Shown here in pieces: positions 1 through 64,000 of a stretch of DNA of 64,000 nucleotides (position 1 is the stretch's first letter; every line of letters begins with the position of its first letter). Made by a program: the position numbers and the translations under genes. Below the pieces are notes generated by a model, which was given only the letters and a program-made list of their open reading frames with translations, was not told the origin of the DNA and did no database searches. Source of the stretch: Saccharomonospora viridis DSM 43017 (lineage in GTDB: Bacteria; Actinomycetota; Actinomycetes; Mycobacteriales; Pseudonocardiaceae); the NCBI RefSeq assembly GCF_000023865.1, contig NC_013159.1, positions 2,196,001 to 2,260,000 on the forward strand, given 5' to 3'.

Positions 1-610
1 CGGGGTGAGGGGCCGAAGATGGCAGCGAAACCGCGTCGGCCCCGCGCACGCGGGGATAGCCCGTAGACCACGGTGTAGACGTCGCGACCGGTGGCGTCGG
101 CCCCGCGCACGCGGGGATAGCCCCATCAGCACCGAGTGGCCCCGCTTGACCAGGTCGTCGGCCCCGCACACGCGGGGATAGCCCCGGTCGTCGTCCTCAG
201 CGGCCAGAATGGCCTGTGTCGGCCCCGCACACGCGGGGATAGACCGCTGATGGGGGCACCCTGGGCGCGGGCGATGGTGTCGGCCCCGCACACGCGGGGA
301 TAGACCGTGCGCAGTTTTGACTCGGGGCTGGGGTTCGCGTCGGCCCCGCACACGCGGGGATAGACCCAACCCCGTCGACAACCCCACGCTCGGCGCCGAG
401 TCGGCCCCGCACACGCGGGGATAGACCGCCTGAGTTCGAGTTCGAGTTCGAGGACGAAACGTCGGCCCCGCACACGCGGGGATAGACCCACGCTGCTCGC
501 GGCGGCGTCGCTCATCGACGAGTCGGCCCCGCACACGCGGGGATAGACCCTGCTCGTACAGGCCCACACCGATGTGTCCGAGATCGCCCCAACACACGCA
601 GGGATGGTTC
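1..610 (+). CRISPR. CRISPR array 1 (I-E type repeats), truncated at the left window edge
   Basis: Ten 28-nt repeats start at 35, 96, 157, 218, 279, 339, 400, 461, 522 and 583, with 32-33 nt spacers. Base 1 fits the last base of one more repeat, so the array continues to the left. The repeat core GTCGGCCCCGCGCACGCGGG carries the short CCCCGC/GCGGGG palindrome typical of type I-E. By comparison with known I-E repeats the orientation is leader on the left, which agrees with the degenerate repeat at 583-610 (ends GATGGTTC) closing the right end. Repeats change stepwise: 35 and 96 are GCGCAC...ATAGCC, 157 is GCACAC...ATAGCC, 218-522 are GCACAC...ATAGACC. No cas gene is in the window. Any reading frames over the array are artefacts. 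Confidence 0.97.
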
Positions 611-693
611 GCGTTCGAAGCGTGGCGCGACCACCTCGACGGCGGTGCGTGGCCATTTGGTCATGGATGAGGGCGAAACCAGCACGAACGCCA

Positions 694-725
694 AACAGGC
701 CCCGGCGGAGTTGCCGGGGCCTGTT
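694..725 (-). terminator. Terminator hairpin after the DUF397 gene
   Basis: A 13-bp perfect inverted repeat (694-706 AACAGGCCCCGGC, 713-725 GCCGGGGCCTGTT) with a 6-nt loop lies 27 bp past the stop of the minus-strand DUF397 gene. The T run is short, as usual in high-GC actinobacteria. An imperfect copy of this hairpin lies at about 3807-3841 beside the DUF397 pseudogene. Confidence 0.7.
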
Positions 726-751
726 CGTTGGGTCAGCTGTCGAATTAGGAA

Positions 752-946
752 TTAGATGTCGAATTCGCCGTTCTTGACGCCCAGGATGAATGCCTTCCAT
801 TCGCTGTCGGTGTAGCGGATAATCGCGTCGTTAGGCCGCTTGCTGTTGCGCACCTCCACACCGCCCTCGACGCGACGGAACTCCACGCAGTTGTCGGTGT
901 TCGCACTGAAGCTCGACTTGAACCAGCGACCTTCGGGTACCGTCAT
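752..946 (-). CDS. DUF397 domain protein
   Basis: This 64-residue protein is almost entirely one DUF397 domain: W8-K-S-S near the N-terminus, NCVEF in the middle, VRNSKRP, then the YTDSEW block and a short acidic C-terminus. Such small proteins accompany XRE regulators of the WhiJ/Scr1 type in Streptomyces and relatives, where the pairs influence development or behave like toxin-antitoxin partners. Its start overlaps the end of the upstream XRE gene by 4 bp (ATGA), so the two are translationally coupled. A frameshifted copy of this gene occurs at 3858-3990. The exact role of this pair is not known from sequence. Confidence 0.93.
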   Translation of the reverse strand: MTVPEGRWFKSSFSANTDNCVEFRRVEGGVEVRNSKRPNDAIIRYTDSEWKAFILGVKNGEFDI

Positions 947-1788
947 TCTGTAGTCTCCCTGCTGTTGATGACGTCGGCGATGAGCGTCGCAGAATCCTTG
1001 GCGCTCATCGCCACCTCGCTCACCCTATTCACCGCGACGCGGTAGATCTCAACCTCGGCGGGCTCATGTAAGAACAAGCCACTGATGCGGTTTTCGAGGT
1101 GCACCACGGGGGCACGGTCAGATGCCTCGACCAAACTGAACGGACCGTCAAGGCCCGGATGCCAGTCCGTTTTCGTGGGAATCACGCGCAACTCCACGTT
1201 GGGCCGCTCCGCATGTTCCAACAGCGCATGGAGCTGGTCGAGCATCACCGCAGGACCGCCGATCTCCGCGTGCAGCACGGACTCGGCGACGAAAGCCACG
1301 AGCTGCGCGGGGTTGCGGCGGGTGATCGCATCCCGGCGGCCGAGTCGAACCGCCACGCGGGTGTCGATTTCGCTCGCGGGCACATCGGCCGCACGCATGA
1401 TCGCTCTCGCGTAGTCGCCGGTCTGGAGCAGTCCGGGAATCAGCAGCGTGGACACGGTGGTGATACGGTTCGCTGTGCGCTCCACTTCGAGCAGCCCAGC
1501 CAGTTGTCGCTGCTGCTCGGGCATGCCAACGGACAGCCAGTGCGGCCCATCGGCGTCGCGAGCGAGGTCCACGAGCTGCTGCCGCGTCACTGCGGACACG
1601 CCCGCTTTGGCGAGGTAGGCGGCGACGTCCTCTGGCGTGGGTGTGCGCTGCCCGGTTTCCCACCGCGAGATCGTCGCGTGTGAGGTGTCGAGCATGGCGG
1701 CGAACTGTCTGACGCTGTACCCCGCAGCTTCGCGAGCCTTACGCAGTTCGACGCCGAGTGCCCGCGCCTTCGGTGTGGTACCAGCCAT
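943..1788 (-). CDS. XRE-family regulator of the Scr1/WhiJ type (DUF5753)
   Basis: A 281-residue regulator. Residues about 8-65 form a helix-turn-helix with the pattern LRKAREAAGYSVRQFA...SRWETGQRTP; the remainder is the DUF5753 sensor-like domain seen in actinobacterial XRE/DUF397 pairs (GLLQTGDYAR, R-x-x-RQ-like segment, VIP, FSLVEA, YLEN-like VHLENR). I chose the ATG at 1788, which gives the family-typical MAGTTPKAR start; a start 6 codons upstream is possible. It overlaps the DUF397 gene by 4 bp. It is divergent from the small zinc-finger genes that begin at 1927, so the roughly 140 bp between them probably holds both promoters. The ligand and operator are unknown. Confidence 0.92.
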   Translation of the reverse strand: MAGTTPKARALGVELRKAREAAGYSVRQFAAMLDTSHATISRWETGQRTPTPEDVAAYLAKAGVSAVTRQQLVDLARDADGPHWLSVGMPEQQRQLAGLLEVERTANRITTVSTLLIPGLLQTGDYARAIMRAADVPASEIDTRVAVRLGRRDAITRRNPAQLVAFVAESVLHAEIGGPAVMLDQLHALLEHAERPNVELRVIPTKTDWHPGLDGPFSLVEASDRAPVVHLENRISGLFLHEPAEVEIYRVAVNRVSEVAMSAKDSATLIADVINSRETTE

Positions 1789-1926
1789 GCACCACAGAAT
1801 ACGCACGCTGTCGAGAGGTTTGGCTGTCCCCCGAACGGTGCATTGACCCGAATGGTACCAGGTGTCACCGTTGGTTCCGAGCTATCGGTACCGCCGGTAC
1901 CACCTCGTCGGATTGGGGAGGCGACG

Positions 1927-2268
1927 ATGCATCGTTATCTCTGGCAGCAAGCCGACGGCAAACGGCACGTCTACGACACCACCCGACACCGCATCCAAGC
2001 GGAGCACTCCTTCACCGCGCTGTGCGGGGAGACCGTTATCCCCAGAACCGAGCGCGGTGATCTGACCGCGGGGTTGTGGTTCGACGGTGAATGCCCGGTC
2101 TGCACCATCGCCCTGGCGAAAGCCTTGGGATGGCCTATGCGAGAGCTCGCCGACCTGGCGCACCGCTTCACCTGGTCCCCGGAACTGCTTGCACGCTTGG
2201 CGGAGATACTCCACTGCACCTCCGGGGAAGTCGCCGAACTGACCGGGGCCCGGACGGTGGACACATGA
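1927..2268 (+). CDS. Small zinc finger-like protein, XRE-associated
   Basis: I took the ATG at 1927 because a GGGGAGG ribosome site ends 5 bp ahead of it; this gives 113 residues. The protein has a Cys (HSFTALCG) followed about 25 residues later by CPVC in a GLWFDGECPVC context, the layout of small zinc-finger proteins often found next to XRE/DUF397 genes in Pseudonocardiaceae. The C-terminal half is helical and has no recognised domain. Its stop overlaps the next start (ATGA), so the two are coupled. Zinc binding is inferred from the Cys/His pattern only. Confidence 0.75.
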   Translation: MHRYLWQQADGKRHVYDTTRHRIQAEHSFTALCGETVIPRTERGDLTAGLWFDGECPVCTIALAKALGWPMRELADLAHRFTWSPELLARLAEILHCTSGEVAELTGARTVDT

Positions 2269-2672
2269 CGGCCGGCCGGGACCTCGATTTGCTCGACCGC
2301 CTCTCGCAAACCTCCCGCGCGCTCGGGGTCATCACCGCCGAACTCCGCGTCTGCCAGGTCTATGACACCCCGCTGAACTCCGAGACGCTCCGCGAGACCG
2401 GCAATACCCTCCGCTCGCTGGGCGAGGCACTACTCGCCCGCGCCGCTGAACTCGACGGCACCCCACCCGCATATCCCGGCAGATGCGCCCTCTGCGGCGC
2501 CGAACCCGTCTCCCACCCCCACGCTGAGGCGTGGATGGTCGAGAACCGATTCTGCGCTGACTGCATCGACCACTGCCTCACCGACACCCACCACGACCAC
2601 TGGTGCCCCATCGACACTTTCGCCCGAGCCCACGAAACACACCCCCAAAACAAGGCCCGTATCGATGTATGA
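2265..2672 (+). CDS. Small Cys-rich protein, second gene of the XRE-associated operon
   Basis: This 135-residue protein starts at the ATG that overlaps the preceding stop by 4 bp. The N-terminal half is a helical segment (LDLLDRLSQTSRALGVITAE, LRSLGEALLARAAEL) that could form a coiled coil. The C-terminal half holds CALCGAE and about 24 residues later CADCIDH followed by several His residues, a probable zinc ribbon. I do not recognise a named family. Its operon position and overlaps suggest it works with the preceding small finger protein. Confidence 0.7.
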   Translation: MTAGRDLDLLDRLSQTSRALGVITAELRVCQVYDTPLNSETLRETGNTLRSLGEALLARAAELDGTPPAYPGRCALCGAEPVSHPHAEAWMVENRFCADCIDHCLTDTHHDHWCPIDTFARAHETHPQNKARIDV

Positions 2673-2880
2673 CTCACCCGTCGCCGTGTTCACCCCACCG
2701 CCCGAGACCGAGACCGAGCAGACCATGCAGCTCTGTCTGCCGGACGCCTGGCACCAGCCCGACCGCGACCCCGATCCCCCACCCAAGGACATGATCACCG
2801 AAGCCCACGCAGCACTACACCAGTACGACGAGCCAACCCCGCCAATCCTCCGGGCAGTCCTCAACGGACTACGACGGTAG
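2665..2880 (+). CDS. Hypothetical 71-residue protein, third gene of the operon
   Basis: The ATG at 2665 overlaps the preceding gene by 8 bp. The N-terminal half is Pro/Glu-rich and probably disordered; the last 30 residues (MITEAHAALHQYDEPTP to VLNGLRR) look like a short amphipathic helix. No domain was recognised. The overlap and the codon use of its neighbours are the only support, so this could be a spurious frame. It ends 160 bp before CRISPR array 2. Confidence 0.5.
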   Translation: MYDSPVAVFTPPPETETEQTMQLCLPDAWHQPDRDPDPPPKDMITEAHAALHQYDEPTPPILRAVLNGLRR

Positions 2881-3040
2881 CTCGTCCCATAGACCTGGTA
2901 GATGCGGGACGGAAGGAGCCCGCATCCTGACGCTGTGATCCCGAACGATCGAACAGCCACGAATGCGCACCCCCGCCTGCCCCGTCGCCAAACTGAATGA
3001 GAACTGCCCATCGACCGGGTAAACTCCCAGGTCAACAAGT
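2881..3040 (+). promoter_or_regulatory. Probable leader of CRISPR array 2
   Basis: This 160-bp gene-free stretch abuts the first repeat of array 2 on the side expected for an I-E leader. It ends GGGTAAACTCCCAGGTCAAC just before AAGT and the repeat, and is less GC-rich than its surroundings. No promoter hexamers are assigned. Confidence 0.6.
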
Positions 3041-3494
3041 GTCGGCCCCGCGCACGCGGGGATGGACCCAGGGCGTCCGGTTTTGGCCATGGTGGAACCT
3101 CGTCGGCCCCGCGCACGCGGGGATGGACCCCGCGAGTTTCTGACCGTGGCAGGACCGACCGCGTCGGCCCCGCGCACGCGGGGATGGACCTGAGGGCGAC
3201 CCCCCGCCAAGCTGTATAACGAAGTCGGCCCCGCGCACGCGGGGATGGACCGTGGGCACGCATGGAGCATGTGACGATCCGGGCGTCGGCCCCGCGCACG
3301 CGGGGATGGACCCTTCCTGCTTGGCGCGCTCCCACCACTTCGCCAGTCGGCCCCGCGCACGCGGGGATAGTCCCCCCTCCTCCTTTCGGATGATCGAAAT
3401 GACGTGCCGGCCCCGCGCACGCGGGGATAGTCCCTGTCCACCGATGACGGTAATGCGCTCGTGCAGGTCGGCCCCGCGCACGCGGGGATGGTTT
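3041..3494 (+). CRISPR. CRISPR array 2 (I-E type repeats), complete
   Basis: Eight 28-nt repeats start at 3041, 3102, 3163, 3224, 3285, 3346, 3406 and 3467, with seven 32-33 nt spacers. The orientation matches array 1. Repeats 1-5 end GATGGACC, repeats 6-7 end GATAGTCC (repeat 7 also begins GCCGG instead of GTCGG), and the last ends GATGGTTT, which resembles the terminal repeat of array 1. The consensus GTCGGCCCCGCGCACGCGGG is identical to the leader-proximal repeats of array 1, so both arrays should be served by the same Cas machinery, which is not in this window. Confidence 0.97.
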
Positions 3495-3857
3495 CTGGGT
3501 TCGCTGGCTCGATCAGCTTCGGGCTCACGTTGGACGTGGCCACACGTCGTCCCACTGGGTGAGCTACCACGCCGACGGCGGGTCATGGTGCGAGGCCATC
3601 ACGGCACGGTGACGGAAAGCGAACCCCGGCTATGAGCCGATATCGAAGGCGCCGCCAAGCCGTGGCGCGAGCTCGGCGAACCAACATGGGGCGGACGGGT
3701 CCAGTCCCACCGTCACACCCGACCGGAAGCCGGTGTGGTTCGACCACCCCGACGGCATCACGTGGCCATGACCACGGATGAGGACTGAACCAACGCGAAC
3801 ACCGAACAGGTCCCGGCACACCTACGCCGAGGCCTGTTCGGTTGCGTCGGTGGTCGA
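3495..3857. other. Degenerate flank after array 2, homologous to the flank of array 1
   Basis: There is no intact gene here. The segment 3733-3857 aligns with 620-751 after array 1: a tail encoding W-x-DH-x-DG...WP on the plus strand, then ACCAACGCGAACACCGAACA (compare ACCAGCACGAACGCCAAACA after array 1), then a decayed copy of the CAGGCC...GGCCTG hairpin. Upstream, 3640-3700 encodes fragments such as KPWRELGEPTWGG in one frame and KPVWFDHPDG in another, so a plus-strand gene appears to have decayed here. Confidence 0.6.
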
Positions 3858-3990
3858 TCAGATGTCGAATTCACCGTTCTCGACATCCGTAGCGAAGGGG
3901 CGCCACTCGCTTTCGGTATAGGCGACTGTGCCAGCGTCGGCCGCTTGCTGTTGCGCACCCCCACGCCTCTTCATCGATCGTATGAACGAA
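3858..3990 (-). pseudogene. Frameshifted DUF397 gene remnant
   Basis: On the minus strand the sequence encodes VGVRNSKRP in one frame and then VAYTESEWRPFATDVENG followed by EFDI and a stop in the next frame. A single missing base near 3931 (CCGAC where CCGGAC would restore RPDAGTVAYTESEW) joins the two parts. The intact paralogue at 752-946 ends NGEFDI after a related YTDSEW block. The N-terminal half is no longer recognisable upstream of about 3990. Confidence 0.85.
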
Positions 3991-4059
3991 GCAATCGAGC
4001 AACGTACCAGGAGGGATATCGCTTACAAGCTTTTCGCGACGCGGGCCAACAAGGACCAA

Positions 4060-4665
4060 AGCTGAGATCGGACGAGAACCCCGGGAACGACCCTACGACG
4101 ATGGGATGTCGTCCTCGACACTCCCCAACTCGCCCTCAACAGGGCCACCCACTCAGCGCGGCCATGCACCGCACGCTCACAACACAGGTCTCCGCACGAG
4201 CCGGGAACCGCAGATCACAGTCGCCGATCACAAGTCACCCGAACACCACCACGGCGAGTCCAGCCGGGACTTCGCGTTCCCACAGCGCACCTCCAGCCTG
4301 TTCCAAGGAGGTCGACAGACGCTGAGCGACAGGACGGCAACCACGATCAGATTCCCGCGCACATCAGCTCGGTCTCTGTCCACCGCATAACCCGCCGCAC
4401 ACCAGGGAGTTGAGCTTCCCGGCCTCGGCACACCGGCCGACCTTTGCTGGGCGGCCTTGTCGGTGCTCTTGACCGAGGTGGGGAGATAGGTGCCCTTTGA
4501 TCAGGCAGTGTCCGATGCCGTATGCGCCTTCACTGACATTCCCCCCATCCACGCGCTGGCGGGCCACGGCGACGAACGGCACAGGTTGAGCGATGTCGTC
4601 GTCACCAGCAAAGTCCCCGCCGACGGGATGCCCAGGCTTACAGCAGCTCACCCACCGCCGCAGCG
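4060..4665. other. Gene-free stretch
   Basis: About 600 bp with no frame that has domain content or convincing codon bias. It may be decayed sequence behind the DUF397 remnant. I see no repeat, RNA gene or mobile element. Confidence 0.5.
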
Positions 4666-5439
4666 CTACCGCGCGCGGGCGGCGAGGCGGTGCGCGAGTG
4701 CGGTGACCTCCGCGCCGACGTCGTCCCAACGGTCGGCTGCGAGGCCCAGATACGCGTCGCGGGCTCGTTCCATCAGTTCCCGGTCGATGCCGGTCAGGGT
4801 CTGTGCGACGGTGTCGGCGGCGACGTTCTTCGGGGTGATGGCGCCGGTCTCCAACGTGACGAGCGTGCGGGCCAGCGCCAGGAGTGTGTTGCGCTCATCC
4901 CCTTCGATCCCCGCCAGGATCTCCGGGATGTTGGCAAGCAGCGCGTCACGCAGTCGCCGCCGCGGGACGGGCGCTACGACCCCCTCCAGCGGAAGTCCAC
5001 ACAGGACACGATGGGCGGTGAACGCGGTGGCGATGAGAACGACCGTGTCCGGGTCCTCCTCGGGCGCGGGAAGCCCTCCCCCGACCAGCGTGTCCCGCAG
5101 CCATTCGCCGTACTGGAAATCCCGCACGGCCCCGACGGAGAACGGCCGCTCCCCGTCCACGACGATGCTCGTCAATTCGATCGGACGCCGATGCGCCACC
5201 TCCGGATACGTGGCGGCATGACCCTTCCACCCGGACAGCGACAACAGCAGGGACACCAGTTCGGCACGTTCCGGACGGGTCAGCGACCGTTCGGTCACCA
5301 TGAGCAGGTCCAGATCGCTGTCCGGCCGCACGCCGCCCAGCGCCGCCGATCCGAACAGGTACACCCCGACCACGCCACCCGGGTTCTTGCGTTCCAGGTG
5401 GTCCAGCACGGGCCCGGTCAGCTCGTCCACGGGGGGCAC
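4666..5439 (-). CDS. AadA-like aminoglycoside nucleotidyltransferase
   Basis: A 257-residue protein matching the ANT(3'')/AadA family in length and layout. The nucleotidyltransferase motif is YLFGSA...SDLDLL at residues 27-45 (GS and DLD bind metal and nucleotide). A central VVDGERPFSVGAVRDFQYGE block and the C-terminal helical domain (GDERNTLLALARTL, ITPKNVAADT, ARDAYLG) follow, as in AadA. Known members transfer AMP to streptomycin and spectinomycin; the substrate here is inferred. The start is a GTG at 5439. The gene lies 133 bp downstream of the gentisate operon on the same strand, and there is no integron or transposon nearby, so it looks like a chromosomal gene. Confidence 0.88.
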   Translation of the reverse strand: MPPVDELTGPVLDHLERKNPGGVVGVYLFGSAALGGVRPDSDLDLLMVTERSLTRPERAELVSLLLSLSGWKGHAATYPEVAHRRPIELTSIVVDGERPFSVGAVRDFQYGEWLRDTLVGGGLPAPEEDPDTVVLIATAFTAHRVLCGLPLEGVVAPVPRRRLRDALLANIPEILAGIEGDERNTLLALARTLVTLETGAITPKNVAADTVAQTLTGIDRELMERARDAYLGLAADRWDDVGAEVTALAHRLAARAR

Positions 5440-5572
5440 GCTGACAGACCACGCCGACCGCGAACATACGCCGACGAGGCGGTCCTACCCTCGAAACGCC
5501 TCCGGGGAAACGCACACCGGGCGGTCTCCGCCCCGCGGGCCGCAGGTGCGAGGCGAAGACCGTCCTGGCGGG

Positions 5573-6349
5573 TCAGAACCACCGCGGGATGGTGGGAAGC
5601 TCCCCCGTGCTGCTGGTCAGTCGGCGCGCGCCGCGTCCGGTGAGCCAGCGGACGACGTCGGGCAGGGTGCCGGACACCGTGGGACCGCCGTCCCCGAGGA
5701 CGACCGTCTCGCGCCCCTCGGGGGCGATCGTGAGGTCCACCGTCTCCTTACGGCGTTGCCACATGCGCAGCACGTCGGCGAGCAACTCGTCGAGCAGGTC
5801 CGGCGGGAAGTCGTGGGTACTCGCCCCGTGGTCGAGATCGAGCGCGTGGACCCACACCTCCCGCGTGCGCATCCACGCGGTCTCCCGCGCGGGTACCAGC
5901 CGCCCCTGGGCGGTGCGGACCTGCGCGTCCCAGGCCTCGTCGGGCAGATCGCGCCACGCGACGTTCAGGTGCACCTCGGAATGGCTGAACAGGCTGCGCA
6001 AAGCCCGGGCGGGCAAGGTGGCCCCCGACTCGATCTCGGCGGCACGCTGCTCGGGGGAGGCGTACATCGGTGTCTCCACACCGGTGCGGGCCCAGGTCAG
6101 CAACCGGGTCAACGCCCGGGCGTTGTAGCCGACGTGGGCGATCACGTGCCGCCGTGACCAGCCCGGCAGCAGGCTGGGCCGGTCCAATTCGGAATCGGGC
6201 AACTGTGCCAGCACGCGGGCGAAGTACGCCGTTCCCCGTCGCGCCCAGGTCAACTCCTTGGCCGGGGCGTTGGGTGAGTCGTAGCGGGCGCCGGGTCCTT
6301 GCCGTTGCCGCAACGCCGCCCGCGCCGCGTCCTCGGCGGAGATACTCAT
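5573..6349 (-). CDS. Mycothiol-dependent maleylpyruvate isomerase
   Basis: A 258-residue protein of the DinB-like mycothiol-dependent maleylpyruvate isomerase family. The N-terminal helical bundle contains LPGWSRRHVIAHVGYNARAL, with the W-x-x-x-H-x-x-x-H arrangement that binds metal, and later H in REVWVHALDL. The C-terminal third is the small MDMPI domain. It converts maleylpyruvate to fumarylpyruvate in gentisate breakdown, using mycothiol in place of glutathione, which fits an actinobacterium. Its ATG overlaps the stop of the preceding hydrolase by 4 bp. It is the last gene of the gentisate operon. Confidence 0.93.
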   Translation of the reverse strand: MSISAEDAARAALRQRQGPGARYDSPNAPAKELTWARRGTAYFARVLAQLPDSELDRPSLLPGWSRRHVIAHVGYNARALTRLLTWARTGVETPMYASPEQRAAEIESGATLPARALRSLFSHSEVHLNVAWRDLPDEAWDAQVRTAQGRLVPARETAWMRTREVWVHALDLDHGASTHDFPPDLLDELLADVLRMWQRRKETVDLTIAPEGRETVVLGDGGPTVSGTLPDVVRWLTGRGARRLTSSTGELPTIPRWF

Positions 6350-7173
6350 ACCGCTGTCTTCTCCTGCACCGCGACGTTGACCAGTTCACCGATGCCGTCG
6401 ACGCTGGTGGTCAACTTCTGGCCCGGGGCCAGGTAGCGGGCGGGCTTGCGCGCGTGCCCCACCCCACCGGGGGTGCCGGTGGCGATGACGTCGCCCGGTT
6501 GCAGCGTGACGATCGTGGAGATGTAGCGCACGAGCGCGGCGGCGTCGAACACCAGGTCGTCGATGGGGGTGCGCTGCACCTCCTCACCGTCGAGTGTGGT
6601 GACCAGCTGCGCGTCGGCCGGGATCTCGTCCTCGGTGACCAGCACCGGCCCGAACGGCGTGGTGTTCTCCCACGTCTTGCCCTGCAACCACTGCAGCGTG
6701 CGGTACTGGTAGTCGCGCATGGTGACGTCGTTGAGCACCGAGTACCCGGCGATGGCGGCCTTCGCCTCCTCGGCGGAGGCGCGGCGGACCCGCTTGCCGA
6801 TGACGACGGCCAGTTCACCCTCCCAGTCCACCTGGTCGGACTCCGGCGGCAGTTGGATCTCGTCCCGCGGGCCGATCAACGCCTCCGGGTACTTGGCGAA
6901 CAACGTCGGGTGCTCCGGCAGCTCGCGACCCATCTCCAGGATGTGGTTGCGGTAGTTCAACCCGACGCAGACGATCTTGCCGGGGTTCGGCACCACGGGG
7001 GCGAGATCGACGGTGTCGACATCGTGCCGGGCGCCGTCGGCCGTCGCGGCGGCCTCCAGACCACCGGCCCGCAGGAGAGCGCCGACATCGGCGAATCCCG
7101 TCTCGATCGCCGTGGTGCCCTCGACCCGCACGGCCGCGGTCTGATCGCCAAGGCGGATGGTCGCCAACCTCAT
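6346..7173 (-). CDS. Fumarylacetoacetate hydrolase family protein (probable fumarylpyruvate hydrolase)
   Basis: I chose the ATG at 7173 (MRLATIRLGD), which overlaps the stop of the dioxygenase gene by 4 bp; this gives 275 residues. The FAH fold is clear: NPGKIVCVGLNYRNH, the metal-binding E-x-E in VDWEGELAVVIG, GYSVLNDVTMRD, KTWENTTPFGP and GDVIATGTPGGVG. In this operon the expected reaction is hydrolysis of fumarylpyruvate to fumarate and pyruvate. A maleylpyruvate hydrolase role is possible, but the adjacent isomerase favours fumarylpyruvate. Confidence 0.92.
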   Translation of the reverse strand: MRLATIRLGDQTAAVRVEGTTAIETGFADVGALLRAGGLEAAATADGARHDVDTVDLAPVVPNPGKIVCVGLNYRNHILEMGRELPEHPTLFAKYPEALIGPRDEIQLPPESDQVDWEGELAVVIGKRVRRASAEEAKAAIAGYSVLNDVTMRDYQYRTLQWLQGKTWENTTPFGPVLVTEDEIPADAQLVTTLDGEEVQRTPIDDLVFDAAALVRYISTIVTLQPGDVIATGTPGGVGHARKPARYLAPGQKLTTSVDGIGELVNVAVQEKTAV

Positions 7174-8288
7174 CGCTGCTCTCCTTCGACGTGAACACGG
7201 TTGAAGTGCAGACGCTCCATGATCGGGGCGTCGGAGAAACGGAACAGGTCGAACTGCTCCTCGGCCTGCAACGACCACGGCACCCACGAGGGCACCACGA
7301 ACAGGTCACCCTTCTCCAGCGGATGCTCGACACCGTCGAGCACGACCTGGCCGCGGCCTTCGAACACCTGGAACACGCTGGAGCCCACCTCGCGCCGGGC
7401 GGGTGTCGCCGCCCCGGCCCGCAGCCGGTGGAACTCGGCGCGGATCGTCGGCATGACATCGCCACCGGTGGTGGGGTTGATGTAGCGGACGGCGGCGTGT
7501 CCCTGTTCGACGGTGGCGGGCTGGCCCTCGTCCTCCAACAGCAGCTGTTCGGTCAACGCGGCGTCGGTGTGCTCCCACCGGTACGCCCCGATCGGCGAGG
7601 ACACCGTGTTCTGCAGCCCCGACAGCGGGCGCAGCCCGGGGTGGCACCACAGTCGTTCACTACGGGAGTAGTTGGGCGTGGCGTAGTCGGTGACACGGTC
7701 GGCGCCGAATTCGAAGAACCCGACGTCGGTGTAGTAGGAGAACGGGATGTCCAACCCGTCGAGCCACGCCATCGGCTGGTCCGTCTCGTTGTGGTGGCCG
7801 TGGAAGCGCCATCCGGGGGTCAGCAGGAAGTCACCACGGGACATCCGCACGGGGTCACCGTCGACGACCGTCCACACCCCCTCGCCCTCGAGGACGAAAC
7901 GGAACGCGTTCTGCGAGTGCCGATGCTCGGGTGCGGTCTCCTTGGGACCGAGGTACTGGATCGCCGCCCACAGCGTGGGGGTGGCGTACGCGGAGCCGGG
8001 CAGGCCGGGGTTGGCCAACGCGATCGCCCGCCGTTCGCCGCCCCGTCCGACCGGGACGAGGTCTCCCGCCCGCTGCGCCAGCGGATACAACGTGGACCAC
8101 TTCCACACGTGCGCCACGGCCTCGGGCTTGGGGTGCATCGGCATCAGGTCGCCGATCTGCGTCCACAGCGGAATGAGATGGTGGGCGTCGAAGTCCCGGT
8201 ACAGCTGGGTCAACTCGGGGCTGTCGCCCTGGGTCATCTCGTTGGTGACCGAGGCGTGGTCGACGGCCTGGTCCAGTTCGTCCGACAT
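7170..8288 (-). CDS. Gentisate 1,2-dioxygenase
   Basis: A 372-residue bicupin. The ATG at 8288 (MSDELDQAVD) gives a typical length. Features include HVWKWSTLYPL near residue 60, the N-terminal cupin with EHRHSQNAFRFVLEG (His ligands) and GDFLLTPGWRFHGHHNE, and a C-terminal cupin ending near LFVVPSWVPWSL. The enzyme opens the gentisate ring with Fe(II) and O2 to give maleylpyruvate. It follows the hydroxylase gene by 17 bp and overlaps the hydrolase gene by 4 bp. Confidence 0.95.
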   Translation of the reverse strand: MSDELDQAVDHASVTNEMTQGDSPELTQLYRDFDAHHLIPLWTQIGDLMPMHPKPEAVAHVWKWSTLYPLAQRAGDLVPVGRGGERRAIALANPGLPGSAYATPTLWAAIQYLGPKETAPEHRHSQNAFRFVLEGEGVWTVVDGDPVRMSRGDFLLTPGWRFHGHHNETDQPMAWLDGLDIPFSYYTDVGFFEFGADRVTDYATPNYSRSERLWCHPGLRPLSGLQNTVSSPIGAYRWEHTDAALTEQLLLEDEGQPATVEQGHAAVRYINPTTGGDVMPTIRAEFHRLRAGAATPARREVGSSVFQVFEGRGQVVLDGVEHPLEKGDLFVVPSWVPWSLQAEEQFDLFRFSDAPIMERLHFNRVHVEGEQR

Positions 8289-8305
8289 CGTTGTCCCTTC
8301 GGTTC

Positions 8306-9550
8306 TCAGGCGTGCACGGATGAAAAAGCAGCGGTCTCCGGTGTGGTGGCGCGGTCGGGTTCCGACTCCCGCACCGGCCCGTAGAGCCAGTCGACGAGGT
8401 GGTAATCGTGGATGTCGCGGCTGCGGAACACCTCGTCGCGCAACAGCGTCGCGACATAGGTGTCCACATGCCAGATGTCGCCCCACACGCGGGCGGTCGA
8501 CTGCACGCGACCGGCGAACTCCACCCTGGCGCGTTCGTAGTCGCCGAGTGCCGCGGCCAAGCGCTCACCCGGCCACGGGTCGTTCCCGAGCCCGGACAGG
8601 GAGGTGGCCAGCGCGGCGCCGTCGAGCAGGGCCTGCCCCGCTCCCTGGGCCAGGTACTGCAACATCGGGTGCGCGGCGTCGCCGAGCAGGGTGATCCGGC
8701 CTTTCGTCCAGGACGGGATGGGGTCCCTGTCGTACATGGGCCACCGGTTGTTGCGCTGCAGCGACGGGATCGCCACGCGCACCGCCTCGCACATCCGGGA
8801 GTAGGTGCGGTCCAGTTCCTCGGGGGTGCCCCAGTCCTTTTTGCCCTCCAGGTATTCCTGGCTGCGGAAGACCGCCACCTGGTTGTAGAATTCGCCGGCG
8901 CGCACGGGGTACTGCACGAGGTGCAGGCCCGGGCCCATCCAGACGACGACGTCGTCGAGGGAGACCCGGCGGTCGACGGCGTCGAGGGGCACCGCGCCCC
9001 GATAGGCGACGTAACCGGAGCAGACCATGTCGTCGGAGACGATCCGCTTGCGCACCGTCGAGTGCAGACCGTCCGCGCCGACGAGCAACTGGCCGGTGTA
9101 CTCGGCGCCGTTGGCGCATCGCACGATCACGTGGTCACCGCGGTCCTCGACGTCGGTCACCCGGTGATCGGTGTGCAGGGTGACGTTCGGTTCCGCCCGG
9201 GCCGCCTCCAGCAGTGCCTGGAGCAGGTCGCTGCGGTGCAACACGATGTAGGGGCCGCCGTAACGTCGCCGGGCGTCGGCGAGGTCGAGGTGGGTGAGCT
9301 CCTCACCGCTGACGGCGTTACGGAAGACGAGTCGACGCGGCAGGACGGACAACGGGAGGATCTTCTCCAGCACGCCCACCTCGTCGAGCATGCGGGTGAT
9401 GTTGGGAGCGAGCTGCAACCCCGCACCGACCTCGGCGAAGTCGGGCGCGCGTTCGAGGACGCGGACCCGCACCCCCCGGCGGGAGAGCATCAGGGCCGCC
9501 CCCAGCCCACCGATCCCACCTCCAGCGATGATCACCTGTTCCGTGGACAC
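8306..9550 (-). CDS. 3-Hydroxybenzoate 6-hydroxylase-type FAD monooxygenase
   Basis: A 414-residue class A flavoprotein hydroxylase. The GTG at 9550 sits behind a GAGGAGG site and places IIAGGGIGGLGAAL (FAD Rossmann motif) at the N-terminus. Further motifs are RSDLLQAL, LVGADGLHSTVRK (the DG motif) and GRITLLGDAAHPMLQYLAQG (the GD motif). The long C-terminus (WHVDTYVATLLRDEVF) fits 3-hydroxybenzoate 6-hydroxylases. It would make gentisate from 3-hydroxybenzoate. Salicylate 5-hydroxylation is usually done by a different enzyme type. It is the first gene of the operon, divergent from the IclR gene. Confidence 0.88.
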   Translation of the reverse strand: MSTEQVIIAGGGIGGLGAALMLSRRGVRVRVLERAPDFAEVGAGLQLAPNITRMLDEVGVLEKILPLSVLPRRLVFRNAVSGEELTHLDLADARRRYGGPYIVLHRSDLLQALLEAARAEPNVTLHTDHRVTDVEDRGDHVIVRCANGAEYTGQLLVGADGLHSTVRKRIVSDDMVCSGYVAYRGAVPLDAVDRRVSLDDVVVWMGPGLHLVQYPVRAGEFYNQVAVFRSQEYLEGKKDWGTPEELDRTYSRMCEAVRVAIPSLQRNNRWPMYDRDPIPSWTKGRITLLGDAAHPMLQYLAQGAGQALLDGAALATSLSGLGNDPWPGERLAAALGDYERARVEFAGRVQSTARVWGDIWHVDTYVATLLRDEVFRSRDIHDYHLVDWLYGPVRESEPDRATTPETAAFSSVHA

Positions 9551-9621
9551 ATGGCCTCCTCCTCGAAGCGGACAGCAGCCGCGGTCGTCTCCGGTCACAC
9601 AGGCCCTGACGATTGCTGAAG

Positions 9622-9651
9622 ACAGTAAGGATGATGTTCCGGAGAATGCAA
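9622..9651 (-). promoter_or_regulatory. Candidate promoter of the gentisate operon
   Basis: On the minus strand TTGCAT (9651-9646) and TACTGT (9627-9622) are spaced by 18 bp, about 70 bp ahead of the hydroxylase start. This is a by-eye sigma70-like match only. Confidence 0.4.
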
Positions 9652-9657
9652 AGGCGT

Positions 9658-9676
9658 TGTACAGTTTTTCTGTGCA
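9658..9676. promoter_or_regulatory. Inverted repeat, candidate IclR-family operator
   Basis: TGTACAG-TTTTT-CTGTGCA is a 7+5+7 inverted repeat with one mismatch. It lies in the divergent region between the gentisate operon and the IclR gene, next to the putative -35 element of the operon. It overlaps the proposed GTG of the regulator, which would allow autoregulation if that start is right. Confidence 0.45.
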
Positions 9677-10448
9677 GCGGAATAATGACCCTTATCGGAT
9701 CGAAGCGGTGGACCGGGCGCTGACCTTGGTGACCCTGCTGGCCGAACGGGGAAGCCTGAGCGTGACCGAGGCAGGCCGCGAGCTGGGGGTGGCGCCCTCG
9801 ACCGCGCATCGCCTGCTCTCCACCCTGTGCCACCGACAATTCGCCGTACAGGGCGACAAACGGCTCTACCGTCCCGGCCCCGCGCTCCTCGCCCTGGCGA
9901 AGGCCGGAGGCCCTCCGTTGGCCGACCGGATCCGCCCCTACCTCCAGCGGTTGTACGACCTCGTGGGCGAGACGGTGCATCTCATGGTGCGGACCGGCGC
10001 CGAGATCCGGTTCGTCGACGGCATCGAAAGCCGTCACCCCCTACGCGTCGGCCTGCGCACCGGGGCCCGGATGCCCGCGTACTGCACCTCGGGCGGCAAG
10101 GCCATGCTCGCCGATCTCGAGCCGAGCGAGATCGACGCCCTCCATGCCGGAGGACTACCGCCGTGGCCGGGCGAGAAGATCCACAACCTCTCCGCCTTGC
10201 ACGAGACGCTCGAGGCCGTGCGACGCAACCGTCTCGGGGTCAACCACGAGGAGAGCGAACCCGGGGTCACCGCGATCGGGGCGTCGATCGGGTGGATCGA
10301 CGGGCAGCACGCCGCCCTCACCACTGTCCTGCCCACGGTGCGGCTGGCCACCGTCGACCTCGAGACCGTCACGACCCACCTGTTGCAGGTGTGCGCCGAC
10401 GTCCGACAGGCCTTCGGGGACAACCGCGACACGAAAACAGCGCGCTAG
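9672..10448 (+). CDS. IclR-family transcriptional regulator
   Basis: About 258 residues from the GTG at 9672. The start is uncertain: the frame stays open upstream but has no ATG or good ribosome site close by. The winged HTH is at about residues 8-65 (IEAVDRALTLVTLLAERG, SVTEAGRELGVAPSTAHRLL), followed by the IclR effector domain (LYDLVGETVHLMVRTG, AYCTSGGKAMLADL, GVTAIGASI). It is divergent from the gentisate operon and most likely controls it in response to gentisate or 3-hydroxybenzoate. That assignment is inferred from position. Confidence 0.9.
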   Translation: MQRNNDPYRIEAVDRALTLVTLLAERGSLSVTEAGRELGVAPSTAHRLLSTLCHRQFAVQGDKRLYRPGPALLALAKAGGPPLADRIRPYLQRLYDLVGETVHLMVRTGAEIRFVDGIESRHPLRVGLRTGARMPAYCTSGGKAMLADLEPSEIDALHAGGLPPWPGEKIHNLSALHETLEAVRRNRLGVNHEESEPGVTAIGASIGWIDGQHAALTTVLPTVRLATVDLETVTTHLLQVCADVRQAFGDNRDTKTAR

Positions 10449-10767
10449 GCGATGCTTTCCCCGAAACCGGACGAGCCCGACACCTCAATCCCAAGGCGGC
10501 GTCGAGAACGGGGAACGATTTCCCTGAAACGATTTCCCGAACACCGAACAGCAGATCACGATCACATCACGACGTGATCGTGTGACCGTGGGTCATCTGT
10601 TGCCAAGAACACGCCTGACCTGCCCGAAAACACCCGATCCCTGTGATCGCCATCATTGCCCCTCGACACCTCTGATCAGCAGGATGGGCGCGGCCCTTCG
10701 CGTGTTCACCCCCGACGAAGATCATCCCCGCCCCGAATTCGGTGCACCTTTCCACAGGTGATCGTTG
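10449..10767. other. Intergenic region with a 26-bp palindrome
   Basis: No gene was found here. The notable element is CACGATCACATC-AC-GACGTGATCGTG at 10557-10582, a 12-bp inverted repeat with one mismatch and a 2-nt centre. With so short a loop and no T run it looks more like an operator than a terminator. It lies about 190 bp ahead of the DUF3040 gene and 110 bp past the IclR gene. Confidence 0.55.
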
Positions 10768-11112
10768 ATGTCCTTGAGCAACAAAGAACTGCATACCTTA
10801 AACGAGATCGAACAGAATCTGCGCGCGGACGACCCGAGACTGGACCGCTCCTTGCGTACCATGATGTCGCCCGAGGACACGACGTCGATGTATTTGACGT
10901 TGTCGATCCTCGGCGTGTTCGTCCTCGGTATCGCACTGCTGGTCGCAGGCTGGGTGCTCACCGGCCTGACCGTCATGATCGGCGGGACCCTCTGGTCGCT
11001 TCGTTGGGCGTCCCGGCGGTACTACCACCCCGCGTGCCACCACCTCGTCCCGGTGGACGCCGACCGGTGCCCGCGCTGCACCGCCGAGTCCTCCGGAACC
11101 TCCGGACGCTGA
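10768..11112 (+). CDS. DUF3040 membrane protein
   Basis: A 114-residue protein whose N-terminus (MSLSNKELHTLNEIEQNL, then ADDPRL) matches DUF3040, a small actinobacterial membrane family. Two closely spaced hydrophobic segments (about residues 42-60 and 62-80) form a hairpin. The C-terminus after the membrane part has CHHLVPVDADRCPRC, a possible zinc knuckle, which is an addition to the basic family. The function is unknown. Confidence 0.85.
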   Translation: MSLSNKELHTLNEIEQNLRADDPRLDRSLRTMMSPEDTTSMYLTLSILGVFVLGIALLVAGWVLTGLTVMIGGTLWSLRWASRRYYHPACHHLVPVDADRCPRCTAESSGTSGR

Positions 11113-11377
11113 TCCCTTCGGACGCGGTGGCCACAACGGGTGCGGACCAGGCGAGTCGTGCTCCCGGCCTGAAGCGGTCCCGGATATGTCCGATCCGGCC
11201 GGCCCCCGACCGGCCGTGTCGACGTCACCGGCTCAGCGGCCCGCCCGGCCCGAGCAACGCCGGGCGGGCCGCCGACCACACCCGAGGGTCCGACCGCCGC
11301 TTGCCACCCGTTCGTTCCCACCCCGGTCCCCACGCGAACGATGCCCGGACGGACCCGCGGCGGTAGATTCCCAAGGC

Positions 11378-11791
11378 ATGACGACATCACATTCCGTGCG
11401 CGTCGAACGGGTCGCGGAAGGCCGCTACCTCGCCCACAACGACAGCGGTGCCAGCATCCCGATCGGGGGTGAGAGCGCGTTCAGCCCGGTCGAGCTCCTG
11501 TTGGCCGCGATCGGCGGCTGCACCGCCGTCGACACCGACGTCGCCACCAGCCGCCGAGCCGAACCGACGTCGTTCGTCGTCACGGTCAGCGGCGACAAGG
11601 TGTCGGACGAGGAGACCGGCAACCGCATGAAGAACCTCACCGTCACCTTCTCCGTGGAGTTCCCCGAAGGCGAGCAAGGGGATCAGGCCCGCGCCATACT
11701 CCCCCGCACCGTCGCCCTCTCCCACAACAAGTTGTGCACGGTCAGCCGCACCGTCGAGCTCGGCACCCCGGTCCGCACGATCATCGAGTGA
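11378..11791 (+). CDS. OsmC family protein
   Basis: A 137-residue OsmC/Ohr-like protein. The two expected reactive cysteines are present in IGGCTAVD (about residue 48) and HNKLCTVSRTVE near the C-terminus, and SPVELLLAAIGGC is the family core. Members reduce organic hydroperoxides with a Cys pair, though some OsmC proteins have no proven activity. The ATG at 11378 was chosen because the upstream part of the frame is low-complexity. It converges on the amino acid permease gene with an 18-bp gap. Confidence 0.9.
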   Translation: MTTSHSVRVERVAEGRYLAHNDSGASIPIGGESAFSPVELLLAAIGGCTAVDTDVATSRRAEPTSFVVTVSGDKVSDEETGNRMKNLTVTFSVEFPEGEQGDQARAILPRTVALSHNKLCTVSRTVELGTPVRTIIE

Positions 11792-11809
11792 GCCCCGACC
11801 TCGGCCACA

Positions 11810-13276
11810 TCAGACGGGAGTGACGTCCGGCAGGCCCTCACGTGCCACGCGCCGCTTCACGAACTCGTAGGTCGCCAGGTGGACCGCGACCAGTGACATG
11901 GTCACCACCAGGCTGTAGAACCCGGTGTCCCCACTGAAGTCGAACAGCAGCGACACGACCAGCACGCCCAGCAGCGCCAGGCAGCACCAGTTGGTGTACG
12001 GCGTTCCGGGCATCCGGAAGGACACGGGGGCGATGGCGCCGGACCGGACCTGGGCGCTGAAGCGCAGGTGGGACACGAAGATCGAGATCCAGCTGAGGAG
12101 GATGCACACCGAGGCCGAGCCGAGCGCGAGGGAGAAGATCGACCCGGCGTCGGCGAACAGGATCAGCACCGCTCCGGCGAGGTAGAGGACCCCGACGAAC
12201 CACAAGGCCCCGACGGGGACCCCCTGGCCCGACATCCGCACCGTCCACTTCGGCGCCGAACCGTGCGCGGCCAGATTGCGCAGCAAGCGCACCGTCGCGT
12301 ACAGCGCGGCGTTCACCCCGGACAGCGAGGCGCTGAGCACGACGACGTTCATGATGCCGCCGAGATACGGCACGTTCAGGCTCGCCAGCGCGGTGACGAA
12401 AGGCGACTCACCGCCGCTGTAGCGCTCGGTGGGCAACAGCATCGCCAGCACGAGGACCGAACCGATGTAGAACAGGCCCAACCGCAGCACGACCCCGCGC
12501 ACCGCCTTCGGCAGGGCCACCGCGGCGTCCTTCGCCTCACCGGCCGCCGTCGCGGTGACCTCCACGGCGGAGAAGGAGAACACCACGACCTGCATCACCA
12601 CGATCGCCGGCAGGATCCCGTGCGGCAGGAAACCGCCCGACCAGAGGTTGGTCACGCTGGCCTCGGTCTCCCAGCCGAAGGGGCCGCCGAGGAACACCAC
12701 CAGCAGTCCCGTGACCAAAAACAGCACGATCGCGATCACCTTGACGGCGGCCGCGACACTCTCGATCAGCCCGAACGCCCGCACCGTGAGGATGTTCGAC
12801 CCGAAGACCAGACACAACGCCACCAGCGCGGAGAGCCATTCCGGCGCGTTCGGGAACCAGTACGCGGTGTACACGCCGACGGCGGAGATCTCGGCGATGC
12901 CGACCAGGATGGCGACGGTGACGTAGAGCCAGCCGGTCAGGTGGGCGAACCGGGGGCCGACGAACTCCCGTGCGTAGGAGACGAAGGCCCCGGTGGTCGG
13001 CCGGTAGACGGACATCTCGCCGAGTGCCCGCATCAGCAGGTACACCAGCACGCCGACGACCGCGTAGGACAGCACGAGTCCGGGGCCGACGGAGTGCAGC
13101 TGATCCCCGAGGCCGAGGAAGAGACCGACACCGACGGCTCCCCCGATGGCGATCATCTGCATCTGCAGACTCGACAGGCTCTGTCGGTAGCCGATGTCGC
13201 CGCGTTCGACGTAGGGGGCCGTCGTGGAGTCCGCCGGTGGGCTGTCGGGCGACCCGGATTCGCTGCCTACGGACAT
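11810..13276 (-). CDS. Amino acid permease (APC superfamily)
   Basis: A 488-residue transporter with 12 predicted membrane segments. The ATG at 13276 follows a GGAAGGAG site. The AAT-type signature is clear: GYRQSLSSLQMQMIAIGGAVGVG split over residues 26-48, then GPGLVLSYAVVGVLVYLLMR and GEMSVYRPTTGAFVSYA. It resembles the AroP/GabP/AnsP branch, so it probably imports an amino acid by proton symport; the substrate cannot be told. It is transcribed alone, with about 370 bp of gene-free sequence upstream. Confidence 0.92.
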   Translation of the reverse strand: MSVGSESGSPDSPPADSTTAPYVERGDIGYRQSLSSLQMQMIAIGGAVGVGLFLGLGDQLHSVGPGLVLSYAVVGVLVYLLMRALGEMSVYRPTTGAFVSYAREFVGPRFAHLTGWLYVTVAILVGIAEISAVGVYTAYWFPNAPEWLSALVALCLVFGSNILTVRAFGLIESVAAAVKVIAIVLFLVTGLLVVFLGGPFGWETEASVTNLWSGGFLPHGILPAIVVMQVVVFSFSAVEVTATAAGEAKDAAVALPKAVRGVVLRLGLFYIGSVLVLAMLLPTERYSGGESPFVTALASLNVPYLGGIMNVVVLSASLSGVNAALYATVRLLRNLAAHGSAPKWTVRMSGQGVPVGALWFVGVLYLAGAVLILFADAGSIFSLALGSASVCILLSWISIFVSHLRFSAQVRSGAIAPVSFRMPGTPYTNWCCLALLGVLVVSLLFDFSGDTGFYSLVVTMSLVAVHLATYEFVKRRVAREGLPDVTPV

Positions 13277-13650
13277 GGCGCACTCCTTCCCCGCCCGGGT
13301 CCCGGGCATACGGCTGACCGACTCGCACCGCGATCGGCCAGGTCGACTCAGGCGGCGCGAACGTTCGGTCGGCACACGCACACCGCCACCGCGCGAGGAT
13401 GATACGGAAAGAGTGATCATGCTTCGACGTGGGCTCGCCTTCCCGGCGACGCCCACCGCACGGTGTCTCAAGCCTTCCGTCCACGGTCACCACCGCAGCA
13501 CGGTGACCGACGATGGACGAAGCCCGTCGCCGCTTCGCGCCTCCACCGGTCACCGACCGTGAAGCGCCGTGTCCGTAACAGCATCCCCTCGTCGTCGTCC
13601 AGAGCGTTGTGACGTCGCAGGCAGCTCGGGACGAGAGCTTCACCGACCAC
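13277..13650. other. Divergent intergenic region between permease and siderophore entA
   Basis: No gene was found. It must hold the permease promoter on the minus strand. Its right end runs into the iron box at 13651. Confidence 0.5.
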
Positions 13651-13669
13651 CAAGGCTAGGCTAACCTAA
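13651..13669 (+). promoter_or_regulatory. Iron box upstream of entA
   Basis: CAAGGCTAGGCTAACCTAA matches the IdeR/DmdR consensus TTAGGTTAGGCTAACCTAA at 16 of 19 positions. It lies 39 bp before the EntA-like start, so this gene should be repressed by iron-loaded IdeR/DmdR. Confidence 0.85.
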
Positions 13670-13707
13670 TCCCGTCGAAGCGGTGTTGCTCAACGCGGGG
13701 AGGGCGG

Positions 13708-14475
13708 ATGCGGGACGACGGGATCGCGGGCGCGACGGCCATCGTCACCGGTGCGGGACGGGGCATCGGTCTGGCCGTGGCACGGGAATTGCACGCCCGG
13801 GGCGCGACCGTCGCCGCGCTGGACCGCTCCACCGACGAGCTCGCCTCCCACATCGACCAGCCGCGGTTCACCGCGATCACCGCTGACGTCACCGACCCGG
13901 ACCGGGTCCACGAGGTGGTGTCGCAGGTGGAACACGACCTCGGCCCGATCGACATCCTGGTCAACGTCGCCGGGGTCCTCCATCCCGGCGACGTGGTGGA
14001 CTACTCCGATGAGGACTGGGAGCACACCTTCGCCGTGAACACCACCGCGGTGTTCACCGTCTCCCGAGCCGTGACCCGCCTGATGATCCCCCGCCGTCGC
14101 GGGGTCGTCATCACCGTGTCCTCCAACGCGGCCGGCGTGCCGCGCCGGGGGATGGCCGCCTACGCCGCGTCCAAGGCCGCCGCCACCATGTTCACCAAGT
14201 GCCTCGGTTTGGAACTGGCCGAGTACGGGATCCGTTGCAACGTGGTCGCCCCCGGCTCCACCGACACCCCGATGCAGCGCAAACTCTGGAACACCGGTGG
14301 AGCCGACGCGGTGATCCGCGGTGATCTGGACGACTTCCGGACGGGCATCCCGCTGGGCAGGATCGCCGAGCCCGAGGACATCGCGGCGGCCGTGGTCTTT
14401 TTGGCCTCCGACCAGGCCCGGCACATCACGATGCACGACCTCTACGTCGACGGCGGCGCGACACTGCGGGCCTAG
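13708..14475 (+). CDS. entA: 2,3-Dihydro-2,3-dihydroxybenzoate dehydrogenase (EntA/DhbA-like)
   Basis: A 255-residue short-chain dehydrogenase: cofactor motif [12 protein letters not shown] (about 14-25), NVAGVL, the catalytic Ser in ITVSSNAAG and Y-x-x-x-K in [11 protein letters not shown]. The C-terminal [12 protein letters not shown] resembles DhbA/EntA. It oxidises 2,3-dihydro-2,3-dihydroxybenzoate to 2,3-dihydroxybenzoate with NAD+. The ATG at 13708 is preceded by GGGGAGG. The gene is separate from the entCEB operon but has its own iron box, and its partners at 31756-35281 leave exactly this step missing, which supports the call. Confidence 0.88.
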
Positions 14476-14476
14476 C

Positions 14477-15898
14477 TCACGAGGACCTCGCCCGTTCGAC
14501 CCGCCTCGGCAGTCTCACCGCCCACAGCGCCGCGACCACGCACAGTCCGAGCACCCACCAGAAACACCCGGCGAACGCGGAGGTCACGTCGACCCCCTCG
14601 GCCGACAACCGGGTCTGCAACACCACCGCGAGCACGGCGGTGCCCAGCGAACCACCGACGTAGTGCATGAGGTTGAGCGCGCTGGAGGCACGAGCGGTCT
14701 GTGTGGCCTCGATCCGGCTGTACACGATGTTCATCGTCGGCGCCCCGATCAACGCCGAGCCCATCCCCCGCACCAGCAGTGCGACGGCGATGACCCCGTC
14801 GCCGAGGTCGGGCAGTTGGGTGAACGGCACGGTGCCGATCGCGATCAACGCCATACCGGTGAGCACCAGCGTCCGAGGGGCGAACTGGCCGATGATGCGA
14901 CTCACCACCAAGGCCCCCACGGCTGCCCCCACCCCCTGGGGGGCCAGCAGCAGCCCGGCCTCCCATGCCGACAGTCCGCGCCCGGCCTGCAGGAACAACG
15001 GCAACAGGAACATGGTGCCGAACACCGACGCGGCGACCGCCAACAACGCGGTGGCCGCCGCGCCGAACGGAGGCCGCGTGAACAACCGGACGTCGAGCAA
15101 CGCCGGACGTCGGGACCGCATGCCGTGCACCCCGAAGGCCACCAGCATGCCCACCCCCACGGCTAAGGCGACGATCGCGACGTCGAATGTGCCGCCTTGG
15201 CCGGTGTCCGCGAGTTCCGTCAGGCCGAACACCAGCACGGCCAACCCGGGTGGCAGCAGCATCGCCCCCCGGACGTCGAACGGTGCGCTCCGGTCGGTGG
15301 GGGCGACGACGGGCACGTAACGCCACGCGAGCACCATCGCGACCAGACCGATCGGGATGTTCACGAGGAACAACCACGGCCACTCGGCCACCGACAGGAT
15401 CGACCCGCCGATCAGCGGCCCCAGCACCGGGGACAACAGGGGAACCACCGACACCACGCTGATGATCCGACCGATCCGTTCCGGTCCGGCCACGCGTGCG
15501 AGCAGCGCCTGCCCCGTCGGGGGCAACAGCCCCCCACCCAGGCCCTGCAGCACGCGGAACACCACCAGGCTGGGGACCGACCACGCCACAGCGCAGGCCA
15601 CGGACCCCAGCAGGAACACCGCCACGGCCGTCAGCCAGGTGCGACGGCCGCCGAACCGATCCGCCAACCACCCCGACATCGGCATCACGGTGACGATCGC
15701 CAGCAGATACGCCGTCGTCACCCACTGGATGTCGGCGACCGAGGCATCGAACTCCTCGACGAGGGTGTCGATACCGACAGCGACGATCGTGGCGTCCAAC
15801 GACGCCATGAAGGTGCCGAGCACCAGGATGAACGCCACTCCCAGCAACGGTGCGCCGGTCCGCTCCAGGGTGCCGCCACCCCGCACACCGCTACTCAT
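14477..15898 (-). CDS. MFS transporter, DHA2/EmrB type, probable siderophore exporter
   Basis: A 473-residue drug:H+ antiporter-2 protein with about 14 membrane segments. The signatures LDATIVAVGIDTL (segment 1), WVTTAYLLAIVTVMPMSGWLADRFGGRR and GxxGP-like SPVLGPLIGG are present. The ATG at 15898 follows GGTGAG and lies 17 bp after the NRPS stop, so the two genes are one transcription unit. That makes export of the siderophore its likely role. It converges on entA with a 1-bp gap. Confidence 0.88.
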   Translation of the reverse strand: MSSGVRGGGTLERTGAPLLGVAFILVLGTFMASLDATIVAVGIDTLVEEFDASVADIQWVTTAYLLAIVTVMPMSGWLADRFGGRRTWLTAVAVFLLGSVACAVAWSVPSLVVFRVLQGLGGGLLPPTGQALLARVAGPERIGRIISVVSVVPLLSPVLGPLIGGSILSVAEWPWLFLVNIPIGLVAMVLAWRYVPVVAPTDRSAPFDVRGAMLLPPGLAVLVFGLTELADTGQGGTFDVAIVALAVGVGMLVAFGVHGMRSRRPALLDVRLFTRPPFGAAATALLAVAASVFGTMFLLPLFLQAGRGLSAWEAGLLLAPQGVGAAVGALVVSRIIGQFAPRTLVLTGMALIAIGTVPFTQLPDLGDGVIAVALLVRGMGSALIGAPTMNIVYSRIEATQTARASSALNLMHYVGGSLGTAVLAVVLQTRLSAEGVDVTSAFAGCFWWVLGLCVVAALWAVRLPRRVERARSS

Positions 15899-15915
15899 CA
15901 CTGCTCACCAACTGT

Positions 15916-18900
15916 TCACCACTGTTTGTCTCGTAGGGTCGACACACCGGGCAGGCCGGACGTCAGGACGGTCTGCGCGTCGACGTCGAGCCTGTCCTCG
16001 ACGCGCAGGTGCCGCAGCACCGCGAGTAGGTCGTCGGCGAGTGCCGCGGCGTCGTCGGCGTCGAGGAATCCGGACCGGTAGCCAAGCACACCGCGCCAAC
16101 CACCGCCGTCTGGCATGATCGTCACCGTCAGCGGGTGGTGGGTCCGTTCCCGGAAGCGGGTTCCGACGATGGTCAACCCCGGCGCCGGTTCGCGCAGGGT
16201 GTCGGGGTCGACCGGGTAGTTCTCGAACACCACGAGGCTGTCGAACAGCCGAGCACGCCCGGTCAGCCGTTCCAATTCGGACAGCCGAACGTGGTGGCGG
16301 TCCGCGGTCGCCTGCTGACGTGTCTGCAACCCGGCCAGCACGTCGGCCAGGGTCCCGGTGAAGCGCACACGCATCGGCACGGTGTTGGCCAGCAGGCCGA
16401 CGATCTCCTCGATGCCGTCGACCTCGAGGGTCCGTGCGGAGACCATGGCGCCGAAGCACACGTCCCGACGACCGGAGCGCAGGGCCAGAACCGTGGCCCA
16501 CGCGCCCTGCACCAGGGTGCCCGGGGTCAGTCCCCGCCGCGCCGCAACCCGGGTCAGATCGGCGACCGTGTCCTCGTCCACGGTGAACAGAACGGGTTCC
16601 GGGTCCTGTGCCACCGGGATCTCCGTGCGGTCACCGATCACGTAGTCCCCTTCGGGCAGATCCGCCAACTCCGCCTGCCAGGCGCGATGGTCGGCGTCAC
16701 TGTCCCGATCGGCCACTCGCTGCAGGTACCGACTCAGCGGCACCGGTTCGGGCAGGCGATCGTCCACCCCTCCCCGCACCCGCGCGGCGTACCGGGCGAA
16801 AAGCTCCGCGAGCATGCGCGGCGCCGACCAGCCGTCCGACAGCACGTGGTGGCTGGTGAGCACGAACTCCGCCCGCTCGGGCCCCCGGCGGATCACGGTC
16901 ATCCGCACCGCGGGCCCCTCCGACAGGGTGAACGGTTCGGCCAGGTCCGCGGTCAGGATCTCCTCGACCGCCCGTTGCTGGGTCTCGGGTCCGTGGTCGG
17001 AGACGTCCCGCAGCCGACAGTCCGGTCGCACCCCGGTGCGGATGACCTGGATGTCCTGGCGTCCTTCCGGGAACGCCGCGCCCAGACTCGGGTGGCGCTC
17101 CAACAGGTCGGCACCGGCGGCGAACAACGCGTCGACGTCCAGCGGCCCTTCGAGGGAGAACGTCGACTGCACCGTGTACGGGTCGGGCGTGTTCTCCGCC
17201 CTGGCCCGCGACTGCCGCAGCATCAGCTCCTGCAACGCGGTCAACGGCCAGACGTCGACGACCGGGTATTCCTTCTCCAACGCCTCGATCGCTGCCTGGT
17301 CGAGCTCGACCAGGGGCAGATCAGAGGGGGTGAGCCCGGCCCCGGACCGCACGTCCGGGTCGTGGGCCACGGTGACCAGGGCCCGGTGGAAGTGGTCGGC
17401 GAGCTCGCGGATCTCCGATTCGGCGAACACCGCCGCCGGCCAGGTGAACCGTACCCCGAGCGCCATACCCTCCCCGTCGTCGCGGGCCAGCGCGGACACC
17501 ATGAGGCTGTGCGGCAGCGGCACGGTCTCACCGCCCGAGCCGAGTGGTTCCCCCTCCGGAGCGGGCTGCCACGGTGTCGGCTCCGTCGGGGCGGCGGGGA
17601 ACCGGCCCAGGTAGTTCCAGCTGATCTCCGGTTCCGGGGCCGTGGTGAGCGCCGGCTCCCCCGAGGCGGCGAGGATGCCGTAGCCCAGCCCGTCACCGTA
17701 GGCCCGCAGCTGTTCCTTGACCGCCTTGATGCCGTCCGCGGTGGAACCGTCCGGCACCGTCAGTCGCGCCGGGTACACGGCGGTGAACCAGCCGACCGTC
17801 TGGGACAGGTCGACCGGCCGGGTCCGATCAGGACTGTGTGGTGGGCGGCCGTGGCTCTCCACCGCGACGAGCAGGTCCGGCCTCCGGCCCCGCCAGACGC
17901 TCACCGCCGTGACCAGCGCGGTCAGCAGCACGGTGTCCGGGGTGGTGCGGTAGGCCGACGGCAACGTGGTCAGCAGCGCACGGGTCGCCGCCGGGTCCAG
18001 CCACCGTTCGTGGTGCACGGCGGTGGCGGCGGTGTCGCGGGCCGGATCGAACGGAACCGCGCTGAGTGGTTCCCCGGGATCCGCGACAGTCCTGTTCCAC
18101 TGTGGAAGTTCCGCGCGACGGTGTCGGGCGGCCTCGCGAAGCGAACGGGCCCAGCCGAGGAAGGACTGTCCGTGCCGGGGCAGAGCGGGCACGCAGATCC
18201 GGCCGTCCCCGACGGTCGCGCTCTCGTACGCGCGGTGTATGTCGTCCAGCAACAACCGCAGGGACACCCCGTCGACGAGCAGGTGATGCGCGACGAGGAG
18301 CAGCCTGCCGGGTGCGGTCGGCCCGGCGTCCAACCACACCGCCCGCACCAGCGGTCCCGCCCACAGGTTCAGACCGCTTCGCGCGGTGCGCAGCCAGGAG
18401 TCGGAAAGCGCGCGCACGTCGTCGGTCTCCGACACCCGCACGTGCGTCACCACCTGCGCGGCGGTGACCGTGCCCTCCGGCGGGATACGCAGCACCGGCT
18501 CGCCGCCGTCGGCGGGGACGGCCAGGTGGCCCCGCAGCACGTCGTGCCGGGCCAGCACCGCGTCGAACACGGCGTGCCAGGTCGCCACGTCGCCGCCCGG
18601 GGGGACGCAGATCTGCACCCACTGGCAGAAGTCGTCGGCGGGCACGCCCGCGGCCTCGCACCGTCGCAGCAGGTCCCGCATGACCGGTGTCAGCGGGGCG
18701 TCGCCGACGGCCGGTGCGCTCTCGGCGTCGCCGTCGCCGAGTCGGACACAGCGCGCCGCGATACCGGCGACGGTGCCCCCGTCGAACACGTCCCGGGGGG
18801 CCAGGCGCCAGCCGAGTCGACGGGCCCGGGACACCAGCTGCAGGGACACGATGCTGTCCCCGCCGACGTCGAGGAACCCGTCGTCGAGGTTGATCTCGTC

Positions 18901-21900
18901 CGTGCCGAGCAGCTCGCGGACCAGGCCCAGCAGTGCCTCCTCCGCCGGTGTGGCCGGTTCCCGCGCCGGGGCACCGCTGCCCGCACTGGGCGCGGGCAGC
19001 GCGGCCTGGTCGAGTTTGCCGCTGGGACTGAGGGGCAGCCGGTCGAGCACCACCAACGCCGCCGGCACCAGGTGGTCGGGCAGCTCCCGGGCGAGGTCCT
19101 CACGGATGCGGTCGGTGTCGAGTCCGGCTCCCACCCTCGGGATGACATACCCCACCAGTCGGCGTTCGCCGGGCCGGTCCTCGCGTACGACCACGGCGGC
19201 CGCGCGGATGTCCGGACGGCGGGTCAGAGCCGATTCGATCTCCCCCGGCTCGATCCGGAAACCGCGGATCTTCACCTGGCGGTCCACCCGGCCGAGGAAC
19301 ACCAGTTGCCCGTCGGGTCGCCACTGGACCAGGTCGCCGGTGCGGTACATCCGCTCCCCCGGCGCGCCGAACGGGTCGGCGACGAACGCCTGCGCCGTCA
19401 ACCCCGGACGACCGAGATACCCCCGCGCCAGTTTCGGCCCCGCGAGGTACAACTCCCCGGGCACGCCGACACCCACCGGGCACAGTCCCTCGTCCAACAC
19501 GTAGGCCCGCACGTTGGGGTCGGGTCGCCCGATCGGCAGCGGGCCGGGGTCGTCGGGGTCGTACCGCCAGGTCACCGAGTTGATCGTGACCTCGGTGGGG
19601 CCGTAGGCGTTGAACAGGGCCCGTCGATCGCCCCAGCGGCGGGCCAGTTCGGGATCGAGTCGTTCGGCGCCGACGACGAAGAACACGTCCGGTCCCACCG
19701 TGCAGTCGTCGGGCACGGCGGCCAGGAACGACGGCAGCAGGTTCACCCCCGTCACCCGGTGCCTGGCGACGTAGTCGAACAACTCGTCGCCGGGCACCCG
19801 CACCTCTTCTGGAGCGATGACGAGCGTCCCCCCGGACAGCAACGGCACCATCGTCTGCCAGAAGGCGACGTCGAAGCTGGTCGAGGCGAAGTGCAGGTAG
19901 CGGTCCTTCTCGGTGACGCCGACGACCTCTTCCTGCAGGGCGACCAGATCGGGCAGGCCTCGATGGGTCACCGCGACACCCTTGGGACGTCCCGTGGTGC
20001 CGGAGGTGTAGATGACGTAGGCCAGGGAGTCCGCGGTGATCCTCGCCCGCGCGTGGGCGGGATCGTGGTCCCACGCCGCCGGGCCGTTCACCCCGTCGGT
20101 GGGCGTCTCGTCGCAGCGCACGACCGGGATCGCCTGCACCGTCGGCAGCTGCCCGCCGAGTTCGGCCCACAGCCGGTCGGTCGTCACGATCGCGGTCGGG
20201 GCCGCGTCGTCCACCATGTACGCCAGGCGTTCCCGGGGGTAGTTCGCGTCCAGCGGCACGTACACCGCGCCGGCCTTGAGGACGGCGAACAGGGCCACCA
20301 CCATCTCGACGTCCCGGCCGAGCAGGACGGCGACCGGGTCCTGCGGTCGGACCCCGCTGGCGAGTAACGCGTGCGCGAGCCGGTTCGCCCGTCGGTCGAG
20401 TTCGTGATACGTCAGGCTCCGGTCGCGGCACACCACCGCCTCGGCCTCAGGCTGTCGGTTCACCCACGCGGCGAACTCCTCCAGCACCCCTCGGCGTGGT
20501 CGCGCGGGCACGACCTCGGTGCCGACCCGCAGCAGCCACCGCCGTTCCTCGGCGTCGAGCATCGGCAGCCGCCCCACGGGGCGCCGCGGGTCGGTGACGA
20601 GTTCTCGCAGCAGGTTGTGCAACCAGCGTCCGTAGTCGCGCACCGTCGCCTCGTCGAACACCTGCGGTTGGTAGCCGAGGCCGATGACGATCTCATCCTC
20701 GGGGATCACCACGACGGTGAGCGGGTAGTGGGTGGCGTCGACGATGTCCACACCCGTCAGTTCGAGCCCCGGTGCTAGCGGGGTGCGCCCCCGGCTGGCC
20801 AGGGGGAAGTTCTCCATCACGAACAGGGTGTCGAACAGTTCACCGACCCCCACGGCCCGCTGGATGTCGGGCAGTCCGACGTGGTGGTGCTCGCTCAGCG
20901 CCACCGACTCGGCGTGCACCCGGGCGAGCAGGTCGTGGGCGGGTTCGGCCGGGGTGATGCGCATGCGGACGGGGATCGTGTTGCCGAACTGGCCGATCAT
21001 CGACTCGATCCCCTCGACCTCGGCGGGTCGGCCCGAGACGGGGGAGCCGAACAGCACGTCCCGTCGGCGGGTGAGCCGGCTCAACAGCAGACCCCAGGCG
21101 GTCTGCAGCACCGTGTTCACGGTGATCCCGTGGTCGCGGGCGAACTTTCGGATTCGTCGGCTGAACTCCGCGCCGAGCGGGATCGACACCCGGCCGGGTC
21201 GTTCGATGCGGGCGTGCGCGGTGGCCGGCGCGAGTCGGGTCCCCTCGTCGACCCCCGCCAGCGCTTCCCGCCACGCGGCGAGCCCGGCCTGCCGGTCGCG
21301 TTCGGACAGCCATCGGTAGTACTCGATGGGCGGGGGTGCCGCGGGCGCCGCGGGTCCTCCGCCCAGCTCGGCGTAGATCGCCAACAGGGTACGGCCGACC
21401 AGGGGCATCGACCAGCCGTCCAGCAGCGCGTGGTGGTTGGTGATGACCAGACGGTGTTCGGTCTCGCCGAGCACGCACAGCAGGAAACGGATCAGCGGTG
21501 GCTCGCCGGGGTCGAACGGTCGTTCCTGCTCCGTGCGCGCATGCGTGTCGAACGCGGCGTCCCGTTCCCCGGGCGGCAACGCCGACAGGTCGATCTCGCG
21601 CCAGTCCAGTTCGACGTCGGCGGGCACCGCTTGGACGACGTCCCCCGCCGTCGTCGTGGCCAGATACACCCGCAGGGTGGGATGGCGTCGCAGCAGTTTT
21701 TCGGCGGCCGCGGCCAGTCTGCGCGGGTCCAGCTCCCCCGCCAAGGACATGATCGCCTGCACGACGTAGACGTCGGTGTCGTCGTCGCCGCGCACGAGCG
21801 TGTGGAAGGACAGTCCCGTCTGCAGGGCGGTCGCGGGGAGCACGTCGGCGAGGCGCCGGTGGGCCTCCAGTTCGTCGATGGTGTCCTGGTCCAAGGACAC

Positions 21901-24900
21901 CAACGGCAGGTCGGACGGGGTCAGCCCACCACCGTTAGGTCCGATCCGCCTCGCGTGTGCCGCCAGGGCGTCCAACGCCGCCGTCCACGCCCGCTGCAGC
22001 TGCTCGACCGTCCCGGCGGCCAGGATGCCCCGGGCTGCGGTCCATTCCACCGCGATACGCGGGGCGTCCTCTTCGTGCACGAAGCAGTTGAGGGCCAACA
22101 CCTGTTCCAACGCCTTGGCGTCGGGGTCGAGTACGGCGAAGGCGTCGCGTTCGGGCAATCGCCAGCCGCTCCCAGGCAGGGGGGCGAACCGTCCCAGGTA
22201 GTTCAGCAGCACCTCGGGTGCGGGGGTGTCCGCCAGTTCATCGCGGGTCTCAGGGTCCAGGTAGCGGAGCACGCCGTAGCCGATGCCCCCGTCGGGGACG
22301 GCGCGTTTGGCCTCCTTGGCCGCGCGCAGCAACCGTCCCGCCGCCGGTCCGCCGGCCAGCGCGTCGAGCAGGTCGGCCTCCGCGTGCACCGGGTCGAGGG
22401 GGACGCGCACCGGGTACTCGCTGGTGAACCAGCCGACCGTGCGGGACAGGTCGATGCCGGGTTCGAGTTGTTCCCGGCCGTGACCTTCCATGGTGATCGT
22501 CACGGCCTCGTCGGTGGGCCGGTGCCGTTCTCGCCGCCACGAGCGCACCGTCAACACCAACGCGGCCAACAGCACCTCGTCGACGCCCATGCGATACGCC
22601 GCGGGCAGCGTGGTCAACACCGCCTCGCTGACCGGGGCCGTGGCGATCGTGGTGGACCGGGCGGCCGTCGCGGCGGTGTCCCGGGCGGGGTCCAGCGCCC
22701 GACAGCCCAGCGGACGACAGTCGGGGTCGACCGCCCGGCGCCAGAAGTCCAGTTCGGACCGCCGCCTCCCGGTCACGCCTTGTTCCGCCAGCACCATGGC
22801 GTACCGGCGCCACGACGTCCCGACGGGGGCCGGGTCGACGGGACGGCCGGCTCGGGCGGCCTCGCACGCCGCCTGCAGGTCCGGCAGCAGCACGCGCCAG
22901 GACACCCCGTCGACGACGAGGTGGTGCGCGACCACGACCAATCGGTCCGGTGTCTCGGGGCCGGTCCGCAGCAGTGCGATCCGCAGGAGGTCCCCGGTGA
23001 GCGGGTCCAGGCACGCGGCCAGCCGCTGTGCCAGCGCGGCGATTTGGTCGGCCACGTCCCCGTCGGTGGCGTTCACCTCGCTGACCACCGCCGTCGCCGA
23101 CACCGCGTCGGCCGGTCGCACCACCAGTTCGATCGAGCCGTCCGGGGCCAGGGTGAGGAGCAGACGCAGCGCGTCGTGTCGTTCCAGCACCCTGTGTACG
23201 CCGGTCCTCAGGTCGGTGAGGGTCAGGTCGGTGTCCACGGCCACCGCGGTCCACTGCACGTAGCCGGCCACGTTCCGCACCTGCGGATTCGAATCCAGCA
23301 GGGCGCGCACGATCGGTGTCGCGGGGACCGGCCCGGTCGGTTCGTCCTGCGGTGCGGGCGTCTCACCCGGTATCGCGGTGAGGGTGGTGGCCAGTGAGGC
23401 GAAGCTCCGTTGTGCGAGCAGATCGCGCGGTCTGAGTACGAGCCCCTTGTTCCGCAGGCGACTGCTCACACTGATGGCGGTGATGCTGTCCCCGCCGAGG
23501 GAGAAGAAGTCGTCGTCGACGCCGACCTCGTCCAATCCGAACACCTCGGCGACGGCGTCGCAGAGCAGGCGTTCCCGTTCGGTGGTCGCGGGCCTGCCCC
23601 CGCTGGCCAGTCGGGGTGCCGGAAGCGCGGCACGGTCGAGTTTCCCGTTGCTCGTCAGCGGTAGTTCGTCCAGGACCACCACGGCGGCGGGCACCAGGTG
23701 GTCGGGGACCCGGTCGGCCAGCGCGTTGCGGACCGAGTCCGGGGTCAGGTCCTGGGCTCCGGCCTCGGGGACGACGTAGCCCACCAGCCTGGTCAGCTCT
23801 CCGTCGGTACGGACGACGGCGGCGGCCGCGCTCACTCCTTCCACCGCGCCCAGCGCCGCCTCGACCTCGCCGAGCTCCACCCGGTGTCCGCGGATCTTGA
23901 CCTGTCCGTCGCCGCGGCCGAGGTATTCCAGTCCCCGGCCCGGCACCCAGCGCGCCAGGTCGCCGGTGCGGTACATCCGCTCCCCCGGCGCGCCGAACGG
24001 GTCGGCGACGAACGCCTGCGCCGTCAACCCCGGACGACCGAGATATCCCCGCGCCAGCTGTGGTCCGGCCAGGTACAACTCCCCGACGGTGCCGTGCGGG
24101 ACCGGCTGCAACGCGTTGTCCAACAGGTAGATCCGGGTACCGGCCAGCGGCAGACCGATCGTGGGTTCCCCGTCGTCGATCCGGGCGGTGGCGCTGTCCA
24201 CTGTGGCTTCCGTGGGCCCGTACATGTTGCGGGCGAGCACGCCGGTGTCGGCGATCCGCCGCCACAGTGTCCGCGGCAGTGCCTCACCCCCGAGGATGAG
24301 CAGGGTGGGGCGGTGTTCGCCGTCAAGCAGCCCCGCGTCCAGCAGTGGAGCCGCCATCGACGGGGTGGTGTCCACGACGTCGATGGCGTCGGCGGCGCAG
24401 CAGGACCGAAGCGTCTGGGCGTCCCGGAACACCTCGTCGTCGTAGATGTGGAGTTCGTGTCCGCACAGCAGCCAGATCACCTGGTCGATCGCGGAGTCGA
24501 AGGCGAACGAGTACGTGTGCGCCACCCGCAGCGGCCGCCCGACGGCGCGTTCGGCCTCCGCCGTGATCGTCGCCCGGTGGTGGTGCAGCAGCGCGGCCAG
24601 TGCGCCGGAGCGCACCAGCACGCCCTTCGGTCGGCCGGTCGACCCTGAGGTGTAGAGCACGTAGGCGAGCTGGTCGGGCAGCCGTGGCCCGGCCAGTTCC
24701 TCGACCGTCAGCGGCCCGGACGGAAGTGATCCCAGCTCGGCGAGTGTGTCGGGGGCATCCAGCGCGAGTCGGGGCACGTCACCATCCGGCCGGGGGCCCG
24801 TCCGGTGGGTCAACACCAGGTCGGCTCCGGCGTCCTCGATGAGGGCACGCAGTCGTTCCGGGGGGTGTCCGATATCCAACGGCACGAACGCCGCTCCGGC

Positions 24901-26535
24901 TTCGAGCGTGGCGAGCAAAGCGATGACGATGTCGGCGGAACGGGGTAGCGCCAACGCGACGACGTCCTCCGGGCCGATCCCCCGTGCCCGCAGGGCTCGG
25001 GCGAGCCGGTACACCCGGTCCGCCAGTTGCCCGAACGTGAGTTCGTGTCCGTTGTGGACCAGAGCCGTCCGGTCCGGGTGGTTCGCCGCGAGTTCGGCCA
25101 ACGCTTCCGGAACGGTCCGCGGCCGTCCGGGTATCGCGGGCACCGTCCAGTCGTCGAGCAATCGGCGTCGGTGGTCGGGGCCGACCAGCTCCACCTGGCC
25201 CACCGCGGGATCGTCGGGCCCGGTCAGTCGCTCAAGCAGGGTGTGCAGCACCGCCAGTTTGTGGTCGACGGCCTGTTGGTCGTGGGTGCGCGCGTCGACC
25301 TCGAAGCCGAGCAGCAGTCCGCCGTCCCGGGTCGGCAGCACGCTCAGGCCCATGTCCTCCGGGGGTCCGCCCGCGACGTTGCGCATCACACCCACCGAAC
25401 CGGCGAAGTCCAGCGACAGGTCGAACGCCTTGAGGTTGACCCCGCAGCCGTGCAGCAACGCCCCCGCGCCGGGGACGGCCAGGTCCCGGGGCAGGTTCTC
25501 ACCGCGGTAGCGCTGATGGGTGCGCATCGTTCGCATGGCCTGGGCGATGCGCCTGCCCAACTCCCCGAGTCGATCACCGCCCCGCACGGTCACGCGCAGC
25601 GGGAGCACGTTGACCGCCATCGAGGGGGTGCGCAGCTCCGCCGAACTGGTCCGGCACATCAGCGGAAGCGCGAAGACCACGTCCGTCCGTCCCTGCAGCC
25701 GGTGCAGGAAGGCGGCGTAGCAGGCGATGAGCGCCTCGCCCCAGCTGAGTCTCTCCCGTTCGGCGGCGGCCCGGAGTCGGGCGGTGTCCTCGGGGGAGAC
25801 GACGATGCGCGCGGTGAGCGTTTTCTTCGGCGGGCCGGTCACCGGATCGGTCCAACCGCTGAGTTCGGGCAGGGGGGTGAGTCGGTCGAGCCAGTACGCA
25901 CGGTCGCGTTCGAACTGTTCACTGGCGAGGTAGTCCTGGTCCGACCGGATCACGTCGACGAATCGACCGAACGGCGACGGTGCCACCTCGGTGCCCCGGC
26001 ACAGGGCCGTGTAATGGGTGGCGGTCCGCCGTGCCAGCATCGCCGCGCTGTAGCCGTCGAAGATCAGGTGGTGGCCGAGCTGGGTGTACCAGACCTCGGT
26101 GTCGGACAGGCGGATGATGGTCTGGGAGTACAGCCTGCGGTCGACCATGCCTCGGCAGGCCTCGGCGGCGCGGGCACGTTCCCGTGCCACGAGTTCGTTC
26201 GCCGCCGCCGTGGGATCCGGTTCCGCACTGACGTCGATCACCTCCGGCAACGGCGTCGGCTCGTCGCTGATCACCTGGCGCGGTCCGGAAGGCGTGTCGA
26301 ACACGCGCAACCGCATCGTCTCGGCTTCGTCGACGGTGGCCCGCATGGCCTCGGCGAGCAGCCGGGTGTCCACGGGACGGTCCCCGGAGATCTCGATCAC
26401 GTCGCCGACCAGGTAGTAGCCGGAGTCCGGTTCCAACCGTTGGGCGTTCCAGATCCCCAGCTGTGCGCTGGTCAGTTCCAGGACCGGGTCGGTTGAGGTC
26501 GACGTCGTGTGGACAGGGTTGCGGGCAATGCTCAA
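15916..26535 (-). CDS. Non-ribosomal peptide synthetase, C-A-T-E-C-A-T-E-C
   Basis: A 3539-residue siderophore synthetase. Domains: C1 (~20-440, HHLIFDG at 155), A1 (~470-965, [11 protein letters not shown] near 630), T1 (~985-1050, Ser 1017 in GGDS), E1 (~1065-1500, HHLVVDG at 1204, EGHGRE, NYLGRF), C2 (~1530-1960, HHALLDG at 1700), A2 (~1980-2510, [11 protein letters not shown] near 2175), T2 (~2525-2595, Ser 2561), E2 (~2610-3045, HHLLVDG near 2746) and a final C3 (~3075-3510, HHVLSDG at 3229). There is no thioesterase. By-eye specificity codes are DSDTIGMVDK (A1) and DVWNVGAINK (A2); neither matches a substrate I can name safely. C1 should accept dihydroxybenzoate from the aryl carrier protein. 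The start is TTG behind AGGAGCGAG, and an iron box lies 37 bp upstream. No MbtH-like gene was seen. Confidence 0.96.
19329..19431 (-). repeat. Near-identical A-domain segment, copy in A2
   Basis: This 103-bp stretch of A2 (encoding [16 protein letters not shown] to YRTGDL) matches 23955-24057 in A1 at 102 of 103 bases, while flanking DNA diverges at once. It suggests recent gene conversion between the two modules. Confidence 0.9.
23955..24057 (-). repeat. Near-identical A-domain segment, copy in A1
   Basis: Partner of 19329-19431. The only difference I see is AGATAT here against AGATAC in A2. The segment lies just before the A7 (YRTGDL) motif. Confidence 0.9.
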
Positions 26536-26571
26536 CTCTCGCTCCTGAACTCGCGGGAGACCCGAAGCAAT

Positions 26572-26590
26572 TTAGCTAAGGCTAACCTAA
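26572..26590 (-). promoter_or_regulatory. Iron box upstream of the NRPS gene
   Basis: TTAGCTAAGGCTAACCTAA matches TTAGGTTAGGCTAACCTAA at 17 of 19 positions. It is centred about 46 bp ahead of the TTG start, so NRPS and exporter should be iron-repressed. Confidence 0.92.
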
Positions 26591-26627
26591 CTCCAATGTG
26601 GCCACAAACGTCGACCACCCGGTGAGA

Positions 26628-27404
26628 TCACATCGTCGGAACGACCATGGGGGTCCCGGTCACCGGATCGGGCACGACGACACTCGGCAGATCGAACACT
26701 TCCTTGAGCAACGCGGCGTCGACGATGTCCTCCGCCGCCCCTTCCGCGACGATCCGCCCCTCCTTCACCGCGACCAGGTGATCGGCGAATCGGCAGGCCT
26801 GATTGATGTCGTGCAGCACCGCGATGACGGTGCGCCCCTCGTCCCGCAACCGGGCGAACAACGAGAGCAACCGGTACTGGTGCGTGATGTCCAGAAAGGA
26901 AGTCGGTTCGTCCAGAAGCAGATACGGCGTCCGCTGGGCCAACACCATGGCCACCCACGCCCGTTGCCGCTGTCCGCCGGACAGCTCCTGCACCGGGCGA
27001 TCCGCCAGCTCGGTGATGCCCGCGATCTCCATCGCCTCGGTGACCGCCTGCTCGTCCTCCTCCGACCACATCGACAACAGCGACTGATGCGGGAAACGAC
27101 CTCGGCCCACAAGCTGCCGGACCCGGATGCCCTCGGGGGCCACCGGTTCCTGCGGCAGGAACGCCAACGACCGGGCCAAGGCCTTCGACGAGTACGTGTG
27201 CACGTCCTTGCCGTCGAACGTCACGGAACCGGCCGCAGGCTGCAGCAAGCGGACGAACGCACGCAACAACGTCGACTTCCCACAGGCGTTCGGACCCACG
27301 ATGGCGGTGAAGGCGCCGTCCGGGATGTCCAAACTCAGCCGTGTCGACACCACACGTTCGCCGTAGCGCAACGTGATCTTCTGTGCGCGCAAGCGTGCGG
27401 TCAC
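26628..27404 (-). CDS. Ferric-siderophore ABC transporter ATPase (FecE/FepC type)
   Basis: A 258-residue ABC ATPase: Walker A GPNACGKST (about 37-45), signature LSGGQRQRAWVA, Walker B YLLLDEPTSFLD and H-loop VLHDINQA. These fit the FepC/FhuC/BtuD subgroup that energises siderophore uptake. The GTG at 27404 overlaps the permease stop by 4 bp. It is the last gene of the binding protein-permease-permease-ATPase operon that starts at 30478. Confidence 0.95.
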   Translation of the reverse strand: MTARLRAQKITLRYGERVVSTRLSLDIPDGAFTAIVGPNACGKSTLLRAFVRLLQPAAGSVTFDGKDVHTYSSKALARSLAFLPQEPVAPEGIRVRQLVGRGRFPHQSLLSMWSEEDEQAVTEAMEIAGITELADRPVQELSGGQRQRAWVAMVLAQRTPYLLLDEPTSFLDITHQYRLLSLFARLRDEGRTVIAVLHDINQACRFADHLVAVKEGRIVAEGAAEDIVDAALLKEVFDLPSVVVPDPVTGTPMVVPTM

Positions 27405-28420
27405 GCTCGCTTCACCTCCTGAGTCAGCAGCCAGATGAGATAGCACCCACCGATGGCGGTACTCACCACCCCCACCGGAAGTGAGACGGGGGCCAGCAAC
27501 ATCTGGGCGATCAGATCCGCCGCCTGCAACAGCACCGCTCCGGTCAACGCGGCCGGAACGAGGGGGATCCCCGGCGCCTTCGCCAATCGACGTCCGATCT
27601 GCGGCGCCGCCAAGGCGATGAACGCGATCGGTCCGGCCACGGCCGTCACGGTGGCCGTGCAACCGACCCCCACCAGCACCATCAGCAACCGCAACCGTTC
27701 CAGCCGCACCCCGGTGGTCACCGCGACGGCATCACCCAACGCGGCCTGGTGAATGGACTGCGCCTGAGTCGCCAGCAGCGCCAGCAGGACGGCGATGACC
27801 GTGAACGGAACCGTCAGGTCCTCCCAACCGACCCCGTTTAGCGACCCCGAACTCCATCCCACGGCGGCGATCGCGACCTCCAGTTCCGCCCGGAGCACGA
27901 TCCACGAGTTCAACGCGGTCACCATCGCGTTCACCGCGATGCCGATCACGACGAGCCGCAGCCCGGACAGTCCGCCCACACTGGACAACAGGTAGATGAC
28001 CACCGCCACCACCAAGCCGCCCACGACCGAACTCGCCGCCAGCTGGGCCGCCGTCCCCGACAGCACGACCAGCGCGAACAAGGCACCGGTGTAGGCACCC
28101 GCGTCCAGGCCGATGACGTCGGGACTGCCCATGGGGTTGCGGGTGAGGTTCTGGAAGATGGCCCCGGCCACCCCCAGTGCCGCGCCGAAGACCATTCCGG
28201 CCAGCACCCGCGGCAATCGCCATTCCCGGATCACCAACGCCGAGTCGCCCGAGCCGGCCAGCGCGGCGAACACCTCCGCCGGAGTGGACCATACCGCGCC
28301 GAAACACAATCCGAGCAGGGCCAAACCGGCCATCGCCACGATCAGCGTCGCGGCCACCACGAGGGTTCGGCGTTCAATCCGGACGGACCTGTCCCCACCA
28401 CGCCATACGACGGCGCTCAC
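27401..28420 (-). CDS. Ferric-siderophore ABC permease (FecCD family), second permease
   Basis: About 339 residues with nine to ten membrane helices. The FecCD motifs are RLPRVLAGMVFGAALGVAGA, QNLTRNPMGSPDVIGLDAGA and GPIAFIALAAPQIGRRLAK. I chose the GTG at 28420 behind GGGAG; an ATG at 28465 would overlap the upstream permease by 20 bp. It pairs with the permease at 28446-29465 to form the import channel. Confidence 0.93.
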   Translation of the reverse strand: MSAVVWRGGDRSVRIERRTLVVAATLIVAMAGLALLGLCFGAVWSTPAEVFAALAGSGDSALVIREWRLPRVLAGMVFGAALGVAGAIFQNLTRNPMGSPDVIGLDAGAYTGALFALVVLSGTAAQLAASSVVGGLVVAVVIYLLSSVGGLSGLRLVVIGIAVNAMVTALNSWIVLRAELEVAIAAVGWSSGSLNGVGWEDLTVPFTVIAVLLALLATQAQSIHQAALGDAVAVTTGVRLERLRLLMVLVGVGCTATVTAVAGPIAFIALAAPQIGRRLAKAPGIPLVPAALTGAVLLQAADLIAQMLLAPVSLPVGVVSTAIGGCYLIWLLTQEVKRA

Positions 28421-28445
28421 CACACACTCCCGGCCATCACGGTTG

Positions 28446-29465
28446 TCATAGCGAACCCGCTCCATACCGCCGGACCACCCAGATCAGCATGGGGCCACCG
28501 AGGAACGCCGTCACGATCGCGACCGGCACCTCACCGGTCGGCAGCAGGACACGGGCGATCGTGTCCGACGCCAACAACAGGATGGGACCGGCGACCATCG
28601 AGTAGGCCACAAGCCAGGGCACCGATCCGGTGACCATGCGGCGCAACAGGTGCGGCACGATCAGCCCCACGAACAGGATCGGACCGGCGATCGCCGTCGC
28701 CGCCCCGGCCAGCACGGTGATCAGCACCAGGGTGACGGTGCGGACCCGGGCCACGTTCGCGCCCAGCGTGTGCGCCACGTTGTCCCCGAGCGCGACCACG
28801 TTGAGCGCGTAGCTCACCAACAAAGCCCCGACCAGGGCGAGTCCGATCGCCACCAGCGGCACCGTCAGGGGGGCTTGCTCCCGGCCGGCCAGGGAACCGA
28901 CCGACCAATACCGGTACTGGTCGAAGACGTCCGGCAGCATCAGTCGCATCCCCAGCGCGATCCCGGTCAGCACCGCGCTCAACGCGACCCCGGCCAACAC
29001 CAGCCGCAGCGGGGAGTCCCGTCCCACCGCGTACACGAGCACGGTCGCCAACACCGCACCGACCACGGCGACACCGAGTTCCCCCGCCGCCGAGGCGGCC
29101 AGGCCCAGTCCCGAGCCCACGGTCAACGCGAAACCGGCCCCCGCGGTGACGCCCAGGATCCCCGGCTCGGCGAGCGGATTCCGCGACAGGGTTTGGATCA
29201 GCGCCCCCGCGACCGCCAACGCGGCACCGACCCCCACCCCGAGCAGTGCGCGAGGAAGCCGGATCCCCCGGACGATCAGATGGTCATCGTTGGTCCCCTG
29301 GAAGTCCACCAGGGCACGCAACACCTCCGCGGGTGCGATCGGGTGAGCACCGACGCCGATGCTCACCACGGCCACCGCGCACAGCACGATCAGTCCCGCG
29401 ACCAGCACCGCGGCACGGGTGGCGGCCGCTGTTCCGGTCGCGGGTCTCCGATGTGTGATCGTCAC
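28446..29465 (-). CDS. Ferric-siderophore ABC permease (FecCD family), first permease
   Basis: A 339-residue permease starting at the GTG that overlaps the binding-protein stop (GTGA). Motifs include RLPRALLGVGVGAALAVAGA, QTLSRNPLAEPGILGVTAGA and GPILFVGLIVPHLLRRMVTG, the coupling region for the ATPase. Together with its neighbours it should import the iron-loaded catecholate. Confidence 0.95.
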   Translation of the reverse strand: MTITHRRPATGTAAATRAAVLVAGLIVLCAVAVVSIGVGAHPIAPAEVLRALVDFQGTNDDHLIVRGIRLPRALLGVGVGAALAVAGALIQTLSRNPLAEPGILGVTAGAGFALTVGSGLGLAASAAGELGVAVVGAVLATVLVYAVGRDSPLRLVLAGVALSAVLTGIALGMRLMLPDVFDQYRYWSVGSLAGREQAPLTVPLVAIGLALVGALLVSYALNVVALGDNVAHTLGANVARVRTVTLVLITVLAGAATAIAGPILFVGLIVPHLLRRMVTGSVPWLVAYSMVAGPILLLASDTIARVLLPTGEVPVAIVTAFLGGPMLIWVVRRYGAGSL

Positions 29466-30478
29466 TGTTCCAACAGCGGCGCGAAGCTCTCGTCGAGCGC
29501 CTCGAGGGCCTTCAAGGCCTGGCCGTAGGTCGCGGCTTCCGTGTACCGGACAGGATAGGTCTGGCCCGCCTTGACCGCCGGGAGGTTCTTCCACAGGTCG
29601 CTGTTGAGCACGTACTCGACGGACTCCGGAACGGACCCGTCGGCGTTCACCGTGTAGGTGATGGCGTCGGCCTCGGCGAACAGGGTCGGCAACTCCTCAA
29701 GGGAGGGGTATTCGCTCACATCCCGGGAGCCGCCGCCCTTCTCCTTGACCTCGCCGTAGTAGTCCGCGCCGATGTCGTTGGCGACGTTGGTGCCCCAGGA
29801 ACCGTTGAACTCACGCTGGAAGTTGCCCTTGCCGACCTCACCGTACGCGCCGACGTGGGCGAGTTTGAGCCCCGGCAGGACGTCCTGGTACTTCTCCTTG
29901 AGCTCGGCGGCCTTCTTTTCGTACCGCTTCTTGGTCTCGTTGAAGCCGTCGAGCGCACCGGCCGCATCGGCCTGCCTGTAGGACAACTCCCGCCATGCCG
30001 ACGGGACCGTCGGTCCGATCGCGACCACCGGTGCGATCTGTTCGAGCCGGTCCATGTCGATGTCCTTCAAAACCGGCGCCGGCACCCCGATGACGATCAG
30101 ATCGGGTCGCACGTTGGCGATGGCCTCGTAATTGGTCTCGGCCGCCAGTTCACCGGCGACCTTCGGCAGTTCCTCGTAGGTGGCCAGATCCTCGGGGTCC
30201 ATCATCGGCTCACCCCGCTGCCAGCTCGAGATCCCGACCAGCGGGGCACCCGCCTCGATGAGGGCGGGGACGGCGTAACCGGTGGCGACCACCCGCTGGG
30301 GATCGGCGGGGATGGTGACCTCACCGTTGTCGGCTTGGAATACCCGGGTCTCGCCCTGCGCCGACGCCTCGTCGTCACTCGACGCACACGCGGCGCTCGT
30401 CGCGACGAGCGCGCACGCCATCGCCGCGATCAAGCCCTTCACCAAGCGGGATGAGCGAAATGGTCTGTAGGAGAACAT
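29462..30478 (-). CDS. Siderophore-binding lipoprotein of the ABC importer
   Basis: A 338-residue periplasmic binding protein-like lipoprotein. The signal peptide (KGLIAAMACALVATSAAC) ends in a lipobox with Cys at about residue 31. The mature part has GEVTIPADPQRVVATGY, NYEAIANVRPDLIVIG and the helical backbone typical of FepB/FecB (class III) proteins. A GAGGAA site precedes the ATG. An iron box lies 47 bp upstream. It heads the importer operon and should bind the ferric siderophore at the outer face of the membrane. Confidence 0.95.
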   Translation of the reverse strand: MFSYRPFRSSRLVKGLIAAMACALVATSAACASSDDEASAQGETRVFQADNGEVTIPADPQRVVATGYAVPALIEAGAPLVGISSWQRGEPMMDPEDLATYEELPKVAGELAAETNYEAIANVRPDLIVIGVPAPVLKDIDMDRLEQIAPVVAIGPTVPSAWRELSYRQADAAGALDGFNETKKRYEKKAAELKEKYQDVLPGLKLAHVGAYGEVGKGNFQREFNGSWGTNVANDIGADYYGEVKEKGGGSRDVSEYPSLEELPTLFAEADAITYTVNADGSVPESVEYVLNSDLWKNLPAVKAGQTYPVRYTEAATYGQALKALEALDESFAPLLEQ

Positions 30479-30524
30479 CCGTGTTCCTCACAATGCTGGC
30501 GGTTGCCCGAGCACACCCGGACAC

Positions 30525-30543
30525 TCAGGTTAGGCTTACCTTA
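30525..30543 (-). promoter_or_regulatory. Iron box upstream of the siderophore importer operon
   Basis: TCAGGTTAGGCTTACCTTA matches the IdeR/DmdR consensus at 16 of 19 positions and lies 47-65 bp ahead of the binding-protein start. Confidence 0.88.
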
Positions 30544-30605
30544 CTAAGATCGAGTTGCAGGCAACAGCACTTCCGGTGTGACTCACAGCACCCGGAACCC
30601 CACTC

Positions 30606-31472
30606 TCAGTGCCTGTCGTGGGCGTGCTCGTGGTCGTCGAAATCCGCGACCCCACGCTTCCAGTACCCCGTGATGTCGTAGTCGCACCTGTCGAGCCGCA
30701 ACTCGTCCCGAACCCACCGGCGCAACGGTTTGAGGACCCCCGCCTCACCGGCGAGCCAGACGAATACCCGCTCATCCTGCGGCCAGGACAGCGATCGCAC
30801 CGCACGTTCGAGGACATCGCTCGTCCCCGGTGGACAGTCGCCACGGTGCAACCATCGCACCTCGACGTCCTCCGGCACGGACAACGGGATCTCCTCGGAG
30901 GAATCGGCCACCTCGATGAGAGCCCAACCGGCCGCCGTTCGGGGCAAGGTCTCAAGCCACCGCGCGATCGCGGGAAGCGCGGTGATGTCCCCCGCGAGTA
31001 GGTACCGGTCGTAGTTGTCGGGCACGATGAGACCACCGGGTGGCCCCGCCACGTACATGATCTCCCCGGCCTCGACGGTCCGCGCCCATTCCGAGGCCAG
31101 TCCACCGTCGTGGAGAACGAAATCGAGATCGATCTCGTTGGCGATCGGGTCGTAGTGGCGGACGGTGTACTCGCGTGTCGTCGGGGAGGGGCGAGGCCAC
31201 CGCAGCATGTTCCCGTTCGGTTCGGGCAGCCGCAGAGTCCCGTCCGGATCGGGGAAGATCAGCTTGACGTGTTCATCGGGGCTGTGGGCCTCGAACCCGG
31301 CGAGGTCCGGGCCACCCAGGGTCACCCGCATCAGCGCGGAGCTGAGCCTGCGGGTACGGACCACCTCCGCCTTGCGGATGTGGATCGGGTAGGGCACCTT
31401 CTCGGAACTCGTCCCCGCCTTGACCTCCGCGATGCGGGCCAGGTGCCGGTGCCTGTGGTCCACGCGAGTCAT
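30606..31472 (-). CDS. Siderophore-interacting protein (FAD-dependent ferric reductase)
   Basis: A 288-residue SIP/ViuB family protein. The FAD-binding motif R-x-Y-T-x-R is present in TTREYTVRHYDP, followed by DFVLHDGGLASEWA, AGPPGG and the C-terminal signature YDITGYWKRG. These enzymes release iron from siderophores by reduction in the cytoplasm. The ATG at 31472 overlaps the carrier-protein stop by 4 bp, making this the last gene of the entC-E-B operon. The C-terminal tail is His-rich (DDHEHAHDRH), a local feature that might bind metal. Confidence 0.94.
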   Translation of the reverse strand: MTRVDHRHRHLARIAEVKAGTSSEKVPYPIHIRKAEVVRTRRLSSALMRVTLGGPDLAGFEAHSPDEHVKLIFPDPDGTLRLPEPNGNMLRWPRPSPTTREYTVRHYDPIANEIDLDFVLHDGGLASEWARTVEAGEIMYVAGPPGGLIVPDNYDRYLLAGDITALPAIARWLETLPRTAAGWALIEVADSSEEIPLSVPEDVEVRWLHRGDCPPGTSDVLERAVRSLSWPQDERVFVWLAGEAGVLKPLRRWVRDELRLDRCDYDITGYWKRGVADFDDHEHAHDRH

Positions 31473-31756
31473 GCGCTCTCCCCCTCGGTGTTCGTCCCCG
31501 ACGTCGTGGTCTCGTCCGTCCCCGTGAGCACGGCGATCCAATGAGCGAGCTCCGCCCGCTCGGCCAGGTCGGGGAACTCCACCTGGGTCGCCCCTGCGGC
31601 ACGCCACCGCTCGACCAACATCATCATGCGGACCGAGTCGACCCCGAGGTCGAAGAGGTTGGCGTCCGGTGCGATCTCCGCCGGGTCGCATCCCACCAGT
31701 TCCGCGACGTCCGCGCGGATTCGCTCGGGGGTCAACACGGACTCGGGGTTGCTCAT
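31469..31756 (-). CDS. Aryl carrier protein for dihydroxybenzoate
   Basis: A 95-residue free-standing carrier protein. The phosphopantetheine attachment site is Ser41 in FDLGVDSVRMM; D-x-x-x-S and the helix ALVE-like MLVERW follow. In enterobactin and bacillibactin systems this domain is fused to the isochorismatase (EntB/DhbB); here the two are separate genes sharing one base (TGATG). The C-terminal 15 residues are Thr/Glu-rich and probably disordered. It receives dihydroxybenzoyl-AMP from the EntE-like ligase and delivers it to C1 of the NRPS. Confidence 0.92.
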   Translation of the reverse strand: MSNPESVLTPERIRADVAELVGCDPAEIAPDANLFDLGVDSVRMMMLVERWRAAGATQVEFPDLAERAELAHWIAVLTGTDETTTSGTNTEGESA

Positions 31757-32421
31757 CACATCACTCCTGTGTGGATCGGCGCCGACAGCGTGGACACCGC
31801 GTCGGCCGTGGTGGTGACGACTCCGCAGCGCTGCGCCACATACGCACACGCCTGGTCGTGGTGCTCGCGGGAGAAGTCGGCGACCGCGTCGGACACCAGA
31901 AACGGCCGGATGTCCCGCATGAAGGCCTCCACCGCGGTCGTCTGGCAGCCGATGTGGGCGTACACCCCGGTGATCACGAGTTGGTCGCGCCCCAGTTCGG
32001 CGAGTTGCTCGGCGAACGCGCTGCGCTGGAACGCGCTGTAACGCCATTTGACCAGCACCGTGTCGGCCGGTTCGGGGGCCAGTTCCGGGATGATGTCGGC
32101 GGCCTGGGGATCGGTGTCGATGACCGCACCGATGCCGTCTCCCCAGAACTCGGTCAACAGCCCACGCTCGGCGGGTGGCTGGTGACCGGGCTGGGCCGTG
32201 TAGAACACCGGGGCCCCGTGGTCCCGGAAAGCCGTGGCCAACGTGGCGATGTTGTCGACCACCTCGGGGATCGGCTCCCCCGCGTACGGGGCGAGGAAGT
32301 AACGCTGCATGTCGTGGACGAGCAGTGCGGCCCGATTCGGGTCGAGCCGCCACGCCACCCGTCCGGCCGGACGCTCTGCGGCCGTGGGCAGCGGGTAGGG
32401 CTGGATCCTGGGCAAGGACAT
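31756..32421 (-). CDS. Isochorismatase, EntB-like without carrier domain
   Basis: A 221-residue isochorismatase. The catalytic Asp37 lies in LLVHDMQRYF, Lys125 in VLVKWRYSAF, and the GVYAHIGC segment (152-159) carries Gly158 where cysteine hydrolases have the nucleophile region, as in true isochorismatases. It cleaves isochorismate to 2,3-dihydro-2,3-dihydroxybenzoate and pyruvate. The usual C-terminal aryl carrier domain is absent and encoded by the next gene. It starts 2 bp after the ligase stop. Confidence 0.94.
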   Translation of the reverse strand: MSLPRIQPYPLPTAAERPAGRVAWRLDPNRAALLVHDMQRYFLAPYAGEPIPEVVDNIATLATAFRDHGAPVFYTAQPGHQPPAERGLLTEFWGDGIGAVIDTDPQAADIIPELAPEPADTVLVKWRYSAFQRSAFAEQLAELGRDQLVITGVYAHIGCQTTAVEAFMRDIRPFLVSDAVADFSREHHDQACAYVAQRCGVVTTTADAVSTLSAPIHTGVM

Positions 32422-32423
32422 GA

Positions 32424-34079
32424 CTATCCCCCGTTCTTGGCGAGCGCCGCGAGCGCCGCTCGGAGTTCACGCTTGCTCGTCTTGCCGACCCCGGTCACCG
32501 GGAACGAGTCCACCACCATGACCAGGTCCGGCACCTTGAACGCGGCGACCCCGCGTTCCCGGACGAAGCGGCGCAGTTCCGCGCCCGTCAACTCGGACCC
32601 CTCGGTGGGGATGACGTAGGCGCAGGTCCGCTCCCCCAGGTACTCGTCCGGCACCGCGACGACCGCGGCGTCGAGCACCCCCGGATGAGCCATCAAGTGG
32701 TTCTCGACCTCCTCGGCCGCCACCTTCTCGCCGCCTCGGTTGATCTGCTCCTTGACCCGCCCCACCACCTCCAGGTGCCCGGACGGATGCCGCCGTACGA
32801 GGTCCCCCGTCCGGTAGAAACCGTCCGGGGTGAACGCCGTGGCGTTGTGTTCGGCAGCGCGGTAGTAACCGCGGATGGTGTACGGGCCGCGCGTCAACAA
32901 GGCGCCCACCTCTCCCGGCGCCACCTCGTCCTCAGCGGACGCGTCGGGATCGTCCGGATCGACGATCCGGATCTCGTCGTCGGGGGAGATCGGCCGTCCC
33001 TGGGTGCTGAGCACGATCTGTTCGGGGTCGTCGAGCCGCGTGTAGCAGACCAATCCCTCGGCCATGCCGAAGACCTGCTGCAGCTGACAGCCCAACGCGG
33101 GACCGATCCGCTCGGCGAGTTCGCGACTGCACTTCGCTCCCCCGACGAGGATGACCTGCAAACTGGACAGATCACGGTCGGTGTGCGCGGCGGCCTGCAC
33201 CCATGCCGCGGCCAGCGGCGGTACGACACCGGTGATCGTGACCTTCTCCGACTCGATCAGCCGGAACGCCGTGCCCGCGTCCGGGCTCGGCGACATGACG
33301 GTGGTCGCCCCCGCGTGCAGGGCCCCCAACACCCCGGGCGAACTGAGCGGGAAGTTGTGCGCGGCGGGCAGGACCGCCAGGTACACGCTCTCCGGGCGCA
33401 ACGCACAGATCCGAGCGCTCTCCCGCACGCTGTACAGGTAGTCGTCGTGCGTGCGGGGGATCAGCTTCGGCAGTCCGGTGCTGCCGCCCGACAGTTGGAG
33501 GAACGCCACCGACCCCGGATCGGGGTCGGGCAACTCCCGCGGCGGGGTCGCGGCGAGGTCGGCGAACTCCTGCGAGCCGACCACGAGCACGTGTCGCACC
33601 GAGTCCACTTCGGCCGCGACGGCCTTGGCCATCGTGGCGTGGTCATGACGGTTGTGGTGGTCGACGGTGATGATGGCCGCCGCCTCGCTCTGTGTGGCGA
33701 AGTGCCGCAGTTCGCTGTGCCGGTGTGCGGGCAACGTGAACACCGGCCACGCCCCGGCACGCCACACACCGAAGATCACCGACACGAACTCCGGGATGTT
33801 CGGCAACTGCACGATCACCCGGTCGCCCGCCTTGATCCCCAGGTCGACCAGTCCCGCGGCGATCCGGTGCGCGGCGTCGTCGAGCTCGGCGTAGCTCAGC
33901 CGCGACACCGTTCCGTTCCGCTCCCCCACCACCGCCGTGCGATCGGCGTAGGCGGCCGTCAACGACGTCAGTAGCGCGCCGAACGTCTGTCCCCGCCAGT
34001 ATCCGGCCGCGCGGTAGTGGGCGGCCACCTCCGGCGGCCAGGCGACGTGGTCCGGTCCGAGACCGTGCCCCTCACTCAT
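32424..34079 (-). CDS. entE: 2,3-Dihydroxybenzoate-AMP ligase (EntE/DhbE-like)
   Basis: A 551-residue stand-alone adenylation enzyme. The ATG at 34079 overlaps the entC stop by 4 bp. The AMP-binding loop is QLSGGSTGLPKLI (195-207). The aryl-binding segment AAHNFPLSSPG has Asn242 and Ser247, matching DhbE Asn235 and Ser240; salicylate-activating enzymes carry Cys at the second position, so dihydroxybenzoate is favoured. YRTGDLVRR and the C-terminal Lys in GKTSKREL are present. It makes dihydroxybenzoyl-AMP and loads the carrier protein at 31469-31756. Confidence 0.95.
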   Translation of the reverse strand: MSEGHGLGPDHVAWPPEVAAHYRAAGYWRGQTFGALLTSLTAAYADRTAVVGERNGTVSRLSYAELDDAAHRIAAGLVDLGIKAGDRVIVQLPNIPEFVSVIFGVWRAGAWPVFTLPAHRHSELRHFATQSEAAAIITVDHHNRHDHATMAKAVAAEVDSVRHVLVVGSQEFADLAATPPRELPDPDPGSVAFLQLSGGSTGLPKLIPRTHDDYLYSVRESARICALRPESVYLAVLPAAHNFPLSSPGVLGALHAGATTVMSPSPDAGTAFRLIESEKVTITGVVPPLAAAWVQAAAHTDRDLSSLQVILVGGAKCSRELAERIGPALGCQLQQVFGMAEGLVCYTRLDDPEQIVLSTQGRPISPDDEIRIVDPDDPDASAEDEVAPGEVGALLTRGPYTIRGYYRAAEHNATAFTPDGFYRTGDLVRRHPSGHLEVVGRVKEQINRGGEKVAAEEVENHLMAHPGVLDAAVVAVPDEYLGERTCAYVIPTEGSELTGAELRRFVRERGVAAFKVPDLVMVVDSFPVTGVGKTSKRELRAALAALAKNGG

Positions 34080-35281
34080 GCGATGTCCTCCAGCCCGAGT
34101 GCCCGCAACAGGGTGCGCAACTTCGCGCTCGTCTCGGTGAGTTCGGCGGTGGGATCGGAACCCTCGACGATCCCGGCACCGGCGGAAAGCCACATCGTCC
34201 GGTCGCACACCTCGGCGCTGCGGATCGTGACGACCCACTCGCCGTCGCCGTGGTGGTCGGTCCAACCGACGAGGCCGGCGTAGTAGCCCCGGTTCTGCGA
34301 CTCCAGTTCCTTGATCACGTCCCGTGCGAGGTCGGTCGGGGTGCCGCACACCGCCGGGGTGGGATGCAGCGCCTCGGCCAGCGCCAACGACGAGAAAGCG
34401 GGATCGGTGGGGTTCGCGATGCGCCCGGTGATCCGGGTCGACAGGTGCCACATCGTGGCGGTGCCGATCACGTCGGGACCGTCGGGAACGGTCAGCTCGG
34501 TGCAGAACCGGCTCAGGACACCGGCGACCTGATCAGCCACGTACGCGTGTTCGGCGCGGTCCTTGGCCGAGGTACGCAGCGCCTCGATCCGCCGCCGGTT
34601 CTCCGCCTCGTCGGCGACGCGCGGCAGCGATCCGGCGAGCGGGTTGGCCACCACCGTGTCCCCTCGTCGTGCGACGAGCAGTTCCGGGCTCGCCCCGATC
34701 AGCGAGCGCGGCGCCGGGTCCTCCGAGGTGGTGACGTCGACCGCGAAGACGTGTGCGTCCGGATTCAACACCACCAACCGGGAGAGCAACGAGGGCACGG
34801 AGATCGGGGCGTCCGCGGTCAGTTCCAGACCACGCGCGAGCACCACCTTCCGCAGTTCCCCCTCGGCGATCCGGGCGAGCGCTCGGTGGACCGTTTCGAC
34901 GTAGACGTCCGGTTCCGGCCGCGGCGTGACCGACCATCGACCCGGGGGTGATCCCACCGCGGCCCGGTCACTCACTCGGTTGTTCGACGCCGCCGCACGT
35001 CGCACGACGGCGGGAACGACCAGGCTCGCCTCGTCATCGGGCCGGAACCCGATCGCGCCGACCACCACGGGGTCGGACACACCCGCCGCGGCCGCGGCGT
35101 CCATGGCCTCGGCCGCCGCCTGCGCCCGCGCACCGGCCTGCCCGCCCACCGACGCATGCACGCCGTCGGCCAACAACGAGCCGCGTGCCGACGAGTAGTA
35201 GAACGACCCGGGCAGGTAGGCGCCCAGGAGTTCTTCCGCTCGGTACACGGGCCGAGGACGAGCCAGGACAGATGGCGACAC
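34076..35281 (-). CDS. entC: Isochorismate synthase (EntC/DhbC-like)
   Basis: A 401-residue chorismate-utilising enzyme. The GTG at 35281 follows AAGGGAG and is preferred over an ATG 11 codons upstream. Conserved blocks: [50 protein letters not shown] and [12 protein letters not shown]. It converts chorismate to isochorismate, the entry to dihydroxybenzoate. It heads the entC-entE-isochorismatase-carrier-SIP operon. The iron box is 230 bp upstream, leaving a long untranslated leader. Confidence 0.94.
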
Positions 35282-35510
35282 AGGATCTCCCTTCCGGCAG
35301 GAATGTCGAGACATCGAGACCTCGATGCGGGCGGCAAGCGTCGCCTCGACGGCCGAAGCACGTCGGCACGCGCGTTGTCAAGACGAGCTCGCCGGGGGTG
35401 GCCGCTGACCGGGGCCGGGCAGCGCGGGTGTCGCACGCCGCGATGCCCGTCGTGCGCGGCAGTGCCGCGGCAACCGTCCCGGTCGTCATGTCCACCCCCG
35501 ACTTCTCAGC

Positions 35511-35529
35511 TCAGGTTAGGCTAACCTAA
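35511..35529 (-). promoter_or_regulatory. Iron box upstream of the entC operon
   Basis: TCAGGTTAGGCTAACCTAA matches the consensus at 18 of 19 positions, the best of the four boxes. It lies 230 bp ahead of the entC start; the 35282-35510 stretch between them shows no convincing gene. Confidence 0.95.
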
Positions 35530-36134
35530 ACCGATCTTCAGGGGAAGTAGCCCGTTCGGATGCGGGACGAATCACAACGGCGAGACCCGAGCCCCCTCGA
35601 AACACCCTCGACTCGACCTCCCCCGAACCCCCCGTCGACTCCGCTGTGGACTGCGACGGTCACGGGACGACGCGCCCGACTGGTTCATCCCGGCACCGGC
35701 GGAACGTGACGAAGCCATGGTCCAGTCCAGAAAACGACCGTCCCCCACAGGATTCTCCCGCCGCGGAAACAGCGTTCACCACCACGCCGGAAGAGCCGAA
35801 CTACACCCTGCATCCCGTAACCGGTGACGGCATTTCCGACCGATAGTGGAATCACCTCCTAACCGGACGGCCCGCATTCCGTCCGATTACCACGGGATCG
35901 GATTCCGGTCGAATCGACGAAACGATTCCCCGTGCCGCCACGGGAATTTCCACCGAATCCCGAGGACCGGCTCGACACGACAGGCCCTCCACACCGGGAG
36001 GAGACGGCGGGTTCCCACCAACACACGGGACAACCCCGACAAACCCCGTCCAGCATCCCCGCGGGACACCTTCCGACCTGGACGGACGCTCGTAGCCCCT
36101 CCTGAAAAACGCCCCGTTCGGGTAGCGTGTGCGC
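35530..36134. other. Gene-free stretch between the siderophore and pyrimidine loci
   Basis: About 600 bp with no supported gene. One small hairpin (CGGACGG/CCGTCCG, 35863-35885) is visible. The right end should contain the PucR promoter; no hexamers are assigned. Confidence 0.5.
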
Positions 36135-37886
36135 ATGGTGGATCTTGCCAACGCCGCGCTGGATGAACCGCAAGAATTGCCATTCCGACGACACGTCATT
36201 CCGCTGCGGGAGTTACTCAACCTCCGCTGCCTCGAACGAACCGCGATCCTCGCCGGCGAAGGCGGTCTCGACCGTGCTGTTTCCGCGGTCAACGTGATGG
36301 AAGTCCCCGATGTCCTGGACTGGGTCAAACCGCAAGAACTTTTGGTGACCACCGGATACCCACTCGCCACGGGAAACGAGGATCCGGCCGAAATGCTCAC
36401 CGAGCTGGTACCCGAGTTCCACCACCGTAAGCTCGCCGGAATCGGCATCAAACTGGGCCGCTACCTCGACACCGTTCCCGAACGGGCGCTGGCCCTGGCC
36501 GACGAACTCGACTTCCCCGTGTTGCGTCTCCCGCTGGACCTGGCCTTCGACGATCTCATCGAACAGACCTTCGCCCAGCTCGGCCAACGCCAGGCCGACG
36601 CACTCTCCCGCGCCGACACCCTGCACACCAGCCTCTCCCGGCTGATCCTCAATGGCGCGGACCTCGATCAGATCAGCGCCGAAGTGGCACGCGTGCTCGG
36701 CGTCAGCATCGTGGTCACCTCGACCGACGGCCGGGAATGGGGCGGAGCACTGGAGGACGGCCTGCGGGAGCGTCTCGCCGACATCGGCTTGCTCGACAAC
36801 TCGGGCCGGTTCCGGGTCGAACGCCTCACCACCGGCCCCTACCCCCTGGAAGGCGGGGAGGCGAGGGTGTTGCCCGTCCCCGCCGGTGGCAACGACCTGG
36901 CACGACTGGTCTGCGTCAGCCCGCATCGCGTCCTGGGCTTCGACGACGTCCAAGCCCTCGAACGCACGGCCATCGTCGTGGCGTTACTGCTCACTCGGCA
37001 ACAAGCCGTGGCCGTGGTGGAGAACAAATACCGCGGCGACTTCCTCCGGGACGTGTTCCTCGATCGCGCCGGGGACGAGGCGTTCGTCATCGAGCACGCC
37101 CGGACCTTCGGGTGGGAACTCGACCGGCCGACCGTGGTGCTGTCCGCCGAACTGGACCCGTTGGACCCCACGGAGGAGCCGGTGTCCGACCGCACCCGTC
37201 GGCTCTGGCAGGAACGCTTCGCCGCCGCGTGGCGACAGGTGTGCGAAGCACGGGACCGTTCCATCGCCACGGTCGACTTCTCCACCGAGGTCGTCAGCCT
37301 GCTGCCCGCATCCCTGCCGGCCGACTCCCTGCGCACGGTCGTCGACCAACTCGTCGGAGCGGTCGCGGGGGACCAAGGGGGTGGCCGGCGCCCGTTCTCC
37401 GTCGGGGTCAGCCGGGTCGTGTCCTCGGTGTCGGAACTGCCCCACGCCTACAACCAGGCGCGACGAGCCGCCAAGATCGGTCGACGGATCAACGGCGGCC
37501 GGTGCACGACGTGGTTCGACGACCTCGGTCTACACCGGCTCATCGCGCTCGTACCGGACCCTCAGGAGCTACGCGAGTTCGTCGACGACATGCTGGGCGA
37601 GCTGGCCGCCGACACCCCCGAGGCCGCGGACCTGCGCACCACATTGCAACTGTTGCTCGACACCAACCTCAACGTCGCCGAAGCCGCGCGCAAACAGTTC
37701 TTCCACTACAACACCATGCGCTACCGGATCACCAAACTGCAGGCGATGCTCGGCCCGTTCACGACCGATCCCGTCCTCCGGCTCAACATCGCGGTGGCGT
37801 TGCAGGTACTCGACTTCCAGCACTGCAAAGAGCGTCGGAAACCGTCCGAGGCCCCGCTTCGGTCCGCTTCGCAAACCACGACATGA
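36135..37886 (+). CDS. PucR-family transcriptional regulator
   Basis: A 583-residue regulator. Residues about 15-135 are the PucR N-terminal sensor (VIPLRELLNLRCLERT, VMEVPDVLDWVKPQELLVTTGYPL). The middle is a CdaR GGDEF-like segment (RPFSVGVSRVVSSVSELPHAYNQA split), and the C-terminus is the PucR HTH (LLLDTNLNVAEAARKQFF, HYNTMRYRI). An in-frame GTG two codons upstream is possible. PucR proteins control purine or amino acid catabolic genes. Its position ahead of the permease-hydroxylase-hydrolase genes on the same strand suggests it senses a pyrimidine or a breakdown product. Confidence 0.93.
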   Translation: MVDLANAALDEPQELPFRRHVIPLRELLNLRCLERTAILAGEGGLDRAVSAVNVMEVPDVLDWVKPQELLVTTGYPLATGNEDPAEMLTELVPEFHHRKLAGIGIKLGRYLDTVPERALALADELDFPVLRLPLDLAFDDLIEQTFAQLGQRQADALSRADTLHTSLSRLILNGADLDQISAEVARVLGVSIVVTSTDGREWGGALEDGLRERLADIGLLDNSGRFRVERLTTGPYPLEGGEARVLPVPAGGNDLARLVCVSPHRVLGFDDVQALERTAIVVALLLTRQQAVAVVENKYRGDFLRDVFLDRAGDEAFVIEHARTFGWELDRPTVVLSAELDPLDPTEEPVSDRTRRLWQERFAAAWRQVCEARDRSIATVDFSTEVVSLLPASLPADSLRTVVDQLVGAVAGDQGGGRRPFSVGVSRVVSSVSELPHAYNQARRAAKIGRRINGGRCTTWFDDLGLHRLIALVPDPQELREFVDDMLGELAADTPEAADLRTTLQLLLDTNLNVAEAARKQFFHYNTMRYRITKLQAMLGPFTTDPVLRLNIAVALQVLDFQHCKERRKPSEAPLRSASQTTT

Positions 37887-37947
37887 AAGGGAAATACGCC
37901 ATCCGATGCGGTATCGGACGAGCAAGGTGTGCCAGCACGGACGGTGT

Positions 37948-37967
37948 TTGTTCGGCAGATGTGGCCA
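37948..37967 (+). promoter_or_regulatory. Candidate regulatory site upstream of the nucleobase permease
   Basis: TTGTTCGG-N7-GGCCA resembles the TTCGTTGG-N7-TGCCA pattern found upstream of hyuA and of the barbiturase gene, with the same 7-nt spacing but weaker half sites. It may be a PucR binding site. Confidence 0.3.
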
Positions 37968-38039
37968 GTGCAGGGGTGTGACCTAGAGCATTAGCGTCAC
38001 CCGAAGCTCGGGCTTGACCCTCAACGACGAGGTGGTTCC

Positions 38040-39425
38040 TTGCCAAGATCCATGTTCAAGTGGGACGTTGTCCACGGAGGAAAGGCCCCGCCACGGGGTG
38101 CGTCGGTCGGGCCGTTGGAACGGCTCAGCTGGGGACGCACGCTGGGGCTCGGCGCGCAGCACGTGGTGGCGATGTTCGGCGCCACGTTCGTCTTCCCCGT
38201 GGTGATGGGGTTGGACCCCAACCTTGCGATCATGTTCTCGGGGATCTGCACGATCATCTTCCTGCTGATCGTGCAGAACCGGGTCCCCAGTTACCTGGGG
38301 ACCAGCGCGGCATTCGTGGCCGCCGTGGCCGCGATCCGCGAACAGGGCGGCGATTCGGCCCACGTGACCGGCGCGATCCTGGTCGGCGGCCTCGTTCTGG
38401 CGCTGATCGGCGTGATCATCCACATCGGTGGCGCACGGATCATCCACAAGGTGCTCCCGCCCGCGGTCACCGGAGCGGTGATCATGCTCATCGGGTTCAA
38501 CCTCGCACCCGTGGTCGCGGGCACCTACTGGCACCAGGATCAATGGGTCGCACTCGCCACGGCCACGTTCATGGTGCTCGCGGCGGTGCTGCTGCCCGGT
38601 TTCTGGTCCCGTATCGCGGTGTTCCTCGCCCTGGTGTTCGGCTATGTCATCTCCTGGCTGGCCGATCTGCTCTTCGGTGAGATCACGTCGGTGTTGCCGG
38701 ACAGCGGAGGCGAAGCGGTCCCGCACCCGCGGGTCTCCTGGGACGAGGTGGCGACCGCGGACTGGATCGGGCTGCCCAGCGGCACGCTCGCCGACGGTGT
38801 CCCCGTCATCCACGCACCCTCGTTCTCCCTGACCTTCATCCTGCTGGTCCTGCCCGGAGTGATCGCGTTGGTCGCGGAGAACACCGGTCATGTCAAGGCG
38901 GTCGCGGAGATGACGGGAGAGGACCTCGACCCCTACATGGGACGTGCCATCGGAGCGGACGGCATCGCCACCGCGTTGGCGAGCGCGTTCGGTGGTTCAC
39001 CGACCACCACCTACGCCGAGAACATCGGCGTCATGGGCACCACCCGGGTGTACTCCACGGCCGCCTACTACGCGGCCGCCCTCGTGGCCATCCTGCTCGG
39101 CCTGTGCCCCAAGTTCGGCGCCGTCATCAACGCCGTCCCCGGAGGGGTCCTCGGCGGCATCACCATCGTCCTTTACGGAATGATCGGCCTGGTCGGAGCC
39201 AAGATCTGGGTGGAGAACCGCGTCGACTTCGGAAACCCCGTCAACCTCATCGGACTCGCGGCGGGCCTGATCGCGGGGATCGGCGGCGTCAGCTTGTCCT
39301 TCTCCGAACATTTCGAGCTCGGAGGCATCGCCCTGGGCACCATCCTGGTGATCGTGTACTTCCACCTGGTCAAGGGGCGGGGGCAGAAGCCGGGCTCAGC
39401 CGAGGAGGTGACCCAAAACCCATGA
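38040..39425 (+). CDS. NCS2 family nucleobase permease (uracil/xanthine type)
   Basis: A 461-residue nucleobase:cation symporter-2 with 12-14 membrane segments. I chose the TTG at 38040 because AGG of GAGGTGG lies 7 nt ahead; the first ATG is at 38052. Signature regions: GAQHVVAMFGATFVFPVVMG, SYLGTSAAF, ENTGHVKAVAEMTGED with the conserved Glu, GGSPTTTYAENIGVMGTTRVYS split over about 310-335, and NPVNLIGLAAGLIAGIGG. The pattern with TYAENIG is closest to UraA/RutG/PyrP uracil transporters. It overlaps the next gene by 4 bp. Confidence 0.93.
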   Translation: MPRSMFKWDVVHGGKAPPRGASVGPLERLSWGRTLGLGAQHVVAMFGATFVFPVVMGLDPNLAIMFSGICTIIFLLIVQNRVPSYLGTSAAFVAAVAAIREQGGDSAHVTGAILVGGLVLALIGVIIHIGGARIIHKVLPPAVTGAVIMLIGFNLAPVVAGTYWHQDQWVALATATFMVLAAVLLPGFWSRIAVFLALVFGYVISWLADLLFGEITSVLPDSGGEAVPHPRVSWDEVATADWIGLPSGTLADGVPVIHAPSFSLTFILLVLPGVIALVAENTGHVKAVAEMTGEDLDPYMGRAIGADGIATALASAFGGSPTTTYAENIGVMGTTRVYSTAAYYAAALVAILLGLCPKFGAVINAVPGGVLGGITIVLYGMIGLVGAKIWVENRVDFGNPVNLIGLAAGLIAGIGGVSLSFSEHFELGGIALGTILVIVYFHLVKGRGQKPGSAEEVTQNP

Positions 39426-40306
39426 AACCGGCCCCGTTCACATTCTCCCGGCCGGCCTGCCTGCATGAAGCGCTGGACCTTCTGGCCGTGAATCCCGACG
39501 CGAAGGTCCTCGCCGGTGGACAAAGCCTCATCCCGTTGCTGTCGATGCGACTGGCGTCGCCGTCGATGCTCATCGACATCAACGGCATCACCGAGTTGTC
39601 CTACGTGACGTGTGACGACACCGGCGTGCGCATCGGCGCGTTGGCGCGGCACGCCGAGGTCGAAACGCACGAGCAGGCACGACGGGTGCAGCCGCTGCTG
39701 TCCCAGGCCCTGCGGCTGGTCGCCAACCCCACCATCCGCAACAGGGGCACCACCGTGGGCTCGATCGTGCACGCCGACGCCACGGCGGAGATGCCCATGG
39801 TGCTGTGCCTGCTGCAAGGCAGTGTCACCGCCGCGTCCACCCAGGGCACCCGCACGATCCCGGCGCACGAGTTGTACGTCGGGCCGTTGGAGTCGTCCGT
39901 CCGTGCCGACGAGATCGTCACCGAGGCCTTCTTCCCCGCCCTACCGGCCGGTGCCGGTGTGGCCTTCGAACAAGTGGCCCGCCGACACGGCGACTACGCG
40001 TTGTGCGGCGTCGCCGCGGTGGTCGACTCCGACCCGGACGGCCGGATCACCTCGGTGCGGGCGGGGTATCTGTCCGTGTGCGACGTGCCGACCGTGGTCG
40101 ACCTGTCGGAGGCGTTCGCCGCGCAGGAGTTGACCGAACAGGCGTTGCACGACGCGGCGGAGCTCGCCTCGGCGTCGTTGGACCCCACCGGGGACATCCA
40201 CGCCAGTGCCGCCTACCGCGGCGAACTCGCCCGCGTCCTGACCCGACGCGCGGTGCGTGCCGCGTACGACGACTCCCGGTCTCGGCACGTGGAGGTGCGA
40301 GTATGA
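39422..40306 (+). CDS. FAD-binding subunit of a molybdenum hydroxylase
   Basis: A 294-residue medium subunit of the xanthine dehydrogenase/CO dehydrogenase family. FAD motifs are AGGQSLIPLL (about 34-43) and the second site RGTTVGSIVHADATAEMP. The C-terminal CO_deh_flav_C domain follows. Its ATG overlaps the permease stop (ATGA). It passes electrons from the iron-sulfur subunit to an acceptor via FAD. Confidence 0.95.
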   Translation: MKPAPFTFSRPACLHEALDLLAVNPDAKVLAGGQSLIPLLSMRLASPSMLIDINGITELSYVTCDDTGVRIGALARHAEVETHEQARRVQPLLSQALRLVANPTIRNRGTTVGSIVHADATAEMPMVLCLLQGSVTAASTQGTRTIPAHELYVGPLESSVRADEIVTEAFFPALPAGAGVAFEQVARRHGDYALCGVAAVVDSDPDGRITSVRAGYLSVCDVPTVVDLSEAFAAQELTEQALHDAAELASASLDPTGDIHASAAYRGELARVLTRRAVRAAYDDSRSRHVEVRV

Positions 40307-40827
40307 GCGAGGAACTGCACGAGGTACGCCTGCACGTCAACGGCACCGTCCACCAGGTTCGGTTACCCGCCAGACGGTTGCTCAGCGACGCCCTGCGCCA
40401 CGACCTGCGGTTGACCGGAACCCATGTCGGGTGCGAACACGGCGTGTGCGGCGCGTGCACGGTGCTCGTGGACGGCAAACCGATGCGCTCGTGTCTGATG
40501 TTCGCGGTCTCCGCACAGGACTACGAGATCACCACCGTCGAGGGGTTGACCGAGGCCGACGGCTCCTTGAGCCCGGTACAGCAGGCGTTCAAGGACTGTC
40601 ACGGCTTGCAATGCGGTTTCTGCACCCCCGGATTCCTCACCACGATCACCGCTGGTTTGGCGGAGAACCCCCGGCCGACACGTGAGGAGGCCAAGGAGAT
40701 GATCGCCGGCAACCTGTGCCGGTGCACCGGCTATCAGAACATCGTCTCCGCGGTGTGCCGGGCCGCCGAACTCGCCGCACGACGACGCGATGAGGCTGCA
40801 CGAGAGCGGGAAGAGAGCACATCGTGA
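40303..40827 (+). CDS. [2Fe-2S] subunit of a molybdenum hydroxylase
   Basis: A 174-residue small subunit. The plant-type cluster is bound by Cys in GCEHGVCGACTVLVDG and MRSC; the second cluster by CGFCTPGF and NLCRCTGYQ. It overlaps both neighbours by 4 bp. The C-terminal 20 residues are Arg/Glu-rich and form an extended tail. Confidence 0.96.
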   Translation: MSEELHEVRLHVNGTVHQVRLPARRLLSDALRHDLRLTGTHVGCEHGVCGACTVLVDGKPMRSCLMFAVSAQDYEITTVEGLTEADGSLSPVQQAFKDCHGLQCGFCTPGFLTTITAGLAENPRPTREEAKEMIAGNLCRCTGYQNIVSAVCRAAELAARRRDEAAREREESTS

Positions 40828-43211
40828 CAACCAAACTGCTGGGTGAGAGGGTTCGTCGCGTCGAGGACGAACGTCTGGTACGAGGCAAGGGACAGTACGT
40901 CGACGACCTGCTGCCGGACGCGCTCGAGGTCGCCGTACTGCGAAGTCCGCACGCCCATGCGCGCATCGTGGACATCGACGTCGAACCGGTGCTGGACATC
41001 GAGGGTGTCGTGGCGGTGTACACCTATGACGACCTCACCGGAGCGATGGCCGATCCCCTGCCGGTGTTGATCCCCCACCCCACGCTGACCCATGGCCGCA
41101 CCCAGTACGCCCTGGCGAAGGACGAGGTGAACTACGTCGGCGAGGCGATCGCGATGGTGGTGGCCGAGAACCGCTACATCGCCGAGGACGCCGTGTCCCG
41201 CATCAGGGTCGAGTACGAGGTCCTCCCCGCGGTGATTGGTGTGGACGCGGCCCGGGCCGCCGAGAACCTGGTCCACGACGACGTGCCCGGCAACGTGGCC
41301 GCCCGGATGGAACAGTCGGTGGGTGACGCGGAGGCGGCGATCGCAGCGGCACCACATCGGCTCACGTTGGACCTGGAGATCGAACGCAGCGCCTCGATGC
41401 CGATGGAGGGCCGCGGGACCGTGGCCCGCTGGGACACCGACTCCCGCAGGTTGCAGGTGTGGACGTCGACCCAGACCTCGACGGGCGTGCGTGCCGCCGT
41501 CGCCGCGAAACTGGGCTTGGACCTGGCCCAGATCGACGTGATCACCCCGGACGTCGGGGGCGGGTTCGGGGTGAAGATCCTGCACCCGTGGCCGGAGGAA
41601 CTCCTGGTGCCGATGGCCGCGATGAAGCTGGGCCGCCCGGTGAAGTTCACCGAGGACCGTCGGGAGCACTTCATCTCCTCGGCGCACGAACGCGGCCAGA
41701 AACACCACGTGGAGGTCGGTTTCGACGACGACGGTCGGCTGCTCGGACTGTCGGTGCGGTTCTGGCACGACCACGGCGCCTACATCCCGTACGGTCTCAT
41801 CGTCCCGATCATCACCTCCACCCAGCTGCTCGGCCCGTACAAACCGGGCAACTACAAGGTCGTCTTCGACAGCCTCTACACCAACACGGTCGTGGTGACG
41901 CCGTATCGCGGCGCCGGTCGCCCCCAAGGGGTGTACGTGATGGAGCGGACGATGGACGCGATCGCGGCCTACCTGGGCAAGGACCGGACCGAGGTGCGGT
42001 CGGTGAACTTCATCCAGCCCGACGAGTTCCCCTACGACCACGGCCTGATCTTCCAGGACGGCAAACCCCTGGTGTACGACTCGGGCAACTTCCCGGCGTC
42101 GTTGGAGAAGTTGAAGAAACTCATCGGCTGGGACGAGTTCGAGGCGTTCCGGGACGAGCTACGCGCCCAAGGGCGACGTGTCGGGATCGGCATGGCCTGC
42201 TATGTCGAAGGCACGGGTGTGGGGCCGTACGAGGGCGCGCACATCACCGTCGAGACCAGCGGCAAGGTCAAGGTCGCCATCGGCTTGACCTCTCAGGGCC
42301 AAGGGCACGAGACCGCGTTCGCCCAGATCGTCGCCGACGAACTCGGCGTGCCGTTCGAGGACGTCGAGGTGGTCACCGGGGACACGCGCCGCATGCAGTA
42401 CGCCGTGGGCACGTTCGCCTCCCGCGCCGCCGTGATGAGCGGGTCGGCGGTGGCGCTGTCCGCACGCAAGGTGAGGCAGAAGGCGCTGCGCATCGCCGCC
42501 GAGGCGTTGGAGGCGTCGGTGGACGACCTCGAGATCCGCGACGGCATGGTGCGGGTGAAGGGCGCACCGAACCAGCAGATGAGCCTGGGCACGGTGGCGG
42601 TGCTGTCGAACCCCCTGCGATACGCCTTCGACGAGGCGTCCCAGGCCGCGACCCAGTTCTCCATCGGCGATCCCGACAAACCGCCGATCGCAGAAGACGA
42701 CGAACCGGGCCTGGAAGGTCGGGACTTCTACTCCCCGGAGCGATCCACCTTCGCCAACGGGATGCACGCCGCCATCGTGGAGACCGATCCGGAGACGGCC
42801 GAGATCCGCATCCTCAAGTACGCGGTGGTGCACGACTGCGGAACCTTGATCAACCCGTTGATCGTGGAGGGCCAGATCCACGGTGGTGTCGCACAGGGTG
42901 TCGGCGGCGCCCTGTACGAACGGATGGTCTACGACGATTCGGGCCAGCTGTTGAACGCGTCCTTCATGGACTTCCTCCTGCCCTACGTCAGCGAGGTCCC
43001 CGACTCGATCGAGATCGACCATCTGGAGACCCCGTCCCCGCTGAACCCACTCGGCATCAAAGGTGCCGGTGAGGCCGGGGTGATCCCGTGCTCGGCGGTG
43101 TTCGCCTCCGCCATCGAGGACGCCGAGGGGTTCCCCATCACGTCGATGCCGATTTCCCCCTCCGAGCTCTACGAACTTCGGCTTCGTCATGAGAAAGGAT
43201 CGACGACATGA
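40824..43211 (+). CDS. Molybdopterin-binding catalytic subunit of a molybdenum hydroxylase
   Basis: A 795-residue large subunit starting at a GTG that overlaps the preceding stop. It has the N-terminal hammerhead (RVEDERLVRGKGQYVDDL), DVGGGFGVK, the PYRGAGRPQG loop and a C-terminal KGAGEAGVIP with the catalytic Glu. The loop is of the AYRGAGR (form II CoxL) type and lacks the Cys-containing CO dehydrogenase loop, so this is not a CO dehydrogenase. The neighbours (nucleobase permease, barbiturase, PucR) make hydroxylation of uracil/thymine at C6, giving barbiturate, the most likely reaction; xanthine or hypoxanthine is the alternative. Confidence 0.93.
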   Translation: MTTKLLGERVRRVEDERLVRGKGQYVDDLLPDALEVAVLRSPHAHARIVDIDVEPVLDIEGVVAVYTYDDLTGAMADPLPVLIPHPTLTHGRTQYALAKDEVNYVGEAIAMVVAENRYIAEDAVSRIRVEYEVLPAVIGVDAARAAENLVHDDVPGNVAARMEQSVGDAEAAIAAAPHRLTLDLEIERSASMPMEGRGTVARWDTDSRRLQVWTSTQTSTGVRAAVAAKLGLDLAQIDVITPDVGGGFGVKILHPWPEELLVPMAAMKLGRPVKFTEDRREHFISSAHERGQKHHVEVGFDDDGRLLGLSVRFWHDHGAYIPYGLIVPIITSTQLLGPYKPGNYKVVFDSLYTNTVVVTPYRGAGRPQGVYVMERTMDAIAAYLGKDRTEVRSVNFIQPDEFPYDHGLIFQDGKPLVYDSGNFPASLEKLKKLIGWDEFEAFRDELRAQGRRVGIGMACYVEGTGVGPYEGAHITVETSGKVKVAIGLTSQGQGHETAFAQIVADELGVPFEDVEVVTGDTRRMQYAVGTFASRAAVMSGSAVALSARKVRQKALRIAAEALEASVDDLEIRDGMVRVKGAPNQQMSLGTVAVLSNPLRYAFDEASQAATQFSIGDPDKPPIAEDDEPGLEGRDFYSPERSTFANGMHAAIVETDPETAEIRILKYAVVHDCGTLINPLIVEGQIHGGVAQGVGGALYERMVYDDSGQLLNASFMDFLLPYVSEVPDSIEIDHLETPSPLNPLGIKGAGEAGVIPCSAVFASAIEDAEGFPITSMPISPSELYELRLRHEKGSTT

Positions 43212-43873
43212 AGATCGCCGGACAGGCCACCCTGCACGCTCCGGTCGACAAGGTCTGGGAGGCGTTACTGGACCCGGCGGTGTTGGTCCGCACCATCCCC
43301 GGGTGTGAGCGGTTGGAGACCACCGGTGAGAACGCCTACGCCATGACCGTCACCGCCGGCGTCGCCTCGATCAGGGGGACCTACACGGGCACGTGCACGC
43401 TGAGCGATCTGCAACCGCATCGCTCACTGGTGCTGTCGGCCGAGGGCTCCGGGGCCCCGGGCACGGTCAGCGCGAAGGTCACGGTGACCTTCCAGGACAA
43501 TCAGGACGGTACGACCTCGTTGTCCTACGACGCCGATGCCGTGGTCGGAGGGATGATCGGTGGGGTCGGGCAACGGATGCTGTCGTCGGTGAGCAAACGC
43601 CTGGCCGGTGAGTTCTTCTCCGCCGTGGACGACATCCTGACCGGCGCCGACGCGGCCGCGGTGACGACGGCGGCGGTCTCCCCCGCCGACACCGGCCCGG
43701 GCCGAGCCGAGCCCGCCGCCCCGACGGCGCACACCCCGGGCGTGTTCACCGCCCCGACGGCGAAGACCTCGGCCCCCGCACAGGAGAACTTCCTGACCGG
43801 ACTGCTCGTCGGTGCGGGACTGACGCTTCTCGGGGTGATCGTGGGTTCCCTCACCACGCGAAGCCGCCGCTGA
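43208..43873 (+). CDS. CoxG-like SRPBCC protein with a C-terminal membrane anchor
   Basis: A 221-residue protein. Residues 1-145 are the CoxG/SRPBCC domain (LHAPVDKVWEALLDPAVL, IPGCERLE, KRLAGEFFSAVDD). An Ala/Pro/Thr linker and a membrane segment (LTGLLVGAGLTLLGVIVGSL) followed by RSRR form the tail. CoxG anchors CO dehydrogenase to the membrane in known systems, so this protein probably holds the hydroxylase near the electron-transport chain. It overlaps the large-subunit gene by 4 bp and is followed by a strong terminator. Confidence 0.92.
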   Translation: MKIAGQATLHAPVDKVWEALLDPAVLVRTIPGCERLETTGENAYAMTVTAGVASIRGTYTGTCTLSDLQPHRSLVLSAEGSGAPGTVSAKVTVTFQDNQDGTTSLSYDADAVVGGMIGGVGQRMLSSVSKRLAGEFFSAVDDILTGADAAAVTTAAVSPADTGPGRAEPAAPTAHTPGVFTAPTAKTSAPAQENFLTGLLVGAGLTLLGVIVGSLTTRSRR

Positions 43874-43899
43874 GTGGAGGACACATCGCGGACGGTCGT

Positions 43900-43935
43900 C
43901 GACAGGCGCCACCCGGCCTCGGGTGGCGCCTGTCG
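43900..43935 (+). terminator. Terminator after the hydroxylase operon
   Basis: A perfect 16-bp stem (CGACAGGCGCCACCCG and its complement) with a 4-nt loop lies 27 bp past the CoxG stop. It separates the permease-hydroxylase unit from hyuA. Confidence 0.85.
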
Positions 43936-44026
43936 TCGTTGTTCCGCCGAGCAGCCCTTCCGGCCTGTTTCCTCAGCGTCGAGGAGGAGCCGACCCGTTT
44001 GGCACACAGTGACGGCGGAACGGTTG

Positions 44027-44046
44027 TTCGTTGGCGAATCATGCCA
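44027..44046 (+). promoter_or_regulatory. Candidate regulatory site and promoter of hyuAB
   Basis: TTCGTTGG-N7-TGCCA followed by TGGTCGGG lies 37-56 bp ahead of the hyuA ATG. The same half sites and spacing occur at 48396-48415 ahead of barbiturase, and both regions run into CTGCATG about 41 bp later. A shared regulator, probably PucR, is inferred. Confidence 0.5.
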
Positions 44047-44082
44047 TGGTCGGGCTCTGTCGTACCCGCTTGAATCGGCTGC

Positions 44083-46203
44083 ATGAGCGAGCAACGTCGC
44101 ATCCGCATCGGGATGGACACCGGAGGAACCTTCACCGACGTCGTCGCCTTCGACGAACGCACGGGGGAACTGGTCACCACCAAATCACCCTCCACACCGG
44201 ACGATCCGGCCGAGGGTTTCATGGCGGCCATCGACAAGGTCCTCACCGTGCTGGGATTCGCCGAAGACGACCACGAAGCCAGAGGCGGCGCGATCAGCGC
44301 GGTCAGCCACGGCACCACGGTGGCCACGAACCAGTTGCTGGAAGGCAAAGTCGGCGATCTGGGTTTCATCACCAACGAGGGCTACGAGGCGGTCCTCGAG
44401 ATCGCCCGACAAAGCGTCCCCGACGGATACGGGAACTCCTATTTCTGGGTGAAACCCGACCGGATCGTGCCCCGGGACCTCGTACGGTCCGTGCGCGGCA
44501 GGCTGGATTACACCGGCGCGGAGATCAGGCCCTTCGACGAGGAGCAGGCCCGTGAGGTCGCCCGGTGGTTCAAGGCCAAGGGCATCAACGCCCTCGGGGT
44601 CTGCTTCCTGCACGCCTACGCCAACCCCGCACACGAGGAACGCATGCGCGACATCATCGCGGAGGAACACCCCGACGCGGTGGTCTCCATCTCCTCCGAG
44701 GTGCTGCGCGAATACCGCGAGTACGAACGTTCCATGACCACCCTGGTCGACGCGGCGGTGAAACCGCGGCTCTCGCGGTACATCAACAACATCAAGTCGA
44801 GGCTGGACGCCTTCGTCGGCTCCGGTCAGGACACCGGCGTGCCGCTGTACGTGATGAAGTCGAACGGTGGCGTGCTCAGCGCCGACGAGGTGGTCCATCA
44901 GCCGATCACGACGGTGCTGTCCGGACCTGCGGCGGGCGCGCTCGGCGCAGCGTTGATCGCGAAGACCGCGGGCTTCGACAAGGTGCTCACCTGCGACGGC
45001 GGGGGCACGTCGACGGACGTCTCGGTGGTCGTCGACGGCGAGCCGAGCCTGACCACCGAAGGAACCGTCGGCGTGTACCCGTGCAAGATCCCGATGATCG
45101 ACGTGGTGACCGTCGGAGCGGGTGGCGGATCGGTCGCCTGGCTGTCCCCGGAAGGCAACCTCAAGGTGGGCCCCCGCTCGATGGGAGCGGACCCCGGCCC
45201 CCTGTGCTACGGCAAGGGCGGCACCGAGGTCACGATCACCGACGCCCACGTGGTCCTCGGCCGCATCCCACCCCACCTGCTCGGCGGGGAGATCCCCCTC
45301 GACGTCGAGGCCGCCCGCAGAGGGATCGACGCACTGGCGGGCAAACTGGGTCTTTCCCTGGAACGATGCGCCACCGGCGCGCTGGAGATCTCCGCGTGGA
45401 ACCAGGCCAACGCACTGCGGCAGATCACGGTCCAGCGGGGCCTGGACGTACGGGACTTCACCTTGACCACGTTCGGCGGTTCGGGGTCGCTGCTGCTGTG
45501 CCGGTTGATGGACATCCTCGGGCTGAGCACCGTCCTCGTCCCGCCCAACCCCGGTAACGTCTCGGCGTTCGGACTGCTCACCGTGGACGTGAAGAACGAC
45601 TACGTCCGCACGAACGTCTGCCTGCACGACGCGCTCACCCCCGAGGCGCTCGCGACGGTGTACGGCGAACTCACCGAACAGGCCCGAGCCGCGCTGGTGA
45701 AGGAAGGCTTCGCGGAAGAGGAGCACACGTTCGTCCGTGCCGCCGACATCCGGTACTTCGGCCAGGCCTTCGAGGTGCGGGTCCCCGTGCCGGACGGACC
45801 GATCACCCGGGAACTCATCGACGAGGTGGCCCGCCGGTTCCACGCCGAGCACCGAGCCCTGTACGGCTACGACTTCGACGGCGACGACAGTCAACAGGTG
45901 GAGTGGGTCAACCTCCGCGTCGCCGGCATCGGCGAGATCCGACGCCCCGAGCTGGTCGCCCACGACATCCCGGCGGACGTCCCGGCCCCGGAGCCTGCGT
46001 CCCACCGCCCGGTGTGCTTCGACGCGGGACAGGGCTATGTGGACACACCGATCTACTGGCGTCCCGATCTTTGCCCCGGTCAGGTCCTCCACGGCCCGGC
46101 GATCGTGGAGGAGTTCGGGGCCACGGTGCCGTTGCACCCCGGATTCACCGCCCGCGTCGACGCCTACCTCAACATCATCGTGACCCGGAAGGAACAGGAA
46201 TGA
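44083..46203 (+). CDS. hyuA: HyuA-type hydantoinase/oxoprolinase subunit A
   Basis: A 706-residue ATP-dependent amidohydrolase A subunit. The actin-like ATPase motifs are IGMDTGGTFTDVVAFD (9-24), SHGTTVATNQLL, SGPAAGALGAAL, CDGGGTSTDVSVV and GSVAWLSPEGNLKVGPRS. Members hydrolyse cyclic amides such as N-methylhydantoin, 5-oxoproline or acetone-type carboxylation substrates, always with a B subunit. No ribosome site is seen before the ATG, which may mean a leaderless transcript. It overlaps hyuB by 4 bp. The substrate here is not known. Confidence 0.93.
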   Translation: MSEQRRIRIGMDTGGTFTDVVAFDERTGELVTTKSPSTPDDPAEGFMAAIDKVLTVLGFAEDDHEARGGAISAVSHGTTVATNQLLEGKVGDLGFITNEGYEAVLEIARQSVPDGYGNSYFWVKPDRIVPRDLVRSVRGRLDYTGAEIRPFDEEQAREVARWFKAKGINALGVCFLHAYANPAHEERMRDIIAEEHPDAVVSISSEVLREYREYERSMTTLVDAAVKPRLSRYINNIKSRLDAFVGSGQDTGVPLYVMKSNGGVLSADEVVHQPITTVLSGPAAGALGAALIAKTAGFDKVLTCDGGGTSTDVSVVVDGEPSLTTEGTVGVYPCKIPMIDVVTVGAGGGSVAWLSPEGNLKVGPRSMGADPGPLCYGKGGTEVTITDAHVVLGRIPPHLLGGEIPLDVEAARRGIDALAGKLGLSLERCATGALEISAWNQANALRQITVQRGLDVRDFTLTTFGGSGSLLLCRLMDILGLSTVLVPPNPGNVSAFGLLTVDVKNDYVRTNVCLHDALTPEALATVYGELTEQARAALVKEGFAEEEHTFVRAADIRYFGQAFEVRVPVPDGPITRELIDEVARRFHAEHRALYGYDFDGDDSQQVEWVNLRVAGIGEIRRPELVAHDIPADVPAPEPASHRPVCFDAGQGYVDTPIYWRPDLCPGQVLHGPAIVEEFGATVPLHPGFTARVDAYLNIIVTRKEQE

Positions 46204-48143
46204 ACACGACCGTCAAGGGGCGTCGGGTACCGACCCAGTTTCCGTTCGGATCGCTCACCGCGGACGCCGGTGCCAGCGCCGACCCGGTGTTGGTGGAGAT
46301 CGTGCAGGGCAGTCTCGCCTCGGTCGAGATGGAGGTCGAGACCGCCATCGCCCGCACCTCGCGCAGCCCGATGATCCGCGATGCCCACGACTTCCGCGCC
46401 GGTATCCACGACCGGCTGTTACGCAAGCTGACCGGCCGGTCCTACAGCGCACTGGTGCACCCGGTGGTCCGCGACTTCCCACTGGAGGAGATGCGGCCGG
46501 GCGACGTCTTCTTCCACAACGACGTCTACGAATCCGAAGGCGGCATCGGCCATCTGCCCGACCTGTGCGTGACCGTGCCCGTCTTCCACGACTCCGGCAA
46601 CGGCCCCGAGGTGGTCGCGTTCGTGCAGGCGTTCGGGCATCACGACGACATCGGCGGCGCCGTGCCGGGGTCGATGCCCAGCAACGCCACCAGCGTCTAC
46701 GAGGAAGGTCTGATGGTGCCGCCCATCCGGCTGTGGGAGGAGGGCAAACCGAACCGGGCGGCACTGCGGATCATGACCCGCAACTCCCGGATGCCCGAAT
46801 CGTTGGCGGCCGACCTGGACGCGGAGTGCGCGGCATGCCTGATGGGCGCGCGGCGGCTCGGGGAACTGTTCGACCGCTACGGCCGCGACACCGTCGAGGC
46901 GTGCTTCGACGCGATCATCTCGCGCACGACCCAGACCTACCGACGGGAGATCCTGTCCAAGATCCCGGTGGGAACCTGGGTGTGGGAGGACTACGCCGAG
47001 CACGACGGGGTCGAGGAGCCGAAACTGCACCGGCAGCGGATCACACTCACCCGGACGGCGCCGGACGACCCCGAGGGGGAACGGCTGATCTTCGACTTCA
47101 GCGGGACCTCACCGCAGGCGAAGGGGCCGATCAACCACTGCGGTGACTACTCCGACGGGGTCTTCCTCAAGAAATGGCTGGCCCCGATCCTGCGGAATCT
47201 CGCGGACACCCCGGAGCGGATGGCGGAACTGGACGTCAACGAGGGCGTGGTCCCGCTGATCGAGATGCGGTTCCCCGAACCGGGGACACTGTTGACCCCG
47301 GTCTTCCCGGCTCCGACCAACGCCAGGACGTTCGTCATCCTGCGACTGTTGGGTGTGCTGGCCGGGGTGATCGCGAAAGCGGTCGACGGCAACATGCCCG
47401 CCGATCAGGAGACGATCCGCTACACAGGGGTGTACGGCACGGACCACGACGGTCGTCCGTATCTCATGCGGGAGGTCCTCGGCGGCGGTTCGGGAGGCCG
47501 CTATTACGCCGACGGGGAGGACACCATCCACGTCGTGCCCGACTCCCGCAACCTCCCCACGGAGTTCACCGAATCCCGGTTCCCGTTCCTGGTGGAGAAG
47601 CTGTCGCTGGCGGTGGACTCCGGTGGCCCGGGGAAGTTCCGTGGTGGCCTGGGATACGAAAAGCACATCCGGATGCTCCGCGACGCGCATTTCATGTCGA
47701 TCGCGGACCGGTCGATCCTGTCCTGCTGGGGCGTCAAGGGCGGCAAGGCCGGCCGTCCGTTCGAGGTGACCATCGATCCGGGTGGCCCCAATGAACGGCG
47801 GGTCGGTGCGCTGGCCGACGCCGAACCGGTCCGTGCCGGTGAGGTGATCCGGATCCGCACCACCGGAGGCGGCGGTTGGGGTGATCCGCTGGAGCGGGAC
47901 CCGAAGCTGGTGGTGCGCGACGTGCGGTGGCACAAGGTCTCCCCCGAAGGCGCGTTCCGCGACTACGGCGTGGTGCTCACCGGCTCGGTGGAGGACGACT
48001 CCCTGGACTACGACGAGGACGCCACCCGGAAGGAGCGGCAACGGCGGCAGGAGAAGGCCGCCGAGACGGCGTTCTTCGACCGCGGTCCCGGCTACGCACA
48101 GCTCAGTGGTGGTGCGACCGCGGCCGAGGTCGACTGGCTGTGA
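46200..48143 (+). CDS. hyuB: HyuB-type hydantoinase/oxoprolinase subunit B
   Basis: A 647-residue B subunit. Conserved blocks are DPVLVEIVQGSLASVEMEVE, GDVFFHNDVYESEGGIGHLPD (a metal-binding region split here), VQAFGHHDDIGG, PGSMPSNATS and GGSGGRYYADGED. It carries the metal-dependent hydrolase site that works with the ATPase subunit HyuA. The C-terminal 80 residues are acidic and less conserved. It ends 34 bp before a terminator hairpin. Confidence 0.93.
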   Translation: MNTTVKGRRVPTQFPFGSLTADAGASADPVLVEIVQGSLASVEMEVETAIARTSRSPMIRDAHDFRAGIHDRLLRKLTGRSYSALVHPVVRDFPLEEMRPGDVFFHNDVYESEGGIGHLPDLCVTVPVFHDSGNGPEVVAFVQAFGHHDDIGGAVPGSMPSNATSVYEEGLMVPPIRLWEEGKPNRAALRIMTRNSRMPESLAADLDAECAACLMGARRLGELFDRYGRDTVEACFDAIISRTTQTYRREILSKIPVGTWVWEDYAEHDGVEEPKLHRQRITLTRTAPDDPEGERLIFDFSGTSPQAKGPINHCGDYSDGVFLKKWLAPILRNLADTPERMAELDVNEGVVPLIEMRFPEPGTLLTPVFPAPTNARTFVILRLLGVLAGVIAKAVDGNMPADQETIRYTGVYGTDHDGRPYLMREVLGGGSGGRYYADGEDTIHVVPDSRNLPTEFTESRFPFLVEKLSLAVDSGGPGKFRGGLGYEKHIRMLRDAHFMSIADRSILSCWGVKGGKAGRPFEVTIDPGGPNERRVGALADAEPVRAGEVIRIRTTGGGGWGDPLERDPKLVVRDVRWHKVSPEGAFRDYGVVLTGSVEDDSLDYDEDATRKERQRRQEKAAETAFFDRGPGYAQLSGGATAAEVDWL

Positions 48144-48177
48144 CAGCGGCACCGCACCGCTGACCGCACGGATTCAC

Positions 48178-48211
48178 AGGGCGTGGGACGGGTTCGACCC
48201 TCCCACGCCCT
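48178..48211 (+). terminator. Terminator after hyuAB
   Basis: An 11-bp stem (AGGGCGTGGGA and complement) continues as GGG/CCC around TTCGA after a single bulged base. It is followed by CGTCGTCTTTCG. The remaining 400 bp up to the barbiturase gene hold only the regulatory site described at 48396. Confidence 0.8.
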
Positions 48212-48395
48212 CGTCGTCTTTCGACCATCGGTCGGACACGACCACCGATCGCGCGGGAAAGGCCGTCGAAGGCGCGACACCGCGTCCGCCATGTCGCCAC
48301 CACGTCGGCCATCCCGAGTCCGGATGCTCCCGAGACCTCCCATTGCCGCGACCGAGAGCGGGAGTCGATGGCAGGAACTGCCCTACTGTGGCGAC

Positions 48396-48415
48396 TTCGT
48401 TGGTGGAAGTTGCCA
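48396..48415 (+). promoter_or_regulatory. Candidate regulatory site and promoter of the barbiturase gene
   Basis: TTCGTTGG-N7-TGCCA, then ATGATCGGG, repeats the hyuA upstream pattern. A -10-like TACAGT lies at 48440-48445. If transcription starts near 48450 the barbiturase mRNA has a leader of about 160 nt, which contains a 41-codon frame from the ATG at 48453 to 48578. Confidence 0.5.
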
Positions 48416-48611
48416 ATGATCGGGAACGGGCCGCCGTCCTACAGTCGACTGCATGCGGGCGCCGCTCGTCTCACCAGCTCAGGAATCGGCACGCGGCCGC
48501 AGTACCCGCTGTTCCCCCGACGGAACGGCCCCTACACGTGTCTGTCCGACTCCGGCTCGATCGTCGAGAAACGTTTGATCCGATCCTGTCCGTACGAAAG
48601 GGAATCCTGAC

Positions 48612-49745
48612 ATGCCAGACGCGATCGAAGTGCGCAAGGTTCCGATCCACTCCGTCTCCGACGCCAGCGAACTCGCCAAGCTCATCGACGACGGGGTGAT
48701 GGAAGCCGACCGCATCATCGCCATCATTGGCAAGACCGAGGGCAACGGCGGGGTCAACGACTACACCCGCATCATCGCCGACCGCGCCTTCCGGGAGGTC
48801 ATCGTCGAGAAGGGCTCCCGGACGATGGAGGAGGTACGTCAGATCCCCATCGTGTGGTCGGGCGGCACCGACGGCGTCATCAGTCCACACGCGACTGTCT
48901 TCGCGACCGTACCCGAGGACCGGGTCGAGAAGACGGACGAACCCCGCCTCACCGTCGGCATCGCGATGAGCGAACCGATCCTGCCCGAGGAGATCGGCCG
49001 TCGTCCGATGATCGAGAAGGTCGCCGCCGGGGTCAAGGATGCGATGGCCCGAGCCGGTATCACCGACCCCGCCGACGTGCACTACGTGCAGACGAAGACA
49101 CCTCTGCTGACCATCGACACCATCCGGGACGCCAAGAGCCGCGGGAAGTCGGTGTGGACCGAGGACACCCTCCGCTCGATGGACCTGTCCAACGGCACCA
49201 CCGGTCTGGGCATCGCGGTCGCGCTCGGTGAGATCGACATGCCCAGCGACGAGGACGTCCTGAAAAACCGCGACCTGTTCTCCTCCGTCGCGTCCTGTTC
49301 GTCCGGTGTCGAGTTGGACCGGGCGCAGATCGTGGTGGTGGGCAACGCCCGCGGGGTCGGCGGCCGTTACCGGATCGGCCACTCGGTCATGCAGGACGCG
49401 CTGGACCAGGACGGTATCTGGCAGGCCATCCGGGACGCCGGACTGAAGCTTCCGGAGAACCCGCACCCGAAGGACATCGACGGACGCCTGGTCAACGTGT
49501 TCCTCAAGTGCGAGGCGTCGCCGGACGGCACCGTGCGGGGCCGCCGCAACGCGATGCTGGACGACTCCGACGTGCACTGGCACCGGCAGATCAAGGCCTG
49601 TGTCGGTGGGGTCACGGCGGCGGTCACCGGAGACCCGGCCGTGTTCGTGTCGGTCTCGGCCGTGCACCAGGGCCCGGCCGGCGGCGGTCCCGTCGCGGCG
49701 ATCGTCGACCTGGGTGACGAACCGACCGGCTACCGCCACCGCTGA
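48612..49745 (+). CDS. Ring-opening amidohydrolase (barbiturase/cyanuric acid hydrolase family)
   Basis: A 377-residue protein of the three-repeat barbiturase/AtzD family. The Lys/Ser pairs of the family are visible: Lys41 ([16 protein letters not shown]) with Ser83 ([12 protein letters not shown]), Lys162 ([10 protein letters not shown]) with Ser231 ([10 protein letters not shown]), and Lys328 (RQIKACVGG) with Ser349 ([16 protein letters not shown]). The family opens barbiturate to ureidomalonate or cyanurate to carboxybiuret. The operon context (nucleobase permease, molybdenum hydroxylase, amidase) favours barbiturase and oxidative pyrimidine breakdown. Sequence alone does not separate the two activities. 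Confidence 0.92.
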
Positions 49746-49752
49746 CCTTGTG

Positions 49753-49798
49753 CCGGTGAAGGGCTCCGCCACACCCGATGTGGTGGACCCTTCACCGG
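49753..49798 (+). terminator. Hairpin between barbiturase and amidase genes
   Basis: CCGGTGAAGGG at 49753-49763 pairs perfectly with 49788-49798, and the stem continues for nine more pairs with one mismatch around a CCCGA loop. It lies 8 bp past the barbiturase stop. It probably terminates or attenuates transcription before the amidase gene. Confidence 0.75.
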
Positions 49799-49844
49799 TT
49801 CGAACCTGCCCGTGCCAGATCACCGAACAGAGGCGAGAAAAGCG

Positions 49845-51284
49845 ATGCCCGACGAGGAGTTGTGTTTTCGGTCCGCGACCGAGCTGGTCCAGTTGCTTCA
49901 CCGCCGGGAGTTGTCGGCCCGTGAACTGCTGGCGGCACATCTACAGCGCATCGAGACGATCAACCCGAAGATCAATGCGATCGTGACCTTGGTTCCCGAA
50001 CACGCGGAGCGTGCCGCCGCGGCCGCCGATGAGGCGATCATGAGCGGTGAACCCTTGGGCCCGTTGCACGGACTTCCGGTGGCGCACAAGGATCTCACCG
50101 AGACCAAAGGCATCCGCACCACCTACGGCTCACCGGCGCGGGCGGACCACGTCCCCGACGTCGACAGTGTCGTGGTGGAAAGCCTGACCAAGGCCGGCGC
50201 GGTGACGGTGGGCAAGACCAACACCCCGGAGTGGGGCACCGGTTCCCAGACGTACAACGCCGTCTTCGGCGTCACCCGCAACCCCTACGACCTGTCCAAG
50301 ACCTCGGGTGGAAGCAGTGGCGGCGCGGCCGCCGCGTTGGCGGCCCGGCTCGTGCCGATCGCCGACGGCACCGACATGGGCGGGTCACTGCGTAATCCGG
50401 CGAGCTTCTGCAACGTGGTGGGCCTACGCCCCTCGGTGGGCCGGGTGCCGGTGTGGCCGAGCGCCGACCCGATGTTCACCTTCGCCGTGGCCGGGCCGAT
50501 GGCGCGCACCGTCGCCGACGTGGCGTTGCAGATGCGGGTGCTGGGCCGACCGGACCCGCGGTCACCGCTGTCACATCACGTGCCCGCCGAACGCTTCGCC
50601 GACTCGCTGGAGCGGGACTTCACCGGAACGTCGGTCGCGTGGAGCGCCGACCTGGGCGGTCTTCCGGTGGACGAGCGGGTGGTCCAGGCGATGGCCCCCG
50701 CCAGGGAGGTGCTGACCGACCTGGGCTGTCAGGTCGCCGACCGTGACCCGGACATGACCGGTGCCGACGAGGTCTTCCGCACGTGGCGGTCCTGGTACTA
50801 CGTGTTGACGCTGGACGAGCTGTACCGGGAACAGCCGGAGGCGTTCGGTGCCAGCACCGCGTGGAACATCGAGGTCGGTCGCAAGGTCACGGCCGAGGAC
50901 CTCGTGCGGGCGCAGCGTCTCCGCACGGCCCTCTACCACCGGATGCGCGAGTTCCTCGACACCTACGAGTTCTTGGTGACCTTGGTGTCGCCCGTGCCGC
51001 CCTTCGACGTCGAGACGAAGTATCCCGAAAGCGTGGCCGGGGTGGCCTCCGAAAGCTACCTGGACTGGATGCGCGCCTGCTACTGGATCTCCGCCACCGG
51101 CCTGCCCGCGGCCTCCGTGCCGTTCGGGTTCACCCCCGAAGGACTGCCCGTGGGGTTGCAGATCGTCGGCCGCCCCGGTGACGACTTCGGGGTGCTGCAG
51201 CTCGCGCACGCGATCGAGGGCGCCACCCAGGCGGGTCAGCGACTCCCGGACCTCACCGATTCGACCACGTCGAACGCGTCCTGA
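49845..51284 (+). CDS. Amidase signature family enzyme (candidate ureidomalonase)
   Basis: A 479-residue amidase. The Ser-cisSer-Lys triad is visible: Lys in PVAHKDLTETKG (about residue 83), the GGSSGGAAAALAARLVPIADG segment split at about 158-178 with both Ser residues, and TDMGGSLRNPAS. The ATG at 49845 follows GAGGCGAG. In this locus the missing step after barbiturase is hydrolysis of ureidomalonate to malonate and urea, so this is the natural candidate. It could instead act on a carbamoyl product of HyuAB. A bidirectional terminator follows. Confidence 0.9.
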   Translation: MPDEELCFRSATELVQLLHRRELSARELLAAHLQRIETINPKINAIVTLVPEHAERAAAAADEAIMSGEPLGPLHGLPVAHKDLTETKGIRTTYGSPARADHVPDVDSVVVESLTKAGAVTVGKTNTPEWGTGSQTYNAVFGVTRNPYDLSKTSGGSSGGAAAALAARLVPIADGTDMGGSLRNPASFCNVVGLRPSVGRVPVWPSADPMFTFAVAGPMARTVADVALQMRVLGRPDPRSPLSHHVPAERFADSLERDFTGTSVAWSADLGGLPVDERVVQAMAPAREVLTDLGCQVADRDPDMTGADEVFRTWRSWYYVLTLDELYREQPEAFGASTAWNIEVGRKVTAEDLVRAQRLRTALYHRMREFLDTYEFLVTLVSPVPPFDVETKYPESVAGVASESYLDWMRACYWISATGLPAASVPFGFTPEGLPVGLQIVGRPGDDFGVLQLAHAIEGATQAGQRLPDLTDSTTSNAS

Positions 51285-51285
51285 C

Positions 51286-51329
51286 GCCGTCCGCGGGGCC
51301 GCCACGTCGGTGACGGCCCCGCGGACGGC
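51286..51329. terminator. Bidirectional terminator between amidase and phosphoesterase genes
   Basis: A perfect 16-bp stem (GCCGTCCGCGGGGCCG at 51286-51301, complement at 51314-51329) with a 12-nt loop lies between the convergent genes, 1 bp past one stop and 5 bp past the other. Confidence 0.85.
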
Positions 51330-51334
51330 GCGCA

Positions 51335-53221
51335 TCACCGCTGCTCGACGACCTCGAAGGTCAAAGCATCGGTGAACCTCCGCCCGTAGGAGTCGATCGC
51401 GGTGACCTCAGCGCGATGCGTGCCCACGGCGAGATCCTCCGGCAGCGCGAACCGCCACAGGTGCATCGACCGGTCCGCGACACTCCCGCCGTGGACCAAC
51501 TGTTGGGCCACGGCGTGCGGGTCAGACCATTCCGGACCGACGTTCTGGTCCTCACCGCGCATCTGCTGGGTACGGGTGGCCCAGCGAGCCGGGCCGCCGT
51601 CGATGCTCACCTTGACCCGGGAGCCGGTGGAGCCCATCCAGAAGTTCGTGGTCAACCACGTGGTCCCGGCCAGGTCGTCACGGCTCACCACATGCGGATC
51701 ACCGAGTTCCGGAGCCGGGCCCTCGGGGTTTGCGTTCCACTCCTGACGTGCCTCGTACCAGTCCCGGTAGGTCGGGGTGTTCAGCCCCAGCTGCGTCTGG
51801 AACCGGTCGCTCTGCCCGGTCACGGTGTAGCGTTCCCGGAACCTGTTGCCCTCGATCTCGAGCGTCACCACACCCGGCCGGCCCCCGTCACGCCCGACCG
51901 CGATGGGATAACCGTCCTCGGTCATCTGACCGGAGTACCAGTCACCGGAGATCGCCCCCGCGGTGATGTGGGGGAACGGCAGTCCCTTCAGTCCGAAGAG
52001 GTCACTCCAGCCCTTGGCGAGGTCACCGGTCTTCATGTTCTCGATCGAATGACTGTGCCCGGAGACGGCGACGGCCTTGCGGCCCTTCAGCAGGTCGTAC
52101 ACCTCGCGGACCTGGTCGACCTGGTGGACGGGACTCCCCTCGTCGGCGTAGTTCACCAGACCGATGTGGCTGGCGATCACGACGAGTTTGTTGCGGGGAA
52201 CCTTGGCGAGGTCCTTCCGCAACCACTCGAGTTGCCGTTCGTCGAGACGACCGTTGTAGGTCGGCTTGTTCTCCGGATCATCACAGCCCGGCCGTTTGCC
52301 GTCCGGGTTGTCCACATCCGGCGTGCACGGGTAGCGCACCGTGTTCAACGCGACGACGTGGACCCTGCCGACGTCGTAGGAGTAGTAGGCCGGGGCGAGC
52401 TGTGCCCGGAAGGTGTCGAACGAGTGCTCGGGGGTCCTGGCGTCGTAGTCGAGATCGTGGTTGCCCGGCAGGAACCGGACCGGACCGTTCAGTGATTTGG
52501 TCAGGTCCTTCACGTCGGGGTAGAGCGACAGGTCGTCCCCCACGATGTCACCGACGAACAGGACACCGCAGCCGGTGTAGTCGTGACGTTGCGCGAGGTC
52601 GTTGATGGCGCCCTTGCGCGCGTACTCCACCTCGGTCTTGTCGTAGGTCTGAAGGTCCCCCGCGATCACGCAGTTCTGGTCCTTGGTGTGCGTGGCACGG
52701 CTTTCCACGAGCGGGAAGTTCACCGCCTCGGGAAGGGGTCCGGTGGGGGCGATCCCCCCGTAGCGCAGTTCGGGGGAGCCTTGCGGCAGGTGGTGGTAGT
52801 AGAACTGGGCGATGTTGTACTCATCGACCGGCACCTGGTACCCGGCCGGCTGGGTGACGAACACCGTCATGTTGTCGTACGCGGGAAGTTCGTAGTACCC
52901 GCGGGCGTCGGTGGTGACCACGTCGCGGCCGTTGGACACCATGACCCCGCGCAGGCCCCGTTCCCCCGGGTCACTGACGCTGTCCCGGTCCCGGTCGACG
53001 AACACCTTGCCCCGCAGGACACGACGGTCCGACCGGTCGTCCTTGGCGGGGATGACCTCGACCTGACCTCGATAGGCGGTCTCGTTCCACTCTCCCCGCG
53101 GGAAAGACGCCGCCGCCTCCGGCGCGGTGACGACCGCGGTGCCGGAAGCGACGACCGCGAGCGTGGCGAGCGCCGTCACGCCGATGCGTGTCTTGTTCCG
53201 TTCTCTCACCAAACACCTCAT
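51335..53221 (-). CDS. Secreted calcineurin-like metallophosphoesterase
   Basis: A 628-residue exported protein. The ATG at 53221 follows GGAGGT. A Sec signal (RNKTRIGVTALATLAVVASG) ends near VTAPEAAA. Residues about 70-125 form a B-type/carboxypeptidase regulatory-like beta sandwich (KVFVDRDRDSVSDPGERGL). The phosphoesterase core has GDLQ, GDIVGDD, PGNHDLD, ASHIG and SGHSHS, giving the metal ligands. A C-terminal metallophosphatase domain completes the usual architecture. The substrate is unknown; some relatives cleave phosphodiesters or teichoic acid-like polymers. Confidence 0.92.
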   Translation of the reverse strand: MRCLVRERNKTRIGVTALATLAVVASGTAVVTAPEAAASFPRGEWNETAYRGQVEVIPAKDDRSDRRVLRGKVFVDRDRDSVSDPGERGLRGVMVSNGRDVVTTDARGYYELPAYDNMTVFVTQPAGYQVPVDEYNIAQFYYHHLPQGSPELRYGGIAPTGPLPEAVNFPLVESRATHTKDQNCVIAGDLQTYDKTEVEYARKGAINDLAQRHDYTGCGVLFVGDIVGDDLSLYPDVKDLTKSLNGPVRFLPGNHDLDYDARTPEHSFDTFRAQLAPAYYSYDVGRVHVVALNTVRYPCTPDVDNPDGKRPGCDDPENKPTYNGRLDERQLEWLRKDLAKVPRNKLVVIASHIGLVNYADEGSPVHQVDQVREVYDLLKGRKAVAVSGHSHSIENMKTGDLAKGWSDLFGLKGLPFPHITAGAISGDWYSGQMTEDGYPIAVGRDGGRPGVVTLEIEGNRFRERYTVTGQSDRFQTQLGLNTPTYRDWYEARQEWNANPEGPAPELGDPHVVSRDDLAGTTWLTTNFWMGSTGSRVKVSIDGGPARWATRTQQMRGEDQNVGPEWSDPHAVAQQLVHGGSVADRSMHLWRFALPEDLAVGTHRAEVTAIDSYGRRFTDALTFEVVEQR

Positions 53222-53919
53222 TTCACTGACCTCCGACGAGTCAGGGAGGTGCCGACCGTGGTGGTCGGCGGCAATATCTTTTCGTAGCAAATTGAACACA
53301 GTGAGCACAGACTTGAAAACAATACGTATCCCCGGTATGGCCGGCAGGTAACACACCGAACTCCGGAACCCGGATTCCGCCCGTCGACCCACGTCGGCCG
53401 CACGACGTGATGCAACAACGAAGTCGCGACCGTGGAACGAAGTTTCCGGTCAAGGCGTCCACATTGTCACGAGAAACCCCATCAACCCGACGGCACGATC
53501 GAATCCGGTATTTCTTTTCGAAATCCCATACCGCCGAATGAGTGATGCGCAATCGTAATCCACCGGGAATTCGTGTCGATGACCGGCTTGGAATGACGAC
53601 AACAACGGAATTTCGACTTCTTCCGTTTCGCGGAGTTCGCTTTAACCTCTCCGCCACGCGGCAGGCGACGGTGCCACACGATTCGACGTGTCCGATCGGG
53701 CGCGCACACCGCACCACCCTGTACGACCTCCAGGTGGTCGCAACGCGATCGAGGCGAGCTCGTCACCGGAGCACGTCGAAGCGTCGCGCATGCCGTGGCC
53801 GGAGCCGGATTCCTGGAAGGGTTCGAGTCCGTCGGGAACCCTCGCTCGAGGACCATCTTTCCGCGACGCGACCCTCCATCCGGATCGAGGGCGGCCCGCA
53901 GCAACGGGCGAAGCAACTC
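53222..53919. other. Gene-free stretch upstream of the phosphoesterase
   Basis: About 700 bp, locally less GC-rich (53250-53650), with no supported gene. The left part should hold the phosphoesterase promoter. Confidence 0.5.
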
Positions 53920-54164
53920 ATGACCGTGGGAAACGACTTCGGCAACTCCAACCGAAGCGACATCCACGTCAGCGGCGTACGATCTCCGCCTCGCGGGACC
54001 ACGCCGTGATGCCAGCCGGCGCACTCACCGGTGTCACGGTGGCCAACAACGTCACGCGCGGTGGACACGGCGGACGGATGGGCATGCCCCGGACAGGACA
54101 GGACAGGACACAGTGGACACCGCAGTCACCGGGATGGTCATCTCCGGCAACCTCGCCGACCGAC
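53920..54164 (+). pseudogene. Remnant of a right-handed beta-helix repeat protein
   Basis: Three consecutive plus-strand pieces in different frames read like beta-helix coils: VGNDFGNSNRSDIHVSG (from 53920), TISASRDHAVMPAGALTG and VTVANNVTRGG (from about 53970), and VDTAVTGMVISGNLADRP (from 54113). The N-x-I/V-S-G and V-A-N-N turns are typical of pectate-lyase-like repeats. One frameshift lies near 53970. The second lies at the (GGACA)4 tract at 54091-54110; three copies would put the last two pieces in one frame. No N-terminal part is recognisable. The right end runs into the TetR gene. Confidence 0.6.
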
Positions 54165-54764
54165 CTATAGCGAACGCAGGACGGCCCGCCACATCGCCGT
54201 ATCGGATCGACGACGCAACAGTCGTTCGGTGTCGACCCCCTCGGCGCAGATCCCGTTGACGAGGGTGAGCATCATCCGTTCCCGCCGCCGCGGATCACGG
54301 ATCATCCCGGCGAGCTCGACGACGTCGTGCGGGTCGGCGTATCGGCGAAGCTCGCCCCGTCGTTGCGCGGCCACCCACAGTGCCGCCAGATGACGGTCGA
54401 AGCGGTGTTTCCACGGCCGGATCGTCGAGGGGGTGTGTCCGACCTCCAGGTCGAGGGCCGCGATGAACCCACGGTCGGTACTGACCATCCTGGTGAGGCC
54501 GTCCAACACGTCGACGATCTCCGGCAACGATCCCCGCCCGGCCACCGCCTGACCGGCCAGGCGCGCCAACGTGGCCCAGCGGTCGATGGACGGCGCGTCG
54601 AGCAACGCCTGCTTGCTCGGAAAATGGCGGTAGAGCGTGGTGACGCCGACACCGGCGCGATCGGCGATGTCACGCACACTCACCCCGGGCCCTTCCTCGG
54701 CCACCGCGTCACGAACGGCCAGCACGAGCCGCTGTCGGTTCAGGGTCGCATCCGCACGCACCAT
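54165..54764 (-). CDS. TetR-family transcriptional regulator
   Basis: A 199-residue regulator. The ATG at 54764 gives MVRADATLNRQRLVLAVRDA, the usual TetR start; a longer frame to 54875 is less likely. The HTH is VSVRDIADRAGVGVTTLYRHFPSK (residues about 30-53, split). The C-terminal domain is helical and resembles the SbtR-like C-terminal domain. It is divergent from the amidase gene at 54883, which it probably controls. A TCACG-G-CGTGA palindrome at about 54876-54886 overlaps the amidase start and is a possible operator. Confidence 0.9.
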   Translation of the reverse strand: MVRADATLNRQRLVLAVRDAVAEEGPGVSVRDIADRAGVGVTTLYRHFPSKQALLDAPSIDRWATLARLAGQAVAGRGSLPEIVDVLDGLTRMVSTDRGFIAALDLEVGHTPSTIRPWKHRFDRHLAALWVAAQRRGELRRYADPHDVVELAGMIRDPRRRERMMLTLVNGICAEGVDTERLLRRRSDTAMWRAVLRSL

Positions 54765-54882
54765 TGCTTCGATCACCCTCCCGGCAGATCGGCGGCAATC
54801 CCCGGAAGCCGAAGTGGGCATGCCGACCGGCTTCCGTACCCGGTTGCTGTCCATCCTGCCTCGGCTGATCGACAATCACGGC

Positions 54883-56355
54883 GTGATCGACGCAACGAAT
54901 CCTGCCGACCTCGGCGTGCGTGAAGCAGCCACGTTGCTGCGCTCCGGTGACCTGTCCGCCGTCGAGCTGCTCGACGCCTGCGAGCAGCGTATCGCCGAGC
55001 GCAACGGCGGTCCGCCGACCTTCGACGGGGCTTCCGGGGCGGTCAACGCGTGGGCACGGCTGTATCCGGACCTGGCCCGCCAGCAGGCACGTGCCGCGGA
55101 CGAACGCCTGCGCCGGGAGGGCGCCGAGGCTCCCCTGCTGTGCGGGATCCCCCTCGCGCTCAAGGACCTCTACGCCGTCGCCGGTCGACCGTTGACGGCG
55201 TCCAGCCGGGTGCTCGACGGTCATGTCCCGGACCACGACTCGACAGCGTGGGTCCGGCTGCGGGAGGCCGGGATGGTCCTCCTCGGGCACACCCACACGC
55301 ACGAGTTCGCCGCGGGCGGTACCACCGACCAGGTGGGTAATCCCCACGCGCTCGACCGGTCCGCCGGCGGTTCCAGCGGTGGTTCATCGGCGGCTCTGGC
55401 CGCCGGGATGGTCCCCGCGGCACTGGGGACCGACACCGCGGGCTCGTTGCGTATCCCGGCGGCGCTGGCGGGGGTGTCGTCCATCAAACCGACCCATGGT
55501 CGCGTCCCGCTCGAGGGGATCATTCCGCTGGCCCCGTCGCTCGACCACGCCGGCCCCATGGCTCGCAGCCTCGCCGACTGCGCCCTTCTGCTGGAGGCGC
55601 TGGCCGCGGGCGGGGCGGAGGTGAGTCCGCTCCTTCCTCCTCCCGCGCCGCTGACGGGACTGACGACGCCGGTCCCCACGACGGACCGCCCACTGGCCGG
55701 TGTGCGCGTCGCGTTGACCGACCGGCCGGACAGGGTCGGTGTCGAACCGGACATCGCCGAGGGGCTCGCCCGTGCCGCCAAGGCCTGTGCCGACCTCGGA
55801 GCCGAGGTCATCGAGCTGCCCGCGGCCGCCGACATGGTGGGCGAGGACTACAGCATCGTGTTGTTCTCCGAGGTCGCGCACTACCACCGGCGCTTCACCG
55901 GACGGGAGGCCGACTACCGGACGAGCATCCGCGAGTTCGTCGAGACCAGCCGACTGTTCACGTCGCTGGAGGCCTATCTCGAAGCGCAGCGGGAGTTCGC
56001 ACAACTCACCGCCACCTGGGAGAACTGGTTCGCCGAGCACGAGATCGACGTCATCCTCGAACCGTCCTCACCGTGCACCGCCCCGCCGCGCGGCGGTGGT
56101 TACGACTCGGGCCGCCTCGGCGGTGAGGGCGATCCGCTGATCCGGTTGACCGCGATCTGGAACGCCACCGGTTTCCCCGTCGCGGCGATCCCCGCGGAAC
56201 CGGGGACACGGAGCGGCCTTCCGGTCGGCCTCTCCCTCATCGCACCCCGTGGTGAGGAAGCCCGCGTGATCCGGGTCGGCACCATCCTCCAGGAATACGC
56301 GCTGCACCCACCGAAGCCGATCGCCCCGCGCCCCAGGGCCCAGGCGGGTGAGTGA
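54883..56355 (+). CDS. Amidase signature family enzyme, TetR-linked
   Basis: A 490-residue amidase from the GTG at 54883; an ATG at 54820 is the alternative. The triad is in place: Lys in LALKDLYAVAG, SAGGSSGGSSAALAAG and GTDTAGSLRIPAAL. It resembles the aspartyl/glutamyl-tRNA amidotransferase subunit A-like amidases but has no GatB/GatC neighbours, so it is a stand-alone hydrolase. It differs strongly from the amidase at 49845, so the two are not a recent duplication. The substrate is unknown. Confidence 0.9.
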   Translation: MIDATNPADLGVREAATLLRSGDLSAVELLDACEQRIAERNGGPPTFDGASGAVNAWARLYPDLARQQARAADERLRREGAEAPLLCGIPLALKDLYAVAGRPLTASSRVLDGHVPDHDSTAWVRLREAGMVLLGHTHTHEFAAGGTTDQVGNPHALDRSAGGSSGGSSAALAAGMVPAALGTDTAGSLRIPAALAGVSSIKPTHGRVPLEGIIPLAPSLDHAGPMARSLADCALLLEALAAGGAEVSPLLPPPAPLTGLTTPVPTTDRPLAGVRVALTDRPDRVGVEPDIAEGLARAAKACADLGAEVIELPAAADMVGEDYSIVLFSEVAHYHRRFTGREADYRTSIREFVETSRLFTSLEAYLEAQREFAQLTATWENWFAEHEIDVILEPSSPCTAPPRGGGYDSGRLGGEGDPLIRLTAIWNATGFPVAAIPAEPGTRSGLPVGLSLIAPRGEEARVIRVGTILQEYALHPPKPIAPRPRAQAGE

Positions 56356-56414
56356 GGTCGACGCTCGTCCACGCCGCCACCGGTGGTCGTGGTGACCACC
56401 GACCCACCTCGATC

Positions 56415-56449
56415 GTGCCCGCTTCAAAAACCCGTTCCGAGGCGGGCAC
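56415..56449. terminator. Hairpin between convergent amidase and acyltransferase genes
   Basis: GTGCCCGC (56415-56422) pairs with GCGGGCAC (56442-56449). A five-base A run inside the loop is unusual. It lies between two convergent stops and may end transcription from both sides. Confidence 0.6.
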
Positions 56450-56476
56450 GTGTTCGAGGGACGACACCCCGAGGCC

Positions 56477-58507
56477 TCACCACCCGAGGGCCGCGCTCAA
56501 CTCCTGCTCCATCTGCGGTGCCAGGGTCTCCAGATAGGTCGCGGTCACGTGGTTGTCGTCGAGGTAGACGAGAACGTTGCCGATCACCGGTGGACACACC
56601 CCGTCGGCGCAGAAGTAGTCACTGAAGTCCACGAACGACACGGTCGGAGGGATGTCCGGGATCGAGGCGTAGGGTGGTTCCGGGGGATAGTAGTCAGCCT
56701 TGCGTCCCATGCATTCGGGCGCGTCGATCCCCTTCTGGTGCGCACACTCCGACGGGTCGTAGTCGTAGCGGGGGTGGTCCCGTAGCGCCACCACCGGTAT
56801 GCCCAGGTCGGCGAGTTTGCGCCACTGCTCCACGTAGCCTTCCGGCGTACGCTCCTGCAGCCCGAACCGCACGTCCCGGGTGGCCATCGTCACCACCACG
56901 TCGGGACGCATCTCGGCCAGTTCGGCGATGACGGCCTCGTTCCACTCCGGGCAGTTGTCCTCCGGCCAGTTCGGGTCGGCGGTCAGCGGGCACCCACCCT
57001 TACCGATCGAGATGATCTGCCAGCCTCGTTTCTCCACGCTGGGGATCAACGCGGCGATGTGTTGTTGGGAGTGCGAGTCGCCCACCACCGCGATCCGTCG
57101 CACCGGCGGACCGGACGGGTCGACCGTGCAGATGCGCAGGTCCTCGTTGCGCGGCGAGATCCGACACTCGTCGTCGGAGAAGGCCACCCACTCGTCCGGC
57201 AACGCCGCGAACGGTGGAACCACCGACCCACCCGTCTCCGGCGAGGGAATGCCCGCCGCGATCACCTGCGCACCGGGGTAGCGCGGGTCGTCGAGCACGG
57301 GCGCGAAGGACGCCCGGTTCGTGCTCACCACCTGCCACACGACGGCCGCGGCCAACACGGGGACCAACGCCACGACCCCGAACCGGTACGCCCCCCACCG
57401 CGTGGTCTGACCGATGCGGGAATTCCGCACCGGCTGCTCGACGAAGTGATAGGTCGCCGCCGACAGCGCGAACGACACTCCGATGATGGCGAGACCACCG
57501 ACGATGTCCGGTTCCGTCTGGTCGGTGGCGAGCAGGAAGAACACCAGCAAAGGCCAGTGCCACAGATACAGCGCGTAACTGATGTTGCCCACGTACTCCA
57601 GCGGCCGGGAGGACAGCCACCGGTCCGCGCCGACCTTGCTCTCGGTCGCCCCGGCCAGCAGCACGCACACCGCGGACATCGTGGGCCACAGCGCCGCATA
57701 GCCCGGGAAGACCTGGCCGACGGTCAGCACCAGACCGCACAGCACCAGTCCCACCACGCCGACCCAACCGAGGACGATCCGGAGCAACCTCGGCAGAGCC
57801 ACGCGGTCGATGACGAGCGCCAGCATGCCGCCCAGCGCGAATTCCCACAGTCGCGTCGGCGTCATGAAGTACGCCAACGGCTGGTTCTCCGCCGTCAGCC
57901 ACACCGACAGCGCCAGGGAAGCGGCGAACACCACGACCAGCACGGCGAAAACCGTCCGGCGCAGGCTCCACCCGGCCCGACGCACGAGCAGCGCGACCAC
58001 CGCGATCAGCAGCGGCCACAACAGGTAGAACTGGCCCTGGATGGACAACGACCAGAAGTGCTGGACCACACTCGCCGTGTCGTGATCGGCGAAGTAGTCG
58101 GTGGAGGTCGTGACCAGGACCCAGTTCTCGTAGAACAGCGCAGAGGCGACGACTTCCCGGATGGTGCCGAACCAGCGCTGTTCGGGCAGGAACACGACCG
58201 CCAGCGCCATCGTCGCCAACAGCACGACCGTGGACGCCGGTAACAGCCGCTTGATCATGCGGCCCCACATCGGCCGGAACTCGATCCCGCCGCGCAGACT
58301 CGCCCGGAACAGCTGCCCCGTGATCAGAAACCCGGTGATGAGGAAGAACACGTCCACGCCACCGGAGACCCGCCCCAGCCACACGTGGTACACGACGACC
58401 AGTACCACGGCCAACGCCCGCAGTCCCTGCAACTCCGGGCGGTAGCGACGTCCCGAACTCTGCGAGGAGGGATTCTGCTCGATGGGGCGAGTTTGCGTGA
58501 TCGTCAT
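56477..58507 (-). CDS. Membrane acyltransferase with C-terminal SGNH domain (OafA/YrhL type)
   Basis: A 676-residue protein. Residues about 20-370 are the acyltransferase-3 domain with ten membrane segments: RYRPELQGLRALAVVLVVVYH with the catalytic His (split), GGVDVFFLITGFLITG, RMIKRLLPAS and YALYLWHWPLLV. After one more membrane segment the extracellular part is an SGNH hydrolase-like domain with GDSH in IAVVGDSHSQQH and a late D-x-x-H (LDDNHVTATY). Such proteins O-acetylate cell-surface polysaccharides or peptidoglycan-linked glycans. It is monocistronic. Confidence 0.93.
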   Translation of the reverse strand: MTITQTRPIEQNPSSQSSGRRYRPELQGLRALAVVLVVVYHVWLGRVSGGVDVFFLITGFLITGQLFRASLRGGIEFRPMWGRMIKRLLPASTVVLLATMALAVVFLPEQRWFGTIREVVASALFYENWVLVTTSTDYFADHDTASVVQHFWSLSIQGQFYLLWPLLIAVVALLVRRAGWSLRRTVFAVLVVVFAASLALSVWLTAENQPLAYFMTPTRLWEFALGGMLALVIDRVALPRLLRIVLGWVGVVGLVLCGLVLTVGQVFPGYAALWPTMSAVCVLLAGATESKVGADRWLSSRPLEYVGNISYALYLWHWPLLVFFLLATDQTEPDIVGGLAIIGVSFALSAATYHFVEQPVRNSRIGQTTRWGAYRFGVVALVPVLAAAVVWQVVSTNRASFAPVLDDPRYPGAQVIAAGIPSPETGGSVVPPFAALPDEWVAFSDDECRISPRNEDLRICTVDPSGPPVRRIAVVGDSHSQQHIAALIPSVEKRGWQIISIGKGGCPLTADPNWPEDNCPEWNEAVIAELAEMRPDVVVTMATRDVRFGLQERTPEGYVEQWRKLADLGIPVVALRDHPRYDYDPSECAHQKGIDAPECMGRKADYYPPEPPYASIPDIPPTVSFVDFSDYFCADGVCPPVIGNVLVYLDDNHVTATYLETLAPQMEQELSAALGW

Positions 58508-59340
58508 GCAGGCGTTCCTTCACGAGTGTCAGCTGGGCGGCTTGGACGTCCGCGCCGGACGAACCGGCGTGCTCGGCGTGGGATCGGTTCCGACGGACTC
58601 CCCCGTCAGCTCGGCAACACCGACGGTACGGGGCAGAGGTCACCGTGGCGTGACTCGACCCGCGCTCTGATCCCGGTTCGGTCGGGCATCCAGTGCGGCA
58701 AAGCGGTTATGCCCGCATCCGAGCCCGGATCATGCTGTCGGACACGACAGGACCGAGGCCCACCGCTGTGTGAGGGACGTACTCCCGCCGTGCCACGGTG
58801 GGAGCGGATCAACCGCACCTTCCTGAAGCTCATCGGCCGTGAGCGTAGACGAAGCGATACTCACCACGATCACGACCCGTTTCCTCTCCTGCGAAGAACG
58901 TGGTGAAACGCGGCGGCCGACTCCCGGGGCCCTGCGCTCCGGTGGGAACAGCACGGGATCGTCATCACACCCTGCGTGACAGCGGCATGCCACGGGTCGG
59001 CCACGTGGGCGTGGATCACCTTCCCTTGACTCGTCCCCTTGACTCGACTGTGGAGTCCGCCACACCCCACGCATGGGGAACACCTCGGCCCTCCATGGAC
59101 GTTTCACGCATCGACAGCCGGTGCCGGTCACGCCCGGCGACATCGATCCCGCCACCGGAGGCGAAGGTCGACCTGGATGTTCGGCCCGCGGTACGAGATC
59201 CCGCGGTACGAGATCTTGCCCGCCGGCCCTCGGCCACGGCGCCGATGAGGGTGCGTTGCGGTCGAACGACAGCGGACACCGAATCACCGAGATCCCCGTC
59301 ACGTCCCGTACGACGGGGGCGACGCCGAAGATCGGCGGAG
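58508..59340. other. Gene-free stretch
   Basis: About 830 bp with no supported gene on either strand. It contains the acyltransferase promoter side and the 15-bp tandem repeat at 59185-59214. Confidence 0.5.
59185..59214 (+). repeat. Two perfect tandem copies of a 15-bp unit
   Basis: CCCGCGGTACGAGAT occurs at 59185-59199 and again at 59200-59214. It lies in non-coding DNA. No function is apparent. Confidence 0.85.
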
Positions 59341-60537
59341 TCAGCCAAGCCCCATGCGATCCACGACGTACTCGGCGATGGCCAGACTCGACGTGGCGGC
59401 GGGCGACGGCGCGTTGCGCACCGTCGTGACGCCGTCCTCCTGGTGGATTCGGAAGTCGTCCACGAGCGATCCGTCCCGATCCACCGCCTGAGCCCGAACG
59501 CCCGCACCGGCCCGCCGCACATCCGCGACACCGATGTCCGGCACATAGCGACTCGCCGAACGCATGTAGGCCCTGACCGAGAGGCTCCCCCACAGCTCCG
59601 ACAGCCCGGTCCGCCAATGCCGCAGGCCCATCCGCCAGAACCCCGGCCAGGTCACCAGACCCCACAGGTCGGCCGGGGTCACATCGCGGAGCCGATACCC
59701 CTCGCGGCGGAAGGCGAGAACGGCGTTGGGACCGATCTCGAGCTCTCCGGAGACGCTACGGGTGAAGTGCACCCCCAGGAACGGATAACGCGGGTCCGGC
59801 ACCGGATAGATCATGCCGCGCACCAGGTCACGTTTGGTCTCCACCACGCTCAGGTACTCGCCGCGGAAGGGCACGATCCGGGGACCGTCCACCCCGTCGG
59901 CCAGCCGGGAGACCCGATCGGCCTGCAGACCGGCGCACACGACGAGTCGATCGACCGTGTACCCGCCACGCGTCGTCGCGACAGTGATCCGACCGGCCCG
60001 GCGGCGTACCCCCACGACCGCCGTGGACAGCAGCACTTCCCCACCGGCCTTCTCGATGTCCTCACCGTACGCCCCGGCCACCGCGGCGTAGTCGGTGATC
60101 GCGGTCGCCGGTGAGTGCAAAGCGACCAACCCGGCCGCATGCGGCTCGACCTCGGTGATCCCGGAACCCGCCACCCGGCGCAGCCCGGGCACACCGTTTC
60201 GTCGGGCCTTCGCTTCGAGGGCATCGAGTCGACCGAGCTCGGACTCCTCGACCGCGACCACGAGCTTGCCGCACTCGTCGTACGGCAGTCCCCGCTCTCG
60301 ACAGTATTCCCGCAGCATCGAACGGCCCCGGGTACACAACTCGGCCTTGAGACTGCCGGGACGGTAGTAGACACCGGCGTGCACCACGCCCGAGTTGTGC
60401 GAGGTCTGATGTGCTCCGAGCCGGTCCTCCTTCTCGAACACGACGACGTTCGTCCCGGGGTACCGACGTGTGAGCTCACGGCCGACCGCGAGTCCCACGA
60501 TGCCGCCCCCGACGATGCCGATGATCCGGGCGCTCAC
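59341..60537 (-). CDS. lhgO: L-2-hydroxyglutarate oxidase-like FAD oxidoreductase
   Basis: A 398-residue DAO-family flavoprotein starting at a GTG. The FAD motif GIVGGGIVGLAVGREL is at residues 7-22, followed by EKEDRLGAHQTSHNSGVVHAGVYY (split; the SHNSGVVHAGVYY block is the LhgO hallmark) and FLGVHFTRSVSGELEIGPNA. LhgO oxidises L-2-hydroxyglutarate to 2-oxoglutarate and feeds electrons to the quinone pool. It stands alone between non-coding regions. Confidence 0.93.
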   Translation of the reverse strand: MSARIIGIVGGGIVGLAVGRELTRRYPGTNVVVFEKEDRLGAHQTSHNSGVVHAGVYYRPGSLKAELCTRGRSMLREYCRERGLPYDECGKLVVAVEESELGRLDALEAKARRNGVPGLRRVAGSGITEVEPHAAGLVALHSPATAITDYAAVAGAYGEDIEKAGGEVLLSTAVVGVRRRAGRITVATTRGGYTVDRLVVCAGLQADRVSRLADGVDGPRIVPFRGEYLSVVETKRDLVRGMIYPVPDPRYPFLGVHFTRSVSGELEIGPNAVLAFRREGYRLRDVTPADLWGLVTWPGFWRMGLRHWRTGLSELWGSLSVRAYMRSASRYVPDIGVADVRRAGAGVRAQAVDRDGSLVDDFRIHQEDGVTTVRNAPSPAATSSLAIAEYVVDRMGLG

Positions 60538-60792
60538 GCGGATCGTGTCCTCCCTCGGTGTCGGTGTGCGCGCTCATCACGTGACGGGATGAGGCGGGGC
60601 CGAAAGTCGGTGGTGGTCGCCAACGTCCCCTCTCGGGCCGATGCTCGGCGCGGCCAACGTCCTCAGCCACCGGCCCACCCGTCACCATTGTCGCCCCGCT
60701 TCCCCTACCGTGGTGGCCGACGTCCATGACTTCCACGGCCGACGACCGCACGACACCGCCTGTGCAGGACCAGGCCCCGAAGACGGTGCCTT

Positions 60793-60826
60793 TGAAAAAC
60801 CGGTCCCCGCGGGGACCGGTTTTTCA
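60793..60826 (-). terminator. Perfect rho-independent terminator
   Basis: A fully palindromic 34-bp element: AAAAACCGGTCCCC joins GGGGACCGGTTTTT through a CG centre (60795-60824), with matching TG/CA ends. The run of five T on either strand makes it a strong bidirectional terminator. It overlaps the stop of the minus-strand gene at 60824. Confidence 0.9.
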
Positions 60827-61528
60827 GGACCACGCCGGTATGCGATCCAGGATGTCGCAGCGCAGATCGAGCGCCGCCACGAGTTCGTCCGGATTGCGAT
60901 GGTCCTGCACAGGGTCGAGCACGTCCAGATACTCGCCGCGCAGGTAGACGCCCCGGAACGAACGGGGATCCGTGAGCAGGAACTCCTGCAGCTGGGGGCT
61001 CAGCACGGCGTGGGCGAACCGCTCATCCTCGCTGAGGACCTCGAAACGCCGATCGAACTCGACGTTCCCGGTCTGCACACCACCCAGACCGATACTGCGG
61101 TTGAGCGCGTTCTGCGTCCCCGCCACCCGGTGAATACTCAGCATCGGATGCGGCGCGGGGGCGGCCACCCAGATCGCCCGCTCAGGTTGGTGTTGTCCCT
61201 GGTAGACGGTGTCGAAGGTGGCTGCGACGAAAGGGCGGCCGCGATGCGTCCCGGTGATCACGTCCCGGGCGCCTTTCGCCCGTGGCGGCTGGGTCAGCGG
61301 TTCCCACCAGCTGCGTCGGTCGTACTGCCGGTCGTACAGCGCCACCATGGAGTCGTCGCGCTCGACGAACGTCCAACCACGACGGGCGGCCTCCTCGCGG
61401 AGGGCGTCCACCGACACCTCCGCCCTGCCGACGAACGACCGTTTGATCCAGATCACGAACGCCGCGACCGCCCCCAACAGGAGGACGGTACCGCCGATCA
61501 CGATCGCGAGAACGATCCCGGTACTCAT
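60824..61528 (-). CDS. Single-span membrane protein of unknown function
   Basis: A 234-residue protein. Residues 4-28 form one membrane helix (VLAIVIGGTVLLLGAVAAF), followed by a basic IKRSF stop-transfer. The rest is a soluble domain with GWTFVERDDSMV, YDRRSW, VAAPAPHPML and VYLRGEYLDVLDP. I do not recognise the family. It is the last gene of the minus-strand set with the YbaB-like and Gly/Ala-rich proteins, which hints at an export-related role. Confidence 0.75.
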   Translation of the reverse strand: MSTGIVLAIVIGGTVLLLGAVAAFVIWIKRSFVGRAEVSVDALREEAARRGWTFVERDDSMVALYDRQYDRRSWWEPLTQPPRAKGARDVITGTHRGRPFVAATFDTVYQGQHQPERAIWVAAPAPHPMLSIHRVAGTQNALNRSIGLGGVQTGNVEFDRRFEVLSEDERFAHAVLSPQLQEFLLTDPRSFRGVYLRGEYLDVLDPVQDHRNPDELVAALDLRCDILDRIPAWS

Positions 61529-61565
61529 ACTCCCCTCTTCGCCCTAGCGTCGGTCCCAGGGCACG

Positions 61566-62081
61566 TCACGATCGACGGAGGACCTGGAAGTCCTCGAAAC
61601 TGTCGTCGTCGTTGTACGCCTGACGGGCAGGCTGCGTACGGGGTCGACCGGCCGGAGTGCCGCCGGTCGGGACCGCCGCCGGTGGCGGAGGACCGGGGTC
61701 CTCCGGCTGCTTGTCCCCGAACAACCGGGCGTCCTCGGCCAACACCTGGTCCAGCAGATGGGTGTCGTCGAGGTTCCGACGCATGATCTCCGCCTGTTCC
61801 CGGGTCGCGTTGACACGGGCTTGCGCGATGGTGTGCACCACGCTGGCGGACAGCGCCGCCGGGTCCGCCTTGCGCACCTGCTCGGAGAAGGTGACCTCCT
61901 TGACCGAGCCGTCCGGACCGGCGACCACGGTCACCACCCCGTCCGGCGAGGTGGCGGTGCCCGTGACGGCGGCCAGCTTCTCGGTCATCTGTCGGTACTG
62001 CTCCGCACGTGCGCGGTTCTCCGCGGCGGCCGCGTCGATCGCCTCCACGCGCCGCAAGAGCCGCTTGGCCGTCTCACTCAT
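61566..62081 (-). CDS. YbaB/EbfC family protein
   Basis: A 171-residue protein. Residues about 1-105 match the YbaB/EbfC fold: a long N-terminal helix (RVEAIDAAAAENRARAEQYR), GTATSPDGVVTVVAGPDGSV beta strands and a second helix rich in Ala and Arg. The C-terminal 60 residues are Pro-rich and disordered. Canonical YbaB binds DNA, but Pro-tailed versions next to WXG100-like genes are common in actinobacteria and are thought to be type VII-associated. It lies 27 bp downstream of the next gene's stop. Confidence 0.82.
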   Translation of the reverse strand: MSETAKRLLRRVEAIDAAAAENRARAEQYRQMTEKLAAVTGTATSPDGVVTVVAGPDGSVKEVTFSEQVRKADPAALSASVVHTIAQARVNATREQAEIMRRNLDDTHLLDQVLAEDARLFGDKQPEDPGPPPPAAVPTGGTPAGRPRTQPARQAYNDDDSFEDFQVLRRS

Positions 62082-62108
62082 GCCAGTTCTCCCAAAACTG
62101 TCCTTGTC

Positions 62109-62594
62109 TCATTCCGGCCGAATGGACGCGATGAACGTCTGGAAATCGTCGATCACCTGCGGGAACTGCTCCAATTTGGAGGTCAGCACGATCTGCAGCA
62201 CCGCTCTCCTGGCCGGGTTGGCGGTATCGGAGAACCCCATGAACACCTGGTATTGCACCAGGTACTGCGGCTGACCGGCCAAATCCACGTGCAGGCGGAC
62301 CGCCTGGGTGTAGACCGGGTTCTCCGCGGTACCGCCTTCGGTGGTGCGGCCGATCTTCACCTCGTGCGCACCCTTCCGCAGCCGGTCGACGGACTCCGCC
62401 GCGATCTGCTGCAACGAAACGGTGGCGTCCCGCAGCTCACCGGTGATCGTGATGTTGGGAGTGAAACCACCACCGCGGTGACCGGGGTGCAACGCGACGA
62501 ACGCGGCTTCCGGAGTGTTGATCTCGTCCGGGTTGACCGATATCCACCCCTCCGGGAGGGAGAACTGAATCGGCACCGGAATCGTCGTGGCCAT
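62109..62594 (-). CDS. DUF1795/LpqN-like protein
   Basis: A 161-residue protein without a signal peptide. FSLPEGWISVNPDEI near the N-terminus and VIDDFQTFIASIRPE at the C-terminus fit the DUF1795/LpqN (PsbP-like) fold. Related proteins occur beside type VII secretion genes in mycobacteria and Pseudonocardiaceae, sometimes as chaperone-like partners. The function is unknown. Confidence 0.7.
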   Translation of the reverse strand: MATTIPVPIQFSLPEGWISVNPDEINTPEAAFVALHPGHRGGGFTPNITITGELRDATVSLQQIAAESVDRLRKGAHEVKIGRTTEGGTAENPVYTQAVRLHVDLAGQPQYLVQYQVFMGFSDTANPARRAVLQIVLTSKLEQFPQVIDDFQTFIASIRPE

Positions 62595-62633
62595 TTCTTC
62601 GCCTCTCTTGTCAGTCTCGGGCGGGTCGTGCCG

Positions 62634-64000
62634 TTAGAAGCCGAGCCAGTCACCCACGGTCTCGGCAGCGTTACCGATGGCATTGCCCGCTGCCTTGCCG
62701 GCCTCTCCGACCGCGTTGGCGGCATCGCTGACAGCGTCCACGACACCGCCCGGATCGACGCTCACGTCGAAGCCGACCTTGCCACCGACGCCGAGTCCGA
62801 CACCCAACGAGGCACCCAGATGGAACTTCCCATCGTCACCCATGCCGAACTGGGCGCTGGCCTCGACCCCGGCGCCGGCCCAGGCCTCACCGCTCACACC
62901 GGCACCGATACCGGCCACCTCGGCACCGACCTCGCCGGTGACTCGCGCCCCGGCGAAGGCCTCGGCTCCGACGTTCACACCGGTCAAACCGATGCTGCCT
63001 TCCGCCGACGCCGTCGCTCCGGCCATGGCGTCGCCACTGGCCGACACGCTGGCGTGGTCTCCGAAGTTCATCTCACCGGACGCCTCGACACGAGCACCGG
63101 CGAAGGCCTCCGCACTGCCCTGGGCTCCGAAGGCGTCCACACTACCCTGGGCCTGGGCGGAAGCGCCGACCATCCCTTCGGCCTTACCACTCGCGGTGAC
63201 CCCGTTCCCCAGGTCCAGCTCGCCGTCGAGGTTGAACTTGCCCAGGTACGCCTCGGCGTTGGCGCCGGCGGCGATCCCGTCAGCGGTGACTTCTTGATAG
63301 GTACCGGCCCCCGCTCCAAGCAGCGAGGCGTCCGCGGACCCCTTGCCGGAGATCGACCCGTGTTCGAACTCGCCGGAGAGGCTGCCATCCATCCAGGACA
63401 CGGAGCTGTTCGACTCCGTGCGACCTTCCTCCAGGCCGAACAACTCGGCGAACGGGATCTCGATCCCGAAGCTGCCGAGCACGTCGCGGAGTTTGTCGTG
63501 CAGCAGGTTGTCGGCCTGGCTGCCCCATTCGTTCCGGTAGCTGCTGCCGTGCCGGTTGTGTTGCCAGCCACCGGGGTCCTCTTCGACCCACTGGCCCGTC
63601 TCCGGGTCCCACCGGCGTTGTTTCGTCCGCTGCTCGGCGCCCCATTCGGTCTCCCCGAACGTGCGCTTGAACCCCTCGCCGTCCGGGGAGAATCCCAACG
63701 CCATGGCGATCGCACCACCGGCCTGCGCGACCCGTTCCCGTGCGGCGTCCAGGATGGCCTGTGCCTCCTGGGCGGCGGCCTCACCGGGGTCCCAGAACGG
63801 CGCGAGGATCTGTATCCCCGCCTGGATCAGCGCGTCGTACCGCGCTGCGGCGGCGCGGCTCGCGGCCTGCGCCTGGTGGTACAGCTCGATCGCGCGTTGC
63901 GCCTCGCTCTGCCCCCAGTTCAGCACGTCGGCGAAGTCGCAGAGCAGCTCCCCACTGTCGCCGGCCCACTCCACCGCCTTGGCCCACTTCGGCACCTCGT
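62634..64000 (-). CDS. Large Gly/Ala-rich type VII secretion-associated protein (partial, 5' end missing)
   Basis: The frame is open to the right edge, so the N-terminus is missing; at least 453 residues are present. The visible N-terminal part is helical (EAQRAIELYHQAQAASRAAA and AAAQEAQAILDAARERVAQA), consistent with a WXG/T7SS-type secretion domain. Residues about 200-410 form a low-complexity beta-rich region with repeats around A-G-A and A-S-G spaced by 10-15 residues (AEAFAGARVEASGEM, AEAFAGARVTGEVGAE). The C-terminus is an Ala/Gly helix (AANAVGEAGKAAGNAIGNAA). Secretion by type VII is inferred from neighbours and composition. Confidence 0.75.
   Translation of the reverse strand, partial: EVPKWAKAVEWAGDSGELLCDFADVLNWGQSEAQRAIELYHQAQAASRAAAARYDALIQAGIQILAPFWDPGEAAAQEAQAILDAARERVAQAGGAIAMALGFSPDGEGFKRTFGETEWGAEQRTKQRRWDPETGQWVEEDPGGWQHNRHGSSYRNEWGSQADNLLHDKLRDVLGSFGIEIPFAELFGLEEGRTESNSSVSWMDGSLSGEFEHGSISGKGSADASLLGAGAGTYQEVTADGIAAGANAEAYLGKFNLDGELDLGNGVTASGKAEGMVGASAQAQGSVDAFGAQGSAEAFAGARVEASGEMNFGDHASVSASGDAMAGATASAEGSIGLTGVNVGAEAFAGARVTGEVGAEVAGIGAGVSGEAWAGAGVEASAQFGMGDDGKFHLGASLGVGLGVGGKVGFDVSVDPGGVVDAVSDAANAVGEAGKAAGNAIGNAAETVGDWLGF

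What the first reader, a model, noticed from the sequence alone, without database searches (positions are those of the whole stretch)
36135..51284. Candidate complete oxidative pyrimidine degradation locus
Seen: PucR regulator, NCS2 permease with the uracil-type TYAENIG motif, three-subunit molybdenum hydroxylase plus CoxG, HyuA/HyuB, a barbiturase-family enzyme with all Lys/Ser pairs, and an amidase, all on one strand. Known: Rhodococcus and Nocardia oxidise uracil/thymine to (methyl)barbiturate, which barbiturase opens to ureidomalonate and ureidomalonase splits to malonate and urea. Inference: this locus encodes uptake plus the whole route, with genes for steps that rarely have assigned genes.
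Basis: partly seen in the sequence, partly recalled or inferred. Interest (0 to 1): 0.75.

Follow-up and report, generated by a model that had tools for sequence, protein, structure and literature searches.

The report
Uracil-to-barbiturate degradation gene cluster
Ten adjacent genes in a heat-loving compost bacterium very probably let it take up uracil, oxidise it to barbituric acid and break that ring open; the cluster points to the gene for an oxidising enzyme known only as an activity, and to extra enzymes that the textbook pathway does not explain.

Summary
Observation confirmed: ten same-strand genes at 36129-51284, five junctions overlapping by 4 nt. The ring opener is a true barbiturase: 85% identical to that of Rhodococcus erythropolis NBRC 15567, itself 368/369 to PDB 5hwe 'Barbiturase', and it lacks the motif that defines cyanuric acid hydrolases. 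R. erythropolis carries the same neighbourhood.

New here: the molybdenum hydroxylase, named 'aerobic CO dehydrogenase' by NCBIfam (NF040766), lacks the CO-dehydrogenase loop and shares barbiturase's distribution: all 19 barbiturase genomes and 0 of 81 others among 100 relatives; 68 of 69 in a 345-genome class sample (2 further genomes have it alone). It is my candidate for uracil/thymine dehydrogenase. HyuAB is linked almost as tightly (18 of 19), which the cited route does not predict. In relatives a carbamate kinase sits directly upstream of barbiturase (86 of 96 loci), hinting at a carbamoyl-phosphate branch; the window's genome has no match to it, and no urease or urea carboxylase over cut-off.

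'Complete' is not shown. The amidase as ureidomalonase is weak: close orthologues in 4 of 19 barbiturase genomes and 1 of 81 others. HyuAB's step is unresolved: one genome has hydroxylase and HyuAB without barbiturase, another the reverse.

The parts
36129..37886 (+). PucR-family regulator, probable regulator of the cluster
   Evidence: Pfam PucR 5e-30, GGDEF_2, HTH_30; relatives cluster as D22 in 8 of 97 loci. Regulation inferred.
38052..39425 (+). NCS2 nucleobase permease, RutG/UraA-like, with TYAENIG
   Evidence: RutG model 358 bits, uracil permease 266, xanthine permease pbuX 158
39422..40306 (+). Mo hydroxylase, FAD subunit
   Evidence: FAD_binding_5 4e-45
40303..40827 (+). Mo hydroxylase, [2Fe-2S] subunit
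   Evidence: Fer2_2 4.5e-30
40824..43211 (+). Mo hydroxylase, molybdenum subunit; proposed uracil/thymine dehydrogenase
   Evidence: NF040766 1541 bits; same 19 of 100 genomes as barbiturase; 68 shared of 69 and 70 in 345; no CSFR loop
43208..43873 (+). CoxG-type accessory protein
   Evidence: COXG 3.5e-25
44083..46203 (+). HyuA, ATP-binding subunit of an ATP-dependent amidohydrolase
   Evidence: Hydantoinase_A 3e-91; 18 of 19 barbiturase genomes, next best match anywhere 44%
46200..48143 (+). HyuB, metal-binding subunit
   Evidence: Hydantoinase_B 1.5e-138; HLPD at residue 118
48612..49745 (+). barbiturase
   Evidence: 700 bits to PDB 5hwe against 333 or less to the six other matches; 85% to R. 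erythropolis
49845..51284 (+). amidase-signature hydrolase; possible ureidomalonase or malonamate amidase
   Evidence: Amidase 1.6e-105; weak co-occurrence

Best explanation
An operon for oxidative degradation of uracil (perhaps also thymine). The RutG-like permease imports the base. The three-subunit Mo hydroxylase oxidises uracil at C6 with oxygen from water and gives barbiturate; I propose it is the uracil/thymine dehydrogenase whose gene, as far as I recall, was never assigned. Barbiturase opens the ring to ureidomalonate. HyuAB and the amidase do the remaining C-N cleavages towards malonate; which of them cleaves which bond is open. Shown by sequence: barbiturase identity, enzyme classes, operon layout, co-occurrence. 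Inferred: substrates, direction, PucR as regulator, end products.
For: Barbiturase 85% identical to the R. erythropolis enzyme. The Mo subunit at 67% or more is in exactly the 19 of 100 relatives that have barbiturase, next best 47%; 68 of 69 barbiturase genomes in a 345-genome class sample, 2 with the Mo subunit alone. In G098 and G065 it is on another contig than barbiturase and in G071 31 kb away, so this is more than operon inheritance. R. erythropolis locus L042 has bar, NCS2, PucR, amidase, the same hydroxylase, CoxG and the start of HyuA, and a uracil phosphoribosyltransferase gene beside bar. XdhC, MobA-like, CoxD-like and CoxE-like genes stand in some relatives' loci, as expected for a Mo hydroxylase.
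Against: No substrate tested. NF040766 names the Mo subunit CO dehydrogenase and NF052395 names the barbiturase cyanuric acid amidohydrolase, over its cut-off. The permease is below RutG's cut-off. Genomes G121 and G358 have hydroxylase and HyuA without barbiturase, G118 barbiturase without the hydroxylase found; G358 is rated 100% complete. Co-occurrence was not corrected for ancestry.
Confidence: 0.83

Rival explanations
1. On the open step, reading A: HyuAB is a second ring opener, an ATP-dependent hydrolase for 5-methylbarbiturate (thymine branch) or for barbiturate itself, parallel to barbiturase; the amidase then splits the ureido acid to (methyl)malonate and urea.
For: Characterised ATP-dependent lactamases and hydantoinases of this family act on cyclic amides (PMC8453981, passages); N-methylhydantoinase is the best solved relative of HyuA (466 bits). 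G358 has hydroxylase and HyuAB but no barbiturase in the genome search (E up to 1e-30) or in the 57.5 kb read; G299 has hydroxylase and barbiturase but no HyuAB in the 38 kb read or at E up to 1e-150: what partly redundant ring openers would give.
Against: Does not explain the carbamate kinase next to barbiturase, nor why two ring openers are kept together in 64 of 72 genomes with any of the three.
Confidence: 0.38
2. On the open step, reading B: HyuAB splits ureidomalonate with ATP to malonamate and carbamoyl phosphate; carbamate kinase, where present, recovers the ATP; the amidase (or a nitrilase in other loci) turns malonamate into malonate; CaiB and an AccDA-like enzyme, where present, take malonate to acetyl-CoA.
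For: Carbamate kinase on the same strand within -50 to 400 nt upstream of barbiturase in 86 of 96 loci; at 50% identity in 14 of 19 barbiturase genomes and 0 of 81 others. Precedent: oxalurate, the next lower homologue, is split to oxamate and carbamoyl phosphate and fed to carbamate kinase in urease-negative bacteria (PMC11326118, passages). Urease is not enriched: 9 of 19 against 38 of 81. Nitrilase-family gene D26 in 8 loci.
Against: Ureidomalonate is open-chain, unlike the cyclic amides of characterised relatives. The window, Rhodococcus and others have HyuAB but no kinase at the locus (10 of 96 loci; none in G000). The oxalurate enzyme is AllFGH, not HyuAB. Kinase and urease are not complementary: urease in 8 of 14 kinase genomes, 1 of 5 without. 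Ureidomalonase was reported as giving urea (cited in PMC3758960).
Confidence: 0.27
3. The Mo enzyme is a CO dehydrogenase, or a hydroxylase for purines or another heterocycle, that merely lies beside a barbiturase.
For: NCBIfam name; best solved relative is quinoline 2-oxidoreductase, 470 bits, CO dehydrogenases next at 375-423.
Against: CSFR loop in 0 of 26 orthologues, PYRGAGRP in 25 of 26, the other being a fragment (that CSFR marks CO dehydrogenase is recalled). Distribution tied to barbiturase. Uracil-type rather than xanthine-type permease.
Confidence: 0.1
4. The ring opener acts on cyanurate and the cluster is a triazine pathway.
For: NF052395 (cyanuric acid amidohydrolase) scores 486 bits over its cut-off of 360.
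Against: 700 bits to barbiturase, 333 or less to the six other solved family members. The features said to define cyanuric acid hydrolases against barbiturases, an Arg at AtzD R194 and the motif SGGxExQGPxGGGP (PMC9118981, passage), read Asn194 and [14 protein letters not shown] here. The partners do not fit a triazine.
Confidence: 0.03

Closest known systems
Oxidative pyrimidine degradation of Rhodococcus erythropolis JCM 3132 (barbiturase, ureidomalonase; Soong et al. 2001 and 2002, papers not held, known from citing papers and recall)
   Same: Barbiturase 85% identical to that of R. erythropolis NBRC 15567; the same hydroxylase, permease, PucR, CoxG, HyuA and a distant amidase around bar in that strain
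   Different: The cited route has no HyuAB; gene order differs; the window has no phosphoribosyltransferase, CaiB or carboxyltransferase beside bar
ATP-dependent lactamase/hydantoinase family (caprolactamase CapAB, N-methylhydantoinase)
   Same: Two subunits, same Pfam domains
   Different: Far below the curated cut-offs of CapA (505 of 1000 bits) and CapB (177 of 1000); substrate unknown
Oxamic transcarbamylase plus carbamate kinase (AllFGH, AllK) of E. coli
   Same: In relatives a carbamate kinase accompanies an enzyme that makes an acyl urea
   Different: AllFGH were not seen near barbiturase among the families listed (partial list); no kinase in the window's genome
Rut pathway of uracil degradation
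   Same: RutG-like permease
   Different: No Rut enzyme among the ten genes; the rest of the genome was not searched for it

Membership tests
Barbiturase (AtzD/TrzD superfamily) | Closest to a characterised barbiturase, not to cyanuric acid hydrolases | tested here: met
   700 against 333 bits or less; 5hwe is 368/369 to R. erythropolis NBRC 15567
Barbiturase (AtzD/TrzD superfamily) | Three Ser/Lys pairs | tested here: met
   K41/S83, K162/S230, K299/S347
Barbiturase (AtzD/TrzD superfamily) | No Arg at AtzD R194 and no SGGxExQGPxGGGP motif, which mark cyanuric acid hydrolases | tested here: met
   Asn194; [14 protein letters not shown]; criterion from PMC9118981 passage. PMC4051656 gives glutamine for this position in barbiturases; I read Asn in the window and in 5hwe
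Barbiturase (AtzD/TrzD superfamily) | Hydrolyses barbiturate, not cyanurate | not testable with these tools
   Needs the protein
Xanthine oxidase family Mo hydroxylase | FAD, [2Fe-2S] and Mo subunits; active-site Glu segment | tested here: met
   GAGEAG in 26 of 26 orthologues (that this holds the catalytic Glu is recalled)
Aerobic CO dehydrogenase (form I CoxL) | Active-site loop AYxCSFR (recalled) | tested here: not met
   CSFR in 0 of 26
Uracil/thymine dehydrogenase | Oxidises uracil to barbiturate | not testable with these tools
   Inferred from co-occurrence
Ureidomalonase | Hydrolyses ureidomalonate to malonate and urea; I know of no reference sequence | not testable with these tools
   Amidase is only a candidate; its co-occurrence with barbiturase is weak
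ATP-dependent lactamase/hydantoinase (HyuAB) | HyuA and HyuB domains | tested here: met
   HLPD at HyuB 118
ATP-dependent lactamase/hydantoinase (HyuAB) | Cut-offs of the caprolactamase equivalogs | tested here: not met
   CapA 505 of 1000 bits, CapB 177 of 1000: not filed as caprolactamase

The most novel reading that the evidence does not exclude
Oxidative uracil degradation has an undescribed energy-conserving branch: HyuAB splits ureidomalonate to malonamate and carbamoyl phosphate, which a carbamate kinase tied to barbiturase by operon position in most Actinomycete loci examined (and lost in the window's lineage) turns into ATP, ammonia and CO2, so that both nitrogens are released without urease; and the database family 'aerobic CO dehydrogenase group 5' is really uracil dehydrogenase.
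Probability: 0.25. Interest if true: 0.8.

Novelty: new variant of a known kind. Interest (0 to 1): 0.62.

Why it matters
The oxidative route was described in the 1950s (stated in PMC3758960, passage), yet I found no gene assigned to its first enzyme (searches of an open-access library only). This gives one concrete candidate, present also in a species in which the pathway was studied, and would correct a database name that counts these bacteria as possible CO oxidisers. It also shows that a pathway drawn with three enzymes is encoded with an ATP-dependent hydrolase nearly everywhere, and in most relatives with a carbamate kinase, so its end may not be as drawn.

Tried and rejected
Rejected: cyanurate as substrate; CO dehydrogenase. 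A tmRNA call at 42068-42597 lies antisense inside the Mo subunit gene and is taken as false. AllFGH-like enzymes as source of carbamoyl phosphate: not seen in a Pfam scan of 73 proteins upstream of barbiturase, picked by me from 91 candidates; only 25 of the 89 matched families are listed, so they are not excluded. Urease as the sink of urea: no enrichment. Carbamate kinase as a substitute for urease: the two are not complementary. My first ORF clustering took wrong frames in places and was replaced. Dropped before counts: L023 (same place as L044) and L038 (40% homologue in G079) from the locus set; G079, G188, G194 and G216 (37-42% homologues only) from the barbiturase counts.

Not done: structure prediction, a search of the genome for reductive or Rut pyrimidine genes, a test of co-occurrence corrected for ancestry. 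Of the 14 library papers that mention barbiturase I saw passages of nine; the other five I know from the listing only.
Full report
What is there. The window is G000:C1:2196001-2260000 of a one-contig genome of 4,308,349 bases, exactly the length reported for Saccharomonospora viridis P101T (PMC3035233, passages); I take it to be that strain. Ten + strand genes run from 36129 to 51284: PucR, NCS2 permease, FAD, 2Fe-2S and Mo subunits, CoxG, HyuA, HyuB, barbiturase, amidase. Five junctions overlap by 4 nt, so the transport-oxidation set and the HyuAB pair are probably co-translated. Family assignments are secure.

Barbiturase. The protein matches PDB 5hwe 'Barbiturase' with 700 bits and the best cyanuric acid hydrolase with 333. 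5hwe is 368/369 identical to the protein of R. erythropolis NBRC 15567, to which the window protein is 85% identical. The three Ser/Lys pairs are kept. PMC9118981 (passage) gives an Arg at AtzD R194 and the motif SGGxExQGPxGGGP as marks of cyanuric acid hydrolases; the window reads Asn194 and [14 protein letters not shown]. PMC4051656 (passages) describes glutamine at that place in the barbiturase subgroup; I read asparagine in both the window and 5hwe and could not settle the difference. NCBIfam's NF052395, cyanuric acid amidohydrolase, is nevertheless exceeded (486 bits, cut-off 360), so that name over-reaches.

The R. erythropolis locus (L042). Around bar there are an XdhC-like gene, PucR, NCS2, an AccDA-like carboxyltransferase, CaiB, PucR, bar, an amidase (41% to the window's), a class III aminotransferase, a second NCS2, FAD, FeS and Mo subunits, CoxG and the start of HyuA at the edge of the fetched stretch. 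A uracil phosphoribosyltransferase gene is divergent from bar; I recall that Soong et al. 2002 reported such a gene beside bar. So the species in which the pathway was studied carries the same set.

Co-occurrence in 100 relatives (G000 included). Barbiturase at 69% or more over the matched part is in 19 genomes (in G072 only fragments at contig ends; a 20th match, G079 at 40%, is another clade). The Mo subunit at 67% or more is in exactly these 19; the next best match is 47%. In G098 and G065 it lies on another contig than barbiturase, in G071 31 kb away. HyuA at 65% or more is in 18 of the 19, next best 44%. The exception, G084, has a contig that ends 7.6 kb after the Mo subunit, while its congener G071 has HyuA 7.9 kb after it, so it is probably an assembly gap. 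Within the window's own genus, 3 of 12 genomes have barbiturase and the same 3 have the hydroxylase and HyuA at 82% or more.

Co-occurrence in the class sample (345 genomes; I take it that the three calls drew the same genomes, as tallies and listed handles agree). Barbiturase is in 69, NF040766 in 70 (69 over cut-off), HyuA (E up to 1e-150) in 68. Barbiturase and hydroxylase share 68, all three share 64, 72 have any. Fisher's p is about 1e-68 but treats genomes as independent. Discordant: G118 (barbiturase and HyuA, no hydroxylase found); G121 and G358 (hydroxylase and HyuA, no barbiturase); G202 (HyuA only); G147, G191, G299 and G302 (no HyuA at the threshold). G302 does have HyuA, in two pieces. 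G299, rated 100% complete, has none in the 38 kb around its hydroxylase and barbiturase and no carbamate kinase there. G358, rated 100% complete, has PucR, NCS2, hydroxylase, CoxG and HyuAB in a row and no barbiturase in the genome search or in the 57.5 kb read.

The Mo enzyme. NF040766, an 'exception' model named aerobic carbon-monoxide dehydrogenase large subunit, gives 1541 bits. The CSFR string of the CO dehydrogenase loop (recalled) is in 0 of 26 orthologues; PYRGAGRP is in 25, the 26th being a fragment. The best solved relative is quinoline 2-oxidoreductase. Given the distribution I propose that this family is uracil/thymine dehydrogenase. In some relatives MobA-like, AAA (CoxD-like), VWA (CoxE-like) and XdhC genes stand in the same stretch, as expected for such an enzyme.

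Beyond the window. I compared 80 named loci (the best kept of 575 found, a capped list) and 16 from unnamed relatives; no two of the barbiturases are identical over residues 21-340. A carbamate kinase lies directly upstream of barbiturase on the same strand in 86 of 96; it is absent in ten, five of them Rhodococcus or Rhodococcoides. One representative passes TIGR00746 narrowly (360 against 358 bits), another does not (327); the six best solved matches of a third are all carbamate kinases. At 50% identity it is in 14 of 19 barbiturase genomes and 0 of 81 others. CaiB at 60% is in 16 of 19 and 7 of 81; the carboxyltransferase is not specific. The window has none of the three. Its genome has no carbamate kinase match at E up to 1e-3, no urease match and no urea carboxylase over cut-off. 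Urease is not enriched with barbiturase: 9 of 19 against 38 of 81.

How it most likely works. Uptake, oxidation of uracil to barbiturate and ring opening to ureidomalonate are well supported. After that two readings compete. Reading A: HyuAB is a second, ATP-dependent ring opener, perhaps for 5-methylbarbiturate; it fits the known chemistry of the family (PMC8453981, passages) and the mirror-image genomes G358 and G299. Reading B: HyuAB splits ureidomalonate and yields carbamoyl phosphate; it explains the carbamate kinase and the indifference to urease and has a precedent in oxalurate splitting (PMC11326118, passages), but not the genomes with HyuAB and no kinase. I lean slightly to A and regard the kinase as the best unexplained clue. 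The amidase is the least certain part: close orthologues are in 4 of 19 barbiturase genomes and in G003, which lacks the pathway, though in R. erythropolis a more distant amidase also sits beside bar, and in 8 loci a nitrilase-family gene occurs.

What is known and what is new. The pathway and barbiturase are known. The papers of Soong (2001, 2002) and Seffernick (2012) are not held and are used only through citing passages or recall. Searches of the open library showed no paper that assigns a gene to uracil dehydrogenase or ureidomalonase or puts HyuAB with barbiturase; these were seen as listings, with passages of nine of the 14 barbiturase papers, and subscription papers could still hold it.

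Noticed in passing
window 30606-35248, - strand: Chorismate-binding enzyme, AMP-binding enzyme, isochorismatase, carrier protein and siderophore-interacting protein in a row: looks like genes for a catecholate siderophore.
   Followed up: no
window 42068-42597, - strand: ARAGORN calls a tmRNA antisense inside the Mo subunit gene; taken as a false positive.
   Followed up: no
window 54814-56355, + strand: A second amidase-signature gene beside a TetR regulator gene, 3.5 kb downstream of the cluster.
   Followed up: no
NCBIfam NF040766 and NF052395 as applied to window 40824-43211 and 48612-49745: Both database names (CO dehydrogenase; cyanuric acid amidohydrolase) are probably wrong for these proteins.
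   Followed up: partly
L061:4145-4621 and cluster D42 in L063, L066, L068, L098: A small deaminase gene in the barbiturase stretch of five loci; four scanned match TadA at 81-88 bits, below the cut-off of 150. A cytosine deaminase would feed the pathway; not tested.
   Followed up: partly
L061:3296-4129 and cluster D9 (22 of 97 loci); L127:15856-16665: An NmrA-like NAD(P)-binding protein follows HyuB in several loci, also in G358, which lacks barbiturase; role unknown.
   Followed up: partly
G405:C5:423113 and G405:C1:503156: One genome carries both a barbiturase (81%) and a 39% homologue of the cyanuric acid hydrolase type.
   Followed up: no
L126:9873-11333 (G003): A close orthologue of the window's amidase in a congener without the pathway, near catalase, type III polyketide synthase, transketolase and tyrosine-degradation-like genes.
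   Followed up: yes
L042:12801-13991 (R. erythropolis): A class III aminotransferase gene between the amidase and the second permease; it has no place in the drawn pathway.
   Followed up: no
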